From positions 2,046,001 to 2,110,000 of the forward strand of contig NC_019678.1 in NCBI RefSeq assembly GCF_000316665.1: a stretch of DNA of 64,000 nucleotides, read 5' to 3'. Made by a program: the position numbers and the translations under genes. The stretch is from Rivularia sp. PCC 7116. Its GTDB lineage: Bacteria; Cyanobacteriota; Cyanobacteriia; Cyanobacteriales; Nostocaceae. Under the pieces are notes generated by a model. It saw only the letters and a list, made by a program, of their open reading frames with translations. It was not told the DNA's origin and did not search any database. Positions 1-64,000 of the stretch are shown here, one piece after another (position 1 is the first letter of the stretch; every line of letters starts with the position of its first letter).

Positions 1-876
1 TGAAACTTCTCCCAATACCACTGGGGATAAGTGCTGTTTCAAAAAACTAGAGCGTATAAAATACTCAAGTTCCCCTCTACCAGCTATTATGATTGTAAAT
101 TTTTTAATTCCCAACTGTTCTTTTAATTTGGGTAAATATTTACAGTTAAACTGCCAATTTTTATCTGGAGAAAGCCGACCAAGAAAGAGAATTTTCACAC
201 TATTATCAATTCCCGATAAACCATAAAATTCTTGAAAAAATTGCGAACATTTCATGATTTCCGGATTTTCGACTAATGATGGTCCAATAACAGGAGCATA
301 ATTTACATTATCAATTCCCCACGATTTCAATCTTTGCTCAATAAACTGGCTGCCCACAAGTGTAATAGAGTACTGATTGTAGATCCATCGTGTCAACAAT
401 AAAAGCGCAGGTTTAACTAAGTTTGCCACCCACCGAGGCATATAATCCTGGATGTAATCAACAAAATTAGTACGATATGAAGCAATACAAAGTATATCGT
501 GGCGTTTAGCATAAGATAGAGCAGGTAGAGTAAATATAGTAGTCCACAGTCGCTCTGGTTCTTCTATTTGAATTATGTCGGGCTGAAATTCGCTCAAAGC
601 ATTCTCAATAATGGGTATTGATTTTTGTGTAGGATTTCTCTCCTGTTTTACTCCCATCCATTGTTTGCTAGGAAGGGGAACAACTTCTACATTGTCGAAA
701 ATACAACCAACATAGTCAGACCAATTAGGATAAATATCTTCTAATTCCGAATAGCTAGAAACTAAACATAAAGCCGAGTGACCTGCTTCAGATAACTTTT
801 TTATACGCTCAAATAAAGTAATACTAACTCCATCATGTGAAGGAAGAAAAGTACTACAAATGATAGCAATCTTCAT
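1..876 (-). CDS. Glycosyltransferase family 4 protein (C-terminus outside window)
   Basis: The minus-strand frame is open from the ATG at 874-876 to the window edge (292 codons). The N-terminus, MKIAIICSTFLPSHDGVSI, is the Rossmann opening of GT-B glycosyltransferases with the usual Gly-rich acceptor loop. A later stretch LFLGRLSPDKNW (nt about 150-200) marks the start of the nucleotide-sugar-binding Glycos_transf_1 domain. The donor-site E-x7-E motif would lie beyond the window, so the gene is partial only because of the cut. It probably transfers a sugar to a lipid or polysaccharide acceptor at the cytoplasmic membrane. It lies 145 bp downstream of the SDR gene on the same strand, so it could be the last gene of the lipid cluster and glycosylate its product. 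That link is inference from position. Confidence 0.8.
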   Translation of the reverse strand, partial: MKIAIICSTFLPSHDGVSITLFERIKKLSEAGHSALCLVSSYSELEDIYPNWSDYVGCIFDNVEVVPLPSKQWMGVKQERNPTQKSIPIIENALSEFQPDIIQIEEPERLWTTIFTLPALSYAKRHDILCIASYRTNFVDYIQDYMPRWVANLVKPALLLLTRWIYNQYSITLVGSQFIEQRLKSWGIDNVNYAPVIGPSLVENPEIMKCSQFFQEFYGLSGIDNSVKILFLGRLSPDKNWQFNCKYLPKLKEQLGIKKFTIIIAGRGELEYFIRSSFLKQHLSPVVLGEVS

Positions 877-1020
877 TATTTTTAGTTTTAGATAAGTTTA
901 TTAAGTAATAGGCAGTCTAAACCAAACTCTATAACAGCTTTTAGTAATAGTAAAAAACAAGCAAAATGGGAGCAAATTTTGAAATAAAAAGTACTGAATA
1001 ATCACCTTTCATCTCCTGTA

Positions 1021-1833
1021 CTAGCTACGTACTTTCTTGATAATTATATCAAAATACCAATTAATTATCGGGGCTATTAAACTATGCCAAACTCGTAATA
1101 ATTTAATTTTTAATCCTGGTGTAATTGCAAAATCTTTTCTCTTAATACCGCGTAAAATTACTCTTGCAACATTTTCAGCACTCCAAGTTTTAGCCGTACC
1201 TGTAATCAATTTTGTTTCAGCAGGTTTGGTCAAATTTTCTGTCGCTAACTGTGGAGTATCGGTGTCAGGAGGATAAACAATTGAAACATGAATTCCCAAG
1301 TTTTTTAGTTCTCCCCGCAATGACTCAGCTAATCCTCGTAAAGCGAATTTAGATGGACTATAAGGAGTATAGCCGTAAATACCAATTAATCCGGCAGCAG
1401 AAGATATAATGACGATATGTCCTCGCTGCTTCTGCATCATTGATGGTAAAACTGACTTAATTGCATAGAGAGTACCAAAATAATTGATTGCCATTGTGTC
1501 TTCAAACACTTTCAAGGAAAGTTCGTGAAAGTAACCTGGATAAGCTATTCCAGCAGAAGTAATTAATAATTCGGGTGTACCTATTTGCTCAATAGCTGTG
1601 CTAATTGCTTCCTCTATTTGAGCAAGGTTTTCTACCGATGCAGAAACAGAAATAATGCGTTGTTCTGGATATACTCTTGCTGCTTCTATTTCTGCTTTAG
1701 CTGCTGAGAGAATGTCTTGACGGCGAGCAATTATAGATATATGCGCTCCTTCTTTGGCTAACATAATTGCAGTTGCTTTACCAATACCACTAGAACCACC
1801 AGTGATAATTGCGTGTTTTTGATAAAATTTCAT
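1021..1833 (-). CDS. SDR-family oxidoreductase, 3-ketodihydrosphingosine-reductase-like
   Basis: 270 residues with the classical short-chain dehydrogenase layout: cofactor loop TGGSSGIGKA at 11-20, with ARR at 36-38 suggesting NADPH, the ITSAG strand at 91-95, and catalytic Ser144/145, Tyr158 and Lys162 (YSPSK). The C-terminal 30 residues are hydrophobic with aromatic residues (around residues 240-265), as in membrane-associated KDSR/FVT1 proteins that reduce 3-ketosphinganine. The gene ends with TAG at 1021-1023. It starts 31 bp downstream of an alpha-oxoamine synthase gene on the same strand, which is the natural source of a 2-amino-3-ketone substrate. I infer that it reduces the ketone of that condensation product to an alcohol. 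The family is secure; the substrate is inferred from sequence flavour and neighbour. Confidence 0.85.
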   Translation of the reverse strand: MKFYQKHAIITGGSSGIGKATAIMLAKEGAHISIIARRQDILSAAKAEIEAARVYPEQRIISVSASVENLAQIEEAISTAIEQIGTPELLITSAGIAYPGYFHELSLKVFEDTMAINYFGTLYAIKSVLPSMMQKQRGHIVIISSAAGLIGIYGYTPYSPSKFALRGLAESLRGELKNLGIHVSIVYPPDTDTPQLATENLTKPAETKLITGTAKTWSAENVARVILRGIKRKDFAITPGLKIKLLRVWHSLIAPIINWYFDIIIKKVRS

Positions 1834-1864
1834 TTTAGGTTCCGAAGCTTAATTTTATAAAAAT

Positions 1865-4159
1865 CTAGTTTTGCAGCTTTTTTAGCTCTTTAATAAGAGC
1901 GTCTACAGTAAACTTAATTTGTTCTTCTGTATGCTTGGAAGTTATAAAAAAACGCAACCGAGCCATATTTTCTGGTACTGATGGGTAAATCATTGGCTGA
2001 ACATTAATACCACGCCGAAATAAAGCTTGAGAAAGTTTAATACACTTTAATGAATCACCAATAATAATAGGAATTATTGGCGTATTTTGACTAAATCCAG
2101 TATTTAGTTGGTATTTTTGTGCGAGTTCTAGAAATAGCTTTGCTCTGGCATGTAAGTTTACTATACGCTCTGGTTGGGCTTTGAGGAATTGAATTGCTGC
2201 CAATGCTGCTGCTGTATTTGCAGGAGACATCCCTACACTATAAATAAATCCTGGAGCGGTATATTTGAGGTATTCAATTAAAGCACTATTACCTGCTATA
2301 TATCCACCACAACTAGCAAAGGATTTACTAAGAGTTCCCATCCATATATCTACATCATTAGGATTTATTCCATAATATTCGCCAATTCCACGACCTTGTT
2401 TTCCTAGTACACCAATTGAGTGAGCCTCATCAATCATTAAAAAAACTTTATGATGCTTTTTCACCTCAATAAATTTGGGTAGATCGGGAATATCACCATC
2501 AGCGCTATAAATACCCTCAATTACAATTAATACCTGTTGAAAATTGTGTCTATGAGTTGCTAATAAATTGTCTAATGCTTGCCAGTTATTATGAGTAAAA
2601 GGAAGTATTTTTGCCCCTGAGAAAGAACAACCTTCTGAGATACTATTATGACTTAGAGAATCACATAAAATTAAATCTTTATCACCAAATAAATGACTAA
2701 TTGTAGTAACATTTGTTGCGTGTCCTCCCACGAAAACTATGCTGTCAGAGACTCCTATGAGATTCGCAATTTCCCTCTCTAATTGACGATGTATGGGTTT
2801 TTCTCCAGATATTATGCGACTTGCGGAGACAGAAGTCCCGTACAAATCAATTGATTCTTTCACAAATGAGTTGACTTTAGCATCACCAGATAATCCTAAA
2901 TAGTTGTAACTTGAGTAATTGATAAATTCTTTTCCATCAATTACAGTAGTATCGCTACTTGTATTTTCATTTACTTTAAAATATGGGTTACCACCACCTT
3001 CAATAACCTCTAATTTATGAATTTCTTGTTTTAAATTAAGATAATTTTTATTCAAACTAAAATTATAGTATTCAGGCAAAATATCTATTGCTTGTTGTTT
3101 TCTATTCAGTATATTATCTGGTAATTTTTCTGATGTAGATTTCTGATTAAATAAATATTTTGCGAGGGATTCAATATTTGAATAATCCCAAATTATTGTA
3201 GGTGAAATTTCACTCTTTAAAGATTTTCTTATATCTTCTACTAAACTCACTGCGGTTACAGAATCAAGACCATATCTAAAAAATGATTTATTTTTATCAA
3301 TATGTTCAATTTCTATTGCTAATTTATTACTTATCCATATTTTTAGCCAATTTTCAATTGATAATAAGTTTTCTACTGCTGTTAGATTGCTAGTACTTTC
3401 ATCCACATATTGATCGAGTTGCTCTTTTAAGACTTTTAAAAAAGATGCTGAGTCATTTTTCAGAAAAAAATGATCGCCCTCAAACATTTCTAGCTTGAAA
3501 GAATTATGTGTCTGGTAACGCCAATCGTTAAGTTCATTTTGACTAACTATCGAGTCTTCCGTACCTCCAAATGCAGAGATTGGGCAATCAAGGGGTTCCC
3601 CGATGCAGTATTGATAGGTATCACCAAGTACAGCGTCTGCTCGTATTGGAGGTAAAAAAAGATTCATTAATTTAGGATTTGTGAGAATTTCCACCGGAGT
3701 ACTATTACCACGGCGCATTTTTTCTATAAACTCATTGTCCGGTAAATTATAAGAAGGAGTTCCAGATGCAGGCAATTGAGGAGCACGACAACTGATAATA
3801 AACAAATGAATGGGACCAGGTTTTAATTGTCTACGAAGTTCACGAGTGACCTCAAAGCAAACCAGACCTCCTAAACTATGACCGAAGAAAGCAAAAGGCT
3901 TATCCATGTATGGAAGAAGCTCTTCTACAATTGCATTCACAAGGGGTTTCATTTGAGTATACGGAAGTTCTTTAAGCCGACTACCCCGTCCAGGAGGCTG
4001 AATCACACATAACTCAATTGTTTCCGAAAGTTCTTTGTGCCAGTCCCTAAATAATTGTGGTCCAGAACCGCCATGGGGAAAGCAGAATAAGCGAATACGC
4101 GCTTGGGGGTTTGCTTGATAAGAAACTAGCCATGGGTTGTGAGCAACATAATTTACCAT
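1865..4159 (-). CDS. Thioesterase-ACP-alpha-oxoamine synthase fusion
   Basis: 764 residues in three domains. Residues 20-250 are a type II thioesterase (GrsT-like) with PHGGSG at 28-33, nucleophile Ser95 in GHSLG and His230 in GDHFF. Residues 268-340 are an acyl carrier domain with the phosphopantetheine site Ser300 in YGLDSV. Residues 380-762 are a PLP-dependent alpha-oxoamine synthase (KBL/AONS/serine palmitoyltransferase family) with IDEAHS at 576-581 and the PLP lysine Lys612 in TLSKSF. Such enzymes decarboxylatively condense an acyl thioester with Gly, Ala or Ser. Having ACP and AOS in one chain implies the acyl group is presented in cis; the N-terminal thioesterase may edit or release it. 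The adjacent KDSR-like SDR supports a sphingoid-like amino alcohol product. AOS domains fused to ACPs are known (for example PigH), but this TE-first order is unusual to me. No catalytic residue is missing. Confidence 0.88.
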   Translation of the reverse strand: MVNYVAHNPWLVSYQANPQARIRLFCFPHGGSGPQLFRDWHKELSETIELCVIQPPGRGSRLKELPYTQMKPLVNAIVEELLPYMDKPFAFFGHSLGGLVCFEVTRELRRQLKPGPIHLFIISCRAPQLPASGTPSYNLPDNEFIEKMRRGNSTPVEILTNPKLMNLFLPPIRADAVLGDTYQYCIGEPLDCPISAFGGTEDSIVSQNELNDWRYQTHNSFKLEMFEGDHFFLKNDSASFLKVLKEQLDQYVDESTSNLTAVENLLSIENWLKIWISNKLAIEIEHIDKNKSFFRYGLDSVTAVSLVEDIRKSLKSEISPTIIWDYSNIESLAKYLFNQKSTSEKLPDNILNRKQQAIDILPEYYNFSLNKNYLNLKQEIHKLEVIEGGGNPYFKVNENTSSDTTVIDGKEFINYSSYNYLGLSGDAKVNSFVKESIDLYGTSVSASRIISGEKPIHRQLEREIANLIGVSDSIVFVGGHATNVTTISHLFGDKDLILCDSLSHNSISEGCSFSGAKILPFTHNNWQALDNLLATHRHNFQQVLIVIEGIYSADGDIPDLPKFIEVKKHHKVFLMIDEAHSIGVLGKQGRGIGEYYGINPNDVDIWMGTLSKSFASCGGYIAGNSALIEYLKYTAPGFIYSVGMSPANTAAALAAIQFLKAQPERIVNLHARAKLFLELAQKYQLNTGFSQNTPIIPIIIGDSLKCIKLSQALFRRGINVQPMIYPSVPENMARLRFFITSKHTEEQIKFTVDALIKELKKLQN

Positions 4160-4899
4160 CTGTTATTTCTCAGATACTTAGATAATTGTAGTTTTATCAA
4201 CGACGGGCTTAAAAGCGCCCGTGCTACATCCCCTCGCTAGTTTAGAGGTACTGTAGTCTTGAGAGGGTATTTATAAAATAAATATCCTATACGGAAAAAT
4301 CGCTGATTTAGTAGATTGAGGGGCGTTGTAAAGGTTAGATTCAAGTTGTTTGTTAGATTTTAATTTTAAATTAGCTCGTAATCGAGAAGAAGTAGGGAAG
4401 AAAAATGCATTTTATTTTTCTTTGTATTTTGAAAATATTTTCAGAAAATTTGATAAATTCGGTTAATTCCTAGGTTTACCTTCAAAAAACGTTAGCATAT
4501 TTTCATTGTCAGAAGATATTAACTCATAATAAGTTGTTTTAAATTATGCATTCATGTGTATGCTATAGTGCGGGATGTGCGTTTATATATGCTAAAATCG
4601 AGCAAATTATAGAACAAAAGTCTTAGTTCATCCCAAACAAAGTTAGTTTCAAATATTACCTACTGAAGTTGGATATCGATAGGGTGGACGAGAATATGTC
4701 TGTAATTGCACCACGTTGATTGCATATCTATTTTGATGTCTTAGTTGAGACTGGAAGCGTTCGCAAGACTTACAGTGCTAAGGTTCAGCATCATGCTTGT
4801 AAAAATGCATTTCTCAATGGTAGTTTGAACGTATTACATAAATTACAAAAATTGAAATAGCTGTGTAACTTGAAGATGTCAAATTGAGGGTTGTTTTTG
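4160..4899. promoter_or_regulatory. 740-bp divergent intergenic region of the lipid cluster
   Basis: This AT-rich gap separates the minus-strand fusion gene from the plus-strand desaturase, so it should carry promoters for both arms. A hairpin-forming dispersed phrase (CGGGC at 4204-4208 pairing with GCCCG at 4217-4221) lies near the fusion gene; similar phrases recur elsewhere in the window and look like cyanobacterial interspersed repeats. No coding frame of note is visible. A GAGGG Shine-Dalgarno at about 4886-4890 serves the desaturase. I cannot assign promoter boxes reliably. Confidence 0.5.
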
Positions 4900-5841
4900 A
4901 TGCAATTGGATAACACTACAGTAGTCAAGCATAGAAAGACTATAGCTGTTGACAGTAGACTGAAAAGTATACGACTATTTCATGTGTTACTCATCACCTT
5001 GATACCTTTGATGGGGTTTTTCATAACCCTAATTTTGGTGATGGCAGGAAATCTTATCGAACCTTTAGATATAGGACTTTTCTTAGGTATGTGGTTTGTA
5101 AGTGGAACTGGTATTACAGTGGGCTTTCACCGCCACTTTGCCCACCATAGCTTCAAAACCAGCAAACCTTTAAGAATTGTTCTAGCAATTATGGGTTGTA
5201 TGGCTGCACAAGGACCTGTAATTTATTGGGTTTCGCTACACAGAAGACATCATGAAAACAGCGACCAAGTTGGAGATCCTCATTCACCCCACTTAGAGAA
5301 AGAAAGCATTTTACAACTATTTCGGGGTCTATGGTATGCCCATATTGGCTGGATGTTCAACCATGAATTTCCCAATCCATTTAACTATACTCCAGACCTT
5401 GTTGGAGACAAAACTATTTCTTGGGTGGATCGGCTTTACTTTTTCTGGCTTTTTCTGGGATTAGCTATCCCCACTTTTATGGGAGGTGTAATCAAGGGGT
5501 CTTGGAGCGGAGCATTTGACGGATTTCTTTGGGGAGGACTTGTAAGATTGTTTTTTACTGAAAACTTTATTTGGAGTATCAATTCCATTACTCATGTTTA
5601 TGGTCATCGTTGGTTTAATACCAATGAGCAAAGTAGAAACAATATTTGGTTAGCCATCCCCACTATTGGAGAAGCTTGGCATAACAACCATCATGCTTTT
5701 CCCAAATCTGCGAAGTTTGGGTTGAAATGGTGGCAAATTGATTTGGGTTACTGGTTCATCCGCATCCTTGAAATGTTTGGTTTGGTTTGGGATGTCCAAG
5801 TTCCTACTGTAGGAATGATAGAGGCTAAAAAAATAGCGTAG
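4900..5841 (+). CDS. Membrane fatty acid desaturase (DesC/acyl-CoA desaturase family)
   Basis: 313 residues from the ATG at 4900, chosen over the TTG at 4891 because of GAGGG about 9 nt upstream. All three histidine boxes of the di-iron desaturases are present: HRHFAHH near residue 77, HRRHH near 114 and HNNHHAFP near 261. Two pairs of hydrophobic helices flank them. Family members introduce a double bond (or, in JamB-like members, a terminal triple bond) into acyl lipid, acyl-CoA or acyl-ACP using O2 and ferredoxin. An ACP gene follows 45 bp downstream and a FAAL is nearby, so an acyl-ACP substrate is likely. Which bond is formed cannot be read from the sequence. It is the first gene of the plus-strand unit desaturase-ACP-Cfa-methyltransferase. 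Confidence 0.9.
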   Translation: MQLDNTTVVKHRKTIAVDSRLKSIRLFHVLLITLIPLMGFFITLILVMAGNLIEPLDIGLFLGMWFVSGTGITVGFHRHFAHHSFKTSKPLRIVLAIMGCMAAQGPVIYWVSLHRRHHENSDQVGDPHSPHLEKESILQLFRGLWYAHIGWMFNHEFPNPFNYTPDLVGDKTISWVDRLYFFWLFLGLAIPTFMGGVIKGSWSGAFDGFLWGGLVRLFFTENFIWSINSITHVYGHRWFNTNEQSRNNIWLAIPTIGEAWHNNHHAFPKSAKFGLKWWQIDLGYWFIRILEMFGLVWDVQVPTVGMIEAKKIA

Positions 5842-5886
5842 TTTTATTTTGGTCAATTTATAGGACAAACTGAGGAGATTTAAGGG

Positions 5887-6213
5887 ATGGAAATCAAAGC
5901 TACTCAAATGCATCAGTTAAATACTGCTTACGAAAGTCAAAAAGAAAATACTCAAGAAGATGCTAATCATCCTAAAACAGCAGCAGATATTCAGGAATGG
6001 TTAGTTTCCTATCTAACAGTGTCTTTGGAAATTGAACTGGAGAATGTAGATCGGACAATTCCCTTTGAACACTATGGTCTGGATTCCTTAAAAGCTTTAG
6101 CACTAACGGGTGATTTGGAAGATTGGCTCGGATATGAAGTCGATCCAACTCTCATGTACGACAGCCACACGATAGAAACTCTAGCACAGCATTTAGTAGA
6201 AGAGTATGAATAG
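5887..6213 (+). CDS. Stand-alone acyl carrier protein
   Basis: 108 residues. The first 30 or so are polar and disordered-looking; the four-helix carrier domain follows, with the phosphopantetheine attachment Ser67 in HYGLDSLKAL. The sequence resembles carrier domains that partner FAALs and polyketide enzymes more than housekeeping AcpP. A good GAGGAG ribosome site lies just upstream of the ATG at 5887. The stop overlaps the start of the next gene by 8 bp, so the two are translationally coupled. It probably carries the fatty acyl chain loaded by the FAAL at 8018-9718 while the desaturase and the Cfa-like enzyme act on it (inference). Confidence 0.9.
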   Translation: MEIKATQMHQLNTAYESQKENTQEDANHPKTAADIQEWLVSYLTVSLEIELENVDRTIPFEHYGLDSLKALALTGDLEDWLGYEVDPTLMYDSHTIETLAQHLVEEYE

Positions 6214-7123
6214 ATTGATACATAAAAATTCCGAGGTATCTACTCAGGCTATGGAGCAAGATTACAAGGGCACATCGGCTGAGGCTATCCAGTATCATTA
6301 CGACGATGGTAATGATTTTTTCAGAATCTGGTTAGATAATACTATGGCTTATACCTGTGCTATGTGGGAAAAAGAAGAAGGGCTTGAAGCTTTAGAAACA
6401 GCCCAAATCCGAAAACTGGATTTCCATATTAACCAAGCAAAAGCCAAGGGAGCTAAACGAGTTTTAGATATTGGCTGTGGTTGGGGTTCGCTCTTAAAAC
6501 GCTTGGTAGAAGTACATGGTGTTGAAAAAGCAGTTGGTGTAACCTTGAGTAAAGCTCAGATAGAGCAGGTTGAATCTTTCAAAAACCCTGGGATCGAGGT
6601 TTATTTGGAAAATTGGGCAGATCATCATCCTGAAGAACCTTATGATGCTATTTTGGGGATCGAAGTACTCGAACATGTTGTCCAGGTAAAACTACCTGAA
6701 ACCGAGAAAGTAAAGGCTTATCGAAATTTCTTCGAGCGCTGCCACAAATGGTTGAAGCCTGGAGGTTGGATGTCTTTGCAAACCATAGTATATGACAACA
6801 TGCGCCCAGAAAACTTCAGTGAGTTTCTGACTACTGAAGTATTTCCAGAGTCAGATCATGCCACACTCGCAGAGCTTGTTAAAGCCAGGGAAAGACTTTT
6901 CGAGATTGTTACGATTCGGAATGACCGGCAAGACTACGAACTTACCTGCAAAGCTTGGCTTTCAAGACTCAAGGAAAATCGTACTGCTGCAATCAATCTT
7001 GTCGGCTCTGAAGTAGTTGCCCGTTATGAAAAATATCTCAAGTTTTGCATGATTGGTTTCCACACTGGAAGTATTAACCTGGCGCGGATTACAATGCGTC
7101 GCATTGACAAGCCATGTAAGTAA
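6206..7123 (+). CDS. Cyclopropane-fatty-acyl-phospholipid synthase-like methyltransferase
   Basis: 305 residues. It shows the CfaS/mycolic-acid cyclopropane synthase signature: an N-terminal YHYDDGNDFFRIWLD segment, AYTCAMW, the SAM-binding loop VLDIGCGWGSL and the C-terminal GFHTGSINLARITM. Known members transfer a methyl or methylene group from SAM to a double bond of an acyl chain, giving a cyclopropane, a methyl branch or a methoxy function. The substrate would be the olefin made by the upstream desaturase, probably on the ACP whose gene overlaps this one by 8 bp. At about 300 residues it is close to mycobacterial CmaA-type enzymes rather than the roughly 380-residue E. coli Cfa, which has an extra N-terminal domain. 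That favours acyl-ACP over phospholipid (inference). Confidence 0.88.
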   Translation: MNRLIHKNSEVSTQAMEQDYKGTSAEAIQYHYDDGNDFFRIWLDNTMAYTCAMWEKEEGLEALETAQIRKLDFHINQAKAKGAKRVLDIGCGWGSLLKRLVEVHGVEKAVGVTLSKAQIEQVESFKNPGIEVYLENWADHHPEEPYDAILGIEVLEHVVQVKLPETEKVKAYRNFFERCHKWLKPGGWMSLQTIVYDNMRPENFSEFLTTEVFPESDHATLAELVKARERLFEIVTIRNDRQDYELTCKAWLSRLKENRTAAINLVGSEVVARYEKYLKFCMIGFHTGSINLARITMRRIDKPCK

Positions 7124-7175
7124 ACGTAAAGTTCGCTATCCAATAGCCAAAAAAATCACAACCAATCACAATCAA

Positions 7176-7982
7176 ATGTTACAAAAATTATTAATTTATT
7201 TACTTGATTCTCCGTTCAAAAAATATTTTTATTTAATTTTGTATAACTTATTGACATCAGCGGTTAAAAACAAGCAAGTTACATTCATGAATTACGGATA
7301 TGTCGATTTGTCTCCTGATGTTAACAATTTAGAATTAAGTGCGGAGGAGCGGGAAGAAATTTATTGCGCTCAACTTTACCACCATGTTGCAAATGCTGTT
7401 CCTTTAAACGGATGTGATGTTCTCGAAGTTGGGTGTGGTCGTGGTGGTGGCTCTTCCTATATTATGCGCTCTTTGGAACCAAAAACCATGACTGGGATTG
7501 ATTTTTCAGAAAAAAATATCGCTTTTTGCCAAAAGCTGGATGTGATTTCAGGGCTAAATTTTTGTGTTGGAGATGCAGAACTATTACCATTTACAGACTC
7601 TTCATTTGATGTGGTTGTAAATATCGAATCATCTCATTGCTATGCTGCCGTTGAAAAATGTTTTGATGAAGTATTTAGAGTAATTCGTCCTCGTGGTTAC
7701 TTTTTATTTGCTGATTTTCGTCCCAGTAATGTAATTGACAATATTCGGAAATCATTAGAAATATCTGGTTTCAAAGTTATTAAAGATGGGTTAATTACAG
7801 AAAATGTTCTGAAAGCAATGGATTTAGATAACACAAGAAGATTAACTGTGATTAGCCAAGATATTCCTAAGTATCTTCAGGGTATCGCCCGATGGTTTGC
7901 AGAATCAAAAGATTCTCCTATTTATGAAGAATTTAAAAATCGAAAATCTGAATATTTTTGCTATGTTTTACAAAAACCTTAG
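7176..7982 (+). CDS. Class I SAM-dependent methyltransferase, phthiotriolone-methyltransferase-like
   Basis: 268 residues from the ATG at 7176. The frame is open from 7053, but the extra N-terminus overlaps the preceding gene and has no family similarity. The methyltransferase core has SAM loop VLEVGCGRGGGSSY, acidic GIDFS and a post-I motif GDAELLPF. The preceding MNYGY plus the IESSHCY segment are typical of the phthiotriolone/phenolphthiotriolone dimycocerosate methyltransferases and cyanobacterial relatives that O-methylate lipids. It follows the Cfa-like gene by 52 bp on the same strand and is the last gene of this arm. Likely role: O-, N- or C-methylation of the cluster's lipid. The acceptor atom is unknown. 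Confidence 0.82.
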   Translation: MLQKLLIYLLDSPFKKYFYLILYNLLTSAVKNKQVTFMNYGYVDLSPDVNNLELSAEEREEIYCAQLYHHVANAVPLNGCDVLEVGCGRGGGSSYIMRSLEPKTMTGIDFSEKNIAFCQKLDVISGLNFCVGDAELLPFTDSSFDVVVNIESSHCYAAVEKCFDEVFRVIRPRGYFLFADFRPSNVIDNIRKSLEISGFKVIKDGLITENVLKAMDLDNTRRLTVISQDIPKYLQGIARWFAESKDSPIYEEFKNRKSEYFCYVLQKP

Positions 7983-8017
7983 AGGATATCTGGAAGAATT
8001 AAAATATATTTAATTAC

Positions 8018-9718
8018 TTATGAATTGCTTATCAATTGGTGACATAGAAAACGTTGAATTTTACCGCTAGAAGTTTTTGGAATAGTACCTTTTTTAAGTA
8101 ACTTTATAGTATCTACCTTAATTTCATGAATAGTGGCGATATTAGTACGAATTTTTTTGCAAATTTCTTCAGATTCTCCTTTATAAGCAAACTTTACTTC
8201 TGCTAAAATCGCTAATTTTTCTTCTCCATCTATATCTACACTAATAGCTGCACAAGAATTAGGAATAATAGTAGTATGACTTGTTTCTACGGTCAACTCA
8301 ATATCTTGAGAATAGTGATTACGACCATTTATAATAATTAAATCTTTCATACGACCGGTTATATATAATTCTCCGTTACTGAAAAATCCTAAATCTTCAG
8401 TTCTGAAAAACTTGTTTTCTACCTTTTCTCTTAAAATAGCTTCAAAATTTTTTTTCGTTAGCTCTGATTGATTCCAATAACCTTGAGTGATACTGGCACT
8501 CCTAACCCAAATTTCACCTATTTGATTTTCTGAACATTCTTGTAAAGTCTCTGGGTCAACAATAATTACTTCTTGTTCTAACCAACTATGACCACAACTA
8601 ACTAATTGATATATTTTTTTATTCTCAGAATAATTATTATTTGTTGTCTTATAAATTATTTTTTTATTTTTTAAAGCTTCACTATCAACATTGATAATAT
8701 TAGGAGCTTTATCTTTAAAACCGCCGGAAATAAATAAAGTAGCTTCAGCCATCCCGTAACAAGGATAGAAAGCAGAAGCTTGAAATCCGCAATCTGCAAA
8801 AGCGGTAGTAAATCTTTCTAAAGTTTGGACTCTTACTTTTTCTGCACCATTAAAAGCAACTTCCCAACTGCTTAAGTCAAGATTAGCTTTTTGTTCAGCA
8901 GTAATTTTATCAACACACAAATCATAAGCAAAATTAGGACCGCCGCTAGTAGTTGCCCTATATTTTGATATGGCTTCTAACCACCTTCTCGGTTTCTGCA
9001 CAAAGCTAAATGGTGACATCAAAGTGACAGGAAAACCACTGTAAATTGGTTCTAATATTCCTCCAATTAATCCCATATCGTGATACGGAGGTAGCCAGAT
9101 AACACCTTGACTTTGATTATTATGTTCAAATGCTTGATGAATAATTTTTAAATTATGTAAAAGATTTTGATGGCTAACCATAACTCCTTTAGGTGAGCCA
9201 GTAGAGCCAGAAGTATATTGAAGAAAAGCGAGACTATCACTGTGAATAACAGGATATTGCCACTTTTGTGCGATGTCACAATTAATTATGTCTGTTTTGA
9301 AACAGTATAATGTTTTTAATTCTGGTATCTCAGTAAATTTGCGCTCTACTTTACTAAAAGCTGAAGTACTAGTCAAAGCAATTTTTGCTTGAGCATTACG
9401 AACAATAGCTACTAAACGGGATAGCGAACGATTAGGACGAGGTGGATAAGTAGGTATAGGAATTACACCTGCATATAAACAACCAAAAAAAGCAGTGATG
9501 TAATCTAAACCAGGAGGATAGAGTAATAAAGCTCTTTCTCCGGTTAAATTTAGCGATTGTAATTGAGCCGCAATCGCTTTGGCTTGTAATTCTAAATCTC
9601 TATAAGTTAAATTCAGTTCTTTGGTTTCACCATCACTTAGAAAAGTGTAAGCCTGTTTTTGGGGTTCAATAGTTGCTCTATAATCTAAAAGCTCTACTAA
9701 ATTATTAAACTGTTTCAT
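8018..9718 (-). CDS. Fatty acyl-AMP ligase (FAAL)
   Basis: 566 residues, adenylate-forming superfamily. The N-terminus (LLDYRATIEPQKQAYTFL) is the usual FAAL start. The ATP loop is YTSGSTGSPKG at 168-178, the domain carries WLPPYHDMGLIGG and the C-terminal lysine is Lys553 in KTSSGKIQR. FAALs convert a free fatty acid to the acyl-AMP and hand it to a holo-ACP rather than to CoA. The acyl acceptor is probably the ACP at 5887-6213 or the internal ACP of the TE-ACP-AOS protein. The gene converges on the methyltransferase gene with a 35-bp gap, so it belongs to a separate minus-strand transcript, possibly shared with the MFS gene upstream. Family call is secure; the chain length is not visible. 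Confidence 0.92.
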   Translation of the reverse strand: MKQFNNLVELLDYRATIEPQKQAYTFLSDGETKELNLTYRDLELQAKAIAAQLQSLNLTGERALLLYPPGLDYITAFFGCLYAGVIPIPTYPPRPNRSLSRLVAIVRNAQAKIALTSTSAFSKVERKFTEIPELKTLYCFKTDIINCDIAQKWQYPVIHSDSLAFLQYTSGSTGSPKGVMVSHQNLLHNLKIIHQAFEHNNQSQGVIWLPPYHDMGLIGGILEPIYSGFPVTLMSPFSFVQKPRRWLEAISKYRATTSGGPNFAYDLCVDKITAEQKANLDLSSWEVAFNGAEKVRVQTLERFTTAFADCGFQASAFYPCYGMAEATLFISGGFKDKAPNIINVDSEALKNKKIIYKTTNNNYSENKKIYQLVSCGHSWLEQEVIIVDPETLQECSENQIGEIWVRSASITQGYWNQSELTKKNFEAILREKVENKFFRTEDLGFFSNGELYITGRMKDLIIINGRNHYSQDIELTVETSHTTIIPNSCAAISVDIDGEEKLAILAEVKFAYKGESEEICKKIRTNIATIHEIKVDTIKLLKKGTIPKTSSGKIQRFLCHQLISNS

Positions 9719-9942
9719 AATTTATTTAATTAATTCCAATTTTGAATTAAGTCTTGACGAAACTTTTTGTTGAGCCATAATTTTTACACCTAATGTAAAT
9801 TAAATAATGGCTTATGCTGCCTTTAAAGTAACTTGAGTTCAGTAGGGTTAGCATTGACAGAAAGCTTGTCCAGAAAGAAAATTTAAAAAATAAGTTTTGA
9901 TTGCAATCTCTTCTAATTAAAAATTGATTGGTAAAGTCTAAT

Positions 9943-10190
9943 TTATTTCCAATTATTGATTTGCCAAGCTTGTTTCTGGGCAAGAACTTGTAATTTTTTA
10001 TTAGGATTAACCACAGTTGGATTTCCGACTATCTTTAACATTTCCAAATCAGATATACTATCTCCATAGCCAAAATGTTGCTAAATATAAATAATTTTGA
10101 ATAGCATTACTTTTTATCAAAGTTCTACCCACATCAAAAAAAAACGGCAATTCAAGACAAATTAAATTACCTCCAAAAACTGGAGACTTT
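9943..10190 (-). pseudogene. HAD-IB-type phosphatase remnant with internal deletion
   Basis: Minus-strand reading gives a degraded motif I region FFFDVGRTLIKSN (expected DVDGT) and then, after a frame change and an in-frame stop near 10081, the C-terminal part QHFGYGDSISDLEMLKIVGN with motif IV GDS-x-SD and a normal tail ending at TAA 9943-9945. The 150 or so residues that should separate these motifs are gone. Both ends fit the HAD subfamily IB hydrolases (SerB-like) that occur beside lipid and acyltransferase genes. The remnant lies between the MFS exporter and the FAAL, so the cluster once encoded a phosphatase. The first motif overlaps the end of the exporter gene by a few bases. Confidence 0.7.
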
Positions 10191-11505
10191 ATTTTATATC
10201 CGGTAGTCTATCTTCAACAAATCTAATTGAAGGATACTGATAAGCAATAGTAGTAGCTAAAATCACTAATATTCCTATTAAAATAAACATTAAACCAATA
10301 CCACGCCCAACTCCTACTCCAATCAAAGTTCCTATACTATTACTCAGTAAACCTCCTTCTAGGAGTAGAGGCTGAAAAATATAATCTGTCAACGGACCTG
10401 CAATAACATAAGCTAAAGGAAAAGATGAATAGGCGATAGCTCCCCAAATAGCAAATACTCTTCCTTGATATTCTGGAGCAACTTTAACTTGCCTGATAGC
10501 ATTGGCACAACCCATAATAATAGGAATACTAAAAAATACTAAAAAACCAGAAACGGTAATTAGGATAGGCGATGGTCTTAATCCTGTCAGCAAAATGCCA
10601 ATACCGAGAAAGATTTCAAAACAAAATACCCTTTGAATTTTTTTATTTGATCCGCCCCAAGCTGTCATCAATATAGCACCAAAGAAATAACCGCTACCAG
10701 CGATAGATAAAATTTTTCCTAGTGTTTGTACATCAGTAAAACCTAAAACCATTGGTGTAATTAAAACTTGAGCTAAGCCAATAGTAAAATTAGTTATAAC
10801 AAAAAACATTAATAGATTGAATAATCCAGGTCTTCTCCAGATATAATTCCAAGCATCGCTAATTTCTTTCCATGGTCTGTTTTCACTGATTTTATTTTTA
10901 ATGTTTAACTGATGCTTAGGGAAACGTACAAATAACAAGGTTAATAATGCGATACCAAAAGTGGCAAAGTCAATTAATATTATTCCTTTTAGTTGAATTG
11001 CTTCTAAGAGTATTCCTGCAAGTACGGGGGATAATAATTTTTCCGCTGCTAGTGATAGTTGAATCATTCCATTAACTTGACCAAAATATTTTTTGTTAAC
11101 AAGTAAAGTTGGAATAGAATGATAAGCAGGTATTTGAAATCCTTCAGATATCGAGTGAAAAGCTATTGCTAAATAAACATGCCAAATTTTCAAAGCATCA
11201 TAATATAGCAGTATAGCAACAAGAAAAGTGCTGATTCCAGAAGCTATATCAGCTAAAATCATTATCCAGCGACGATTCCAGTTATCTGCAATTACTCCAG
11301 ATAAAGGAGCAACTAAAATGTATGGTAATTCAATGAATAAATAAATTAGAGAAAATTGTATCGTCGATCCAGTTAACTGATATACCCATACTCCAAGAGC
11401 AAAACTTGTTAAACCAGAACCAATTAAAGAGATAACTTGCCCAAACCAAATACAAATGAAATTTCTCATATAGTTCTGAAAAAAACGAGTATTACTAACC
11501 GACAA
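10189..11505 (-). CDS. MFS transporter (EntS-like efflux permease)
   Basis: 438 residues with about twelve hydrophobic helices. The first repeat carries PLSGVIADNWNRRWIMILAD, the MFS motif A loop between helices 2 and 3; the region APEYQGRVFAIWGAI in the second half is its counterpart and is typical of the MFS_3/EntS group of siderophore and drug exporters. It probably exports the product of the lipid cluster across the cytoplasmic membrane. It starts 15 bp downstream of the small membrane protein gene, on the same strand, so the two are likely co-transcribed. The final codons run into the HAD remnant. Substrate is inferred only from neighbours. Confidence 0.85.
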   Translation of the reverse strand: MSVSNTRFFQNYMRNFICIWFGQVISLIGSGLTSFALGVWVYQLTGSTIQFSLIYLFIELPYILVAPLSGVIADNWNRRWIMILADIASGISTFLVAILLYYDALKIWHVYLAIAFHSISEGFQIPAYHSIPTLLVNKKYFGQVNGMIQLSLAAEKLLSPVLAGILLEAIQLKGIILIDFATFGIALLTLLFVRFPKHQLNIKNKISENRPWKEISDAWNYIWRRPGLFNLLMFFVITNFTIGLAQVLITPMVLGFTDVQTLGKILSIAGSGYFFGAILMTAWGGSNKKIQRVFCFEIFLGIGILLTGLRPSPILITVSGFLVFFSIPIIMGCANAIRQVKVAPEYQGRVFAIWGAIAYSSFPLAYVIAGPLTDYIFQPLLLEGGLLSNSIGTLIGVGVGRGIGLMFILIGILVILATTIAYQYPSIRFVEDRLPDIK

Positions 11506-11520
11506 AGAATCGCTATCAAG

Positions 11521-12024
11521 CTACTTCCAATCCTGATAACGAAAAACAAGGTAGTTTAAAATAATTGGAACTTCGTAAAGCAGAAGTATAAAAAATAGTA
11601 AAGTACTAGGAGGGTATTTTTGATTGAACTTTGTCATATCATTTTCAATCTTATAGATTTTATGACTCCACTGCGGAATTTTGTAGGACAATAAAAAAAT
11701 AACGAAGTATGACCAATACCATGGTAAAGATCCGTAATAAACTAGCGTACAAACCCCGGTAACAAAAATTATTGTTGTTGCAAATACCAAAACTGGAAGG
11801 TTAGAAACTACCATGACTAAAAAGCTTACCCCCAAAACTACCATTGTCCAAGGTGATGGAATCAGCCAATAAATAATTCCATAAGCTGAGTACCAAGTTC
11901 CAAATAATGCTATGAGGTGAATAACGTTGATACCAAATTGTGAATGACGGCACAAATGGCGTTGGTAAAGTTCCTCAAATTCTACGTCTAGTAAACTCAT
12001 TGGATAATCTGATAACCGATCCAT
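11521..12024 (-). CDS. Four-helix membrane protein, possibly Mpo1/DUF962-like
   Basis: 167 residues with four to five hydrophobic segments and no signal peptide. The N-terminal cytosolic part YQRHLCRHSQFGINVIHLIALFG has spaced His, Asn and His residues before the first helix. This resembles the Tyr-x-x-H...N...H pattern of DUF962/Mpo1 proteins, the Fe(II) dioxygenases that alpha-oxidise 2-hydroxy fatty acids from phytosphingosine. I recognise the resemblance by eye only, so the family call is tentative. The gene lies 15 bp upstream of the MFS exporter gene and is the first gene of that minus-strand unit. A lipid-processing role beside an alpha-oxoamine synthase would make sense. Otherwise it is a hypothetical membrane protein. 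Confidence 0.55.
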   Translation of the reverse strand: MDRLSDYPMSLLDVEFEELYQRHLCRHSQFGINVIHLIALFGTWYSAYGIIYWLIPSPWTMVVLGVSFLVMVVSNLPVLVFATTIIFVTGVCTLVYYGSLPWYWSYFVIFLLSYKIPQWSHKIYKIENDMTKFNQKYPPSTLLFFILLLYEVPIILNYLVFRYQDWK

Positions 12025-12335
12025 AATTTTCTCCGTATACCGGGCGGCGTTATGTGGTAATGAGCATGGTGGTTAGGAATTTAGAAATAATGGTTAATTC
12101 TGCATTCTTAATTCTTCTAGATTTTGTAAATATGAATGAATCTTACATTTTCAGATTAAAGTTGTTCAATTATTTACTTTTTTTGCTGCTATCATTATTA
12201 GAAATTTGTAATCTGCTTAACTGCTACAGTTTTTTTTACAGAACAATCGGGAAGAAGTAGAGAAGATTACCCGAATTAATCCAGATTTGAAGTTTAACAA
12301 TTAGCTAAATTGATGTCTAAATATAGACAAACATC
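12025..12335. other. Intergenic stretch, no gene seen
   Basis: This AT-rich stretch lies upstream of the small membrane protein gene. A 68-codon plus-strand frame at 12054-12260 is hydrophobic because of the T-rich sequence and has no ribosome site or family resemblance. The promoter for the minus-strand MFS unit should lie near 12030-12100. The IS5 remnant begins immediately after. Confidence 0.4.
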
Positions 12336-13078
12336 TATAGAACCCCGGAAGGGATCTATTTAACTAGTCGCTAATCTTTTAAGCATCAGCCGGACAAAAC
12401 AAAGATTTACTTTAGCGTTAGAGTGTTCAAGAGTTCTTTCAAAATTTTTAACCAAGCTTTTACATCTCTCCATCCAAGAGGCGCGTTCTTTCTATGAGCC
12501 ACATTGCTTTGACCGGAAGAAAGCCTCGGATTCCTTCTTTTTCTTTTTGAGCTTTTGAAGGTTTAGGTAACAACTTAAATCTAATCTTAGTCATTATAGT
12601 ACGGATAATTTTTTTTTCACTCTACCTCTAATTTTCGGGGTGATATTCATTGTCAAGAAGGATAGTAATTTTGGGAATATTGACGGGTTTATACCAATTC
12701 TGTATGAGGCTGCGCTCAATTGCCCTCACTCTATAAGAGTGGGGCTACCTAAACAAAGCCCGTCTACACGGGCTAAATTCGGCGCATCTTTATAAAGAAA
12801 TGGTATTAGATTTGAAATAATCAATATTATCTGAGAGCATTTCAATTAAACCAATATCGTCCGACACTGAAGCAATGGTTGCGTGAGTAAAAAAAGGAAA
12901 CCCTAAAGTATCCACTGATAAATGCCTTTGAATCCCGTTTGTAGCTTTGTAAAAGCAAAATTCCTTTGATTCTACACTGGCGTTACAAGTATTTTTTACT
13001 GCTTGTGAGTCAATGATAATTAAGGTTATTTTGGATTATTATACCGGAAAATGTAAAGATACCTTCCGGGGTTCTATA
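12336..13078 (-). mobile_element. Decayed IS5-family insertion sequence with perfect 17-bp terminal repeats
   Basis: Perfect inverted repeats bound the element: TATAGAACCCCGGAAGG at 12336-12352 and its complement at 13062-13078. On the minus strand, pieces of a DDE transposase can be read: DSQAVKNTCNASVES and GIQRHLSVDTLGFPFFTHA (about 13020-12850), then VNIPKITILLDNEYHPEN (about 12680), then WMERCKSLVKNFERTLEHS near the C-terminus (about 12480-12410). These are the order and motifs of IS5-group transposases. The N-terminal third is deleted, stops and frameshifts are frequent, and a small MITE-like insert interrupts it. It is certainly inactive. Confidence 0.85.
12688..12808. repeat. MITE-like insert nested in the IS5 transposase remnant
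   Basis: A block of about 120 bp begins with ATACCAATTCTGTAT (12691) and ends with TATAAAGAAATGGTAT (12791-12806), imperfect inverted repeats. It separates two pieces of transposase that are adjacent in the intact family. The interior carries a phrase with a hairpin (GCCCG...CGGGC, about 12759-12773), a common cyanobacterial interspersed motif. No coding capacity. Confidence 0.6.
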
Positions 13079-13488
13079 TGAGCTTTTATATGAGTCAGGG
13101 GATGACTTTTATGAGATAGAGATATCAAGAGTAGAGCTATTATTAAAATTAATTCGTTGCAACTATTTTAAGTTTCTTCTTGATACGGCTTAGTGCTATT
13201 CATAACATAGTATATATGCTATATAACAAGAAATACTTCTCCATACCTATCAATAAAAGTACGTATTACATAGTTATTAAGCGTTGTTAAATTAACAGGA
13301 GAAAAAAATAGTGAATAAAAATTTTCCCATAAGTGCATAAATCCCAAAAAGTACTACCCACATAATTAATAGAAGAGTACAAATATTATTTTCTTTGCCG
13401 AGTAAGCTAAATCAACAGGCATTCGGCATTGGATTTCCATATACGCAAAAAGTAAAACCGAGTTCAATTTGATTGGAGGATATCTGAT
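13079..13488. other. Intergenic stretch upstream of a small ORF
   Basis: AT-rich. No gene was recognised. A strong ribosome-binding sequence, TTGGAGGATATCTGAT, lies at 13473-13488 directly before the small ORF, so its promoter should lie within this stretch. Confidence 0.4.
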
Positions 13489-13641
13489 ATGGTCGCTAAT
13501 ATCACTCACGATAACGATAATCGCATATCTCAGCTCAGAATTTTAGATGTTGCTTGCGATCGTATGACCTACTTCACCACAGAAGCTGGTTTGAAAGGAT
13601 TAGCGGATGCTCTTGTCCGCAGTCGCAATTTATATTTGTAA
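13489..13641 (+). CDS. Small protein of unknown function (50 residues)
   Basis: A 50-codon ORF starts at an ATG placed 9 nt after a near-perfect GGAGG ribosome site (13475-13479) and ends with TAA at 13639-13641. The sequence begins MVANITHDNDNRISQL and ends ALVRSRNLYL. It is soluble and amphipathic, with GLKGLADALVRSRN resembling a helix, and has no signal peptide, cysteine pair or membrane segment. Codon use is balanced and unlike the AT-rich junk frames around it. I do not recognise a family. It could be a truncated end of a larger gene, a regulatory small protein or a peptide precursor; the strong ribosome site argues that it is translated. Confidence 0.5.
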   Translation: MVANITHDNDNRISQLRILDVACDRMTYFTTEAGLKGLADALVRSRNLYL

Positions 13642-14411
13642 TAGCCCTTGTGATTTGTAAACCCCAGATAAGAAGGGCATCAAGCATCAAGAAAATTGAA
13701 TCAAAAACTGTTTAATGTCTGAAAGCGGTAGAAAAATTAAACAGAGTTTTGGGCTAAAAGCCTTGCCTGATAGTGCTTTTAGTAATTTGTCTTGTTCCTT
13801 AACGTACAAAAACCCTTTTTGGGTGCGATCGCCCTGAGTACACCTACTCCTTCTTTGTTTCCCGAAGTAAAAATAGCACAAGAGCAAGTAATAAATGCTG
13901 CTTAAATTAATCGTTAATATCCCTCTATTTATCCGGTGTAATATCAATTTTTTCGCTTTGCAGTTGCCTTCAAAACTTTTTCTACCATTGAAATACATCA
14001 CACTTTAATCAATCATCAACCCCTGAACGGTTATGTTTAGCTTTGGTTCTATTAATAAGTTACAAAAAATATTGGTTTATTTGTCAACAATTTTACTATT
14101 CGGATTTCTTATTCACTTCATAAATTATTATTTACAATATTTATGATAACTTCCACTAAAAATGTTTAGAATTGTACTTGTAATAGATATTAAATGTCTA
14201 TAAGAATATGTACAAAAAATTTATTGCAAAGCAGGAGACGTCAATCTTAGGTAATTAGCTCTACTCTTAATCTGGCTACTAACTACTCTTATTTTAAGTT
14301 TGTCTGACAAAAAAATGTTTTTAATCGTCTTTAAAAAGCTTATTTAATTTGGCTATAAATATAAATTTAAGAACGATAGAAATTGTTTTTTTATGGAGAG
14401 AATAAAGAGAA
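13642..14411. other. 770-bp intergenic region upstream of the WD40 STAND gene
   Basis: The first half contains a HIP1-type octamer (GCGATCGC near 13827) and a minus-strand frame (13687-14001) that I do not accept as a gene; its C-terminal words look like a dispersed cyanobacterial repeat. The second half (14040-14400) is strongly AT-rich and ends with GGAGAG at 14395-14400 before the ATG at 14412. It probably holds the promoter and leader of the WD40 gene. Confidence 0.4.
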
Positions 14412-17400
14412 ATGAGTTCACAAAAATTGAAACGCAAACGCGGTGTCATACTTACGCCGAAAGGGTTACAAAAACTTCAACAGGCTAAGCTTAAGTTGGA
14501 AGCAGATGAAAACTTTGGAGATAGGTACACCTTAGAAGAAATAAGTGAACGCTGTAGTTTGTATACTGGTACAATTTCTAAAATATTAAATCGTGAAGGA
14601 GGAGTTGATAGAAAGAGTATTGAAGAGCTTTTTGAATGTTTTAAGTCACAAATAGAAAAAATTGACTATTTAAGCTCTAATACTCGTATCGATTTCGGAG
14701 AAGCTACTTGTGCATCTATTTTTTTTGGACGCACAGAAGAACTTTCTATTTTAGAGCAATGGATTCTTGATGAGCGTTGCCGAATGGTGGCAATCTTGGG
14801 AATAGGAGGTATCGGTAAAACTGCTTTATCTGTCAAGTTTATAGAACAGATTAAAGAAAATTTTGAGTATGTTATTTGGCGATCGCTACAAGAAGCTCCA
14901 CCCGTTGAAGCAGTCTTGAATAACCTGATCCAGTTTTTGTCTGATGAGCAGATAACAGAAGTTGACTTACCAGAAAGCCTACGTGATAGAGTATCGCAAC
15001 TGATTAATTATCTGCGGCAGCATCGCTGTTTGCTCGTACTGGATAATATGGAGTCGGTTTTGCGTAGTGGTAGTCGAGCGGGACTTTATCGAGAGGGATA
15101 TGAGGGGTATGGTGAACTTATAAGACGAGTGGGAGAAACAGTTCACCAAAGCTGCTTGATGTTAACTAGTCGGGAAAAGCCCAAAGAAGTGGCATCCCTA
15201 AAAGGAAAATTTCTACCAGTTCGCTCCTTATCATTAAATGGTTTAAAGACAGTAGAAGGGCGAGAAATATTTAAGGTCAAGGGGTTAAGTGAAACAGACG
15301 GTGAATGTATAAAGATAATTGAGCGCTATGTAGGTAATCCATTAGCCTTGAAGATAGTTGCTACGACTATTCAAGATGTCTTTGATGGTAATATATCTGA
15401 ATTTTTCAAACAAAATATAGTTGTTTTTGGTAACATTCGCGAGCTTTTAGAGCAGCAGTTTTCACGCTTGTCATGTTTAGAAAAAGATATAATGTACTGG
15501 TTGGCGATCAATCGTGAGCCAGTTTCGCTATCAGAATTAAGAGAAGATATCGTAACAGCAGTATCACCACAAAAATTATTGGAAGCGCTCGAATCTCTTA
15601 CCAGACGTATGTTAATTGAGAAAAGCGCAGCTAGTTTCACATTACAACCTGTAGTCATGGAGTATATGATTCATCGATTAGTAGAGCAGGTTTGTGAAGA
15701 GATTGAAACTGGAAATATCGACTTTTTCAGGTGCTATGCTTTAATGAAGGCGACTGCAAAAGACTACGTAAAAGAAAGCCAAATTCGCATCATCGTTGAA
15801 CCAGTTATTGATGGGTTGTTCGCAGTTTTAAGAAGCAAAAGAAACATAGTAAATCAGCTATGCCAAATTTTAGCACAGTTACGAGAAGAATCTCAGTTAG
15901 AAGTAGGGTATACGGCTGGAAATATTATCAATTTGCTTAATCAACTACAGATAGATTTAACCGGCTATGACTTTTCTTATTTGACTGTTTGGCAAGCAGA
16001 TTTGCGGAATGTGAAACTACATGATGTGAATTTTAAAAATGCTAATTTAGCTAAGTCTGTGTTTGCCGAAACATTTGGTGGGGTTATATCAGTAGCCTTT
16101 AGTCCTGATGCTAAACTTTGGGCTTTTGGTGACACCAAGGGTAACATTTACTTGCGAGAGGTTGTGAACGGCAGACAAGTTATTCTTTGTCGTGGGCATA
16201 CTAGCTGGGTTATATCACTTGCCTTTAGTCCTGATGGTAGAATTCTTGCCAGTGGTAGTGGTGATTACACGCTGAAGCTATGGGATGTTGAAACAGGTCA
16301 ATGCTTGCAAACTTTAGCAGGACATGATAATGAGGTTTGGTCAGTCGCCTTTAGTCCTGATGGTAGCTCAATATCAAGTGCTAGTGATGACCAGACTGTT
16401 AAGCTATGGAGTATCAGTACTGGTGAATGCCTTAAAACATTTCAAGGACACGCAAGTTGGGTACATTCAGTTGCTTTTAGTTCAAATGGGCAGATGATAG
16501 CAAGTGGTAGTGATGACCAAACGGTGAAATTATGGGATATCAGTACTGGTGAATGCCTCAAAACCTTGCAGGGACACCAAGATGGGATACGGGCAATTGC
16601 GATCTGCTCAAACGATCGGATACTTGCAAGTAGCAGTGAAGATCGCACGGTGAAGTTATGGGATATCAATACTGGTGAATGCCTTAAAACCTTGCAGGGA
16701 CATTTCAATGAAATATATTCAGTTGATATTAGTCCTCAAGGCGATCTCTTAGCTAGTGGTAGTCATGACCAGACAATTAAATTATGGGATATCAGTACTG
16801 GTGAATGTCTCAAAACCTTGCAGGGACATTCAAGCTCAGTATATTCGATTGCTTTTAATCGACAAGGCAATTTACTAGTAAGTGGCAGTTACGATCAGAC
16901 GGCAAAGCTATGGAGTGTTGGCAAAAATCAATGCTTGAGAACCTTACGAGGGTATACTAATCAGGTATTTTCAGTTGCCTTTAGTCCTGATGGGCAGACC
17001 TTAGCAAGTGGCAGTCAGGACTCTTCGGTGAGGTTATGGGATGTCAGCACAAGTCAAAGCCTACAAACTTTTCAGGGGCATTGTGCAGCTATTTGGTCAG
17101 TTGCCTTTAGTCCTGACGGTCAAACGCTCGCAAGCAGCAGTGAAGATCGAACGATAAGGTTGTGGGATGTAGCGAATCGTAACTTCCTGAAAGTTTTTCA
17201 GGGACATCGTGCTTTAGTCTGCTCAGTTGCCTTTAGTCCTGACGGTCAAACACTCGCTAGCAGCAGCGAAGATCAAACGATAAGGTTGTGGGATATTAAA
17301 ACTGGTCAAGTATTGAAAATTCTCCAAGGACATCGTGCAGCAGTTTGGTCAATTGCCTTTAGTCCCGACGGTCAAACATTAGCTAGTGGGAGTTATGACC

Positions 17401-17927
17401 AGACGATAAAGTTATGGGATATTAGTTCTGGTCAATGCAAAAAAACATTGCTAGGTCATAGGGCTTGGGTTTGGTCAGTTGCCTTTAGTCCTGATGGTAA
17501 GCTACTGGCAAGTACTAGTCCTGATGGGACAATAAGATTGTGGAGTATTAAGGCTAATGAATGTCTCAAAGTTTTACAAGTCAACACAGCTTGGTTGCAG
17601 TTAATTACTTTTAGTCCAGATAACCAGATACTAGCAGGTTGCAACCAAGATTTTACGGTTGAGTTATGGGATGTTAATACGGGACAATACCTTAAAAGCT
17701 TGCAGGGACATACAGGTAGGGTTTGGTCAATCGCTTTTAATCCTAAGAGTCAAACTCTAGTTAGCAGTAGTGAAGATGAGACAATTCGGCTATGGGATAT
17801 AAGAACAGGTGATTGCTTTAAAACAATGAAAGCAAAGAAACCTTACGACCGTATGAATATTAGCAGAATTACAGGTTTAACTAAATCGACTATTGCTATG
17901 CTGAAAACGTTAGGAGGAGTTGATTGA
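14412..17927 (+). CDS. HTH-NB-ARC-pentapeptide-WD40 STAND ATPase
   Basis: 1171 residues. Residues 35-80 form a helix-turn-helix-like unit (TLEEISERCSLYTGTISKIL). Residues 100-480 are an NB-ARC ATPase: Walker A GIGGIGKT at 130-137, Walker B LLVLDN at 207-212, and the GLPL-like NPLALKI. A short pentapeptide-like linker (around residues 525-550, ADLRNV...ANLAKS) leads to 14 WD40 repeats of 42 residues from about residue 557, enough for two seven-bladed propellers. The tail MNISRITGLTKSTIAMLKTLG is the conserved end of this cyanobacterial family. STAND proteins oligomerise on ligand sensing; roles in signalling, apoptosis-like death or phage defence are known for relatives. No effector domain other than the HTH is visible. 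Repeats 3-6 share the most similar DNA. Confidence 0.9.
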   Translation: MSSQKLKRKRGVILTPKGLQKLQQAKLKLEADENFGDRYTLEEISERCSLYTGTISKILNREGGVDRKSIEELFECFKSQIEKIDYLSSNTRIDFGEATCASIFFGRTEELSILEQWILDERCRMVAILGIGGIGKTALSVKFIEQIKENFEYVIWRSLQEAPPVEAVLNNLIQFLSDEQITEVDLPESLRDRVSQLINYLRQHRCLLVLDNMESVLRSGSRAGLYREGYEGYGELIRRVGETVHQSCLMLTSREKPKEVASLKGKFLPVRSLSLNGLKTVEGREIFKVKGLSETDGECIKIIERYVGNPLALKIVATTIQDVFDGNISEFFKQNIVVFGNIRELLEQQFSRLSCLEKDIMYWLAINREPVSLSELREDIVTAVSPQKLLEALESLTRRMLIEKSAASFTLQPVVMEYMIHRLVEQVCEEIETGNIDFFRCYALMKATAKDYVKESQIRIIVEPVIDGLFAVLRSKRNIVNQLCQILAQLREESQLEVGYTAGNIINLLNQLQIDLTGYDFSYLTVWQADLRNVKLHDVNFKNANLAKSVFAETFGGVISVAFSPDAKLWAFGDTKGNIYLREVVNGRQVILCRGHTSWVISLAFSPDGRILASGSGDYTLKLWDVETGQCLQTLAGHDNEVWSVAFSPDGSSISSASDDQTVKLWSISTGECLKTFQGHASWVHSVAFSSNGQMIASGSDDQTVKLWDISTGECLKTLQGHQDGIRAIAICSNDRILASSSEDRTVKLWDINTGECLKTLQGHFNEIYSVDISPQGDLLASGSHDQTIKLWDISTGECLKTLQGHSSSVYSIAFNRQGNLLVSGSYDQTAKLWSVGKNQCLRTLRGYTNQVFSVAFSPDGQTLASGSQDSSVRLWDVSTSQSLQTFQGHCAAIWSVAFSPDGQTLASSSEDRTIRLWDVANRNFLKVFQGHRALVCSVAFSPDGQTLASSSEDQTIRLWDIKTGQVLKILQGHRAAVWSIAFSPDGQTLASGSYDQTIKLWDISSGQCKKTLLGHRAWVWSVAFSPDGKLLASTSPDGTIRLWSIKANECLKVLQVNTAWLQLITFSPDNQILAGCNQDFTVELWDVNTGQYLKSLQGHTGRVWSIAFNPKSQTLVSSSEDETIRLWDIRTGDCFKTMKAKKPYDRMNISRITGLTKSTIAMLKTLGGVD

Positions 17928-17949
17928 ATAACCTTATCGCATGAGAATA

Positions 17950-17982
17950 GTGCGTTAGTAAAGTATCGTAACTATAACGCAC
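17950..17982 (+). terminator. Hairpin after the WD40 gene
   Basis: GTGCGTTA (17950-17957) pairs with TAACGCAC (17975-17982), about 22 bp after the stop codon. A weak T run follows near 17993. The same GTGCGTT/AACGCAC words occur in dispersed cyanobacterial palindromes, so it may be a repeat acting as a terminator. Confidence 0.4.
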
Positions 17983-18426
17983 CCTACAAAATTCTTTAAT
18001 TTAAATGAGTGTTCTATAGCGGTTTTCATTTAAGTGTAATACAAATCTGGCCTTACCAAGTATTTTTTCGGTTTAAAGCCCCCGAAGTTTCTTTAAGCGG
18101 GGGAACCCCGCCAACGAACTTCTCTTCGGATTCATCCGTGGACTATACTCTGTTAAAGCCCCTAAATTCCATTTATGGGGAATTAATTACGAATTACGAA
18201 TTATACTTACCCTCGTTCCCTCTCCTTATTAGGTCTCTCCAATAATTAACTTGAAACCCTTGTAAATACTGGACTAAAACTTAATTTCCCGCAGATGTCT
18301 ATTAAGGAGAGGGCTGTCCCGCTATGACAGGAGCGGGTTAAAAATGTAATGGACTCAACCATTATTAGCTATATTTAGGATAAACCTCTCTTCAGCCCTT
18401 GATTTTGATTAGATAAGATACTTACT
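17983..18426. repeat. Intergenic repeat-rich stretch including tandem heptamers
   Basis: This stretch contains phrases common in cyanobacterial intergenic DNA: a C/G-run block near 18075-18115 (AAGCCCCCGAAG, GCGGGGGAACCCCGCC) able to fold, tandem TTACGAA heptamers at about 18185-18207, and a further inverted block near 18305-18340 (GTCCCGCTATGACAGGAGCGGG). No gene was recognised; the 78-codon frame here is built from repeats. Confidence 0.5.
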
Positions 18427-18792
18427 TTATAGGCAACACCTGCTTATTAGCAAAATCCCTTTTTGGTCAAACTCATTACCTAAAATACTGTCTAAATCAA
18501 CTTCACTATTATTTGAAACCTCGATCTCATTTCCATTAGGTCTACTACTGAAATACTCAATCAAAGCTTCCTGACTGATATCTGTATTCGTGGCATTAGT
18601 TAAATCTTGGGAATTCGAGGTAAAAGGACATGAATTGACTTCGCCTTGATTGAACTGGGTGGATTCAACTTTCGTATGATTCTTTATAGTCTCTCCTGAC
18701 TTTGCATATGTTGGTGACAAAGATGCAGCAGCAATTAAGATGTTTGCCAACAGAGTAGTTGTAATGTAAAAATGCAATTTGTTGTTTAACAT
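18427..18792 (-). CDS. Small exported protein of unknown function
   Basis: 121 residues from the ATG at 18790-18792; the frame extends further upstream, but the added 21 residues would bury the signal peptide. The N-terminus MLNNKLHFYITTTLLANILI followed by AAASLSPTYA is a typical Sec signal peptide with an A-x-A-like cleavage site near residue 30. The mature part is polar, rich in Asn, Ser, Glu and Asp, with three cysteines, two of them adjacent in the C-terminal SRCCL. No ribosome site is clear. I do not recognise a family. The gene lies 256 bp downstream of the haem-oxygenase-like gene on the same strand. It may be a genuine secreted protein; chance cannot be excluded. Confidence 0.45.
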   Translation of the reverse strand: MLNNKLHFYITTTLLANILIAAASLSPTYAKSGETIKNHTKVESTQFNQGEVNSCPFTSNSQDLTNATNTDISQEALIEYFSSRPNGNEIEVSNNSEVDLDSILGNEFDQKGILLISRCCL

Positions 18793-19047
18793 AATTATTG
18801 TTAATGGTGAAATTATTGGTAGCAAATGAACTTGGAAATTTTTGGCGTGCAGCATATATTAGATTTCTTGCACAGATGCAAAATACTAGATATATTGGGT
18901 AGGTTGAAGATTTCAAAAGTTGCCAATTATTAAGTATTACAGATTGTCAAGAAATGCTTTTGTAATATGCTCAAAGGATTATTCCCCTGATAATCTTCGA
19001 TAGTAAGGTTAAAGGCTTTGGAAAAACTATTCTTACTTCCTAGATTA

Positions 19048-19926
19048 TCATGTTAATGAGTAGATCTCATCTTGGGATTGTAGATGTGTATTTGACTCTA
19101 ATGGTTTTAACACATTTTGCAGTTCTTCCTCTGAAATGTAATCTTCCCCAGTTGATCTGAAGTACAACGATGAAGTTTCATAACAGGCTATCGCAATGCG
19201 GAGGCGCTCTTCAGGCACAAGCTCCGCAATCAACTCTACTGTTTCCTCCACATGTTTTACATCAGCACCGAGACTACTGTGTGCGCGCAAACACCGAGTA
19301 GCATGAATACCTGGTGACAGGTGAGTTTCAACCGAATGAATGTGCTTGTCTTGAATACCTGTGGCTATACGTTCCATTGTGTAAGTATAGCCAATAATAC
19401 TGATTGGATTAGGAGCCTGCAAACTTTGAGTAGAATAATTCACCAAGATCGCTGTACTAGGAGGAATGAGTTTTTCTACTACAGCCTTAGCATTGTATCC
19501 CATTGACTGGATGTCGAGCAGAGCAAGTTTATCGTGCCCTAGTTCCTCTCTGGCTTTATTTGTCGCCCACTGGGATAAATTTTGACGGCTCATCTTTTTA
19601 AAACGTTGAGCAGCTTCCTCCATCAATGGCGGGTAAGAGTGAGTTAAATTGTAAGCGCCTGCCAGTTGCCATACCCATTGTGCGGGGGTAAAAACAGGTG
19701 GTCTGTCGTTCGGCTTCGCAGTTTGTAAACCAAGTGCGATCGCCCTATCTAAAAGCTTCCGAGTTTCAGCTATGCTATCTACACCAGCGTTTTGTTTGAT
19801 GGCAAAGCCAGTTCCGCTTTCTGCCGAACCGGGCTGATGCACCCAAATCCGGTTAGCCTTCTTTACTGGAGCTTCATTAGCCGCAAAACTGGCTGATGAA
19901 GTTTCAGTTAAAAAGTCATTACGCAT
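19048..19926 (-). CDS. Haem-oxygenase-like iron-dependent oxidoreductase
   Basis: 292 residues. After about 70 polar residues comes an all-helical domain with AREELGHDKLALLDIQ (E-x3-H), YTYTMERIATG and HSSLGADVKHVEETVELIAEL. The spacing of Glu and His residues on separate helices fits the iron-containing redox enzyme family (Haem_oxygenas_2, the UndA/SznF/CADD superfamily), which uses one or two irons and O2. Relatives carry out N-oxygenation, oxidative decarboxylation or C-C cleavage, often on amino acids or lipids in biosynthetic clusters. It stands alone on the minus strand between the WD40 gene and the ScyB-like gene. The substrate cannot be read from the sequence. The residues 1-70 extension, rich in Ala, Asn and Lys, is unusual for the family. 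Confidence 0.7.
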   Translation of the reverse strand: MRNDFLTETSSASFAANEAPVKKANRIWVHQPGSAESGTGFAIKQNAGVDSIAETRKLLDRAIALGLQTAKPNDRPPVFTPAQWVWQLAGAYNLTHSYPPLMEEAAQRFKKMSRQNLSQWATNKAREELGHDKLALLDIQSMGYNAKAVVEKLIPPSTAILVNYSTQSLQAPNPISIIGYTYTMERIATGIQDKHIHSVETHLSPGIHATRCLRAHSSLGADVKHVEETVELIAELVPEERLRIAIACYETSSLYFRSTGEDYISEEELQNVLKPLESNTHLQSQDEIYSLT

Positions 19927-20950
19927 GATTCGTTTCCTAATTTATAATGGCTACGAAATAAGATAAAGTCATTTGTCAAAAAATTCTTCTTCCTCCAACT
20001 CGTCTTGATAGCAAATTAAAATAAATAGTAATTTCAGACAACTGAAGATAAGGGATTTAATCTGGAAGTTAAGAATGAAAAATCGTATTTTAGCTTTGAG
20101 AATATTACTAATAGTTAGAAAGAGCCGCTTTTTTAATAAAATTCCGATCGAGTATTTGTTAAATTTATAATTTCAATAAATCAAAAGATTTTCTCTTTAG
20201 GCAATCGTGATTCAGTATATATAGAACCCATTTGGGAGCAGGGCAAATGCATCTAAATTTAGAACATAGGCTATTGACTAAACAACTTAGATATGTATCA
20301 AACGACAAAACAAGGTTTACCGTTGAGAGTCTTTTGTCTACTTATAAATATATGGTTCAAAATATAACTCAATTAGTATGCCTGAATGGTACTATTGTAA
20401 GTCTAGTTGAGAATGCAGCCTCCTTAATAACAAGATGTGTTCGCCCTGTTCTCTACCGTGTGGTGCATCGCTATATTGCTTAAGTTCCCTGTTAAATGCT
20501 CGATTGCCACTGGTAAAAACCATTTTGAATTGGCAAGCTAAATACGGTAACACTTTTATCAAAGTTATCAATTAAGTCTCTTCTGGAGCAAATTGACAGT
20601 TTCAGCAATAAATTGATTACTAGATACTGCTGTAATCCTAAAAACATAAAATTGCTTTTGCGCGACTCTCAATAACGCTTGTGCTGAAATGAATTAATTT
20701 CAAAGGCAACAAACTTCTCTTCCAAAAAGAAACACGAACTTTCTGAACCCAATCTGAATAATTATTAATTAGATTAATCAGATTATTCACTTTATTATTG
20801 TAAGGAGTGGAGGAGTAGAATAAGAAGCTAGAACAATTTGCTTCATCAAATGAATATCACCTTTATTTCATAGTATTAAGACTATTTCGAGAGCAATATT
20901 ATCTTGCTATACACTTTCTTAACCCATCGTTATCAAGAGGTATAAGTAAA
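19927..20950. other. 1-kb intergenic region between divergent genes
   Basis: A divergent gap between the haem-oxygenase-like gene (minus) and the dehydrogenase gene (plus). No credible gene: the 83-codon frame at 20232-20483 lacks a ribosome site and family resemblance. Sequences close to 20800-20830 (GGAGTGGAGGAG) are purine-rich. The dehydrogenase has AAGAGG at about 20935-20940. Promoters for both genes must lie here, but boxes cannot be assigned with confidence. Confidence 0.4.
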
Positions 20951-22099
20951 ATGTCAAATATTAAGAGTGCATCGGATAAAAATTTACTTTTTGGTGTTGC
21001 CTATGATGATTTTATTGATCGTATGAATCAAGCCGCCAAAGAAATGGGTCACGAGGATGTTTTCTTTTGCCATGATAAAGAGGCGAATCTGATTGCAATG
21101 ATTGCAATTCATGACAAAGGTTTAGGAGCGGGACAAAGCATGGGTGCAACACGTTTATGGCCTTATACAAACCAGGAACATGCTTTAAAAGACGTTCTTC
21201 GTCTTAGTCGTGGCATGACCTATAAAGCTGCTTGCGCTAATATTCCTGTTGGTGGTGCAAAAGCAGTAATTATTGCTAAACCCGAACAGAAATCAGAGAG
21301 AATGCTTAGAGCATATGGACGTTTTGTCGAGAGTTTAGAGGGACGTTTTATTACAGGTCAAGATGTAAATATATCTACTGAAGATGTTCGAGTAATTCGT
21401 CAAGAAACTAAGCATGTTGTAGGTGTATCAGAAAAATGTGGAGGGCCAGTTCCTATGACTGCTATGGGAGTTGTTCTAGGAATTAAGGCTGCTGTCAAGT
21501 TTCGTTTACATAAAGAAAACCTTAATGGGCTATCTGTTGCAATTCAAGGAGTTGGCAATATAGGAAAAAATCTCTGTCAACAATTGCATGAGCATGGAGT
21601 AAAACTATTTGTAACTGATACAATTAAGGAAAGAGCAGAAGAAGTTAAAGATTTATATGGGGCAATTGTTGTCAACTCAGATGAGATTTATTCTCTTAAC
21701 GTCAATGTTTTCGCCCCTTGTGCTTTAGGAGGGATTCTTAATAGTTCAACTATTCCTCTTATTAAAGCTCCCATTATCGCAGGTGCTGCCAATAATCAGC
21801 TTGAAGATGAACAAATACATAGCAAGCTGCTTGAATCAAAAGGAATACTTTATTGTCCAGACTATGTGATAAACGCTGGAGGATTAATTAATGTTTATAA
21901 TGAGATGATTGACACTGATGAAGAGCATATCCTAAAACAAGTTAATAATATTTACAACACTCTCCTTGATATTTTTAAGATATCTGAAGAAGAGGAAATA
22001 AATACACATGAGGCTGCTAAGCTTCTTGCCGAGGAACGCATTATGAAAGCTAAAAACTTTAATAAGGCTCTACATATGCCTAGTTTATTACTCTCGTAG
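20951..22099 (+). CDS. Glu/Leu/Phe/Val dehydrogenase family protein (ScyB/leucine-dehydrogenase-like)
   Basis: 382 residues. The substrate domain has MGATRLWPY and the catalytic lysine loop IPVGGAKAVI; the NAD domain has VAIQGVGNIGKNL (GxGNxG). The C-terminal PDYVINAGGLINVYNE is the Leu/Phe dehydrogenase signature. The family interconverts L-amino acids and 2-oxo acids with NAD. In cyanobacteria the close relative ScyB oxidises tryptophan to indole-3-pyruvate for scytonemin. Here it stands alone, 900 bp upstream of the LuxE-LuxC operon and on the same strand as the trp genes 12 kb away. It could supply a 2-oxo acid to the chain-extension enzymes or aminate their product (inference). Leucine, valine or tryptophan specificity cannot be told by eye. 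Confidence 0.85.
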   Translation: MSNIKSASDKNLLFGVAYDDFIDRMNQAAKEMGHEDVFFCHDKEANLIAMIAIHDKGLGAGQSMGATRLWPYTNQEHALKDVLRLSRGMTYKAACANIPVGGAKAVIIAKPEQKSERMLRAYGRFVESLEGRFITGQDVNISTEDVRVIRQETKHVVGVSEKCGGPVPMTAMGVVLGIKAAVKFRLHKENLNGLSVAIQGVGNIGKNLCQQLHEHGVKLFVTDTIKERAEEVKDLYGAIVVNSDEIYSLNVNVFAPCALGGILNSSTIPLIKAPIIAGAANNQLEDEQIHSKLLESKGILYCPDYVINAGGLINVYNEMIDTDEEHILKQVNNIYNTLLDIFKISEEEEINTHEAAKLLAEERIMKAKNFNKALHMPSLLLS

Positions 22100-22159
22100 A
22101 AATAAGATTAAGGGTGTTCCCAATAATTCAAACAGAAAATGGAAGCAACATGATAATTA

Positions 22160-22582
22160 TTGGATTTAGCACAATTATATTGTTGTCCGATAGTGATTGA
22201 AAACCTTTCATTCTCTGCAAAGAAGAAACGCATAAGGGAGGAAAATCGTCGTTATGCAAGAATGCTTAATCACTTTGCCGATTCTAAATTCAATGATTTA
22301 ATTCAAAGGCAATGCAACAATTGTGGTATTCAATTAATCAAGGTTAATCCTGCTTACTCCTCATTGATTGGATTGACAAAGTTTATGGCATTGTATGGCA
22401 TGAGTTCCGACACCGCCGCAGGCTTAGTTATAGCTCGTAGAGCAATGGGGCTAAGTGAGTCTGTACCTTCTCAGTTTGCTCTCCCGGCTGTGATGGCTCG
22501 CAGGAGACACGTCTGGGCTTCATACTCAAGAAGAAACTCAATTCGGTACGCCGTCATGAGTTTTATAATCAACAGGTATTGA
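22160..22582 (+). pseudogene. C-terminal remnant of a TnpB-related (IS200/IS605-type) protein
   Basis: A 140-codon frame without its own ATG (opens at a TTG) carries QRQCNNCGIQLIKVNPAYSS followed by IGLTKFMALYGMSSDTAAGL and IARRAMGLSE, the C-terminal RuvC-III-proximal words of TnpB-related accessory proteins of IS605-type elements. The upstream part of the protein is missing and the last 30 residues drift from the family, so this is a decayed fragment. It sits between the dehydrogenase gene and other mobile-element debris. Confidence 0.6.
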
Positions 22583-22610
22583 CAGCGCATCTTAGCAATT
22601 ACTCATCAAG

Positions 22611-22740
22611 GAATGGGTGGACGAAACCCCGAACTGGACGACTTTATGAGGTCTGTAATCCATATGAGAGCAGTGTTAAGGAACTAGGTGAGAATCCTAG
22701 CTGTAATCCGGAACTAGCCGTTAAGGTCGGGTGATAATGA
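22611..22740 (+). ncRNA. Candidate structured RNA block
   Basis: A 130-nt GC-richer island between two transposase remnants. It contains a short perfect stem CTAGG-TGAGAAT-CCTAG at 22684-22700 in a context AAGGAA...GGTGAGAATCC...GCTG that recalls the core of cobalamin riboswitches, although the usual CCGC-x-ACTG part is not convincing. Alternatives are the omega-RNA/right end of the TnpB element immediately upstream, or another intron-like fragment. The downstream luxE-like gene starts 280 bp later. Function unknown; structure suspected from pattern only. Confidence 0.35.
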
Positions 22741-22756
22741 GTAGTTTTATCCAGAT

Positions 22757-22954
22757 TTGGGTACAAATGTCGATTTTTTAAGTAACGGTAAAGGCATTTT
22801 TATTCATATACTAACTGAAGGAAATGGAATGCTGTTAGCTAATTCTACAACCCTAGCTAACGGCAGTGAGAGAGAACGGATATTTCCTCTACTTGATAAA
22901 GTAAAACTAAAAACTAAAAAACGTGGTAGACAACTTAAAAGACTTTACATACTT
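22757..22954 (+). pseudogene. Internal fragment of an IS5-type transposase
   Basis: A frame of about 66 codons reads HILTEGNGMLLANSTTLANG then SERERIFPLLDKVKLKTKKRGRQ, matching the middle of IS5-type DDE transposases (TEGNG-x-P...T-x-ANG-x-ER...PLLD...KRGRP-x-KR). The DDE aspartates on either side are absent. The following sequence degenerates and runs into the leader of the LuxE-like gene. Confidence 0.6.
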
Positions 22955-23022
22955 TGTTTTTTCACAATGACTTTCTTACAGTTGAAGATAAAAATGCAAT
23001 TAATTAAGTGTGAGGTTTGGGC

Positions 23023-24090
23023 ATGATTTCCTACAACGATCCGTTTGTAGCCAAACTTGATGAAGATATCCGATATCTGTTAGAGCATGAAGATCGAAAG
23101 AAAATGGCGGATGTTCGCTCTCGTCTTGAAACTTTAGGTCAATCGAACTGTCCGAGTTTAACTCGTTATTGGCATAAAACCCAAAAAGGTTTCGGGGTAC
23201 CGGATAAAGTATTTAAGGGTGAATCTCCTTATTATTTCCCAGATGCCCCCCCGGTAAAGGTATTTTGTACTAGCGGCACTTCTGGAGCAAAGCCAGGGCG
23301 TTGTTATTATTCTGCCCGTGGCTTAGCCTTAATGGAAGCAGCAGTGATGCAAGCAGCTAAAAAATATTTGATTAAAGACTTAGAAAAACCAGCTATTATT
23401 CGACTCTTGCCCAGCCAACAGGCAGCACCCGAAATGATTATGGCCTATGGGATGGAGCTAATTGCTCGCACCTTTGGAGCAGCACAGTTAAGTCAATCCG
23501 TAGTTACAGAAAGAGGATTTGATAATGACTTATTTGTGAAATTACTTGCTCAAGCACAAGCAGAAGAACGTCCTGTGATCTTGATTGGTGGTTCTTTTGC
23601 TTGTGTGAATGTTATGGATGCTTTGCAACAAGAAAAAATCAAGTTTCAATTGCCTTTAGGTTCACGTATGGTAGATGCAGGCGGGTTTAAAGGACGCTCT
23701 CGCGAGGTAGCTGTACCTATGCTCTATCAGTTAGCTCAAGATGTATTTGGAATTACACCTGAACTTTGTATAAATATTTTTGGCATGACGGAATTAGCGA
23801 GTCAATTGTATGACACCTCTACTTGCAGCTTAGGTCCTCTTGGGGAACGCCCTAAAGCCGGTAGTGCTACTGTTGTACCGTTAGTGCGAAATAGTTTGAC
23901 AATGGAGCCTATCTCGGAAGGGTTAGGGTTGTTAGAGATAGCTGATTTGTGCGTACTTGATCGACCTTATTCTGTTTTAACTGGGGATTTAGCCATTCAG
24001 ACAACAGAAGGAGTTGCAATTGTAGGACGGGCACAGCAAGGAGAGGTTCGCGGCTGCTCCTTAAATCTTGAAGTTATGTCATCCCATTAA
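23023..24090 (+). CDS. LuxE-like acyl-protein synthetase (adenylate-forming)
   Basis: 355 residues from the ATG at 23023, chosen over the upstream TTG at 23017 because GTGAGG lies 8 nt before it. The motif FCTSGTSGAKPGRCYY near residues 82-97 is the ATP-binding P-loop of the acyl-protein synthetase (LuxE) branch of adenylate-forming enzymes. INIFGMTELASQLYD near residue 250 is the A5-like motif. LuxE activates a carboxylic acid with ATP and passes the acyl group to a cysteine of itself and then LuxC. At 355 residues it matches LuxE. The next gene, 15 bp downstream, is LuxC-like, so the pair should form a carboxylate reductase complex. No luxA, luxB or luxD is present, so this is not a bioluminescence operon; the acid is probably made by the downstream chain-extension enzymes (inference). 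Confidence 0.85.
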   Translation: MISYNDPFVAKLDEDIRYLLEHEDRKKMADVRSRLETLGQSNCPSLTRYWHKTQKGFGVPDKVFKGESPYYFPDAPPVKVFCTSGTSGAKPGRCYYSARGLALMEAAVMQAAKKYLIKDLEKPAIIRLLPSQQAAPEMIMAYGMELIARTFGAAQLSQSVVTERGFDNDLFVKLLAQAQAEERPVILIGGSFACVNVMDALQQEKIKFQLPLGSRMVDAGGFKGRSREVAVPMLYQLAQDVFGITPELCINIFGMTELASQLYDTSTCSLGPLGERPKAGSATVVPLVRNSLTMEPISEGLGLLEIADLCVLDRPYSVLTGDLAIQTTEGVAIVGRAQQGEVRGCSLNLEVMSSH

Positions 24091-24105
24091 TGGGGAGTTT
24101 AAACA

Positions 24106-25566
24106 ATGCACAACGAAATTTCTTATTTACCATCTTGGTTAAAGTCAGTTCAAATAGAAAATTTACAGTTGTATTCTAATGATAAGGATGGAGAAGCTTG
24201 GATTTGCACGCGTCCAAAAGCTGGATGTTGGGCTGATGTGGGGGTCGGTTTACAGGCGGCACGCGAACGCTTACAGTCACTATCAATCAAGCAGATTATA
24301 GAGTCCATTGGTCAGGTTGCTCAGCAGTGGTTAGATCCAGATTTTCAACCGAGAATAGATACTATTGAGCGTGTAGCTCAGTCTAGTTTATTTTCACCAG
24401 AGTCGGTGGCCGAAAGTTTTGATGTAGAACTGCGTAATTATTTGCCTGGTTATTTATGGAAGGTATTGTACAGAGAGCTAGTCGATCCGCAGGTTTTAGA
24501 TTGCTTTCGGCAAGATATTCACCTCAAGGGGTATGCTCGAGCATTAGGACCCAAAACTACTTTATCTATTTTTACCGGAAATGTACCTGGTTTACCCGCC
24601 TTATCTATGGTGCGGTCTTTATTAGTTAAAAGCCCCATTATTGCTAAGGTCGCTTCGGGAGAACCTTGTTTCGCCGCAGCCTTCGCCAAAACTTTGGCCG
24701 AAGTCGAGCCGATATTTGGTGAATCTATAGTATGTACCTATTGGCGACGGGATGAAGAATCTTATTTTTCAGAGGTTTTGACTCAGGCCGACGCAGTGAT
24801 TGCTTATGGTAGTGATGCAGCCTGTGCAAAAATTCGTAAACAAATACAGCTAGGTCAAGCTTACTTTGAACATGGACATAAATTTTCTCTGGGATTAGTA
24901 GATGAGTCATACATCGAACATTTTGGCGAGCAACAATTGGCTAAAGCGATTGCCAGAGATACTTGTGTTTTTAATCAGCAAGCTTGTATTGCGCCTCAAA
25001 TATATTGCGTAGTAGGACCAGAATCCCTAGCAGAGCGTTTGGCCGAAAAAACTGCTAAGGCATTAGCAGACTATGAACAGAAAGTACCATTAGGTAATTT
25101 ATTACCTAATGATGCTGCTGCTTTACAAATGAAGCGTGCTACTTTACAGTGGCAAGCGGCTTTGCAAGACAAGCTGAGCTTGTGGCAAAGTACTAATAGT
25201 CTAGCCTGGACATTGACAATTCAGTCGCAGATTTCTAGTCACCAGGGTGGTCATCGACGTTATTTGAGTTTGATTTCAGTCCCGGATTTGGCTACTGTTA
25301 TGGCACAATTACGACCTATTGCACAACAGGATTACTTGCAAAATGTGGCATTGGGTTTAGTTGGAGCAAATTTGATTTCTACAGCAGAACAACTAGCACA
25401 GTTGGGAGCTACACGTATTTGCCAACCAGGTCGTATGGTCGATCCCAGCATGATGTGGCGTCATGATGGCCGCGTATGTGTGAGTGAACTTTTGCACTGG
25501 TGCGATGTCGAAATGCATGAGGATTGGCAAATCTCAGGAGAGAAAAATGGTACAAGCATCTACTAA
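24106..25566 (+). CDS. LuxC-like acyl reductase (aldehyde-forming)
   Basis: 486 residues of the LuxC family in the aldehyde dehydrogenase superfamily. Visible elements are the nucleotide-binding stretch LSIFTGNVPGLPALSMVRSL and the catalytic cysteine Cys294 in FNQQACIAPQ. Known LuxC enzymes take the acyl group from LuxE onto this cysteine and reduce it with NADPH to the aldehyde. The gene follows LuxE by 15 bp and its last 20 bp overlap the next gene, so expression is coupled. A second catalytic route (acyl-CoA substrate) is possible. The substrate is unlikely to be a long fatty acid here, since the operon also encodes 2-oxo-acid elongation enzymes. The family assignment is firm, the substrate is not. 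Confidence 0.85.
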   Translation: MHNEISYLPSWLKSVQIENLQLYSNDKDGEAWICTRPKAGCWADVGVGLQAARERLQSLSIKQIIESIGQVAQQWLDPDFQPRIDTIERVAQSSLFSPESVAESFDVELRNYLPGYLWKVLYRELVDPQVLDCFRQDIHLKGYARALGPKTTLSIFTGNVPGLPALSMVRSLLVKSPIIAKVASGEPCFAAAFAKTLAEVEPIFGESIVCTYWRRDEESYFSEVLTQADAVIAYGSDAACAKIRKQIQLGQAYFEHGHKFSLGLVDESYIEHFGEQQLAKAIARDTCVFNQQACIAPQIYCVVGPESLAERLAEKTAKALADYEQKVPLGNLLPNDAAALQMKRATLQWQAALQDKLSLWQSTNSLAWTLTIQSQISSHQGGHRRYLSLISVPDLATVMAQLRPIAQQDYLQNVALGLVGANLISTAEQLAQLGATRICQPGRMVDPSMMWRHDGRVCVSELLHWCDVEMHEDWQISGEKNGTSIY

Positions 25567-26767
25567 GATTGATATTATTGACTGTTCTTTACGTGATGGT
25601 GAACAGTCACCCGGAATTTGGTTTGATTTTGATGAAAAACTGGCGCTAGCCAGGGCTTTATCCGAAGCTGGTGTGGCGGTGCTAGATGCTGGTTTTCCTG
25701 CCTCTAGTTCTGAGGAAATAGAGATAATACAGGCTATCGCCCATGAAGACCTTGTTGCCACTTTAGGAGCTACAGCACGACCGATACACCGAGATATTGT
25801 CTCTGCTGACAAAGCCCATGCTGAAGAGGTTTTTTTGTTTATGCCTACCAGCAATTTGCGTCTCAACACTACACTCGGATGGAGTCGGGAAACTGCAAGT
25901 GACAACCTAACCCAGGCAGCTTGTCAAGCTGCTGAATTAGGTATGCAAATCGGCATTGTGTTCGAGGATGCGACCCGGGCTGACCCCACGTACATGATTG
26001 AGCTAGTGAACCGTTTGCAACAGGTATTACCTGAATGGATTGAACATATAATCATTGCTGATTCTGTAGGCTGTTCCAAACCTCAGAGTATGCAAGCATT
26101 GTTTCAGCAATTACATCAGGCTTGTGGTTCGGAAGTTACCTGGGTACCTCATTGTCATAATGATTTTGGTTTGGCCAGTGCTAACACTTTGGCTGCAGTA
26201 CAAGGAGGAGCACAGGCAGTAACTACTACGGTGAATGGGATTGGTGAACGAGCAGGTAATGCCGATTTAGCGGAAGTGGTAGCGGGATTAACCCATCTAT
26301 TGAATAAGTCGCATAATATTAACCCGCAAGCTTTAATGGATTTGTCTTTACTTGTAGCCCTTATAAGTGGCATTCCGGTTCATCCTTTAAAACCTGTAGT
26401 TGGACATAATGCTTTTCGTCATGAATCTGGGCTACACGTGGATGCGATGTTGAAAAATCATCATAGTTATGAATTTTTGCCCGCAGATTGGGTTGGTCGA
26501 AAGCGGGAATATGTAATCGGCAAACACAGCGGCTCATCAGCTTTAGTACAACACTTTTTGGAACAAAAAGGTGAGTCCCTTGGGCGTGAGATAGCGGAAG
26601 CTGTTCTGCAAAGGATTAAACATAAGCGGATGTCGGATTCTAAAGCAGAACATCAAGCTTGGTTTAAGACTTATCAAACAACCATTCAATACTTACTTGC
26701 TGGTGTGGATGAAGAATTTGTGGCAAACCAATATCAAAGGCTATGTGATGAAAAAAACCTTAAGTGA
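25547..26767 (+). CDS. Isopropylmalate/homocitrate synthase-like acyltransferase
   Basis: 406 residues from the ATG at 25547 (CAGGAGAG at 25535-25542); the longer frame from 25484 would overlap LuxC by 83 bp. DRE-TIM metallolyase: [11 protein letters not shown] at 13-23 with Arg16 and Asp17, metal-binding [18 protein letters not shown], then [17 protein letters not shown] and GKHSG. The regulatory LeuA dimer domain is absent, so the protein is the short NifV/homocitrate-synthase/HphA length and probably free of leucine feedback. These enzymes condense acetyl-CoA with a 2-oxo acid as the first step of one-carbon chain extension. It is followed with overlap by large- and small-subunit aconitase-like genes, the second step. 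The 2-oxo acid is unknown; 2-oxoglutarate, a branched-chain acid or indole-3-pyruvate are all possible. Confidence 0.82.
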
Positions 26768-28016
26768 CAAGATTATTGAATCTAAAACGATTGACAACAA
26801 CGAAGCAGACAGTCTGTATCAACGTGTGCGGATTGATGGACTATTAGGGCATGATGCAACTATTGCTTTATTGGCTCAGCAATTTGATGAATTAAATCTG
26901 AGTGTATGGGACCCAAGCCGGGTAATTTTTACCAACGATCACTTTTCCCCCCCAGCGACATCAGAGCGTGCAGATATTTCCAATCGATTTATTAAATTTG
27001 CCCAGGATCATCAGATTGGGAATCTACTACTAGATAAAGGAATTTGTCATCAGCTATTAGTAGAGCATCCGATATGTCAGCCAGGAGCACTGATTGTGGG
27101 AGCTGACAGTCACACTATCATGGGCGGTGGTTTAGGAGCTTGTGCTACAGGAATGGGGTCAACAGATATTTTATACGCCTTAGCCACTGGCACCACCTGG
27201 TTGCTCAGACCTGAGTCTATCAAAGTAGTATTTCGTGGTAGTCTTCCTCCTGAATGCAGTGGGCGCGATGTAATTTTGGAGTTGATGCATCGCTTAGGAG
27301 AAGAGGGCGCACAATACCGCACCTTGGAGTTCCATGATTTAAGTCATTCGCGCTTGAACCAAGACGATCGCTTTGCGATTGCCAATATGGCAGTTGAATG
27401 TGGTGGTAAATTTGGTATATTTGTACCGGATGAAATTACAGAGGCATATCTAAAGCTGCGGGATAGAAAAGTGGACAAAAGTTCGTGGCTTTATCCAGAT
27501 TCCGATGCAGTGTACCTTAAGCATATTGAGATAGATTTGGATCAATTGTCACCTCGTGTTGCCAAGCCATGGTCACCAAGCAATGTAGTACCCATTGAAG
27601 CTTTAGATTCTATACCCATTACCACAGCTTTTTTAGGCTCCTGTTCCAGTGGTCGTTTAAGTGATATTGCGGATGCAGCACAAGAATTAGAGGGCAAAAC
27701 CATTCATCCTCGCATACGCTTTGTGGTAATTCCAGCTTCCCAACAAGTGTTTCAGGAGGCTTTGAGCAAGGGGTATGTGCTTACTTTAACCCGCTCGGGA
27801 GCTGTGTTTAATCAAAGCAGTTGTGGCCCTTGTGGTGGCATTGATAAAGGGGTGCTGGGGGCACAAGATGTGTGTGTTTCTACCTCAAATCGTAATTTCC
27901 GTGGACGTATGGGACATTGGGAGAGCCAAACTTATTTGGCTAGTGCCCGGACTGTAGCCAAGGCGGCATTGGCCGGTGCCTTAAAACCAGATTTATATAA
28001 TATTGAGGTGTTCTGA
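26748..28016 (+). CDS. Homoaconitase/isopropylmalate isomerase large subunit-like
   Basis: 422 residues from the ATG at 26748, which overlaps the previous gene by 20 bp; the frame opens further upstream, but that part is inside the synthase gene. The 4Fe-4S ligands are intact: [10 protein letters not shown] and SSCGPCGG (C-x2-C). Substrate-side words [17 protein letters not shown] and [14 protein letters not shown] match the LeuC/homoaconitase branch. It dehydrates and rehydrates the product of the synthase, moving the hydroxyl by one carbon, in a heterodimer with the small subunit encoded immediately after (TGATG overlap). The HDAT motif in place of the HEVT of LeuC favours a homoaconitase-like or other non-leucine substrate. 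The organism should also have a housekeeping leuC; this is a cluster copy. Confidence 0.83.
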
Positions 28017-28519
28017 TGAAAATACTCGATCGGATTAAAGGACAGGCTTGGTGTTTTGGGGATAATCTGAATACAGATGTGATTCACTCACCGCGCTTTT
28101 TCAGTCTAGATCCAGAAGTGATAAAGAAAGGCTTGTTTCATGGTTTAGATCCGAACATTCAAGCCAACATACAGCCGATGGATGTGATAGTCGGCGGTAT
28201 CAACTTTGGTTGTGGTTCCAGCCGTGAAACCTCCGTTAGAAGTTTGTGCTTGAATAAAGTTGGTGCGATTATTGCCGTTGATTTTGCTCGTATTTTTTTT
28301 CGTAATTGTACTAATATGGGCTTGCCCTGTTTGATGTTTAAAAACCCCAATGACTTCTCACGCATTAACACTGGCATGACTTTACAAGTAGATGCTTTGG
28401 CTGGGCGTATTTTACTGCCAGATCGAACTGAAATTCAGTGCAAGCCGGTGAATGATTTCATTCGTAATATTTGGGTGAAAGGTGGGCTTTTAGCGACTTT
28501 GCCACAATCAAATAAGTAA
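28016..28519 (+). CDS. Homoaconitase/isopropylmalate isomerase small subunit-like
   Basis: 167 residues, the swivelling domain that completes the aconitase active site. It has DNLNTDVIHSPRF near the start, GGINFGCGSSRETSV (the family's GCGSSRE loop) and IIAVDFARIFFRNCTNMGLP. The length matches archaeal-type LeuD/HacB (160-170) rather than the 200-residue enterobacterial LeuD. The ATG shares an A with the stop of the large-subunit gene (TGATG), which fits equimolar production of the two subunits. It should act with the large subunit on the product of the isopropylmalate-synthase-like enzyme. No 3-isopropylmalate dehydrogenase (LeuB) follows, although the third step of any such extension needs one. 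Confidence 0.85.
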   Translation: MKILDRIKGQAWCFGDNLNTDVIHSPRFFSLDPEVIKKGLFHGLDPNIQANIQPMDVIVGGINFGCGSSRETSVRSLCLNKVGAIIAVDFARIFFRNCTNMGLPCLMFKNPNDFSRINTGMTLQVDALAGRILLPDRTEIQCKPVNDFIRNIWVKGGLLATLPQSNK

Positions 28520-28523
28520 AAAT

Positions 28524-29483
28524 ATGAGAAACTCGCGATTAAAAGTCCTTAGCTGGCAGGGTGGTTGGGGAAGTGCCTTTTGGCGGTGTGTCGCTGAACC
28601 GCTTACAGCACGCTTTGGCATCGAGGTAGAGATTTTTCCTCATGTGGGACTGAGCTTGCCCGATCCTTTGCCACAGGTAGATTTGGTTTGGTGTAATACG
28701 ATTGCAGCCCATAAAGCAGCGAGTCTTGGACAGGTTCTCCCTTGTTCTCCTCAAATAAAAGATGTCTGTGCCGCTTTATCTTCAAGAATTTTGGGCGTTT
28801 TAGATGGGATTGTACATACTTATTCCATACCTTATGTGTTAGTTTACAATCATAAGCGCGTGTCATCTTTTGATAGTTGGCAAGATCTACTTAAACCAGA
28901 ATACTGTGGAAAAATTGCATTTTACCCAGGAGGGAATGGTTTTTTCCCGATTGCCCAAGTCATTGCTGGTGGATGCTTAGAGGAAATGCCAGATAACATG
29001 ACACCGTGCTGGCGTTTTTTGGAACAACTGGTGCCGCAGTTGGGTTCTTTGGATTACAGCATTGGCATGGAAAAATTGTTTGAACAAGAAAAAATCCTAC
29101 TGGCTTTTAGAGCCTTAACCAATGCCTTAGCATTTGAACAAGCAGGCTTACCTGTAAGTTGGATGATTCCCAAAGAAGGTACTTGCGTGACAGAGGATGG
29201 TTTTTTTATACCTAAAGGCACAGAAAAGGCTCAAGTTGAAGCGGCCGAGTTATTAATTCAATTTGCTCTAACCCCTAATGTACAAACCCAGTGGTGCAAG
29301 GCTTTAGGTGCTATTCCGATGCATTTGTCAGCACAAACGCCTGAGTTGCTCGTCGATCATCCTTTATTGCCATCGGCTCCAGAGGCTATGGATAAACTTT
29401 TGCGTTTGCCTAAGGCAGTAGAACTGCATCATAGTCTCGAATGGGAAAAGAAATTTTCTCAATTGGTCTTATTATCAGCTTAA
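28524..29483 (+). CDS. PotD-like periplasmic-binding-fold protein lacking a signal peptide
   Basis: 319 residues of the type 2 periplasmic binding fold: LKVLSWQGGWGSAF at the very N-terminus aligns with the mature start of PotD/ABC substrate-binding proteins, and DSWQDLLKPEYCGKIAFYP is the usual inter-domain segment. There is no Sec or Tat signal and no lipobox; residues 1-5 are simply MRNSR. The protein is therefore expected to stay in the cytoplasm. No ABC permease or ATPase lies nearby. It begins 4 bp after the aconitase small-subunit gene, in the same operon. It could be a ligand-binding partner of the enzymes, a chaperone for the intermediate, or an enzyme built on this fold, as THI5 is for thiamine. 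This is inference; a wrong start is unlikely since the upstream gene ends immediately before. Confidence 0.75.
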   Translation: MRNSRLKVLSWQGGWGSAFWRCVAEPLTARFGIEVEIFPHVGLSLPDPLPQVDLVWCNTIAAHKAASLGQVLPCSPQIKDVCAALSSRILGVLDGIVHTYSIPYVLVYNHKRVSSFDSWQDLLKPEYCGKIAFYPGGNGFFPIAQVIAGGCLEEMPDNMTPCWRFLEQLVPQLGSLDYSIGMEKLFEQEKILLAFRALTNALAFEQAGLPVSWMIPKEGTCVTEDGFFIPKGTEKAQVEAAELLIQFALTPNVQTQWCKALGAIPMHLSAQTPELLVDHPLLPSAPEAMDKLLRLPKAVELHHSLEWEKKFSQLVLLSA

Positions 29484-29599
29484 TTGTATAGCTAAACTAA
29501 GGCTTAAAATTCCAATTCTTCACTTGTGAATTATTTTTACCGCATTTATCTCGCTACTCAAATAAAATTACTAATCCAATATCATAGGCTTTGTCTATC

Positions 29600-30334
29600 A
29601 TGAAAAAATTTAGTGAAAAAAACAAACCAAATATTGACCCTTCATTAGGATGGGAAAATTACTGGAATCAAACCTCGAATGGATCTACGGCAGTTCTGTG
29701 GGAATGCAAGCCAGAAAAAGCGGCGGCTTTAGACTTAGCTCATTTCAAAGACTTGATGGATCTCGGACTACCTATAATTGACTTCGCCTGTGGACATGGT
29801 ACTCAAACTCGTTTTCTTGCGGATCATTTTCCTTTAGTGATTGGAATTGATGTTTCTAAAAGTGCTATAGCAATGGCGCAGACACAGAATAATGCCTCGA
29901 ATATTGAGTACCGCGTACTCGATGGTTGTAAGACGGAGCGAGCAGTTGAACTCCACTCAGAGATTGGAGATGCCAACATTTATATGAGGGCAGGATTGCA
30001 TCATATTCCCTCCCAAAAGCGGTCCGACTTTATCCGCTCTTTAGAAATACTCTTAGGTGAGAAAGGTCTTTTATACCTGATTGAGCTAAGTGCTAACTCA
30101 GACGATCGGCTTTTTTCACTTTCCGATACTAATGAAGTGTCGCAGGTAATGAAACATGGACTAAAACCTGGTTCTATCGGATTGGAAGATATCGTACAAC
30201 TTTTCCCTAACTTTGAAGTGCTGTCCTCAGGAGAACAGTTATTGAGAGGAAGTGTTCTTACTTCTCCTGATGGAGAAGTAAGAAAGCGTGAATTGACATT
30301 GACAGGTTTTTATGCAGTAATCAGGCATAAATAA
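29600..30334 (+). CDS. Class I SAM-dependent methyltransferase
   Basis: 244 residues from the ATG at 29600 (a TTG at 29591 is in frame but less likely). The core has IIDFACGHGTQTRFL (motif I, with Ala-Cys in place of the usual Gly-x-Gly), GIDVSKSAI and RAGLHHIP, the last like the small-molecule methyltransferase group. It lies 116 bp after the PotD-like gene on the same strand and 160 bp before the flavin oxidoreductase, so it is probably part of the same pathway, either in one transcript or separately. It would methylate O, N or a carboxyl of the product; which is unknown. The closing LTGFYAVIRHK is typical of the family. Confidence 0.75.
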   Translation: MKKFSEKNKPNIDPSLGWENYWNQTSNGSTAVLWECKPEKAAALDLAHFKDLMDLGLPIIDFACGHGTQTRFLADHFPLVIGIDVSKSAIAMAQTQNNASNIEYRVLDGCKTERAVELHSEIGDANIYMRAGLHHIPSQKRSDFIRSLEILLGEKGLLYLIELSANSDDRLFSLSDTNEVSQVMKHGLKPGSIGLEDIVQLFPNFEVLSSGEQLLRGSVLTSPDGEVRKRELTLTGFYAVIRHK

Positions 30335-30493
30335 CTGTCATTCTACAGGTGGTAGCTAAAGTGTGATGTAATTTTCCTAAAGAATAGCTATTACAGAATT
30401 TGTGCGATTTGGTCATTTCGTAGCAATATCCACTTTGTAAGACTTCCATAAAACTTTTTGATTTACTAACTTGATCTAAATGGAGAACAGAAA

Positions 30494-32425
30494 ATGATTG
30501 AAGTATGTATCATTGGTTTTGGATTTAGCGCAATTCCCTTAGTTCGTGAATTGGAGCGTACTAAGACCGACTATCAGATAATCAGCGCAGATAATGATAG
30601 TGTATGGGACAAATTGGATAAAAGCGGAAACTTAGATTTCAACCTAGTATCTAGCTACCAAACAAGCTTTTATTCGTTTGATTTAGTTAAAAATTATGAA
30701 AAGGATTACTATCCTACAGGAAAGCAATTTTATGAAATGCACAAACGATGGCGTGCTGTCTATGAAGACAGAATAATAAGAGATTTTGTTGTCAAAATAG
30801 ATAACTTCAAAGACCATAGTTTAATTACCACATCTTCTGGACGAATACTTGAAGCTAAATCTGTAGTTATTGCGACAGGCTTTGGTCGTCAGATGAACTC
30901 ATTTCTAAATGATTTTGACTTTAATGTATCAAACAAGACATTTGTTTTAGGGGGGATGGGGGATTCCGCTAACTTAATCCTAGCTAAACTAATACCTAAC
31001 AATAACAAAGTTATTATCAGAGGTAATGGCTTTATGCCATTAGATCAACAAAATAATATTTGGGGAAAAAGATTTACCTTAGATCAAACAGAAGCTCATA
31101 ATTTCAGATATATTTCTCATGAGAAATATAATGAGCTAATAATGGGTCCCACGAACAATAAATCTACAAATCCAAGTCTATTATGGAACCAATTTCCATT
31201 AATTAAGCGTGATTGTAGTTGGAAGAAAGGACATTCGGATAATTCGTCTCCTGGTCATGGGTTAGTTTGGATCAAATATTGGCCAATTGATGAATATTGT
31301 CGGAATTTTGGCGCTGACTTAGAAGGATCTATTTCTAAGGGATATTTATTGAATGATATCGCAATGTGGTTACATACTGGGAAGGTTATACTTGTTCCAC
31401 CTGATACACCCATTGATTTTGAGAACAAGAGCGTTACTTATGCAGGTATAGAAAGAAGATTCGATCAATATATTAAAGGCGATGCTGAAAAACCTAGGCT
31501 CCCAGAAATTCTGATTGATGGAGTAACTCCTTATGAGTATCTGTATAGAGATAACTTTATGGGTGTTATTCCTCAAAATCTAAACAATATTTATCTGCTT
31601 GGATATACTCGCCCATTGACTGGTGGTCTGGCAAATATTACTGAAATGCAAAGTTTGTTTATCCATAAACTTCTAACTCAGCCTAAATTTCATAGCCATA
31701 TACATCACAACTTGAGCGAGCGTATTACAGCTTACAATCAGTACTACTATGGTAATAGCGAACCTTTTAAGACCGACCACACAATCTTATACGGTTTTTA
31801 CACGGAAGACATTGCAAGGTTGATTGGAATTGACCACAAGCTTAGTGAGTGTAAGTCTCTAAAAGATTTGATTTTCTACTACGCTTTTCCTAATAATGCC
31901 TATAAGTATCGCCTTAAAGGAGAATATGCCATTGATGGAATCGAGGAATTAATTGAGAAAGTGAATAGGGATTATGACAACTATATCTCAATCTTTGTCC
32001 TATTTCTCAATGCTGGATACATTAAAACAGAGAACCTTGCCGAATGGCTCCATAAATCTAAACACTTCTTATTCAATGATATGAGATATAAAGAGGAATA
32101 CAGAGCATTTCTTGATGATTACATCAATGCTTATCGTCGAGTCAAAAATATATCCGTTGATGAGAGTGTGGATGAAGAATGGGATTCCATGGTGAGTGAA
32201 GCCTGTAAGGTGAGAGATCGGGTTGCGACTGCGGTTGAGGATAATATCGATGATTCGTTTGATAATGACACTTTCACTGCAGTAAAGTTAGTTTCGTCTC
32301 TAATTGAGTCAAGCGATGGTGATTATTCTAAGTATATTAAGTCTGAGCTTGATTCTAAACGTATTCACGTAATTAAATCTTTGTGGGAACCTGTGGAGTA
32401 TGATTTACCATATCTCTGCGATTAG
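30494..32425 (+). CDS. Flavin-dependent oxidoreductase/monooxygenase with C-terminal extension
   Basis: 643 residues. The N-terminus VCIIGFGFSAIPLVRELER is an FAD-binding Rossmann motif (GxGxxA variant), and a second dinucleotide motif, VLGGMGDSANLIL, occurs near residues 152-166. AKSVVIATGFGRQ is the ATG motif between them. The pattern fits FMO/lysine-N-hydroxylase-like flavoproteins. The C-terminal 220 residues are helical, acidic and without similarity I recognise, making it longer than the 420-550-residue norm. A GGAGAACAG sequence precedes the ATG. Given the 2-oxo acid and aldehyde chemistry upstream, possible roles are N- or C-hydroxylation or a Baeyer-Villiger step. The oxidoreductase call is reasonable; the reaction is not known. 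Confidence 0.7.
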   Translation: MIEVCIIGFGFSAIPLVRELERTKTDYQIISADNDSVWDKLDKSGNLDFNLVSSYQTSFYSFDLVKNYEKDYYPTGKQFYEMHKRWRAVYEDRIIRDFVVKIDNFKDHSLITTSSGRILEAKSVVIATGFGRQMNSFLNDFDFNVSNKTFVLGGMGDSANLILAKLIPNNNKVIIRGNGFMPLDQQNNIWGKRFTLDQTEAHNFRYISHEKYNELIMGPTNNKSTNPSLLWNQFPLIKRDCSWKKGHSDNSSPGHGLVWIKYWPIDEYCRNFGADLEGSISKGYLLNDIAMWLHTGKVILVPPDTPIDFENKSVTYAGIERRFDQYIKGDAEKPRLPEILIDGVTPYEYLYRDNFMGVIPQNLNNIYLLGYTRPLTGGLANITEMQSLFIHKLLTQPKFHSHIHHNLSERITAYNQYYYGNSEPFKTDHTILYGFYTEDIARLIGIDHKLSECKSLKDLIFYYAFPNNAYKYRLKGEYAIDGIEELIEKVNRDYDNYISIFVLFLNAGYIKTENLAEWLHKSKHFLFNDMRYKEEYRAFLDDYINAYRRVKNISVDESVDEEWDSMVSEACKVRDRVATAVEDNIDDSFDNDTFTAVKLVSSLIESSDGDYSKYIKSELDSKRIHVIKSLWEPVEYDLPYLCD

Positions 32426-32702
32426 AGGTTAAGAATTGATATGGGAGCATCTCATTTTTATAAGGTAGTCTTTCTGAATGTAAAACTTATCCCATAGCCT
32501 TTGCTACGCGAACACTACCATATATGAAAATGTAATAGCTTCCATATCTATCCGATCCGAAATCTCTGAGCGACTAAATGGAGTCTAAGGTTTAAAACAC
32601 CTAATAAATTGAAATTTTAGTGGTTCGGGATCGGAAGGAATTTTGCTCCACCAAAAATAAGCTCGGTAAATAAAAAAAGGCAAAATTGACAGCCATATCC
32701 AG
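32426..32702. other. Intergenic stretch before the permease gene
   Basis: This stretch contains a fragment of a cyanobacterial repeat phrase (TTTGCTACGCGAACACTACC near 32500) and otherwise no recognised structure. It divides the flavin oxidoreductase gene from the TauE/SafE gene, so the permease may have its own promoter. Confidence 0.35.
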
Positions 32703-33719
32703 ATGATCTACAAATTTTTACGTTTTGCGACCAAAACAGCGTTTTCTCAACATTTTATTGGTATTAGCGTTTTAGTCGCCGTCATAGTCTGGACTTGTTG
32801 GTTATTTTTCGCTGGTCCGCGTTTTGCTTTCGCTAATCTAATAAATAATTGGGGAGTTGCTGTAACGATGGTTTTTGGCTCCATGATTGCTGGTGGCACC
32901 AGCATGGGTGGTGGAGCAGTTGCCTTTCCCGTTTTCACCAAAGTGCTTCAAATCCCTCCACACGAATCAATGGTATTCTCTTTAGCTATTCAAAGTATAG
33001 GAATGACAGCAGCTTCATTAACAATTATGGCTATGGGTACTAAAGTAGAGTGGCGGTTCATCTTATGGGCTAGTCTTGGCGGTATCCTGGGGATAATATT
33101 AGGTTCAGTATTTTTAGCGCCCATTTTACCCCCACCTGTAATTAAAGTTTCTTTTACGATGATTGTCAGTAGCTTTGCTGTTATTTTATTTGCTTTAAAT
33201 CGAAAAATTAGAAGCAGAAATTTAATTATTCCTGTTTGGGGTCAAACAGAGCAATTACTCTCAATAATAGCAGGAATTATAGGAGGAACTATTAGCGGTC
33301 TTGTGGGCAGTGGTATGGATATTTTGGGCTTTTCTGTCATGGTATTACTGTTCGGATTATGCGAAAAAGTTAGTACGCCGACCTCGGTAATTTTAATGGC
33401 TATAAATGCTGTAGCTGGATTTATCCTTCATAAATTCTTTATTGGTGACTTTGTACAACCTGTAATTAGTTATTGGTTAGCAGCAGTACCAGTAGTAGTA
33501 GTAGGTGCGCCAACAGGAGCCATTTTATGTAGTTTTTTACAACGTCATACTGTTGCCAGGATACTTATTGGTCTTATCTTTATTGAATTAGTCAGTTCTT
33601 TTTTGCTTCTGCCTTTACATTTTGGTTTAATCTGCTACGCTCTAATTATTTTTATAGTTTTTCTATTAATATATTATCGAATGTATAAAACAAATTTATA
33701 TATAAAGAAGGATTTATAA
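32703..33719 (+). CDS. TauE/SafE-family membrane permease
   Basis: 338 residues with eight or nine hydrophobic helices. Duplicated motifs are typical of the TauE/SafE (DUF81) sulfite/organic-anion exporters: first half GSMIAGGTSMGGGAVAFPVF and second half GGTISGLVGSGMDILGFSVM. Known members move sulfoacetate, sulfite or other small organic acids. It is on the same strand as the operon before it and 35 bp upstream of the DAHP-synthase-domain gene. It might export the product of the cluster or import a sulfur compound; nothing in the sequence decides this. A basic tail of about 15 residues follows the last helix. Confidence 0.85.
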   Translation: MIYKFLRFATKTAFSQHFIGISVLVAVIVWTCWLFFAGPRFAFANLINNWGVAVTMVFGSMIAGGTSMGGGAVAFPVFTKVLQIPPHESMVFSLAIQSIGMTAASLTIMAMGTKVEWRFILWASLGGILGIILGSVFLAPILPPPVIKVSFTMIVSSFAVILFALNRKIRSRNLIIPVWGQTEQLLSIIAGIIGGTISGLVGSGMDILGFSVMVLLFGLCEKVSTPTSVILMAINAVAGFILHKFFIGDFVQPVISYWLAAVPVVVVGAPTGAILCSFLQRHTVARILIGLIFIELVSSFLLLPLHFGLICYALIIFIVFLLIYYRMYKTNLYIKKDL

Positions 33720-33753
33720 CAATAATTTTGAAAAAATTAAGGAGTTTAAAGCA

Positions 33754-33972
33754 ATGATTATAGTTCTGAAAAAAACTGTACCTATAACAGAAATTGAGCG
33801 GATTATTCAAGACTTAAAAAGTTTAAAAATCGTTTCAGAGAAGATAATTGAAAAGCACCAAGTGGTGATTAGTTTAATAGGTGATACAGCTACTATGAAT
33901 CCTCAACAAGTACAACAAATTAGCCCTTTTATTGAACAGGCAGATGTTAATAAAGTTGCTGACATAATTTAA
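33754..33972 (+). CDS. Orphan N-terminal domain of an AroF-type DAHP synthase
   Basis: 72 residues: MIIVLKKTVPITEIERI, EKIIEKHQVVISLIGDTATM and QISPFIEQADVNKV. This is the ferredoxin-like N-terminal regulatory domain of cyanobacterial AroF-type DAHP synthases (MIIVLKPGT...GKHKVVIGLVGDT...PFIEQVLRV). The TIM-barrel catalytic domain of about 260 residues is missing; the ORF stops where the linker should begin. AAGGAG at 33738-33743 is well placed, so it is probably translated. The full-length enzyme commits carbon to the shikimate pathway and occurs near trp genes in scytonemin-type clusters. Here it is either a decaying gene or a free regulatory domain. Confidence 0.7.
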   Translation: MIIVLKKTVPITEIERIIQDLKSLKIVSEKIIEKHQVVISLIGDTATMNPQQVQQISPFIEQADVNKVADII

Positions 33973-34314
33973 ATCGGTGCCCGCAATATTTTTATAGCTG
34001 ATGTAAAAGGCTTATAGACACTAGACACACCAGTTACTACTTTCTTATTACAAAGTTTCAGGAATCAACTAAAACAAAGGAATTTTAGCTCTCGCTCCTA
34101 TGGTTGTATACAGTATTCATTTAACAGCGATTGCTTTAATTCCACTAATTGTATTGACTCAAAAGCTGATTAAAAAGTGTTTTAAAGATGCCTGGACGTT
34201 CTGCTTAAATGTCCGTATCACAGAATTTGTAGAACACTTTACAACCTATTGATTTTATCCTCTTAAGAATGTCTCTGCATCATACTAACTTTAATAATGT
34301 AAAAAGGAACACTT
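33973..34314. other. Leader region of the trp cluster, with a small hydrophobic ORF
   Basis: The 340 bp between the DAHP-synthase domain and trpEG contain no DAHP synthase barrel remnants that I can recognise. A 50-codon frame at 34100-34252 begins MVVYSIHLTAIALIPLIVLT with a hydrophobic helix and ends FVEHFTTY; it could encode a small membrane peptide, but it has no ribosome site and I give it low weight. No trp-codon-rich attenuator peptide is seen. AAAAAGGAAC at 34302-34311 serves trpEG. Confidence 0.4.
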
Positions 34315-36519
34315 ATGTTTATTGATACTTCTCACTATAAAACTAAAGGTGAAATTTGCGTATCTCGCACTGTAACTGAAATTTTAATGGAAAATGCGAC
34401 TGAAGGGATTTTATCACGTATTGATTCTCAGCGTGGAGGCTTCCTCAAAAGTAACTATGAGTACCCCGGACGATATAAAAGATGGGCGATAGGTTTTATT
34501 AATCCACCCCTAGAATTAGCAACTCGTGAGAATTCTTTTAGGCTTACAGCGCATAACAACCGAGGTTTATTGCTATTGAAATATTTGGTAGAGCGTCTTT
34601 ACAAGTTACCGCAATTACAGAATGTTGCTTTAGAGAAAAATTGTGTCACTGGCTCTATTCAACCATCAGAATGCTTATTTGCAGAAGAAGAGCGAAGTAA
34701 ACAACCATCTGTTTTCAATGTTGTTAGAGAAATTCTATATGCGTTTGAAAGTTCTCTAGATAAACATTTGGGACTTTACGGTGGGTTTGGTTACGATTTA
34801 GTTTTCCAGTTTGAATCAATTGCGAAACATCTCGAACGCTCTCCACAGCAGCGAGATATGTTACTTTATCTACCTGATGAATTGGTTATTGTTGACTACT
34901 ATCAACAACAAGCATTTCTTTACCAGTATGAATTTGAGACTACATATGGTAGCACTAAGAATTTACCTCGTAATGGTGAATTCATTAGTTATAGAGGCAA
35001 TCAAAATATTTCCCCTCAGACTTCCGATCATGAAAGAGGTGAATATGCAAACCAAGTTAAAAAAGCATTAGATTATTTCCGTCGAGGTGATTTCTTTGAA
35101 GTTGTTCCTTCTCAAAACTTTTTTCAAACTTACGAACAGTCTCCAGCAAAACTTTTCCGAACACTGCAACAGGTTAATCCTAGTCCCTATGGATTTATCT
35201 TTAATTTAGGTGGAGAGTATTTAATTGGTGCATCTCCAGAAATGTTTGTACGGGTAGAAGGTAAGCGTGTTGAAACTTGCCCTATTAGCGGTACAGTTAA
35301 ACGAGGAAAAGATGCAATTGATGATGCGGCTCAAATCCTGAAGCTTCTTAACTCACACAAAGACGAATCTGAATTAACCATGTGTACCGACGTAGACCGC
35401 AATGACAAATCGCGGATTTGCGAGCCTGGTTCGGTACGAGTAATTGGTCGCCGTCAAATCGAAATGTACAGTCATTTAATCCATACGGTAGACCATGTTG
35501 AAGGTTTGTTGCGACCTGGCTTTGATGCTTTAGATGCCTTTTTAGCTCATACTTGGGCGGTGACGGTAACTGGCGCACCGAAGAAGTCAGCCATCGAGTT
35601 TATCGAACAGAACGAACGTAGTGCCAGACGTTGGTATGGTGGAGCAGTAGGCTGGTTAAACTTTAACGGTAATTTGAATACCGGGTTAATTTTACGGACA
35701 ATTCGACTCGAACATTCAATTGCGGAAGTGCGAGTTGGTGCAACTATATTATATGATTCTATTCCTGCAGCAGAAGAACAAGAAACCTTAACTAAAGCCG
35801 CTGCCGCTTTTGAAACCATTCGCCGCGCTAAGGAAAAAACTAAAGCTTTAGGAGATGTTTCAAATTCTTTAAGTGATTGTATTCCTAATATAGAATCAGA
35901 TAAACGCATTTTATTAATTGACTGTGAAGATTCTTTTGTTCACACCTTAGCTAACTATATTCGCCAAACTGGAGCTTTGGTGAAAACATTACGTCACGGT
36001 TTTGATGAAGAACTTTTTGATACGGAAAAACCCGATTTAGTTGTATTGTCTCCAGGTCCGGGTAGACCAAGTGATTTTAAAGTTTCCCAAATAATTGCCG
36101 CTTGTATGTGTCGTAATATTCCGATGTTCGGGGTATGTCTGGGATTGCAAGGTATTGTTGAAGCTTTTGGTGGAGAATTAGGAGTTTTAGATTATCCACA
36201 ACACGGTAAATCTTCGCGGATTAAGGTTACTGACTCGAATTCGGTAATGTTTAAAGACTTACCTAAATCTTTTACAGTGGGTAGATATCATTCCTTATTT
36301 GCATTACCTGAAAAGTTTCCTCAAGAATTAAAAGTTACGGCAATGTCAGAAGATAATGTAATTATGGCAATCGAACATAAAACATTACCAATTTCAGCCG
36401 TACAGTTTCATCCCGAATCTATTATGACTTTAGTAGGAGAGGTCGGTTTAGCAATAATTAAAAATGTTGTTTACAAGTATACAACATCTAAAAAGTCAGA
36501 AGTTGTGTCTATGGGTTAG
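34315..36519 (+). CDS. trpE: Fused anthranilate synthase, components I and II (TrpE-TrpG)
   Basis: 734 residues. Residues 1-520 form component I: the N-terminal part ends with the chorismate-binding core, with GDFFEVVPSQNFF, LIGASPEMFVRVEG, CPISGTVKRGKD and a C-terminal GGAVGWLNFNG. Residues 525-725 are the glutamine amidotransferase: LLIDCEDSFVHTLANYI, catalytic Cys near residue 606 in FGVCLGLQGIVEAFGG, and His/Glu near 700 in QFHPES. The fused type is used in secondary metabolism and in some bacteria for tryptophan, and the trp copies beside scytonemin genes have this fused form. It converts chorismate and glutamine to anthranilate. A genome copy of separate trpE and trpG is expected. trpC follows 149 bp downstream. 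Confidence 0.93.
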   Translation: MFIDTSHYKTKGEICVSRTVTEILMENATEGILSRIDSQRGGFLKSNYEYPGRYKRWAIGFINPPLELATRENSFRLTAHNNRGLLLLKYLVERLYKLPQLQNVALEKNCVTGSIQPSECLFAEEERSKQPSVFNVVREILYAFESSLDKHLGLYGGFGYDLVFQFESIAKHLERSPQQRDMLLYLPDELVIVDYYQQQAFLYQYEFETTYGSTKNLPRNGEFISYRGNQNISPQTSDHERGEYANQVKKALDYFRRGDFFEVVPSQNFFQTYEQSPAKLFRTLQQVNPSPYGFIFNLGGEYLIGASPEMFVRVEGKRVETCPISGTVKRGKDAIDDAAQILKLLNSHKDESELTMCTDVDRNDKSRICEPGSVRVIGRRQIEMYSHLIHTVDHVEGLLRPGFDALDAFLAHTWAVTVTGAPKKSAIEFIEQNERSARRWYGGAVGWLNFNGNLNTGLILRTIRLEHSIAEVRVGATILYDSIPAAEEQETLTKAAAAFETIRRAKEKTKALGDVSNSLSDCIPNIESDKRILLIDCEDSFVHTLANYIRQTGALVKTLRHGFDEELFDTEKPDLVVLSPGPGRPSDFKVSQIIAACMCRNIPMFGVCLGLQGIVEAFGGELGVLDYPQHGKSSRIKVTDSNSVMFKDLPKSFTVGRYHSLFALPEKFPQELKVTAMSEDNVIMAIEHKTLPISAVQFHPESIMTLVGEVGLAIIKNVVYKYTTSKKSEVVSMG

Positions 36520-36530
36520 ACAGTAATAAT

Positions 36531-36624
36531 AACTAGTTAACATTTAAATATTTGTTTTCGGGTCTGAGTTTGTTAACAAATTAATTAACATTGTTGATTG
36601 GACATTAATCGTTGTTAACTAGTT
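36531..36624. promoter_or_regulatory. Inverted GTTAAC-rich repeat between trpE and trpC
   Basis: AACTAGTTAAC at 36531-36541 is repeated as its exact inverse, GTTAACTAGTT, at 36614-36624, with two further GTTAAC/TTAACA words between (about 36573-36592). Each arm contains self-complementary GTTAAC or ACTAGT. It could be an operator, a terminator-antiterminator or a mobile palindrome. No ORF lies within. Confidence 0.4.
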
Positions 36625-36668
36625 AGTGTTTGACAAATGAGCGATTTTTATGAATTTACATAAATATT

Positions 36669-37520
36669 ATGAATCAATTGTCCAATATCGATAGAATTCA
36701 TATGCTAACTAGGCCCCGACACATACTTGAGGAAATAGTCTTGCATAAAAGGCAAGAAGTTGCAATGATGCGATTGGAATCTCCTTTAGCTAAGGTACAA
36801 GAGCAACTAAAAGATGCACCAAAGGTAAGAGATTTTTTAAAGGCTTTGCAAGATAATTCTCACAGTCCTAGTTTAATTGCAGAAGTAAAAAAAGCATCGC
36901 CAAGTAAAGGAATTATTCGGGAAGATTTTGACCCAGTTAATATAGCCCAAGCATATGAAAAAGGCGGAGCAGCCTGTCTTTCAGTTCTCACAGACAGTCG
37001 TTTTTTTAAAGGTAGCTTTGACAACTTACGTAGAGTTAGGAAAAGCGTAGAATTACCGCTATTATGCAAAGAATTTATTGTTGATTTATATCAAATATAT
37101 TTAGCTAGAACTGCGGGCGCTGATGCAGTACTCTTGATTGCAGCTATTTTATCCGACGTACAGTTGAAAGACTTTTTGCGGGTAATTCACAGCTTGAAAA
37201 TGACAGCTTTAGTAGAAGTTCATACTCCTTCAGAATTAGATAGAGTGTTAAGACTTCCTGACGTAAAATTGGTAGGAATTAACAACCGCAATCTAAAGAA
37301 TTTCACTGTAAATTTAGCAAATACAGAAAAATTGATTGCTCAAAGGAAATCGCAATTGCAAAGTTTCGGAATTACCGTTATTAGCGAATCTGGTATATAT
37401 ACACCTGATGATTTAGATTTTGTCGAAAAAGCTGGCGCTCGTGCCGTTTTAGTCGGAGAATCTTTAGTTAGGCAGCCCGATGTGGAAGATGCGGTACGGC
37501 AATTAATCAGTGAACAGTGA
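36669..37520 (+). CDS. trpC: Indole-3-glycerol-phosphate synthase
   Basis: 283 residues of the IGPS TIM barrel. Family words: [13 protein letters not shown] near the start, [16 protein letters not shown] (phosphate-binding and catalytic Lys), [57 protein letters not shown] and the C-terminal [14 protein letters not shown]. It converts carboxyphenylaminodeoxyribulose phosphate to indole-3-glycerol phosphate, which TrpA then cleaves. The ATG at 36669 gives about 12 extra N-terminal residues; the ATG at 36702 is an alternative start nearer the conserved part. The last codons and the stop lie at the edge of a tandem repeat (CAGTGAACAGTGAGCAG). Neighbours are trpE upstream and trpA downstream, with no trpD or trpF. 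Confidence 0.93.
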
Positions 37521-37575
37521 GCAGTGAGCAGTTAACAGTGAGCAGTTAGAAGTTAAAAGTTAAATGTTAAATTCA
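37507..37575. repeat. Short tandem repeat of GTGAGCA/GTTAACA type
   Basis: Units such as CAGTGAACAGTGAGCAGTGA are reiterated with drift (GTGAACA, GTGAGCA, GTTAACA, GTTAGAA, GTTAAAA), a heptameric short tandem repeat of the cyanobacterial STRR kind. It starts inside the final codons of trpC and continues past its stop. Confidence 0.7.
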
Positions 37576-37671
37576 AAATTGTTTTCCTATGCTCAATACT
37601 TAATAAGCAATACCCCATGAAATCGAATAGTTGTAAAAGTAATTAGTCATTACTAATTAAGCACTATCCAT

Positions 37672-37706
37672 TGGCAACTAACAACTAACAACTAACAACT
37701 AATAAC
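37672..37706. repeat. Heptameric tandem repeat AACTAAC before trpA
   Basis: Four consecutive copies of the heptamer AACTAAC or its permutations lie immediately before the trpA ATG at 37707, leaving no recognisable ribosome-binding site. Translation start may therefore depend on the repeat-derived leader. Confidence 0.75.
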
Positions 37707-38546
37707 ATGATTGCAATATCTCAACGTTTTGAAGAATTAAGAAAATCTAATACTTGTGCTTTAATTCCGTTTATTACTGCGGGTGACCCGGATTTAGAAA
37801 CTACTGAAGCAGCACTGAAAATCTTGGATAAAAATGGTGCTAGTTTTATTGAGCTAGGGGTTCCTTATTCCGACCCTTTGGCTGATGGCCCAGTAATTCA
37901 AGCTGCTGCTACTCGTGCTTTGGCAAAAGGTACGAAGTTGGATAATGTTTTACAGATGTTGAAGACATTAACTCCCCAATTACAAGCACCGATTATTCTA
38001 TTTACTTATTACAATCCCATCTTAAATTTAGGGGTTAAAGAGTTTTTAGCAAAAGTCGCCGAAGTTGGTGTCAAAGGGTTAGTAGTTCCCGATTTGCCAT
38101 TGGAAGAAGCTGAAAATTTGATAGAGTCAGCTAAAGAATTTGGCATCGAGCTAACTTTGCTCGTAGCTCCTACGAGTTCCAAGGATAGAATCAGCGCGAT
38201 CGCTAAATATTCTCAGGGTTTTATCTACTTAGTGAGTGTAACCGGTGTTACTGGAGTCCGTTCTGGTCTACAAACTCGCGTCAAGGATATTCTAGATGAC
38301 TTACGCGGAGTCACCGATAAAGCAATTGGTATCGGTTTCGGCATTTCCAGGGGGGAACATGCTGCTCAAGCAAAAGAATGGGGTGCTGATGCAGTAATCG
38401 TAGGTAGTGCTTTAGTAAAGCGATTAGCAAACGGTACTCCTGAAGAAGGATTAAAAGCAGTCGAAGAACTCACCAAAGAATTAAAAGCTGCAATTTCTAG
38501 CGAGCAGTTAGCAGTGAACAGTGAACAGTTAACAGTTAGGATTTAA
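37707..38546 (+). CDS. trpA: Tryptophan synthase alpha subunit
   Basis: 279 residues. TIM barrel with [36 protein letters not shown] (catalytic Glu in IELG, Asp in YSDP), [25 protein letters not shown] and [12 protein letters not shown]. It releases indole from indole-3-glycerol phosphate and channels it to TrpB. The family normally ends near residue 264, after a helix like KELKAAI; here about 15 residues follow ([14 protein letters not shown]) that are encoded by repeats of CAGTTAGCAGTGAACAG type. So an STRR has extended the C-terminus. A GCGATCGC octamer occurs near 38197. The gene follows trpC at a 186-bp distance filled largely with repeats, and trpB follows 99 bp later. Confidence 0.94.
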
Positions 38547-38610
38547 GAATTTAATTTCTCTATTTCTTTGTCTTCCCATGCCCAATCCCCAATCCCCAAT
38601 CCCCTATCCC
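38500..38610. repeat. Two short tandem repeats, the first inside the trpA C-terminus
   Basis: Bases 38502-38540 are CAGTTAGCAGTGAACAGTGA-type heptamer repeats in the reading frame of trpA. Bases 38577-38610 are a second series, CCCAATCCCCAATCCCCA and variants, the classic cyanobacterial CCCCAAT heptamer STRR, in the gap before trpB. Confidence 0.8.
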
Positions 38611-38645
38611 CAGTTTTCAAATTACTAAAAGGAATATAAATCAAA

Positions 38646-39884
38646 ATGGTCAGTACTCCAGATATCAGTTCAAAAATTTCATCAGTTGCTCGTCCCGACA
38701 ATTTGGGAAGATTTGGAAAGTTCGGTGGAAAGTACGTACCCGAAACTTTAATGCCAGCTTTGCTAGAATTGGAAACTGCTTACGAAAAGTATCGTAATGA
38801 CCCCGATTTCAAAGCTGAATGGAATGGTTTATTGCGCGATTATGTAGGAAGACCAAGCCCCTTATACTTTGCAGAGCGTTTGACTCAACATTATGCAAAA
38901 CCAGATGGCTCTGGAGCGCAAATTTATTTAAAGCGTGAAGATTTAAACCATACCGGCGCTCACAAAATTAACAATGCTTTAGCTCAAGTTTTGTTGGCTA
39001 AACGCATGGGTAAACAAAGAATTATCGCTGAAACCGGAGCAGGACAACACGGTGTTGCAACTGCTACAGCTTGCGCTCGTTTTGGTTTGAAGTGCGTGAT
39101 TTTCATGGGTATTCACGACATGGAAAGACAAGCGCTCAACGTATTCCGGATGCGATTGATGGGAGCGGAAGTTAGCCCTGTAGAAGCTGGAACCGGAACT
39201 TTAAAAGATGCAACTTCTGAAGCAATCCGCGACTGGGTAACAAACGTAGAAACTACACACTACATTTTAGGTTCCGTTGCCGGACCTCATCCTTACCCAA
39301 TGTTGGTACGCGATTATCACGCCATGATTGGTGCAGAAACTCGCAATCAATGTGAAGAAAAATGGGGAGGATTACCCGATATTCTTTTAGCTTGTGTTGG
39401 TGGTGGTTCCAACGCAATGGGACTATTTCACGAATTCGTTAACGAAGAATCCGTGCGTTTGATTGGAGTTGAAGCAGCCGGTGAAGGTGTCGCAACAGAA
39501 AAACACGCCGCAACTTTGACCAAAGGAAGAGTCGGAGTATTGCATGGTGCGATGAGTTATTTATTGCAAGATGGTGACGGACAAGTCATCGAAGCGCACT
39601 CAGTCAGCGCCGGTTTGGACTATCCCGGAGTTGGCCCAGAACACAGTTTTCTTAAAGATATGAATCGCGCTGAATACTATAGCGTGACCGATAAAGAAGC
39701 TTTGGATGCATTTAGAAAAGTGTCGGAACTAGAAGGGATTATTCCCGCACTAGAAACCGCTCACGCTTTTGCTTATTTAGAAAAACTCTGTCCTCAACTA
39801 GATGGCAGTCCTAAGTTAGTTATCAACTGTTCCGGTAGAGGTGACAAAGACGTGCAAACCGTAGCTAAAGTAATTAATCTTTAG
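38646..39884 (+). CDS. trpB: Tryptophan synthase beta subunit
   Basis: 412 residues, the normal TrpB1 length. The PLP lysine is in [13 protein letters not shown], the phosphate loop is GGGSNAMG, and [20 protein letters not shown] is the standard N-terminus. [10 protein letters not shown] and [14 protein letters not shown] are fully conserved. It joins indole with serine to make tryptophan in an alpha2beta2 complex with TrpA. AAGGAATATAAATCAAA lies before the ATG. It is the last gene of the trp set; a hairpin follows. A second trpB in the genome is likely if this is the secondary-metabolism set. Confidence 0.95.
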
Positions 39885-39905
39885 AAAAGGTTTTCAAATC
39901 TCTAC

Positions 39906-39940
39906 AGCCCTCACCCGCTTATGGTTAGGGCTATAAAAAC
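39906..39940 (+). terminator. Possible terminator after trpB
   Basis: AGCCCTCACC at 39906-39915 pairs with GGTTAGGGCT at 39923-39932 (one mismatch), a seven-base loop, followed by ATAAAAAC rather than a clean T run. It sits about 20 bp after the trpB stop. Weak but well placed for the end of the trp transcript. Confidence 0.45.
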
Positions 39941-40547
39941 AAAGGCTAGATAGTGCATGGGGTAAAAAAAGCTGATTTTTTAAGTCCGCGCAGGCAGACT
40001 TTGTAGCTTTAGCCTCACCCTTCATGGTGTTGGCAACTATTAATACTACAGTCAAAAGTATATGTTTCTAATTCGTTCTCTTTGGTTAAAATACCTAAAA
40101 CAATTGGCTCTCCCAGAGTGGCTATGATAAATTAATAATAAAAAGAGGGTAAAATAATTTATATAGAAGGATTTTAGTAATGCAAAATTGAATATTTAAT
40201 AAAAATCTACTTTTTTAATCTGAATCACTAGCTATGTAGTAATTAAAGCTAGTATTAAGTATTAATAGGAATCCTAATTGATTTTTGAAATATACGTAGG
40301 GTGTGTTGTCGCGAAGCGCAACGCACCATGATGTAAGGGTTTCGGTGCGTTAGACTAGCGTCGTAACACACCCTACAAATACCTAGATTTTTTCAATATT
40401 CAAAACGGATTCCTAAATTTTACATAACTAGTCTAGGAGAGCCAAACATTTAATCTTTTGCTCTGTTGATTTCTTACTATTGTTTTCTGCTTACTTTCTT
40501 GTCAAACATAAGGAATATATGGAATTAAGTAGAAATCACTTATTAAA
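39941..40547. repeat. Repeat-rich intergenic region between trpB and the TetR gene
   Basis: TTGGCTCTCC at 40104-40113 and its exact inverse GGAGAGCCAA at 40436-40445 enclose 322 bp and could be the ends of a MITE-like element. Inside is a palindromic block from about 40297 (GTAGGGTGTGTTGTCGCG) to 40376 (AACACACCCTAC), a common cyanobacterial dispersed repeat. An AAGTCCGCGCAGGCAGACTT-type palindrome lies near 39985-40005. No coding region was recognised. Confidence 0.55.
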
Positions 40548-41174
40548 ATGAAAATGAATACGATAGCAACTGATACAAAAAAGCAAATACTTAACGTTGC
40601 CGAGCGACAATTTGCTGAAAAAGGCTATGCAGGGACAACTTTGCGTGGAGTTATTAAAGAAGCAGAGGTCAATATAGGTGCTGTACACTACCACTTTGGC
40701 TCAAAAGAAGAACTATTTATTGCCGTGGTGCGAAGAGTTGCCAAGCAAATGGTACCAAAACAACTACAGCACTTAGCTAAATATGAAAATCAAAACGAAC
40801 CGCCATCTGTAGAAAACATAATGGAAGCTTTTTTTGCTCCTCCATTGAGGATGTTATCACAAATGGGAAAATCTGGAATAATTCGCGCTCAATTTGTAGG
40901 TCGCTCTCGCGTGGAACCTTTACCGATACAGGTACTTGCAGACAAACAATTTCATGAGAGTCAACAGCATTTTTTGGATATTCTCCAGCGAGCGTTTCCC
41001 AATCAAACACGTTTAGAACTAGAGTGGAAATTAGACTTAGCAGTAGCAGTATTGATCCGTACCTTAAATCAAATTGGTCAGCCGGGAAAATTGATAACGG
41101 GAACTTCACCAGAAGAAATAGAAAATGCGATTGCTCGTCTCGTTAGATTTGCTGCCGGAGGTATGAAAGCTTAG
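40548..41174 (+). CDS. TetR/AcrR-family transcriptional regulator
   Basis: 208 residues. The N-terminal DNA-binding domain is typical: ILNVAERQFAEKGYAGTTLR, then VIKEAEVNIGAVHYHFGSKEELFIAVV, with the HTH turn at NIGAVHYHFGSKE. The C-terminal ligand domain is of the CerR/DUF1956-type group by its ENAIARLVRFAAGGMKA end. It is the only regulator near the trp and LuxC operons, 660 bp after trpB, and may control them or a neighbouring transporter. A putative operator would be a palindrome near its own promoter, for which the repeats at 40104-40445 are candidates. Start could be 40554 (second ATG). Confidence 0.85.
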   Translation: MKMNTIATDTKKQILNVAERQFAEKGYAGTTLRGVIKEAEVNIGAVHYHFGSKEELFIAVVRRVAKQMVPKQLQHLAKYENQNEPPSVENIMEAFFAPPLRMLSQMGKSGIIRAQFVGRSRVEPLPIQVLADKQFHESQQHFLDILQRAFPNQTRLELEWKLDLAVAVLIRTLNQIGQPGKLITGTSPEEIENAIARLVRFAAGGMKA

Positions 41175-41268
41175 GTTAAAGCCCGCATTCCGGACGTTGC
41201 GAACGCAAAAAATATAGAAACTTAATTGTGTTTTCTCAGTCACCTTTTTTAGCTGGATAAATTAAGAA

Positions 41269-41486
41269 TTATTTCGTTTTATAGTCCAATCCACCGAAAT
41301 AGGTTTGACGCTCCTTTTCGTTTACTATTGGAATTGAAACTCGTTCTTTCTTCTTTCCCCAAACATATCCTTCACTATCTCCCCATAACAAATAACATTC
41401 GTCAACTATAAACACAGCTAACTCTCCAGACTCTATTTCGGCTCCTCGTGTCTCCCACGAGTTAATTCGCGCTATTTCTCTTTCGA
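41269..41486 (-). pseudogene. IS630-family transposase fragment
   Basis: An uninterrupted minus-strand reading of about 70 codons ends at TAA 41269-41271: IESGELAVFIVDECYLLWGD (first catalytic Asp in VDE), then YVWGKKKERVSIPIVNEKER and QTYFGGLDYKTK. This is the DDE_3 core of IS630-family transposases. Everything C-terminal, including the other two acidic residues, is missing, as is the proper N-terminus. The solo IS5 end lies 24 bp upstream. Confidence 0.7.
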
Positions 41487-41509
41487 TTCACAGCTTCCCG
41501 CCATCCTTA

Positions 41510-41555
41510 ATTATTATACCGGAGAAGGTAAAGATACCTTCCGGGGTTCTATATG
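41510..41555. repeat. Solo terminal sequence of the IS5-type element
   Basis: About 45 bp match, with very few differences, the right end of the IS5 remnant at 13035-13080, including the 17-bp terminal repeat CCTTCCGGGGTTCTATA (41537-41553). CCGGAGAAGGTA folds back on TACCTTCC within it. The rest of an element is absent. Confidence 0.75.
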
Positions 41556-42001
41556 TTAATTTGTGCCTTATTTTTTGTAGTTTTTCAATTAAGCTTTCTA
41601 TTTCCGTTGCTGGAAGCGTAAAGGAGTGTGGCAAATTCACACTGTATTGCGATAGCCCGAAGGCGTATCGCAGTTAGGTTAAATAGAGGGAAGATTACCT
41701 AAATCAGTTTATCAAAATAGATAAAATATGAAGTTTTGGTCAAAATACTTACATAAAACTACATAATTGAGTATTTAGAAAAAAATTTGGTTATATTGTT
41801 TTTGAGTTGAAATAATCACCACAGAAATGAATGAGTCTAAATTATTGATACTACTCTAATTTTGATTAGGCGCATTAATAATATTAGACAAGCTTTACTT
41901 TACATAACAGCAAAAGATTAGCGATAGATAATTTAAGCGTAAAGCTTAGATATCTCTGATGGCAAAGCTTTGATTTTGAAAAATACTTAAATAAAATTCA
42001 A

Positions 42002-42724
42002 ATGTTAATCAAGAATAATTTAAAAATTCAAGAAGTCGCTATTGCAATTTCTGCGAAGAATCTGAACCCTACAATTCTTAATCCAGACTTTCTTAAATAC
42101 ACTGGCATAATTCCTACTGACTGGGAACTAGCACGACAACCTGTTTATACAAATCAAGCAGTACAGCTAGTATTTCAAAGTGGAGTCAGTATTGTTGCTC
42201 AACCGAATAGAATAACGTTTATGGAAGCAATTGCTAGTAAAAGTTTTGATGAATTACAGCTAGCAGAAATTGCTTGTAACTATGTAGATAAGTTATCGCA
42301 AGTAGAATATATTGCGGTGGGGATTAATCCTGTTGGGTATGTAGGATTTAATTCTGATGCGGAATCCTATCAGTATTTATCGCAAACTTTGTTATCTCCT
42401 GGCTCCTGGCAAAGTTTTGGTGAAGCACCAATGAAAGCAGGAGTAGAGTTGTCATATACTCTTCATCGCAGTAAACTTAATCTAAAAATCAATCAAGCTG
42501 TTCTCAAGTTTCCAGATAAATCTGTGTCAGCGGTTTTATTTTCCGGCAATTTTAATTATCAGGTAGTAGGTGATAATTCAGCAGAAAAAAAGAAAGATTT
42601 ACAAAAATTAGTTACAAATTGGCAAGCTAATTTACAAACTTATCAACAACTAATTGAAGATAATTTTTTGTCCGCAACCAACGAAAATATGAATATGTTA
42701 CCACTTATTCCTCAAGCTTCTTAG
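42002..42724 (+). CDS. Conserved-looking hypothetical protein
   Basis: 240 residues, soluble, with no signal peptide or membrane segment. It begins LIKNNLKIQEVAIAISAKNL and continues NPDFLKYTGIIPTDWELARQ, then repeats a pattern of beta strands (VQLVFQSGVSIVAQPNRITF, EYIAVGINPVGYVGF) and ends with a helical region with KKKDLQKLVTNWQANLQTYQ. I remember similar uncharacterised proteins in filamentous cyanobacteria but no assigned function. It is upstream of the giant RHS gene on the same strand, with a terminator-like hairpin and a MITE between them, so the pair is not obviously an operon. No catalytic motif can be pointed to. Confidence 0.7.
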   Translation: MLIKNNLKIQEVAIAISAKNLNPTILNPDFLKYTGIIPTDWELARQPVYTNQAVQLVFQSGVSIVAQPNRITFMEAIASKSFDELQLAEIACNYVDKLSQVEYIAVGINPVGYVGFNSDAESYQYLSQTLLSPGSWQSFGEAPMKAGVELSYTLHRSKLNLKINQAVLKFPDKSVSAVLFSGNFNYQVVGDNSAEKKKDLQKLVTNWQANLQTYQQLIEDNFLSATNENMNMLPLIPQAS

Positions 42725-42770
42725 GGTTGTCAAACTAGAATTTTAAATTCAATCTTTTCTATAGCTAAAT

Positions 42771-42798
42771 AAGGAACTTAGGTTCCTTGTTTACTTTT
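42771..42798 (+). terminator. Rho-independent-type terminator after the hypothetical gene
   Basis: AAGGAAC (42771-42777) pairs with GTTCCTT (42782-42788) across a four-base loop and is followed by the T-rich GTTTACTTTT. It lies about 47 bp after the stop of the gene ending at 42724. Confidence 0.6.
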
Positions 42799-42820
42799 AT
42801 ACCTAAATCTTACCTTAAAA

Positions 42821-42990
42821 TTCAGGACTTACGTAAGCGTCACAATACTCGGATGGTGCCGTACAGTCATTGCCTCATTATTGCGTGCAGAATTAGTCAG
42901 TGTACAAGCAACGGCAATAAATGGGGATATTATCTACACCCCTTTTTGCCTCCCCTACAACAAAATGTGCCAGTTGCGTGAGTCCTAAAA
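42821..42990. repeat. MITE-like element with AGGACTTACG-type ends
   Basis: A 170-bp block begins TTCAGGACTTACGTAAGC and ends CAGTTGCGTGAGTCCTAAAA, imperfect inverted repeats of the AGGACTTACGCA kind common in cyanobacterial MITEs. No long coding frame of its own. It occupies most of the gap before the giant gene and could carry or disrupt its promoter. Confidence 0.65.
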
Positions 42991-43041
42991 GTATTAAAAA
43001 GATTATCTACTAAAAAGTATATATTTAAGCAGAATACTATA

Positions 43042-46000
43042 ATGGAAAACTTAGATTTTAATCAGTTCAATTTATCAGAACAAAGTGATTTTTATACTGT
43101 TCCTAATTTTTCATCTTTAAAACCACCATTTTTATTAAATATCCAAAACGAGCAAGAATTTCATCCCAGTTTGTTAGATTTTGGAGAAAATATAAATAAT
43201 TCCGAACTTCCTATATATTCTTTTACTTCAACACCTATAACAGCTATTCCATCATCCTCCGTACAAGATATTAATTCACTCCCAGCAAATTTATTGTTGG
43301 AAGATTCGTTTGTAGTTAATGCAGAAGCAATCAATTTCTCATTATCATCTAGTTCAAGCGATTTCGATGATTCTATATCTCAAGCTATTTTACAAGTTCA
43401 AAATTCTTTAAGTCAATTTTTAGAAAAATCAGATTCTCTTCAACAGCTACAACTTGCTTTTGGCGATACCTGGGAACCGGAAACCGCTAACGGTTTAATC
43501 AAGGATTTAAAAGATAATCATAATTTCCCTTCCATAGAACTGATTGATAGCAAACAATTTTCTGCCAGGGGAGCTTTTAGCGCCGAAACAAATAGTATTT
43601 ATCTTGACAAACAGTTTTTAGAGCAAAATAAATCTAATATTAATGCGATTTCCGCAGTTATTGAAGAAGAAATCGGACATTATCTAGATGCAAAACTAAA
43701 TTTAACTGATAGCAATGGAGATGAAGGTAAAATATTTGCTTTGTTAGTTCAAGGAGTAGAATTAACAGCAGAAAAAATTCAACAGTTAAAAGCAGAAAAT
43801 GATTGGACTATCTTAAATATTAACGGTCAAAATTTATGGGTAGAGCAATCTTCTAACGAAATTGTTGGTACACCGGGACGAGATATATTACAGGGGACTC
43901 CAGAAGATGACCGTATTATTGGGGGATTTGCAGGGGATATAATTTTTGGTAACGATGGTAAAGATACTTTTGTTTATCAAACTATTAGAGATGCTGGAGA
44001 TGTTATCAAAGATTTTGAGATCCAGAAAGATATTATTGATTTTACGGGTGTTTTAAATAGTTTTGGGTATAGCGGATTAAATCCTATCGGTGATGGTTAT
44101 ATCCAATTTTCTTCTTATGCTACGGGAACGACTATTCTTATCGACAGCGATGGTACGGGTGGTCGTTTAACTGCTAGACCTTATCTTAAAGTTGAAGCAG
44201 TCACTGCGGAACAACTTAGCACTTATCCCGCTCATTTTCTTCCCGTTGATAATCTACCCCAAAATCAAGTTCCAACGGATTTGTTTGTAATTCCTGCTAA
44301 TATTCCAGAAAATGCTCCAGGTAATAGTGTAATTGGTACGTTTAATACTGTTGATTCGGATGTGGGAGATAGTCATTCTTATAGTTTGATTGCTGGGGAA
44401 GGTGATACTGATAATAATGCTTTCTCTATTGTTGATAACGAATTACAAATTAATCAATCGCCAAATTTTGAAACTAAGTCCAATTACAGTATTCTTGTCA
44501 GAACTACCGACCAAGGCGGATTGTTTTTTGATAAATCAATTAATATTACTGTTAGTGATGTAAATGAAGCTCCCACAGTTTTAAATATCAGCAATGAAAA
44601 TATTGCAGAGAATAATCTTGCTGATGCTGTAATTGGAACTTTTACTACTACTGACGTAGATATCAGTGATAGTCATACCTATAATTTAATCAATGGTGAA
44701 GGTGATACGGATAATAATGCTTTTTCCATTGTTGATAATCAGTTACAAATTAATGATTCAACTGACTTTGAAACTCAGTCAAATTATAGTATTCGAGTTC
44801 AAACCATTGACGCTGGAGGTTTAAGCTACGAACAAATTTTCAGTATTGCTGTCAGTGATGTAAATGAAGCACCCACGGTTTTAAATATCAGCAATGAAAA
44901 TATTGCAGAGAATAATCTTGCTGATGCTGTAATCGGAACTTTTACTACTACTGACGCAGATATCAGTGATAGTCATACCTATAATTTAATCAATGGTGAA
45001 GGTGATAAGGATAATAATGCTTTTACCATTGTTGAGAATCAGTTACAAATTAATGATTCAACTGACTTTGAAACTCAATCAAATTATAGTATTCGAGTTC
45101 AAACCATTGACGCTGGAGGTTTAAGCTACGAACAAATTTTCAGTCTCAGTGTTACTAATGTTAATGAAGCTCCTATAATTACCCTTCCGGGAGAGCAATC
45201 TGTAGATGAATTTACTTCTTCCACCATCAGCGGTATTAGTATTGATGATGTGGATGCTGGTCAAAATCAATTTACTGTTACGATTTACAGCGATAACGGA
45301 ACAGTTGGAATTACACCGATTCAAGGGGTTACGGTTACGGAAACGGGACGTAATTTAACTTTGAGTGGTATTTTAGCTGATATTAATACTGCTTTAACTA
45401 ACTTAACTTATAAAGGCGATCCCAATTTTTCCGGTAGTGATATCATCACCGTTATTGCTAACGATTTAGGTAGTACGGGAACTGGTGGTGATAATCAAGT
45501 TATCTCAACTATTCCGATAACGGTAAACTCGATAAATCTTCCTCCCGTTGCTGATGAGGATAAACTATTAACGGTTCAACAAAATAGCGATGCGATTTCT
45601 TTGGGAATTGCTGCTCCCACCGACCCGGATGATGATAGTTTAACTATTACTGTAGAAGAAATTCCTGCGGTTGATAAAGGTGCGGTGAAATTGGGAGATT
45701 CGCTAGTTATCGTAGGACAATCATTAACTTTAGCAGAATTAGCAGCTTTAGTATTCGTACCCGTAGCTGATACTACTGGAGATGCTGGTCAGTTTAGCTA
45801 TATTGTGGATGATGGACAAGGGGGAAGTGATAGTCAAACTGTCAATTTTAATATTTCACCGGTAATTATATTGCGAGAAGGAGAAGATTTTAAAGTTGTT
45901 CGAGAAGAAGAAATTACCATACCTGCAACTCCATCTCTACTCAGCTTCAGTTACGAAGCTCTAAATTTTGATACCACGGACAATAATTTTATCAACGATG

Positions 46001-49000
46001 CTTTTGAAGTAGCTTTGTTAGATGAGAATGGTAAAACTTTAGTTCATACTATCGGTAACAATAAAGATGTTTTCTTCAACTTTACCGAAGAACAATCTCC
46101 TCTTCTAGCGCCGGGAGTTACTTTAGAAGGACAAATAATTAACTTAGATTTAAGTCATATTCCATCAGGAACAGCAGCAACAGTTGTCTTCCGGTTAGTA
46201 AATAACGATAGCGACACAGAAACTAGCGTTATTATTAATAACTTAGAAATTATTCCCAATCCCACACCGGGAAATACAGGAGCAATTCCCACAATTACCA
46301 ATTCTGGTAGTAATTCCATAGATATTTTGCAACTTTCAGACGTATCTGCAAGTACAAAAGCTCAATATCAGCAAACATCATTCAACGAACAACGCAATAT
46401 TTTAACCGCTGAAGTAGCTATCGAAAATACTGGTAGCTATGGTTTAAACGGACGATTAATTGTTGCAATTAATCAACTGAGCGACCCCAGTATTAAAGTA
46501 GTTAATGCAGATGGATTAACACCAGATGGACTCCCCTATTACGATTTTACAGATTTAATTACAGGAGGAAATCTAGACCCCGGTGATTTAACCAAAACCA
46601 AAACTATCACCTTTGCAAATCCCAATCAAATCCAATTTGACTATGAGTTAGTAGTTCTATCGGAAATCAACGAAAATCCCATTATTAAAAGTAATCCCAA
46701 CTTAGAAGTAATTGGGGGACTTAACTATGTATACGATGTCAACGCTACCGATGCTAACGGGGACACCCTTACCTACGAACTATTAATTTCCCCAGAAGGA
46801 ATGACCATCGATGCTGATACCGGAATCATAACTTGGAATACAGCAGTTGCAGACATAGCCAATCATCAAATATTTATTCAGGTCAGCGATGGCAGAGGTG
46901 GGTTTGCTCAACAGGACTTTACATTAGCAACAATATCCGCACCTCCGAACCGTCCACCATTGTTTACATCAAATCCTGTGGTGGATGCTTATATTAATCA
47001 ACTATATCAATATGATGCAGATGCAATTGACCCGGATTTAGACCTCTTGAATTACAGCTTAATTCTCGGTCCCGAAGGGATGAATATTAACCCTAATACC
47101 GGATTAATTGAATGGGAACCGAAACCGGTATTTACATTAGGAGATACGGTATTAGGTCAACTGAGTATTCCTGGGGAAACTGATGAATTTACTTTTAGTG
47201 GAGTCATTGGTCAGCAGATTTACTTCGATCCGTTACAATACGGTGGTAATTATTGGGATTGGAACTTTGAAGTTTACAGTCCCAGCGGTAAACAGATTGT
47301 TAGTACTAATCTTCAATCTTCAAGCAATCAGCTAGTTACACTTACCGAAACCGGAAATTATCGCATTGTGGTTGACGCTGATAATGATGTTACCGGTAAT
47401 TATGGTTTTAGCGTTATTGACCTCAATTTGACTCCGATTGCTGCATTAGATACGGTCATTGAAGGTCAACTAAGTCCTGGTTCTGAAGATGATGTTTATC
47501 GCTTTACTGGGAATGCTGGGCAGAAACTTTTCTTTGATAGACTTAACAGCAGTGGTAATTGGAATTGGTTGCTTTACGATCCGGGTAATGACGTAGTTGC
47601 TTCTAATAGCTTTAGCGATATGGAGTTGTATTTACCTACAGATGGTGAATACAAGTTAGTTATTAGAGGTACTGGAAACTTAACGGATATTACACCTTAC
47701 GCTTTTGAAATTATTACCCCCGATGAAATCACTACTGCAATAACTCTTGGTAATAACGATAATCCCAATAGCGTGTTTGGGGAAATTACAGAAAAGGGTG
47801 AAGAAGATTTCTATACTTTTAATGGTAGTGTAGGACAAATAATTTATTTTGACCGTTTATTCCTTGATTCTACTTCTAGCTTATCTCATACCTTTACGAT
47901 AATTAGCCCTAGCGGTGATTCTGTCTTCAGTCAAAATTTTAACAGTAATGACTCTTCAACCCCAATTTTCTTACCAGAAAACGGTACTTATCGAGTACGG
48001 ATTGATGCTTCTGGAGAAAATACGGGTAGCTACAGCTTTAATCTCCTCGACGTAGGTTTGGCTACCGCTATAGATTTGGATGCGGAATATTCTGGTACTC
48101 TCGATGTGGGTCAAGAAACCCATTTATATCAGTTTGAGGGAATAAAAGGTCAGCGTATATTTATTGACTCCCCTGGTGTAATTTCTGGTGGAACTTGGAC
48201 GGTATATAATTCTGCCAACAAACAAATTGTTAATACTAGTATTGGTAGCGATATTGAAATTGTTTTAGACTCCACAGATACTTATATCCTGGCAATTAAA
48301 GGAAATAACGGTACAAATCAAGTTGATTATAATTTCCAGATAATTACCCCCGATATTATTACAGAACCGCTGGTACTAGATACAGATGTAGTAAGTGAAA
48401 TAACTGAAAAAGGCGAGCAAGATATTTACACCTTTACAGGTAGTTTAGGACAGAGATTATTCTTGGATACATTGATTGACCGTTGGGATTTCCAGGCTAC
48501 TTTAATTAGTCCTAGCGGTGAAAAGATTGTTAATAGTATTCGGATGTATTTTGACGGTAGTAATAGCACAACTCCCGTAATTTTACCTGAAGCAGGTACT
48601 TATCAACTAATTATAGATGGCTCGGGAGAAGCTACTGGTGAATATGGGTTTAGCTTGATTGATGTCAGCGCTGCTCCTGTCTTAGAAGTAGAAACTTTGA
48701 CCGCTGGAGTTCTCGATCCTGGTAAATCTATCCAATTTTATCAATTTAGTGGAAATAAAGGCGATCGCATTTATTTTGATAATCAAGCCAATTCTTCCGG
48801 TGCTACTTGGTATTTATTCAATACCAACAGCAATCGTCTCAGATCGGCATCCCTCGGTAGTGATTTTGAATATGTTCTCAGCGGTGATGATACATATTAC
48901 CTGATGCTTTCAGGGGAAAGCGACACAACTGTTGATTACAATATTCAAATCGTTAATACTACAGCAGTTTCTACACCGATGACTTTAAACGGTACGGTGA

Positions 49001-52000
49001 ATGGTGAGATTGCTAAGTTAGGGGAGCAAGATATTCATACCTTTGCAGGTACCGTCGGACAAACTTTGTATTTTGACCCTCGCATTGCTAACAATAATTT
49101 TACAGTTACTATTAACAGTCCGAGCGGTCAACAAGTTTGGAGTGGAAACGGAAGTAGCGATAGTATACCCGTTACTTTAACAGAACCGGGAACCTATCAA
49201 TTAATTGTTGATGGAAATAACGATAATACCGGGGAATACAGTTTTGTATTATCAGATGCAGCTTCAGCTTTGGTATTTGACACTGCTTTAAATGGTAATC
49301 TCGATGCAAGAGAAACCGTTTTATATCAATTTAATGGTACCGGTGGACAACAGCTAGAATTTGATAGTTTAAGTAATGTATCGGGTGCTGATTGGGTAAT
49401 ATATGCTCCTACCAAGCTGCTAAATAAAAGTAATAAAACTGTAGCTAGTTCAGCTTTGAGTAGCGATTTTAAAGTTACATTACCTGTAGATGGTTCTTAT
49501 ATTCTGGCATTACGGAATAATTCCGATAGTAATTTTAGTTATCAGCTTCAAGTTAACGATGTTTCAACTGCTCCAGTTATTAGTAGCGATATAGAAACAT
49601 TGCGAGAAGGTAGTATCTCAGTTGCAGGGGAAATAGATACCTATAACTTTACAGCTAATGCAGGAACCTTAATTTATTTTGATGGTCAACAAGGTGGTTT
49701 TAATTTCTATGCTCGTCTTGGTAATCCTGATGGGACAAGGATTTCTACCAGCACTTTATATACGGGAAGCGATTCAGGTGCTTATTTATTAACTCAAACT
49801 GGTGATTATAGTTTAGAAGTTGTAGCTAATGGTAACAACAGCACAGAAGACTATCGTTTTAAATTAGTTGACTTAAAAGCATCACCAGTTTTCGATTTAA
49901 ATACTCCAGCAAATGTAACAATAAATCCTTTAGAAACCAAAGCTTTCAAGTTTACAGGTACGGTAGGTCAAAAGCTTTGGTTTGATGGTTTAAATGCAAG
50001 TAATACTAATATTACGGTTAGTTTAATAAATTCAAGCGGTTATCAAATTGCTTCTACCAGTAGTTTGCAAAATGATATCGAATTAAAGAATTTAGAAGCA
50101 GATGGTGAATATTATTTAGTTCTGCAATCTAACAATACTGATGTTACTACAGCCAGTTTCCAAGTCCTAGATAATATAAATGCTACTTTTATTGACTTAG
50201 ATACAGAAATTACGGGTAATTTTGGCGACAGTAAGCAACAAACTCATCTCTATCGCTTCAATGCTACTAAGGGACAAAAACTTTACTTTGACCAAATTGA
50301 AAGAGATAGATACAATTACTACTATCTCTACAATCCTGCTGGTGAGCGTTTATTTTCTCGACAACTCCTTTCTGATGAAGAAATTACTTTACCAACCGAC
50401 GGTGAATACACTTTAGTTTTTGCAGGTAGTAATTCTGCGAGTAATAACAACTATACTCTCAAGATTGTCACTCCTGAATTTACTACCACACCTTTAAGTA
50501 TGGGTGAAACTATTAACGATGAAATAGGTGAAGCTGGAGAAGAAGATACTTACACTTTTGAAGGAACAGTCGGTCAAAAACTGTGGTTGGATGAACTGCT
50601 AGGTAATAGCAATATTACAGCAACTCTTTACAGCCCTAGTGGTAATCAAGTATTTAGTTCTTCCTTTGGTAATCGTGATGATAGTTATTGGAGACCACCA
50701 ATTTTAGAAGAAACAGGTACTTATAAACTAGTGGTAGATGGTTCTTTAGATGCTACACAAGCTTATAGTTTCCGCTTATTAGATTTTGCTGATGCTACTC
50801 CCATAGATTTAGACACAGAAATCACGGGTAATTTTGGCGACAGTAACCAACAAACTCATCTCTACCGCTTCAATGGTAGCAAGGGACAACAACTTTACTT
50901 TGACCAAATTGAAGGAGATAGATACAATTACTACTATCTCTACAATCCTGCTGGTGAGCGTCTTTTCTCCCAATTCCTCGACCGCGATCGCCAAGAAATT
51001 ACTTTACCAACCGACGGTGAATATACTTTAGTTTTTGCAGGTGATAATTCTGCGAGTAATAACAACTATGCTCTCAAAATCGTCACTCCCGAATTTACTA
51101 CCACACCTTTGAGTATGGGTGAAACTATTAACGATGAAATAGGTGAAGCTGGAGAAGAAGATACCTATAACTTTGAAGGAACAATTGGTCAAAAACTGTG
51201 GTTGGATGAACTGCTAGGTAATAGCAATATTACAGCAACTCTTTACAGTCCCAGTGACAATCAGGTATTTAGTTCTTCCTTTGGTAATCGTGATGATAGT
51301 TATTGGAGACCACCAATTTTAGAAGAAACAGGTACTTATAAACTAGTGGTAGATGGTTCCGAGGACACAACAGGAGCTTACAGTTTCCGCTTACTAGATT
51401 TTGCTGATGCGACTCCCATTGACTTAGATACAGAAATCACGGGTAATTTTGGCGATAGTAACCAACAAACTCATCTCTACCGCTTCAATGGTAGCAAGGG
51501 ACAACAACTTTACTTTGACCAAATTGAAGGAGATAGATACAATTACTACTATCTCTACAATCCTGCTGGTGAGCGTCTTTTCTCCCAATTCCTCGACCGC
51601 GATCGCCAAGAAATTACTTTACCAACCGACGGTGAATATACTTTAGTTTTTGCAGGTGATAATTCTGCGAGTAATAACAACTATGCTCTCAAAATCGTCA
51701 CTCCCGAATTTACTACTGCAACTTTAAGTATAGGTGAAACTATTAACGGTGAAATTAGCGAAGCTGGAGAAGAAGATACCTATACCTTTGAAGGAACAAT
51801 TGGTCAAAAACTGTGGTTGGATGAGTTAATAGGTAATAGCAATATTAAAGCAACTCTTTATAGCCCTAGTGGTAATCAGGTATTTAGTTCTTCCTTTGGT
51901 AATCGTGATGATAGTTATTTGCGACCACCAGTTTTAGAAGAAAATGGTATTTATAAACTAGTGGTAGATGGTTCTTTAGATGCTACACAAGCTTATAGTT

Positions 52001-55000
52001 TCCGCTTATTAGATTTTGCTGATGCTACTCCCATAGATTTAGACACAGAAATCACGGGTAATTTTGGCGATAGTAACCAACAAACTCATCTCTATCGCTT
52101 CAATGCTACCAAAGGACAACAACTTTACTTCGACCAAATTGAAGGAGATAGATACAATTACTACTATCTCTACAATCCTGCTGGTGAGCGTCTTTTCTCC
52201 CAATTCCTCGACCGCGATCGCCAAGAAATTACTTTACCAACCGACGGTGAATATACTTTAGCTTTTGCAGGTGATAATTCTGGGAGTAATAACAACTATG
52301 CTCTCAAGATTGTCACTTCTGAATTTACTACTACACCTTTAACTTTGGGTGAAACTATTAGCAGTGAAATTAGCGAACTGGGAGAAGAAGATACCTACAC
52401 CTTTGAAGGAACAGTTGGACAGCAATTATTCTTTGATTCTTTGGTTGGTAATTTCAATTTAGATGCTCGCTTGTATTCTCCTAGTGGTAATCTAATTGCC
52501 GATTTACGTACCGATTTAGATGGAACACCATTTACTTTAACTGAAGCAGGAAATTATCGCTTGGTGATTGATGGTAATAGCGATACCGTTGGTAATTACA
52601 GCTTTAGATTAAGCGATCGCGCTCAAGTAACTCCTTTAGAATTATCGAGTGCTATTAGTGGTAGTTTAGAATCCGGGAATGAAGTTGATTTGTACCAAAT
52701 TACGGGTACTCGGGGAACGATTTTAAATTTCAATCTTGATGCTGCTGCTTGGAGTGGTGCAAACTGGGTACTATACGACCCCGATAATGGAATTCTTGCT
52801 CAACCATCTTCTAATAACCCCGATTTTGAGGTAGCATTACCTTCTGACGGTTTGTATACGTTAGCAATTGTCGGCAACGGTACAACTGCTGTTAACTATA
52901 GTTTCCAAGTCACCGATAATTCCGTTGCTCCCATCCCCATCACGGGAACAAACGTAACGGTTAGTGGAACAGTTGCGAATGTTGGAGATGTTGATAGTTA
53001 TACCTTTGCAGCATCTGCGGGAACTTTAATTTGGCTCGACCAACTTAGCAATACAAGTAGTAGTATTCTCGCTAATTTAAAGAATCCAGATGGTAGTTAT
53101 GTATTTGAAAATCGCGGTACTGATAACGATTTCGGAGTAATTCGCTTAGACCAAACAGGTGAATATACTATAGAAACTTTTGGAGCATCTAGTTCAACTA
53201 CGGGTAATTGGCAGTTTCAAATATTAGAATTAATTTCAGATCCAAGGTCTTCATCGTTTAATCCCCAACCTTTTAATGCTGTTAGAGAAGATAGCTTAGA
53301 TTCTGAAACTTCTACAAAAATTTACCAGATTGATGCGATTGTCGGACAGAAGCTTTTATTTAACGGGATGCGTGGTGACGTAAATGTTGATTTAATTAAT
53401 CCTAATGGAGAACAAGTTTTCAATTGGAATAATTTCGATAGCAATAATTCGATTATTCCAACATTAACTCAAGACGGAATTTATTACTTAGTTATCAGCG
53501 GTAATAGTGGTGGTAATCTTGACTATGCTTTTCAGTTAATCAACCTTGCTTCCGGCCCCGAATTACCTGTTAATGTACCGGTGAGCGGTAATTTAGCTTC
53601 CGGACAGCAAAGTACTTTATACCAGCTAACAGGGAAAGCTGACCAGAAATTATTCTTTGATATTAAAGATGGTAGTACTTCCGCTCAAATTAAAGTTTAC
53701 AGTCCCAACCATGAAGATGTACTTTATAGTACTTTCCTTGATTCAAGTTACAGTTTTGAACTAACTTTACCTGAAGATGGGTTCTATACCGTGTTAATTG
53801 AAGGTGGAAGTTCTACAACATCTATTAACTACGAGTTTCAAGTTTTTGCTCCGAATACCGATTTAGTTGGTATTGTTACTCCCGGAAATGGTACTCGAAA
53901 CGATACGGATAACACTTTAGGAGAATTTGCCGTCCAAATTGCGGTAGAAGATGGTCAAGGAGGTAAAACGCTTCAAGATTTCAGCATTAACCTTTTACCT
54001 GACCCCGATAATAACGCTCCTACTATTATCAGCACCCCCCAAACAAGAGCTGCACTTGATAGAGAATTTTATCGCTATCAACTTCAGAGTCTTGACCCCG
54101 ATGGAGACTCCTTATTATATCGTTTGGTGGAAGCACCTTCAGGAGCTTTAATTGATAACAGTACGGGTGAACTGTTATGGTTTCTTGATGAGTCGGTTGC
54201 TGCTGGAGAAACCTATGATTTCAAGGTTGAAGTAGGAGACGGTCGTGGTGGTGTTGATACGCAAAACTTCCAAGTAGATGTTTTCAGCGAACTAGGTACA
54301 ATTCAAGGATTTGCTTTTGATGACCTGAATCAAAACGGTATTTTTGACCTCGACTTAATTCAAGGTGATACTCCCGATGTTTTCTTTGTAATTGAATATT
54401 CTTGTGCTGTTTCTGGTGGTGTTGTTGATTGGACTACAGCAGATTTAGAAACTGCTTTTAGTGGAAATCTTACACCTGTTGACCAAGAATTAGGAGCGAT
54501 TCTGCTGTTAAACAATTATTTAATTGAGCAAGGTTTTGGAGAAACTGCTAATATTGGCATTCTCGATGGGACTGGGGAAGTGTTTGATATGGACCCATCA
54601 AGACCAGGTATTCAAGTTGCAACAAACCCCCTCGCAGATAATAACAACAATGGCATAGCCGATATTCGTGAAGCATTAAGAAGACCTTTGTATGGTTCTT
54701 CTCCTAATGCAGTTGTCAAAGCAATAGACCTGCATGAAGGGCTGGGGTTAACTGGGGATTTGAACGTGATGTTCATGTCTAGCGGTAATTTTACTTTAAA
54801 AGAAGAAGACACAACAGCTATTGATGCAGCCAAAGCTGAAGGAGTTAATGTATCCGCTTTCAGTTTCTCCTTACGAGCAATGGAGAAAATGCGAGCAATT
54901 GACCCCGAAGCAACTTTAATTAAGTCAACTCAGCAAGTTTACGATATCTTCAGTGGCAATGTTTTGGGAGAAAATTTTGACCCTAAATTTATTGCCGAAC

Positions 55001-58000
55001 CTTTGTTGGAAAATGTTACGGTATACCTCGATTTAAATAATAATAGTGTTCTCGATCCAGAAGAGCCAAAACAAATTACCAAGCAACCGGGAGAAAACGG
55101 TAATTATTACTATTCTTTCGATAATTTACTTCCCGGAGACTATACAGTTAGACAAGTAGTACCAGAAAACTATTTTGAAACCACACCTGCTTCCGGTTCC
55201 TTTGTAGATACGGTTTCTGCTACCGATAACACCTTTACCCATGCTTTTGGAATTGCAAGAAAAGATAATAATTCCCTAGTTAATCAAAATCCAGTCTTTA
55301 CTTCTACACCACCAACGGAAAGATTAGAAGTAGGAGAGAAATTTATTTATCAAGCTCTAGCTACTGATGCAGATTTGGATTCTTTGACATTCGATTTGTC
55401 TTTAGCTCCCGAAGGTATGATAGTTGATGCTGAGTTAGGATTGGTCTTATGGCAACCTACTCAAGAACAAATAGGTATTCCAGGTACGCTGTTAAGAGTT
55501 CAAGATGGTGAAGGTGGATTTGCTACTCAGTATTTTGAGTTAAATGTAACTCCTCTCAACAACGCTCCAGTATTTACTTCCATAGTCCCAGAGAACGCTA
55601 CACCTCAAGTAGGTAAGCCCTTTCAATACCAAGCACAAGCAATAGACCCCGACGGAGACAGATTAACCTACGAGTTAGTCAATGCTCTCAGCAATATTAC
55701 TATCGATACTGCAACTGGATTAGTTAATTGGACTCCTGATAGTACCGAAATAGGCGATCGCCAATTCCAAGTTAAGGTTTCAGATGGTAATGGTGGGGAA
55801 GATGTACAGGAATTAAACTTTAATGTAATTGAAACTATTCCTAATAATGCTCCCGAAATTACTTCTAATCCACCGATAAAAGCACGAGCAAACAATCTTT
55901 ATGTATACCAAGTTGGTGCAGAAGATATTGATGGAGACCCCTTCAGCTTTAATTTAAATAATGCTCCTGACGGTATGACTATTGACGAGCGGGGAAGAAT
56001 TACTTGGAATCCCGATGTCAGTCAATTAGGAGAACATACGGTAGAAGTAACGGTGGAAGATGGTCAAGGAGGAATTGCTAGTCAATCCTTCAACTTGAAT
56101 GTAAGCAATCGAGTCGCGAATCAAGCACCTAGCATTACTTCTATACCCAACACAATTACTAATACCGAACGATTATATCAATATCAACCCCAAGCTACAG
56201 ACCCCGATAATGATTATCTGCTGTGGAATTTAGACCAAGCACCCCAGGGATTAGTAATTGACTCAGAATCGGGAATTTTAAGTTGGCAACCGAAAACTAA
56301 TCAAATTGGCTCCCATAATATAGCAATAAGAGTTACGGATACTTTTGGTCAAGCAGAAATTCAAACCTTTGAATTACAAGTCACCGGAAACAACACTCCA
56401 CCCGCAATTATTTCCACACCCAACACCATCGCAGCTTCAACTCAGCTTTACTCGTACCAAATAGCTGCTAACGACCCAGAAAATGACCCCTTACGCTACA
56501 GTCTCGGTATTCGTCCCCAAGGAATGATCGTTGAGGAGTCCACCGGATTAATCCAGTGGACTCCTCAAACCGGACAAACTGGGGAAAACACCGTGGAAAT
56601 CTTTGTAGAAGATACTCAAGGGGGAATTAGCAGTCAAACCTATACTTTGGTAGTGGGAACCAATGCTGTGAATCAAGCACCTACTATAACTTCCAATCCC
56701 GGCTTCTTAGCTGACGTAGAAAACGGTTATAGTTATCAAATACAAGCAACAGATCCCGACAACGACCCCATAACATTCCAACTGCTTTCCAATCCCGAAG
56801 GAATGACTGTAGACGCAAATACCGGATTAATCCAATGGTCTCCGCAATCGGGACAAATAGGTAACGCTCAAGTCAGCGTAGCTGCTTTTGATGATAACGG
56901 TTTGGGAGCAATTCAAACTTATACAATTAAAGTTCAACAAAGTAATAGCGAACCAGTTATTAATTCCAATCCCATCGAATCAGCAGCACCAGGAATAACT
57001 TATCGGTATGATATCAACGCTAATGACCCCGACGGAGAACTTCTTACCTATACCCTCACCCAAGCTCCCCAAGGTATGGAAATTGACCAGTTGGGACGAA
57101 TTAGTTGGTTAGCTGGAAACGATAATTTAGGAATTAACCCCGTAGAAATTACCGTTAGCGATGGTCGAGGTGCAACGGTAACTCAAACCTACGATATCAA
57201 CGTTGCAGCAGACGAAATAGCACCACAAATCGAATTAATCTTAAATCAAGAAACCGTCAATATCGGCGATTCTGTAAAAGTACTGATTTCCGCTACAGAT
57301 AATGTCGGAGTTGACACCATTAATTTAACCTTCAACGGTAATCCCATAGCTCTTGACGCTCAAAATCAAGCCACAATTACAGTCGAACAAGCAGGTAACT
57401 TTGAAATTCTAGCTACGGCGAAAGACCTAGCTGGAAATATTGGAACCGCTACAGCTAACGCTATCGGTATAGATAACAGCGATGTAAATCCCCCAGTCAT
57501 TTCCATCACTTCCTTGGAAAATGGCGATGTTGTCACCGCTATTACCGATATTATTGGTACCGTCACCGACGATAACTTAGTTTATTACACCCTTTCCCTA
57601 GCATCACAAGATGGTTCCTTTACCGAAATTTTCCGGGGTACAGATAACATTACCGATGATGTACTCGGCAAATTTGACCCTTCAAACCTGAGTAACGATA
57701 GCTATACATTAAGATTATCGGCAGTAGACGCTGGTGGAAATCAATCGGTAGTTGATATAGCAGTTGAAGTCGCTGGTGAATTAAAAGTAGGTAACTTCCA
57801 GCTTTCCTTCACCGATTTAAGCATCCCAGTTGCGGGAATTCCGATTATCCTTAACCGTACCTACGATACCTTAAATGCCAACAGCAGCGATGACTTCGGT
57901 TATGGTTGGAGAATGGGGATTCAAGACACGGATTTGCGTACCAGCGTTGCTGAAACTGGCTCGGAAGAGAATTTAATCTACAACCCCTTCTTTACTGGAG

Positions 58001-61000
58001 CCAGAGTATACGTTACAACCCCCGGAGGTAAAAGAGAAGGGTTTACCTTTAAACCTCAATTAGCTCCCGGTTTCAAAGGTTCGTTCTTGGGAATGTGGGA
58101 ACCAGTTTTCGTTCCCGATGCAGGAGTTACTAGCGAATTAACGGTAGAACATTTTGATTTATCCCGAACCAATACCGGAGATTTTACTTCTTTCGGCTCC
58201 AGTCTCGCTTACAATCCCAGCAATCCAGCTTTCGGTGGAACCTTTACCCTGGCTACTAAAGAAGGAGTAATTTACGAAATTGATGGAAATAGTGGAGATA
58301 CTAAAACAGTTAGCGATCGCAACGGTAATAAATTAACCTTCACCGATGCAGGAATTATTAGTTCCTCCGGTCAGCAAATTACCTTTGAACGCAATTCCCA
58401 AGGACAAATTACTGCTGCAATCGACCCCAGCGGACAGCGGATTGAATACGAATACAATACAACCGGGGATTTGATTTCCGTAACCGACCGAGAAGGTAAC
58501 GTCACCCGCTTTGATTATGACGAAACCAGACCCCACTACTTAGAAGAAGTCATCGACCCCTTGGGACGTTCCGGAGTCAGAAGCGAATATGATGACCAAG
58601 GTCGTTTGGTTAAAATAATTGATGCTGATGGTATTCCCGTAGAACTAATTCATAACCCCGATAACTTTGTCGAAACAGTTAAAGACCAGTTGGGTAATGA
58701 AACCGTCTTTGAATACGACAATCGGGGTAATGTAATCAATCAAATTGATGCTTTAGGAGGACTTACCGAGCGTACCTACGACGAAAATAACAACGTACTT
58801 ACAGAAACCGACCCCTTGGGTAATACTACAACCTTTATCTACGATAATCGCGGCAACGTACTTACCGAAACCGATGCTCTAGGTAGCGTCACTCGCTTCA
58901 CCTACGATAGTTTTGGTAATGTCCTAACTGCAACCGATTCCCAAGGCAATACTACCAGCAACACCTACGACCGCAACGGGAATCTTACCTCCATATCTGG
59001 TCAAGCGAACGGTACAACTAACCTCAATTACGATGCTAGCGGTAACTTAACTTCCTTCGGTGACGCTAACGGTACAACCACCTTTGAATACGATGCTTCC
59101 GGTAACGTTACTCGTCAAATAGACACAGAAGGAAACGAAACCACCTTTACCTACGATGCAAACGGTAATCAACTCAGCGAAACCAAAACTTTAACTACTC
59201 CTGAAGGTGTAATTACCTTAACTACTACAACCGAATACGATGCAGAAGGAAGAGTAACTAAGGTTACCGATGCCCAAGGTGGAGTAACGCAAACCCGTTA
59301 TGATGCAGTCGGTAATCAAATTGAACAAATCGATGCTTTGGGACGCTCTACTAAATTCGTTTACGACGAGCGGGGTTTGTTAGTAGAAACTATCTATGCC
59401 GATAGTACCCCAGAAGATGACTCGGATAATTCTAGAACCAAGACGGAATATGACGCAGCAGGTCAAGTAATCGCCGAAATTGACGAACTAGGACGCAAAA
59501 CTCAATTCAAATACGATAAATTGGGTCGAGTTGTCGAAACTATTCTTCCCGATAGTACCCCAGACGATGATTCGGATAATCCCAGCACAAAAACTGAATA
59601 TGACGCAGCAGGTCAAGTAATTGCCGAAATTGACGAGAGTGGTAATCGCACCCAATTCGTTTACGATAAAGCAGGTCGTCAAATTGAAACAATTCTCCCC
59701 GATGAAACTCCTTTAGATAACTCAGATAATCCCAGATTTACCACTACCTATAATGCAGCAGGTCGTCAAATTAGCCAAACTGATGCTAAAGGTAACGTTA
59801 CCGAATTCCTCTACGATGATTTAGGTCGTCCTGTAGGACAAAAATTTGCCGACGGTACAACCGTAAATTCCCAATTCGATGAAACAGGTCGCTTAATTGC
59901 TCGTACCGACCAAGATGGAGAAATTACTCGTTACGAATACGATACTTCAGGTAGATTAACTGCTGTTATTGATGCTTTAGAACAAAGGACCGAATACGAT
60001 TACAACGAACAAGGTAATTTAGTCAGTCAAAAAGATGCCAACGGCAATATTACCAAATTTGAATACGATAGTTTGGGTAGACGTATTGCCACCGAATTAC
60101 CAGAAGGGCAGCGCTATACCACAGAATACGATGCAATTGGTAATGTAATTCGCACCACCGACTTTAACGGTGAAAGCATCACCTACGAATACGACGATCG
60201 CAATCAGTTAATAGCTAAAAACTTCCCCGACGGAAGCACAACCACCTTTACCTATACCCTCAACGGTCAAAGAGAAACCGTAGTAGACGAGCATGGTACA
60301 ACAACCTACGAATACGATGCTCAAAACCGCTTAATTAAACGTATTGATGCAGATGGTACAGAAATTGCTTACACCTACGATGCTGCGGGTAATCGTACCG
60401 CTGTCAATATTCCTTCCGGTACCAGCGACTATACCTTTGACGAATTAAACCGCTTACAAACAGTTACCGATGCCGATGGAGGAATTACCACTTACGAATA
60501 CGACAATAATAGTAACCTTATCCGTACCCAATCCGCTAACGGAACAGTAGAAAATCGTGTTTACGATAACCTCAATCGCTTAACTTATATCGAAACCAAA
60601 GATATTAACGGCGATATTATTAGCAGTTTCCTTTACGAACTCGATGCAGAAGGAAACAGAACCCAAGTAACCGAACATAACGGTAGGATTGTTAAATACT
60701 ATTATGACGACTTAGACCGCTTACAAAAAGAAGAAATCTTCAACCCCACTGCAACAGCAGCAACTCGTACTATTGAATATACCTATGATGCAGTAGGCAA
60801 CCGTCTGAGTCGTGATGATTCCGGTGAAGGAACTACCATCTACACCTACGATAACAACGACCTCTTGCTGAGTGAAACCACTAACGGAACAGAAACCACC
60901 TACACCTACGACAACAACGGAAATACAATTACCAAATCCACCGATGGTAATACAGTTACTTACAATTGGGATGAAGAAAATCGTTTAGTAGGTGCAGATA

Positions 61001-62181
61001 CCGACGGTGACGGAACAGTTGACGTAGAAAATCAATACGATGCAGATGGAGTCAGAATTGCTCAAACAGTCAACGGAGAACAAACCCGATTCTTAATTGA
61101 TAATAACCGTCCCTACGCTCAAGTCTTAGAAGAATATACCGAAGGTGGAATTATCAAAGTATCCTACGTCCACGGTAATGACTTGATTTCCCAGGAGCGA
61201 AATGGGGAAAAATCCTTCTACCACGTAGATGGTTTGGGAAGTACCAGAGCTTTGAGCAATGAAAGCGGGAACGCTAACGATAGCTATATCTACGATGCTT
61301 TTGGACAAGTTTTAACCAAGATTGGAGATACCGAGAATTCCTACTTATATGCTGGGGAACAACGAGATAGCAATCTTGGCTTGGATTATCTCAGAGCAAG
61401 GTATTTGGATGTAAATAGTGGAAGGTTTGTGAGTCGGGATAGTTTTGAAGGAAATTTATTAAATCCAATTACTCTACATAAGTATCAATATACTGGTAAT
61501 AATCCAACTAATAATATAGATCCAACTGGTATGTTTACAATTGCTTCTATGTTATCAGTATCAATACCTGAAGTTGACTTTCGAGTTGCTTATTCTAAAG
61601 CTACGATTCGAGGAGGTGTTCATGCAAGTAAAACATTACTTGAACTTCTACCTCAAGCAATGTTATTACGAGAAAAAGGATTACTTGCTATTGCTAATGA
61701 TATTAGTGGAGGGTTTGAACTGTATCAATTAGGTAATGAGAAATTCTTAGAAGCAATTAAACAAGTTCCTAAAGCTTTTCGTGAATCATTTGGAGCAGCA
61801 GCAAAGACATTACTTCCTTCTGTAAAAATTAATATTTTTACTTCTGGTTCTTTAGTAAGTCCATTACTTACAGGAATTGATCGAGCAAGAAGAGTTAATA
61901 ATAAAATAAAACAACTTAATAATACAGCAGAACAATGGAGTACGAGACTTGAGCAATACCTAGGAATTCCAACACCCCAAAGCTTCAAACGATTGAATAC
62001 AATTACAAAACAATTTAGCCAAGATATTGATGCAATTATTGGAGAAGAATCAATATCTATAGGTGTTGTAAATATAAATGGTGCCCCTAATCGTGGTAAC
62101 TTAAAATCAGGCATTACAACAGCGGAAGATAAGGTTACGATTAAATTACCTCCATTTATATATAGAAATCGTAGTCGATAA
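43042..62181 (+). CDS. Giant multi-domain RHS/YD-repeat protein (6379 residues)
   Basis: No N-terminal signal peptide. Residues 140-260 form a small folded domain with ISAVIEEEIGHYLDAKLN; an RTX-like region follows (GTPGRDILQGTPEDDRIIGG). Three cadherin-like repeats lie at nt 44270-45170 (two are near-identical 300-bp units). About 20 PPC-type beta-sandwich repeats of roughly 105 residues fill nt 47130-53870. A vWA-like domain (DLNQNGIFDLD, LNVMFMSSGN) is at 54290-54990, an SdrD_B-like unit at 55000-55270, about seven He_PIG repeats at 55275-57210 and Ig-like units to 57770. The RHS region follows at 57780-61530 with many YD repeats and the core GLDYLRARYLDVNSGRFVSR...YQYTGNNPTNNIDPTG. The last 215 residues are a variable C-terminal tip. 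This is the architecture of a secreted, contact-dependent effector or adhesin. No transport genes are adjacent. Confidence 0.9.
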   Translation: MENLDFNQFNLSEQSDFYTVPNFSSLKPPFLLNIQNEQEFHPSLLDFGENINNSELPIYSFTSTPITAIPSSSVQDINSLPANLLLEDSFVVNAEAINFSLSSSSSDFDDSISQAILQVQNSLSQFLEKSDSLQQLQLAFGDTWEPETANGLIKDLKDNHNFPSIELIDSKQFSARGAFSAETNSIYLDKQFLEQNKSNINAISAVIEEEIGHYLDAKLNLTDSNGDEGKIFALLVQGVELTAEKIQQLKAENDWTILNINGQNLWVEQSSNEIVGTPGRDILQGTPEDDRIIGGFAGDIIFGNDGKDTFVYQTIRDAGDVIKDFEIQKDIIDFTGVLNSFGYSGLNPIGDGYIQFSSYATGTTILIDSDGTGGRLTARPYLKVEAVTAEQLSTYPAHFLPVDNLPQNQVPTDLFVIPANIPENAPGNSVIGTFNTVDSDVGDSHSYSLIAGEGDTDNNAFSIVDNELQINQSPNFETKSNYSILVRTTDQGGLFFDKSINITVSDVNEAPTVLNISNENIAENNLADAVIGTFTTTDVDISDSHTYNLINGEGDTDNNAFSIVDNQLQINDSTDFETQSNYSIRVQTIDAGGLSYEQIFSIAVSDVNEAPTVLNISNENIAENNLADAVIGTFTTTDADISDSHTYNLINGEGDKDNNAFTIVENQLQINDSTDFETQSNYSIRVQTIDAGGLSYEQIFSLSVTNVNEAPIITLPGEQSVDEFTSSTISGISIDDVDAGQNQFTVTIYSDNGTVGITPIQGVTVTETGRNLTLSGILADINTALTNLTYKGDPNFSGSDIITVIANDLGSTGTGGDNQVISTIPITVNSINLPPVADEDKLLTVQQNSDAISLGIAAPTDPDDDSLTITVEEIPAVDKGAVKLGDSLVIVGQSLTLAELAALVFVPVADTTGDAGQFSYIVDDGQGGSDSQTVNFNISPVIILREGEDFKVVREEEITIPATPSLLSFSYEALNFDTTDNNFINDAFEVALLDENGKTLVHTIGNNKDVFFNFTEEQSPLLAPGVTLEGQIINLDLSHIPSGTAATVVFRLVNNDSDTETSVIINNLEIIPNPTPGNTGAIPTITNSGSNSIDILQLSDVSASTKAQYQQTSFNEQRNILTAEVAIENTGSYGLNGRLIVAINQLSDPSIKVVNADGLTPDGLPYYDFTDLITGGNLDPGDLTKTKTITFANPNQIQFDYELVVLSEINENPIIKSNPNLEVIGGLNYVYDVNATDANGDTLTYELLISPEGMTIDADTGIITWNTAVADIANHQIFIQVSDGRGGFAQQDFTLATISAPPNRPPLFTSNPVVDAYINQLYQYDADAIDPDLDLLNYSLILGPEGMNINPNTGLIEWEPKPVFTLGDTVLGQLSIPGETDEFTFSGVIGQQIYFDPLQYGGNYWDWNFEVYSPSGKQIVSTNLQSSSNQLVTLTETGNYRIVVDADNDVTGNYGFSVIDLNLTPIAALDTVIEGQLSPGSEDDVYRFTGNAGQKLFFDRLNSSGNWNWLLYDPGNDVVASNSFSDMELYLPTDGEYKLVIRGTGNLTDITPYAFEIITPDEITTAITLGNNDNPNSVFGEITEKGEEDFYTFNGSVGQIIYFDRLFLDSTSSLSHTFTIISPSGDSVFSQNFNSNDSSTPIFLPENGTYRVRIDASGENTGSYSFNLLDVGLATAIDLDAEYSGTLDVGQETHLYQFEGIKGQRIFIDSPGVISGGTWTVYNSANKQIVNTSIGSDIEIVLDSTDTYILAIKGNNGTNQVDYNFQIITPDIITEPLVLDTDVVSEITEKGEQDIYTFTGSLGQRLFLDTLIDRWDFQATLISPSGEKIVNSIRMYFDGSNSTTPVILPEAGTYQLIIDGSGEATGEYGFSLIDVSAAPVLEVETLTAGVLDPGKSIQFYQFSGNKGDRIYFDNQANSSGATWYLFNTNSNRLRSASLGSDFEYVLSGDDTYYLMLSGESDTTVDYNIQIVNTTAVSTPMTLNGTVNGEIAKLGEQDIHTFAGTVGQTLYFDPRIANNNFTVTINSPSGQQVWSGNGSSDSIPVTLTEPGTYQLIVDGNNDNTGEYSFVLSDAASALVFDTALNGNLDARETVLYQFNGTGGQQLEFDSLSNVSGADWVIYAPTKLLNKSNKTVASSALSSDFKVTLPVDGSYILALRNNSDSNFSYQLQVNDVSTAPVISSDIETLREGSISVAGEIDTYNFTANAGTLIYFDGQQGGFNFYARLGNPDGTRISTSTLYTGSDSGAYLLTQTGDYSLEVVANGNNSTEDYRFKLVDLKASPVFDLNTPANVTINPLETKAFKFTGTVGQKLWFDGLNASNTNITVSLINSSGYQIASTSSLQNDIELKNLEADGEYYLVLQSNNTDVTTASFQVLDNINATFIDLDTEITGNFGDSKQQTHLYRFNATKGQKLYFDQIERDRYNYYYLYNPAGERLFSRQLLSDEEITLPTDGEYTLVFAGSNSASNNNYTLKIVTPEFTTTPLSMGETINDEIGEAGEEDTYTFEGTVGQKLWLDELLGNSNITATLYSPSGNQVFSSSFGNRDDSYWRPPILEETGTYKLVVDGSLDATQAYSFRLLDFADATPIDLDTEITGNFGDSNQQTHLYRFNGSKGQQLYFDQIEGDRYNYYYLYNPAGERLFSQFLDRDRQEITLPTDGEYTLVFAGDNSASNNNYALKIVTPEFTTTPLSMGETINDEIGEAGEEDTYNFEGTIGQKLWLDELLGNSNITATLYSPSDNQVFSSSFGNRDDSYWRPPILEETGTYKLVVDGSEDTTGAYSFRLLDFADATPIDLDTEITGNFGDSNQQTHLYRFNGSKGQQLYFDQIEGDRYNYYYLYNPAGERLFSQFLDRDRQEITLPTDGEYTLVFAGDNSASNNNYALKIVTPEFTTATLSIGETINGEISEAGEEDTYTFEGTIGQKLWLDELIGNSNIKATLYSPSGNQVFSSSFGNRDDSYLRPPVLEENGIYKLVVDGSLDATQAYSFRLLDFADATPIDLDTEITGNFGDSNQQTHLYRFNATKGQQLYFDQIEGDRYNYYYLYNPAGERLFSQFLDRDRQEITLPTDGEYTLAFAGDNSGSNNNYALKIVTSEFTTTPLTLGETISSEISELGEEDTYTFEGTVGQQLFFDSLVGNFNLDARLYSPSGNLIADLRTDLDGTPFTLTEAGNYRLVIDGNSDTVGNYSFRLSDRAQVTPLELSSAISGSLESGNEVDLYQITGTRGTILNFNLDAAAWSGANWVLYDPDNGILAQPSSNNPDFEVALPSDGLYTLAIVGNGTTAVNYSFQVTDNSVAPIPITGTNVTVSGTVANVGDVDSYTFAASAGTLIWLDQLSNTSSSILANLKNPDGSYVFENRGTDNDFGVIRLDQTGEYTIETFGASSSTTGNWQFQILELISDPRSSSFNPQPFNAVREDSLDSETSTKIYQIDAIVGQKLLFNGMRGDVNVDLINPNGEQVFNWNNFDSNNSIIPTLTQDGIYYLVISGNSGGNLDYAFQLINLASGPELPVNVPVSGNLASGQQSTLYQLTGKADQKLFFDIKDGSTSAQIKVYSPNHEDVLYSTFLDSSYSFELTLPEDGFYTVLIEGGSSTTSINYEFQVFAPNTDLVGIVTPGNGTRNDTDNTLGEFAVQIAVEDGQGGKTLQDFSINLLPDPDNNAPTIISTPQTRAALDREFYRYQLQSLDPDGDSLLYRLVEAPSGALIDNSTGELLWFLDESVAAGETYDFKVEVGDGRGGVDTQNFQVDVFSELGTIQGFAFDDLNQNGIFDLDLIQGDTPDVFFVIEYSCAVSGGVVDWTTADLETAFSGNLTPVDQELGAILLLNNYLIEQGFGETANIGILDGTGEVFDMDPSRPGIQVATNPLADNNNNGIADIREALRRPLYGSSPNAVVKAIDLHEGLGLTGDLNVMFMSSGNFTLKEEDTTAIDAAKAEGVNVSAFSFSLRAMEKMRAIDPEATLIKSTQQVYDIFSGNVLGENFDPKFIAEPLLENVTVYLDLNNNSVLDPEEPKQITKQPGENGNYYYSFDNLLPGDYTVRQVVPENYFETTPASGSFVDTVSATDNTFTHAFGIARKDNNSLVNQNPVFTSTPPTERLEVGEKFIYQALATDADLDSLTFDLSLAPEGMIVDAELGLVLWQPTQEQIGIPGTLLRVQDGEGGFATQYFELNVTPLNNAPVFTSIVPENATPQVGKPFQYQAQAIDPDGDRLTYELVNALSNITIDTATGLVNWTPDSTEIGDRQFQVKVSDGNGGEDVQELNFNVIETIPNNAPEITSNPPIKARANNLYVYQVGAEDIDGDPFSFNLNNAPDGMTIDERGRITWNPDVSQLGEHTVEVTVEDGQGGIASQSFNLNVSNRVANQAPSITSIPNTITNTERLYQYQPQATDPDNDYLLWNLDQAPQGLVIDSESGILSWQPKTNQIGSHNIAIRVTDTFGQAEIQTFELQVTGNNTPPAIISTPNTIAASTQLYSYQIAANDPENDPLRYSLGIRPQGMIVEESTGLIQWTPQTGQTGENTVEIFVEDTQGGISSQTYTLVVGTNAVNQAPTITSNPGFLADVENGYSYQIQATDPDNDPITFQLLSNPEGMTVDANTGLIQWSPQSGQIGNAQVSVAAFDDNGLGAIQTYTIKVQQSNSEPVINSNPIESAAPGITYRYDINANDPDGELLTYTLTQAPQGMEIDQLGRISWLAGNDNLGINPVEITVSDGRGATVTQTYDINVAADEIAPQIELILNQETVNIGDSVKVLISATDNVGVDTINLTFNGNPIALDAQNQATITVEQAGNFEILATAKDLAGNIGTATANAIGIDNSDVNPPVISITSLENGDVVTAITDIIGTVTDDNLVYYTLSLASQDGSFTEIFRGTDNITDDVLGKFDPSNLSNDSYTLRLSAVDAGGNQSVVDIAVEVAGELKVGNFQLSFTDLSIPVAGIPIILNRTYDTLNANSSDDFGYGWRMGIQDTDLRTSVAETGSEENLIYNPFFTGARVYVTTPGGKREGFTFKPQLAPGFKGSFLGMWEPVFVPDAGVTSELTVEHFDLSRTNTGDFTSFGSSLAYNPSNPAFGGTFTLATKEGVIYEIDGNSGDTKTVSDRNGNKLTFTDAGIISSSGQQITFERNSQGQITAAIDPSGQRIEYEYNTTGDLISVTDREGNVTRFDYDETRPHYLEEVIDPLGRSGVRSEYDDQGRLVKIIDADGIPVELIHNPDNFVETVKDQLGNETVFEYDNRGNVINQIDALGGLTERTYDENNNVLTETDPLGNTTTFIYDNRGNVLTETDALGSVTRFTYDSFGNVLTATDSQGNTTSNTYDRNGNLTSISGQANGTTNLNYDASGNLTSFGDANGTTTFEYDASGNVTRQIDTEGNETTFTYDANGNQLSETKTLTTPEGVITLTTTTEYDAEGRVTKVTDAQGGVTQTRYDAVGNQIEQIDALGRSTKFVYDERGLLVETIYADSTPEDDSDNSRTKTEYDAAGQVIAEIDELGRKTQFKYDKLGRVVETILPDSTPDDDSDNPSTKTEYDAAGQVIAEIDESGNRTQFVYDKAGRQIETILPDETPLDNSDNPRFTTTYNAAGRQISQTDAKGNVTEFLYDDLGRPVGQKFADGTTVNSQFDETGRLIARTDQDGEITRYEYDTSGRLTAVIDALEQRTEYDYNEQGNLVSQKDANGNITKFEYDSLGRRIATELPEGQRYTTEYDAIGNVIRTTDFNGESITYEYDDRNQLIAKNFPDGSTTTFTYTLNGQRETVVDEHGTTTYEYDAQNRLIKRIDADGTEIAYTYDAAGNRTAVNIPSGTSDYTFDELNRLQTVTDADGGITTYEYDNNSNLIRTQSANGTVENRVYDNLNRLTYIETKDINGDIISSFLYELDAEGNRTQVTEHNGRIVKYYYDDLDRLQKEEIFNPTATAATRTIEYTYDAVGNRLSRDDSGEGTTIYTYDNNDLLLSETTNGTETTYTYDNNGNTITKSTDGNTVTYNWDEENRLVGADTDGDGTVDVENQYDADGVRIAQTVNGEQTRFLIDNNRPYAQVLEEYTEGGIIKVSYVHGNDLISQERNGEKSFYHVDGLGSTRALSNESGNANDSYIYDAFGQVLTKIGDTENSYLYAGEQRDSNLGLDYLRARYLDVNSGRFVSRDSFEGNLLNPITLHKYQYTGNNPTNNIDPTGMFTIASMLSVSIPEVDFRVAYSKATIRGGVHASKTLLELLPQAMLLREKGLLAIANDISGGFELYQLGNEKFLEAIKQVPKAFRESFGAAAKTLLPSVKINIFTSGSLVSPLLTGIDRARRVNNKIKQLNNTAEQWSTRLEQYLGIPTPQSFKRLNTITKQFSQDIDAIIGEESISIGVVNINGAPNRGNLKSGITTAEDKVTIKLPPFIYRNRSR
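44576..45175 (+). repeat. Two near-identical 300-bp cadherin-type units in the giant gene
   Basis: The sequence from 44576 recurs from 44876 with only a handful of base differences, in frame (100 residues; LNISNENIAENNLADAVIGT in both). A third, diverged copy precedes them from about 44280. The near-identity indicates a recent duplication or gene conversion. Confidence 0.85.
50194..52340 (+). repeat. Four tandem 615-bp units in the PPC array
   Basis: Units begin near 50194, 50809, 51424 and 52039, a period of about 615 bp (205 residues, two PPC domains). Copies 2-4 share long stretches identical at DNA level, including a GCGATCGC octamer (near 50985, 51600 and 52215) that the first copy lacks. 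The pattern suggests expansion by recombination from the second unit. Confidence 0.85.
61534..62181 (+). other. Variable C-terminal tip of the RHS protein (putative toxin domain)
   Basis: Past the RHS core ending IDPTG the sequence changes character: 215 residues, helical, basic, with a more AT-rich codon use than the preceding RHS part. Words include FRVAYSKATIRGGVHASKTL and a C-terminal IKLPPFIYRNRSR. In the RHS family this position carries the polymorphic toxin. I recognise no known nuclease, deaminase or pore motif. Confidence 0.55.
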
Positions 62182-62717
62182 GTATTCTTTGATTCCTAAA
62201 CACCAATTTTCTCCCAAACTAACTATAGCTTTGGGAGTTTTATTATTTCTCCATATCTCCATAACCTCAATCAAAGCAAAAAATTAATCCGCGCCCCTCT
62301 GCGTTCCAAAAACATCTAATTACGGTAAAATCACTGACAAACAAACCTCAACTTTCCCCTCAAAAAAATCCTTAAAACCTCTCCACAACAACAATTCTCA
62401 AAATTCATACAATTAAATTTAAACAACCATTAACATTTTCCGGCTCAAATTTTTGTTTTTTTAATATATTTTGTGCTGTTTTCTTTATCTCAAATTCGCC
62501 TATTTACTCAGGAAATTACTTATATTTTCGTTATGTCCTAATTAAAGGTAGCAATCTTTTACTTGCTATAAATATTCCTACCTAACAAAATTTGATATTA
62601 ATATGCACCGACTAAAATGCTTGTTTAGTAATAATTCAGGATATAGGTTCTTGCAGGTGCTAGTCACATTTTTTGCCAAAGGATTCAATCCCTTCAACCT
62701 TTCCCTACATCAATAAT
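62182..62717. other. Intergenic region after the giant gene
   Basis: It starts with a terminator at 62211-62245 and then AT-rich DNA containing GCGCCCCTCTGCGTTCC, a known type of cyanobacterial dispersed phrase, near 62290. No frame of 60 or more codons is visible on either strand where an immunity gene would be expected. Confidence 0.5.
62211..62245 (+). terminator. Rho-independent terminator of the giant gene
   Basis: CTCCCAAA (62211-62218) pairs perfectly with TTTGGGAG (62230-62237) over an 11-base loop and is followed by TTTTATTATTT. It starts 30 bp after the stop codon. Strong stem and good T tract. Confidence 0.85.
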
Positions 62718-63464
62718 ATGAAAACCAATATAAAACTTATCAGCATACTAACTTGGGCTAGTTTAATATTTTCTACCCCAGCAAAAGCATTTGATTCAGA
62801 TTTCAATTCTCCTTCTTGGGAAAAATCCGGTGATGTTAGTGTTGTTAATCCCAACCAAGTTAATTTATCTACCGATGGTTTATTCTATGATGACTTTGAT
62901 TTAGGTGCTGATAATGGTGATTTTAATTTCTCCGGTAATCCTGCTGCTATGGTTGGTTTTGGAGGATTAGAAGATTTCCTCGATATAGATGCGAGCGTAT
63001 TAGATGTAGGTGGTTATGCTTATGAAGGTTCTGCTATCAAACAGACTATTAACGTTAAAACTGGTGATGTACTCACATTTGAATGGAACTTTGGTACTAA
63101 CGAAACTTCCTTAGCAGCAGATCCCTGGAGAGGTTCGTTCATCGACTATACTTTTTTCAGTATTAATGGACAGTTGACAAAAGTTGCAGATATCAACAGC
63201 GCTAATACCGATTCTCCCAGCATTTTTGATAAAGAAACCGGAACTCAAATTTATCAACACACCTTTAATAATACCGGAACATATACAGTTGCTTTCGGTT
63301 TAGTAGATATTGACGATTACAACGTCACCTCCGCTCTTTCTATCAAAAATATCAACTTAGAAAGAATTCAATCTGTACCAGAACCAGTTTCTCAACCCAT
63401 AACTATTTTAGGAACAAGTATATTGCTGGGATTTAGTGCTTTATATAAGAAGAAAATTAGATAA
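62718..63464 (+). CDS. PEP-CTERM sorted secreted protein
   Basis: 248 residues from the ATG at 62718; the frame opens at a TTG 45 bp earlier, which would bury the signal. It starts MKTNIKLISILTWASLIFST then PAKAFDSDF, a Sec signal peptide with A-x-A cleavage. The middle is an acidic beta-rich domain with KTGDVLTFEWNFGTNETSL and FNNTGTYTVAFGLVDIDDYN, of the type often annotated as a cyanobacterial PEP-CTERM lectin-like or structural protein. The C-terminus VPEPVSQPITILGTSILLGF followed by a KKKIR tail is the PEP-CTERM sorting signal: VPEP motif, hydrophobic helix and basic end. It is sorted by exosortase (not encoded here) toward the cell surface. The gene stands alone. Confidence 0.88.
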   Translation: MKTNIKLISILTWASLIFSTPAKAFDSDFNSPSWEKSGDVSVVNPNQVNLSTDGLFYDDFDLGADNGDFNFSGNPAAMVGFGGLEDFLDIDASVLDVGGYAYEGSAIKQTINVKTGDVLTFEWNFGTNETSLAADPWRGSFIDYTFFSINGQLTKVADINSANTDSPSIFDKETGTQIYQHTFNNTGTYTVAFGLVDIDDYNVTSALSIKNINLERIQSVPEPVSQPITILGTSILLGFSALYKKKIR

Positions 63465-63662
63465 TGCTGATGATATTAAAGCTCTCTCGATTTTTTAAGG
63501 ATTAATTGACAAACAATTGCTAAAACAAGCGCCAAGTTTTACCTTTTCTTGAACCCTACTTCTTTGGTGACTCATTACCATTAGTTTATAGTTATTGATA
63601 ATAATTCTGTGTAAAAAGTAAAGTTTTTCGGTTGGTTCATAACTTAGCGTGAAAAGTCAGTT

Positions 63663-64000
63663 TTAATTACCCATTACATTTTGCCTTTTCAAAATCAAAA
63701 CCGCAACAATTCCACTCGTACTAAGTAAAGCTAATATTGAAGGAATTAATGGAAACCAACCACCTTTTGTAAAAGCAAACCAGCAAACTATATATATAAT
63801 AATTGCAGCGCTACTAATTGCTATTATTTGATATTTGGGATTTCGCCAGTACCAAATTATTATTCCACCTACGCAAGAGAAAAACAAAACTAAAATAGTA
63901 TCTCCCCATTGAGGTAGCCACCATATTAAAGCGCGGTTGTCTTCTACTGCACTCAAAATTTGGCTTATCCCATGAGCGTGAATAAATAATCCTCTAATTT
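63663..64000 (-). CDS. CHASE2-domain protein, C-terminal part (5' end outside window)
   Basis: The minus-strand frame is open from the window edge to a stop at 63663-63665 (about 112 codons). The reading IHAHGISQILSAVEDNRALI followed by WWLPQWGD is the end of the extracellular CHASE2 sensor domain; three transmembrane helices follow and the protein ends soon after (LILKRQNVMGN). CHASE2 usually precedes cyclase, kinase or GGDEF domains. Here nothing catalytic follows the helices, so any effector would be N-terminal, as in CHAT-CHASE2 fusions of cyanobacteria (inference). The start at 63956 seen within the window is not the true start. Confidence 0.78.
   Translation of the reverse strand, partial: IRGLFIHAHGISQILSAVEDNRALIWWLPQWGDTILVLFFSCVGGIIIWYWRNPKYQIIAISSAAIIIYIVCWFAFTKGGWFPLIPSILALLSTSGIVAVLILKRQNVMGN

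Follow-up and report, generated by a model that had tools for sequence, protein, structure and literature searches.

The six genes at positions 23023–29483 of the window, the 64,000-nucleotide stretch of Rivularia sp. PCC 7116 analyzed here, are tentatively read as the core of a tryptophan-derived specialized-metabolite cluster at about 20951–39884 making a carbazole-3-carboxylate-type product, a reading that falls just short of probable. That the product is indole-derived is likely and well supported by the context; formation of a carbazole ring is possible and rather doubtful. What the operon means is decided by its neighbors (scyB, the halogenase gene and the trp genes), none of which figured in the original prediction.

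ORF calling confirmed the six genes on the + strand as intact and in the arrangement first claimed, with gaps of at most 15 bp or overlaps: in gene order a 15 bp gap, two overlaps of 20 bp, a 1 bp overlap and a 4 bp gap. They encode a LuxE-like acyl-protein synthetase (23023–24090, 355 aa from the ATG; PF04443, 45 bits), for which the ORF program had chosen a TTG start 6 bases upstream of the ATG; a LuxC-like acyl reductase, which would use NAD(P)H to form an aldehyde (24106–25566, 486 aa; PF05893, 228 bits); a homocitrate/isopropylmalate synthase-like (HCS/IPMS-like) condensing enzyme (25547–26767, 406 aa; PF00682 (HMGL-like), 224 bits, and PF22617 (HCS_D2), 66 bits); the large subunit of an aconitase/IPMI-type enzyme (26748–28016, 422 aa; Pfam Aconitase, 286 bits; TIGR02086, 421.6 bits against a cut-off of 410.15) and its small subunit (28016–28519, 167 aa; Pfam Aconitase_C, 43 bits; TIGR02087, 121.6 bits against a cut-off of 108.95); and a PotD-like solute-binding-fold (SBP) protein (28524–29483, 319 aa; PF13416 (SBP_bac_8), 68 bits). 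Every Pfam score exceeds the curated cut-off, which bears out the families originally proposed for all six genes. In the synthase, Pfam matched no LeuA allosteric C-terminal domain.

The next gene follows at a distance of at least 107 bp, and a promoter and terminator scan gave nothing exceeding chance. The operon may be a later insert into the locus, as its GC content (0.41–0.445) differs from that of scyB (0.369) and the halogenase gene (0.355) and the stretch separating the scyB and LuxE genes contains a TnpB fragment.

Both Lux families are present with both acyl cysteines kept. A six-row profile including the window protein matched LuxE in the PDB (7xc6_E, 113 bits), and Cys345 of the C-terminal GCS motif is retained. 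The LuxC-like protein matched 7xc6_A with 62 bits, retains Cys294 in QQAC, and reached 84 bits against the LuxC equivalog cut-off of 750. The same two families, with both active-site cysteines, form the fatty-acid reductase (LuxC–LuxE) of bacterial luciferase systems, whereas no luciferase or LuxD was seen in the Pfam scans made on window ORFs. LuxE was present in one of the 291 genomes of the order, the source genome alone. The nearest LuxE/LuxC pairs found, with 27–36% identity, lie in TPP-riboswitch LuxE–LuxC–SDR operons, while the window pair has no TPP element, SDR or ABC transporter beside it. Among the matches listed in genome contigs, LuxE relatives were at most 36% identical, so that closer orthologues may exist outside cyanobacteria, and the 26 pattern matches in viral contigs included no relative. 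A thiamin link was rejected for the window pair, as the window has no TPP element and none of the 79 listed genome loci with such a LuxE contained the HCS, Acn or window SBP (E 1e-8). The proposed search for LuxC/LuxE pairs beside LeuA/C/D homologues was negative in these 79 loci for HCS/Acn, and the searches made found no second gene set.

The large aconitase subunit keeps the three cluster cysteines and DSHT, and the small subunit keeps GSSRE, with FFSL as its loop. The binding-fold protein has no export signal, the leader of a secreted homologue being missing, and would be a cytoplasmic carrier or an SBP-fold cyclase/dehydratase. Its single-sequence AlphaFold model (mean pLDDT 39) was too poor for use.

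In the alignment, the condensing enzyme retains the catalytic residues, and its side-chain pocket is hydrophobic, formed by Thr76, Gly136, Val138 and Ile169. According to Table 1 of PMC12961565, the side-chain residues of homocitrate synthase are His, Arg, Thr and Ser; these correspond to T76, G136, V138 and I169 of the window enzyme, and the fifth tabulated position could not be aligned. The position of Ile169 is occupied by Arg in the NifV rows, including the source genome's own NifV (536 bits, cut-off 463), and in the phosphonomethylmalate-synthase-like rows. By alignment, the pocket fits none of the HCS, IPMS, NifV or phosphonomethylmalate-synthase-like rows. In the tree the enzyme forms a long branch, and its place among the IPMS types is not fixed by this tree, which included no HphA sequence. 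The suggested comparison of the LeuA-like protein with NifV and FrbC types placed it outside their joint clade (97/97), and the phosphonate reading (FrbC/PMMS-like) was rejected on this ground. A leucine reading was likewise discarded: the enzyme has no LeuA allosteric domain, the set includes no LeuB, and other leu genes are present in the genome. As leuA, leuC and leuB lie outside the operon, each above its family cut-off, the operon does not hold the only leucine genes of the organism. The genome has two Iso_dh genes, leuB and icd by family score, neither in the window.

The original prediction had compared the pathway logic to the aminoadipate route. The extension of a 2-oxo acid, the aconitase-type step and the ATP-dependent reduction of a carboxylate are upheld by conserved active-site residues. 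The analogy to the aminoadipate route and homocitrate fails, because the pocket is hydrophobic, unlike that of homocitrate or isopropylmalate synthase, with all four placed HCS substrate residues altered, and leuB and icd, the only Iso_dh genes, lie outside the window. With the Hph cassette (HphA/HphB/HphCD, homophenylalanine) the operon would share the joining of acetyl-CoA to a 2-oxo acid in a predicted hydrophobic pocket, and an aconitase-type second step; the cassette has an HphB-type dehydrogenase, whereas the window has LuxE/LuxC in its place. As given in PMC12961565, the HphA pocket is Ala/Asp/Ala/Met, compared to the hydrophobic Thr/Gly/Val/Ile of the window enzyme, in which the catalytic residues are kept. 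In the same source, the HphA variant A73L takes indole-3-pyruvate, and homologated tryptophan is stated as not found in nature. The window enzyme would, slightly more probably than not, act on indole-3-pyruvate.

The operon belongs to a same-strand run in which scyB precedes it and genes for a methyltransferase, a halogenase, a TauE-type protein and TrpEG-C-A-B follow. The ScyB-type L-tryptophan dehydrogenase (20951–22099, +; NF035922, 648 bits, cut-off 600) is the second copy in the genome, being 64% identical to the other one (672 bits). The ScyB tree of 34 rows separated the window copy with 100/99 support from 26 rows, five of which were confirmed within scytonemin clusters (the genome's own and four others), and placed it beside seven rows, representing five genes, from carbazole-type clusters. 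A tree uniting it with the genome's own scyB was rejected (p-AU 0.007). The exact place of the window copy on the carbazole side may differ, since it forms a long branch and a tree with the seven carbazole-cluster rows as a clade excluding it was not rejected (p-AU 0.23). This ScyB-type dehydrogenase, grouped on the carbazole side, would supply indole-3-pyruvate.

Downstream on the + strand lie a fused anthranilate synthase TrpE-TrpG (34315–36519; TIGR01815, 1184 bits), TrpC (36669–37520), TrpA (37707–38546) and TrpB (38646–39884), which are 74, 96, 98 and 99% identical, respectively, to the scytonemin-cluster copies of the genome, trpC, trpA and trpB being nearly identical to these in DNA sequence as well. 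In blastp against window ORFs of at least 100 aa, the scytonemin-cluster trpD had no matching ORF, and from the genome's own scytonemin region only scyB and the trp genes returned matches, scyA, scyC–F and tyrA giving none. The window thus has scyB and trpEG-C-A-B, in the same trp order, in common with the scytonemin cluster (scyA–F with trpE/C/A/B), whereas its ScyB comes from another branch and the core is replaced by LuxE–LuxC–HCS–Acn–SBP.

The core of the carbazole clusters comprises a ThDP enzyme, a KAS III and a CqsB2-like cyclase; the cyclase was found by tblastn in all five ScyB carbazole clusters, in two of them with E-values of 1.9e-76 and 2.4e-74. When the three core enzymes (loci L191 and L193) were searched against the window by tblastn with an E limit of 0.01, the single match was a 20-residue segment of one ThDP query (E 0.004). 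The window has the predicted tryptophan/indole-3-pyruvate start and a related ScyB in common with the carbazole clusters of actinomycetes (carquinostatin Cqs, neocarazostatin Nzs) and the corresponding ones of cyanobacteria, but it has the malate-synthase/Lux set instead of ThDP enzyme, KAS III and CqsB2-type cyclase.

The AetF-type single-component flavin halogenase (30494–32425, +; PDB AetF, 941 bits) is identical to AetF, the tryptophan halogenase of aetokthonotoxin, at 404 of 604 positions (66.9%). It keeps the catalytic Lys258/Glu200 as K261/E200 and six of the eight indole-pocket residues, and it has lost the four amino-acid contacts Gln500, Asp516, Ser523 and Lys587, which are L503, L519, L526 and F589, the last in a weakly aligned stretch. 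A PKS cluster contained the sole further close relative to be found, and this protein keeps four of the eight indole-pocket residues. Matches were present in three of 217 family genomes, with a close match in the source genome alone. These substitutions suggest that the substrate would be an indole or carbazole without the amino-acid end. The SAM-dependent methyltransferase (29600–30334, +) was assigned by Pfam and PDB 3ggd (234 bits), and the TauE/SafE-family membrane protein (32703–33719, +; PF01925) is a possible exporter.

We infer each reaction and the product from the observed gene set, families, active sites, context, ScyB split and pocket changes. TrpEG/C/A/B would raise the tryptophan supply and ScyB would deaminate tryptophan to indole-3-pyruvate, which the HCS-like enzyme would condense with acetyl-CoA to 2-(indol-3-ylmethyl)malate in the way that HphA uses phenylpyruvate. 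The aconitase pair would dehydrate this indolylmethyl-malate, possibly going no further than the cis-alkene diacid, as there is no dehydrogenase for a next step. LuxE would then activate one carboxylate through adenylation and an acyl-Cys, and LuxC would reduce it to an aldehyde. Attack of indole C2 on the aldehyde would close a six-membered ring, which after loss of water gives carbazole-3-carboxylate; the 2-malate, 3-malate and cis-alkene intermediates would all lead to the same ring with no extra oxidation or reduction. No cyclase was recognizable in the window, and the binding-fold protein perhaps aids ring closure. The AetF-type enzyme would halogenate the amino-acid-free product and the methyltransferase would methylate it.

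A different indole product, reduced and open-chain or otherwise cyclized (a lactone, an indolyl alcohol or similar), would be served equally by the context evidence for an indole substrate, and ring closure is not proven by the operon's own enzymes; with ScyB falling on the side of the carbazole clusters in its tree, and an HCS-built chain of the exact length for closure on indole C2, such a product is somewhat unlikely. The operon could also have arrived by horizontal transfer as a metabolic module with no link to the neighboring tryptophan genes, as its higher GC, the TnpB relic, the distance to the next gene and the restriction of LuxE to the source genome within the order would suggest. 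It lies, however, on the same strand and within the scyB–trpE-C-A-B set, the halogenase of the run is equally rare and the condensing pocket is hydrophobic, so that a chance association has a low probability.

The HCS-like enzyme and aconitase form the first half of an Hph cassette, and with housekeeping LeuB and a transaminase they might make homotryptophan or another homo-amino acid, this or a relative being reduced to an aldehyde by LuxE/LuxC. In a Streptomyces NRPS plasmid cluster, a cassette of this kind includes a dehydrogenase and an aminotransferase, and the pocket of its condensing enzyme likewise carries a small/hydrophobic residue (Val) at the Ile169 position, and the use of indole-3-pyruvate by HphA A73L (PMC12961565) agrees with this. 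The window nevertheless has no Iso_dh gene to add to leuB and icd, and plain amino-acid supply would leave LuxE/LuxC without use; this explanation is quite improbable. The least credible is a route from 2-oxoglutarate through homocitrate and homoaconitate to a Lux-type reduction. It has the family-level likeness to homocitrate synthase and homoaconitase in its favor, against the alteration of all four placeable HCS substrate residues tabulated in PMC12961565, the Arg of NifV rows at the Ile169 position, a genome without homoisocitrate dehydrogenase gene and a tryptophan context left unexplained.

No described cluster with these genes appeared among the papers listed by full-text searches of the open-licence literature, in agreement with the claim of an undescribed set, and the searches made found no second copy of the cluster. 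A plasmid tblastn with LuxC, SBP, AcnL, HCS, LuxE, halogenase, methyltransferase and ScyB gave no homologous cluster in the 19 match regions examined. Simple halogenated carbazoles occur in sediments, and their natural origin is disputed. From the cyanobacterium Kyrtuthrix maculans, halogenated simple carbazoles are reported in PMC12210266.

If true, the proposed pathway would join a leucine-type chain-extension module with a bioluminescence-type reductase to extend and cyclize an aromatic 2-oxo acid, a logic not seen among the open-licence papers listed. It would include an enzyme condensing indole-3-pyruvate with acetyl-CoA and a halogenase whose specificity has shifted from the free amino acid. 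Its route to a product of the carbazole-3-carboxylate type would differ from that known in Streptomyces. A second, chemically independent carbazole route of this kind, with an IPMS/aconitase/Lux line to carbazole-3-carboxylate and halogenation by an amino-acid-blind AetF relative, is on the unlikely side; it would be the first gene set for simple halogenated carbazoles and a testable origin of them. Since the operon sits among tryptophan-making, tryptophan-deaminating and halogenating genes, the locus suggests a new way to build an indole or carbazole natural product.

The six genes of the operon (23023–29483, + strand) were found by an ORF check to lie as originally predicted, 15 bp or less apart or overlapping by 20, 20 and 1 bp, and family profile searches clearly recovered the families assigned to them: LuxE, LuxC, a condensing enzyme of the homocitrate/isopropylmalate synthase (HCS/IPMS) type (25547–26767), the large and small aconitase-like subunits, and a binding-fold protein (SBP). 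LuxC matched the solved LuxC–LuxE complex 7xc6, as did LuxE via a six-row profile, and the QQAC cysteine of the former and the C-terminal GCS cysteine of the latter, presumably the acylated residues, are both present. The large aconitase subunit has kept the three cluster cysteines and DSHT, and the small one GSSRE, its loop reading FFSL where two phosphonate enzymes have YKHM. The condensing enzyme retains LRDGEQ, the ED pair, HxHND and GIGERAGN. An export signal, present in a homologue (L027), is lacking in the binding-fold protein.

PMC12961565 names Ala73, Asp157, Ala159, Met186 and Ser242 of HphA as the positions selecting the side chain. Alignments to 6ktq and 3rmj and a MAFFT alignment placed four of these five in the window enzyme, as Thr76, Gly136, Val138 and Ile169, whereas HCS has His/Arg/Thr/Ser and IPMS Leu/Glu/Ser/Asn. 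The NifV-type rows (nine, three of them checked by family) and the two phosphonomethylmalate-synthase-like rows also differ: their first position is Trp and their fourth Arg. In the enzyme of a Streptomyces NRPS cluster, which is encoded together with leuC, leuD, an aminotransferase and a dehydrogenase, these two are Leu and Val. Furthermore, where the LeuA, NifV-type and phosphonate rows share a His, the window enzyme has Phe96. Because of Phe96 and the residues at the placed positions, the pocket is predicted to be hydrophobic, without a charge for 2-oxoglutarate. In the phylogeny of the LeuA-like protein suggested by the original prediction (23 rows, HphA, LYS20 and AksA not among them), the window enzyme fell outside the NifV and phosphonate clade (97/97), but on a long branch and with no closer placement. 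Some HCS/IPMS match was present in 374 of the 386 genomes of the phylum, with identities, the window gene aside, of at most about 40% among the matches listed. Two plasmid clusters were also seen: one of Bradyrhizobium (L201) with an FrbC-like synthase, an aconitase pair, PEP mutase and a dehydrogenase, an AHL synthase and a P450 lying nearby, and the Streptomyces NRPS cluster (L203) with a full chain-extension cassette.

The genome comprises 8.73 Mb in three contigs, and from its scytonemin-type genes and NifV (536 bits, cut-off 463) we infer a nitrogen-fixing cyanobacterium as the source. Upstream of the operon lies a ScyB-type tryptophan dehydrogenase (20951–22099; 648 bits against a cut-off of 600), with a TnpB fragment, likely a transposon relic, between scyB and luxE (22160–22582). 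Downstream, the same strand encodes a methyltransferase, a 643-residue flavoprotein (30494–32425), a TauE-family protein, trpEG, trpC, trpA and trpB. Genome-wide there are three IGPS (TrpC) genes, and two ScyB genes above the cut-off and one below. The other ScyB is part of a scytonemin-type region at a distance of about 0.27 Mb; the scyA, scyC–F, tyrA, tyrP and trpD of this region were named by position and length, and their proteins match in five other ScyB neighbourhoods. The region's trpD, scyA and scyC–F had no match among the window ORFs. The window trpC, trpA and trpB (36663–39884) have their scytonemin-cluster counterparts about 0.24 Mb off. Protein identities between the two regions are 96, 98 and 99% for TrpC, TrpA and TrpB, 74% for TrpEG and 64% for ScyB, and DNA identities 97, 92 and 94% for trpC, trpA and trpB, 76% for trpE and 70% for scyB. 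By these identities, trpC, trpA and trpB either derive from the scytonemin-cluster genes by copying or have been kept alike to them. As trpE and scyB are far less alike, this would be recent copying or gene conversion within part of an older duplicate.

Elsewhere in the window, a separate lipid-type cluster (1021–12024) includes a thioesterase–ACP–aminotransferase fusion, a fatty acid desaturase, an ACP, cyclopropane-synthase-like and other methyltransferases, an AMP ligase and an MFS protein. The protein at 19048–19926 (− strand) weakly matches a TenA/heme-oxygenase-like fold (3dde, 44 bits), and that at 43042–62181 has 6379 residues, with Ig/cadherin-like domains and RHS repeats in its C-terminal part.

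ScyB matches at E 1e-100 or better were present in 124 of the 217 family genomes, and ten neighbourhoods from nine genomes were fetched. Five of these (L195, L197–L200) have scyA and scyC at 63–80% and are scytonemin clusters. In the other five (L191–L194, L196) the ThDP enzyme is merely 22–25% like ScyA. Pfam identified in L191, L192 and L193 the ThDP enzyme, a KAS III-like protein, methyltransferases and an adjoining protein of 223–233 residues, and tblastn found the same ThDP, KAS III and 223–233-residue types in L194 and L196. The 223–233-residue proteins of L191 and L193 match the carbazole synthase CqsB2 (E 1.9e-76 and 2.4e-74). Given this combination, the five loci (genomes G609, G678, G692 and G647) are assigned, by gene content, to carbazole clusters of the Cqs/Nzs type. 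One such cluster, in Scytonema tolypothrichoides, is already mentioned in a review (PMC7466098). L193, L194 and L196 additionally encode a CoA ligase and an aromatic amino-acid lyase; as a guess, these would fit a 1-aryl carbazole product, for example hyellazole.

The ScyB tree of 34 rows split the window copy (100/99) from 26 rows including the genome's own scyB, neighbourhoods being viewed for five of these (own, L195, L197, L198 and L199; L200 is outside the tree). The window copy stands with seven rows (five genes), all from the carbazole-type loci. Grouping it with the own scyB was rejected at a p-AU of 0.007. A clade of the seven rows that excludes the window copy was not rejected (p 0.23), and the window ScyB may thus be sister to all seven. 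No ThDP, KAS III or CqsB2 homologues were found in the window.

The flavoprotein matched the halogenase AetF with 941 bits (404 of 604 aligned residues identical), AetF Lys258 and Glu200 being kept. Of the eight residues lining the indole in AetF according to section 3.4 of PMC10306068, six are kept (Leu183, Leu196, Pro219, Phe524, Glu200, Thr373); in the other two, Met216 is replaced by Ile and Phe372 by Leu. Four of the six described around the first bromine are kept (Leu183, Met217, Pro250, Leu254), and Val220 and Phe372 are changed. The side chains that in the same section hold the amino and carboxyl groups of tryptophan, Gln500, Asp516, Ser523 (Ala in the printed chain) and Lys587, correspond to Leu503, Leu519, Leu526 and Phe589, the last in a weakly aligned stretch. 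Together, the lost backbone contacts and the mostly kept indole pocket suggest that the substrate is an indole or carbazole lacking the amino-acid end. The sole other close relative (56–58% identity), present in one of the 385 other phylum genomes, lacks the backbone contacts too and keeps only four of the eight indole residues named in that section, so loss of the backbone contacts is not unique to the window. This relative (L207/L209 of genome G042) adjoins an AMP ligase and a polyketide synthase, and its substrate pocket is changed.

LuxE was detected in one of the 291 order genomes, its own, LuxC in 11 of the 386 phylum genomes (the ten others at 24–31%), and the halogenase in three of the 217 family genomes (the two others at 23–30% over short stretches). 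A GTDB scan with a LuxE alignment gave at least 79 loci, all listed ones at most 36% identical to the window LuxE. The conserved neighbourhood sought there did not emerge, HCS, aconitase and the window SBP occurring in none of the 79 loci listed, nor did the genome searches made yield a second instance of the cluster. Full-text searches of open-licence literature listed no paper fitting this gene combination, in agreement with the original prediction. A LuxE–LuxC–SDR operon is widespread (L021–L025, L030–L108) and frequently includes an ABC transporter or permease. A TPP riboswitch, modelled from nine Rfam hits in seven of the 84 loci, is present at 81 of them, the exceptions being L031, L094 and L107, which begins inside LuxE. 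These operons look like thiamin-regulated salvage of a precursor carboxylate to aldehyde and alcohol; none of the papers listed by a literature search deals with them.

In the proposed pathway, indole-3-pyruvate and acetyl-CoA would be condensed to 2-(indol-3-ylmethyl)malate. Aconitase-type enzymes would proceed via a cis-alkene and, as the cluster has no dehydrogenase, the alkene diacid is perhaps their product, for which pantaphos-type clusters offer a parallel. Reduction of the distal carboxylate would bring an aldehyde within reach of attack by indole C2, closing a six-membered ring, and loss of water would give carbazole-3-carboxylate with no further redox step. SBP-fold enzymes that dehydrate and aromatise include MqnA and cyclohexadienyl dehydratase, and because of this, its place in the operon and its lack of an export signal, the binding-fold protein may be the cyclase. 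The GC content of the operon (0.41–0.445) is above that of ScyB and the halogenase, and since also the TnpB fragment separates it from scyB, the operon module may have come later than the surrounding genes.
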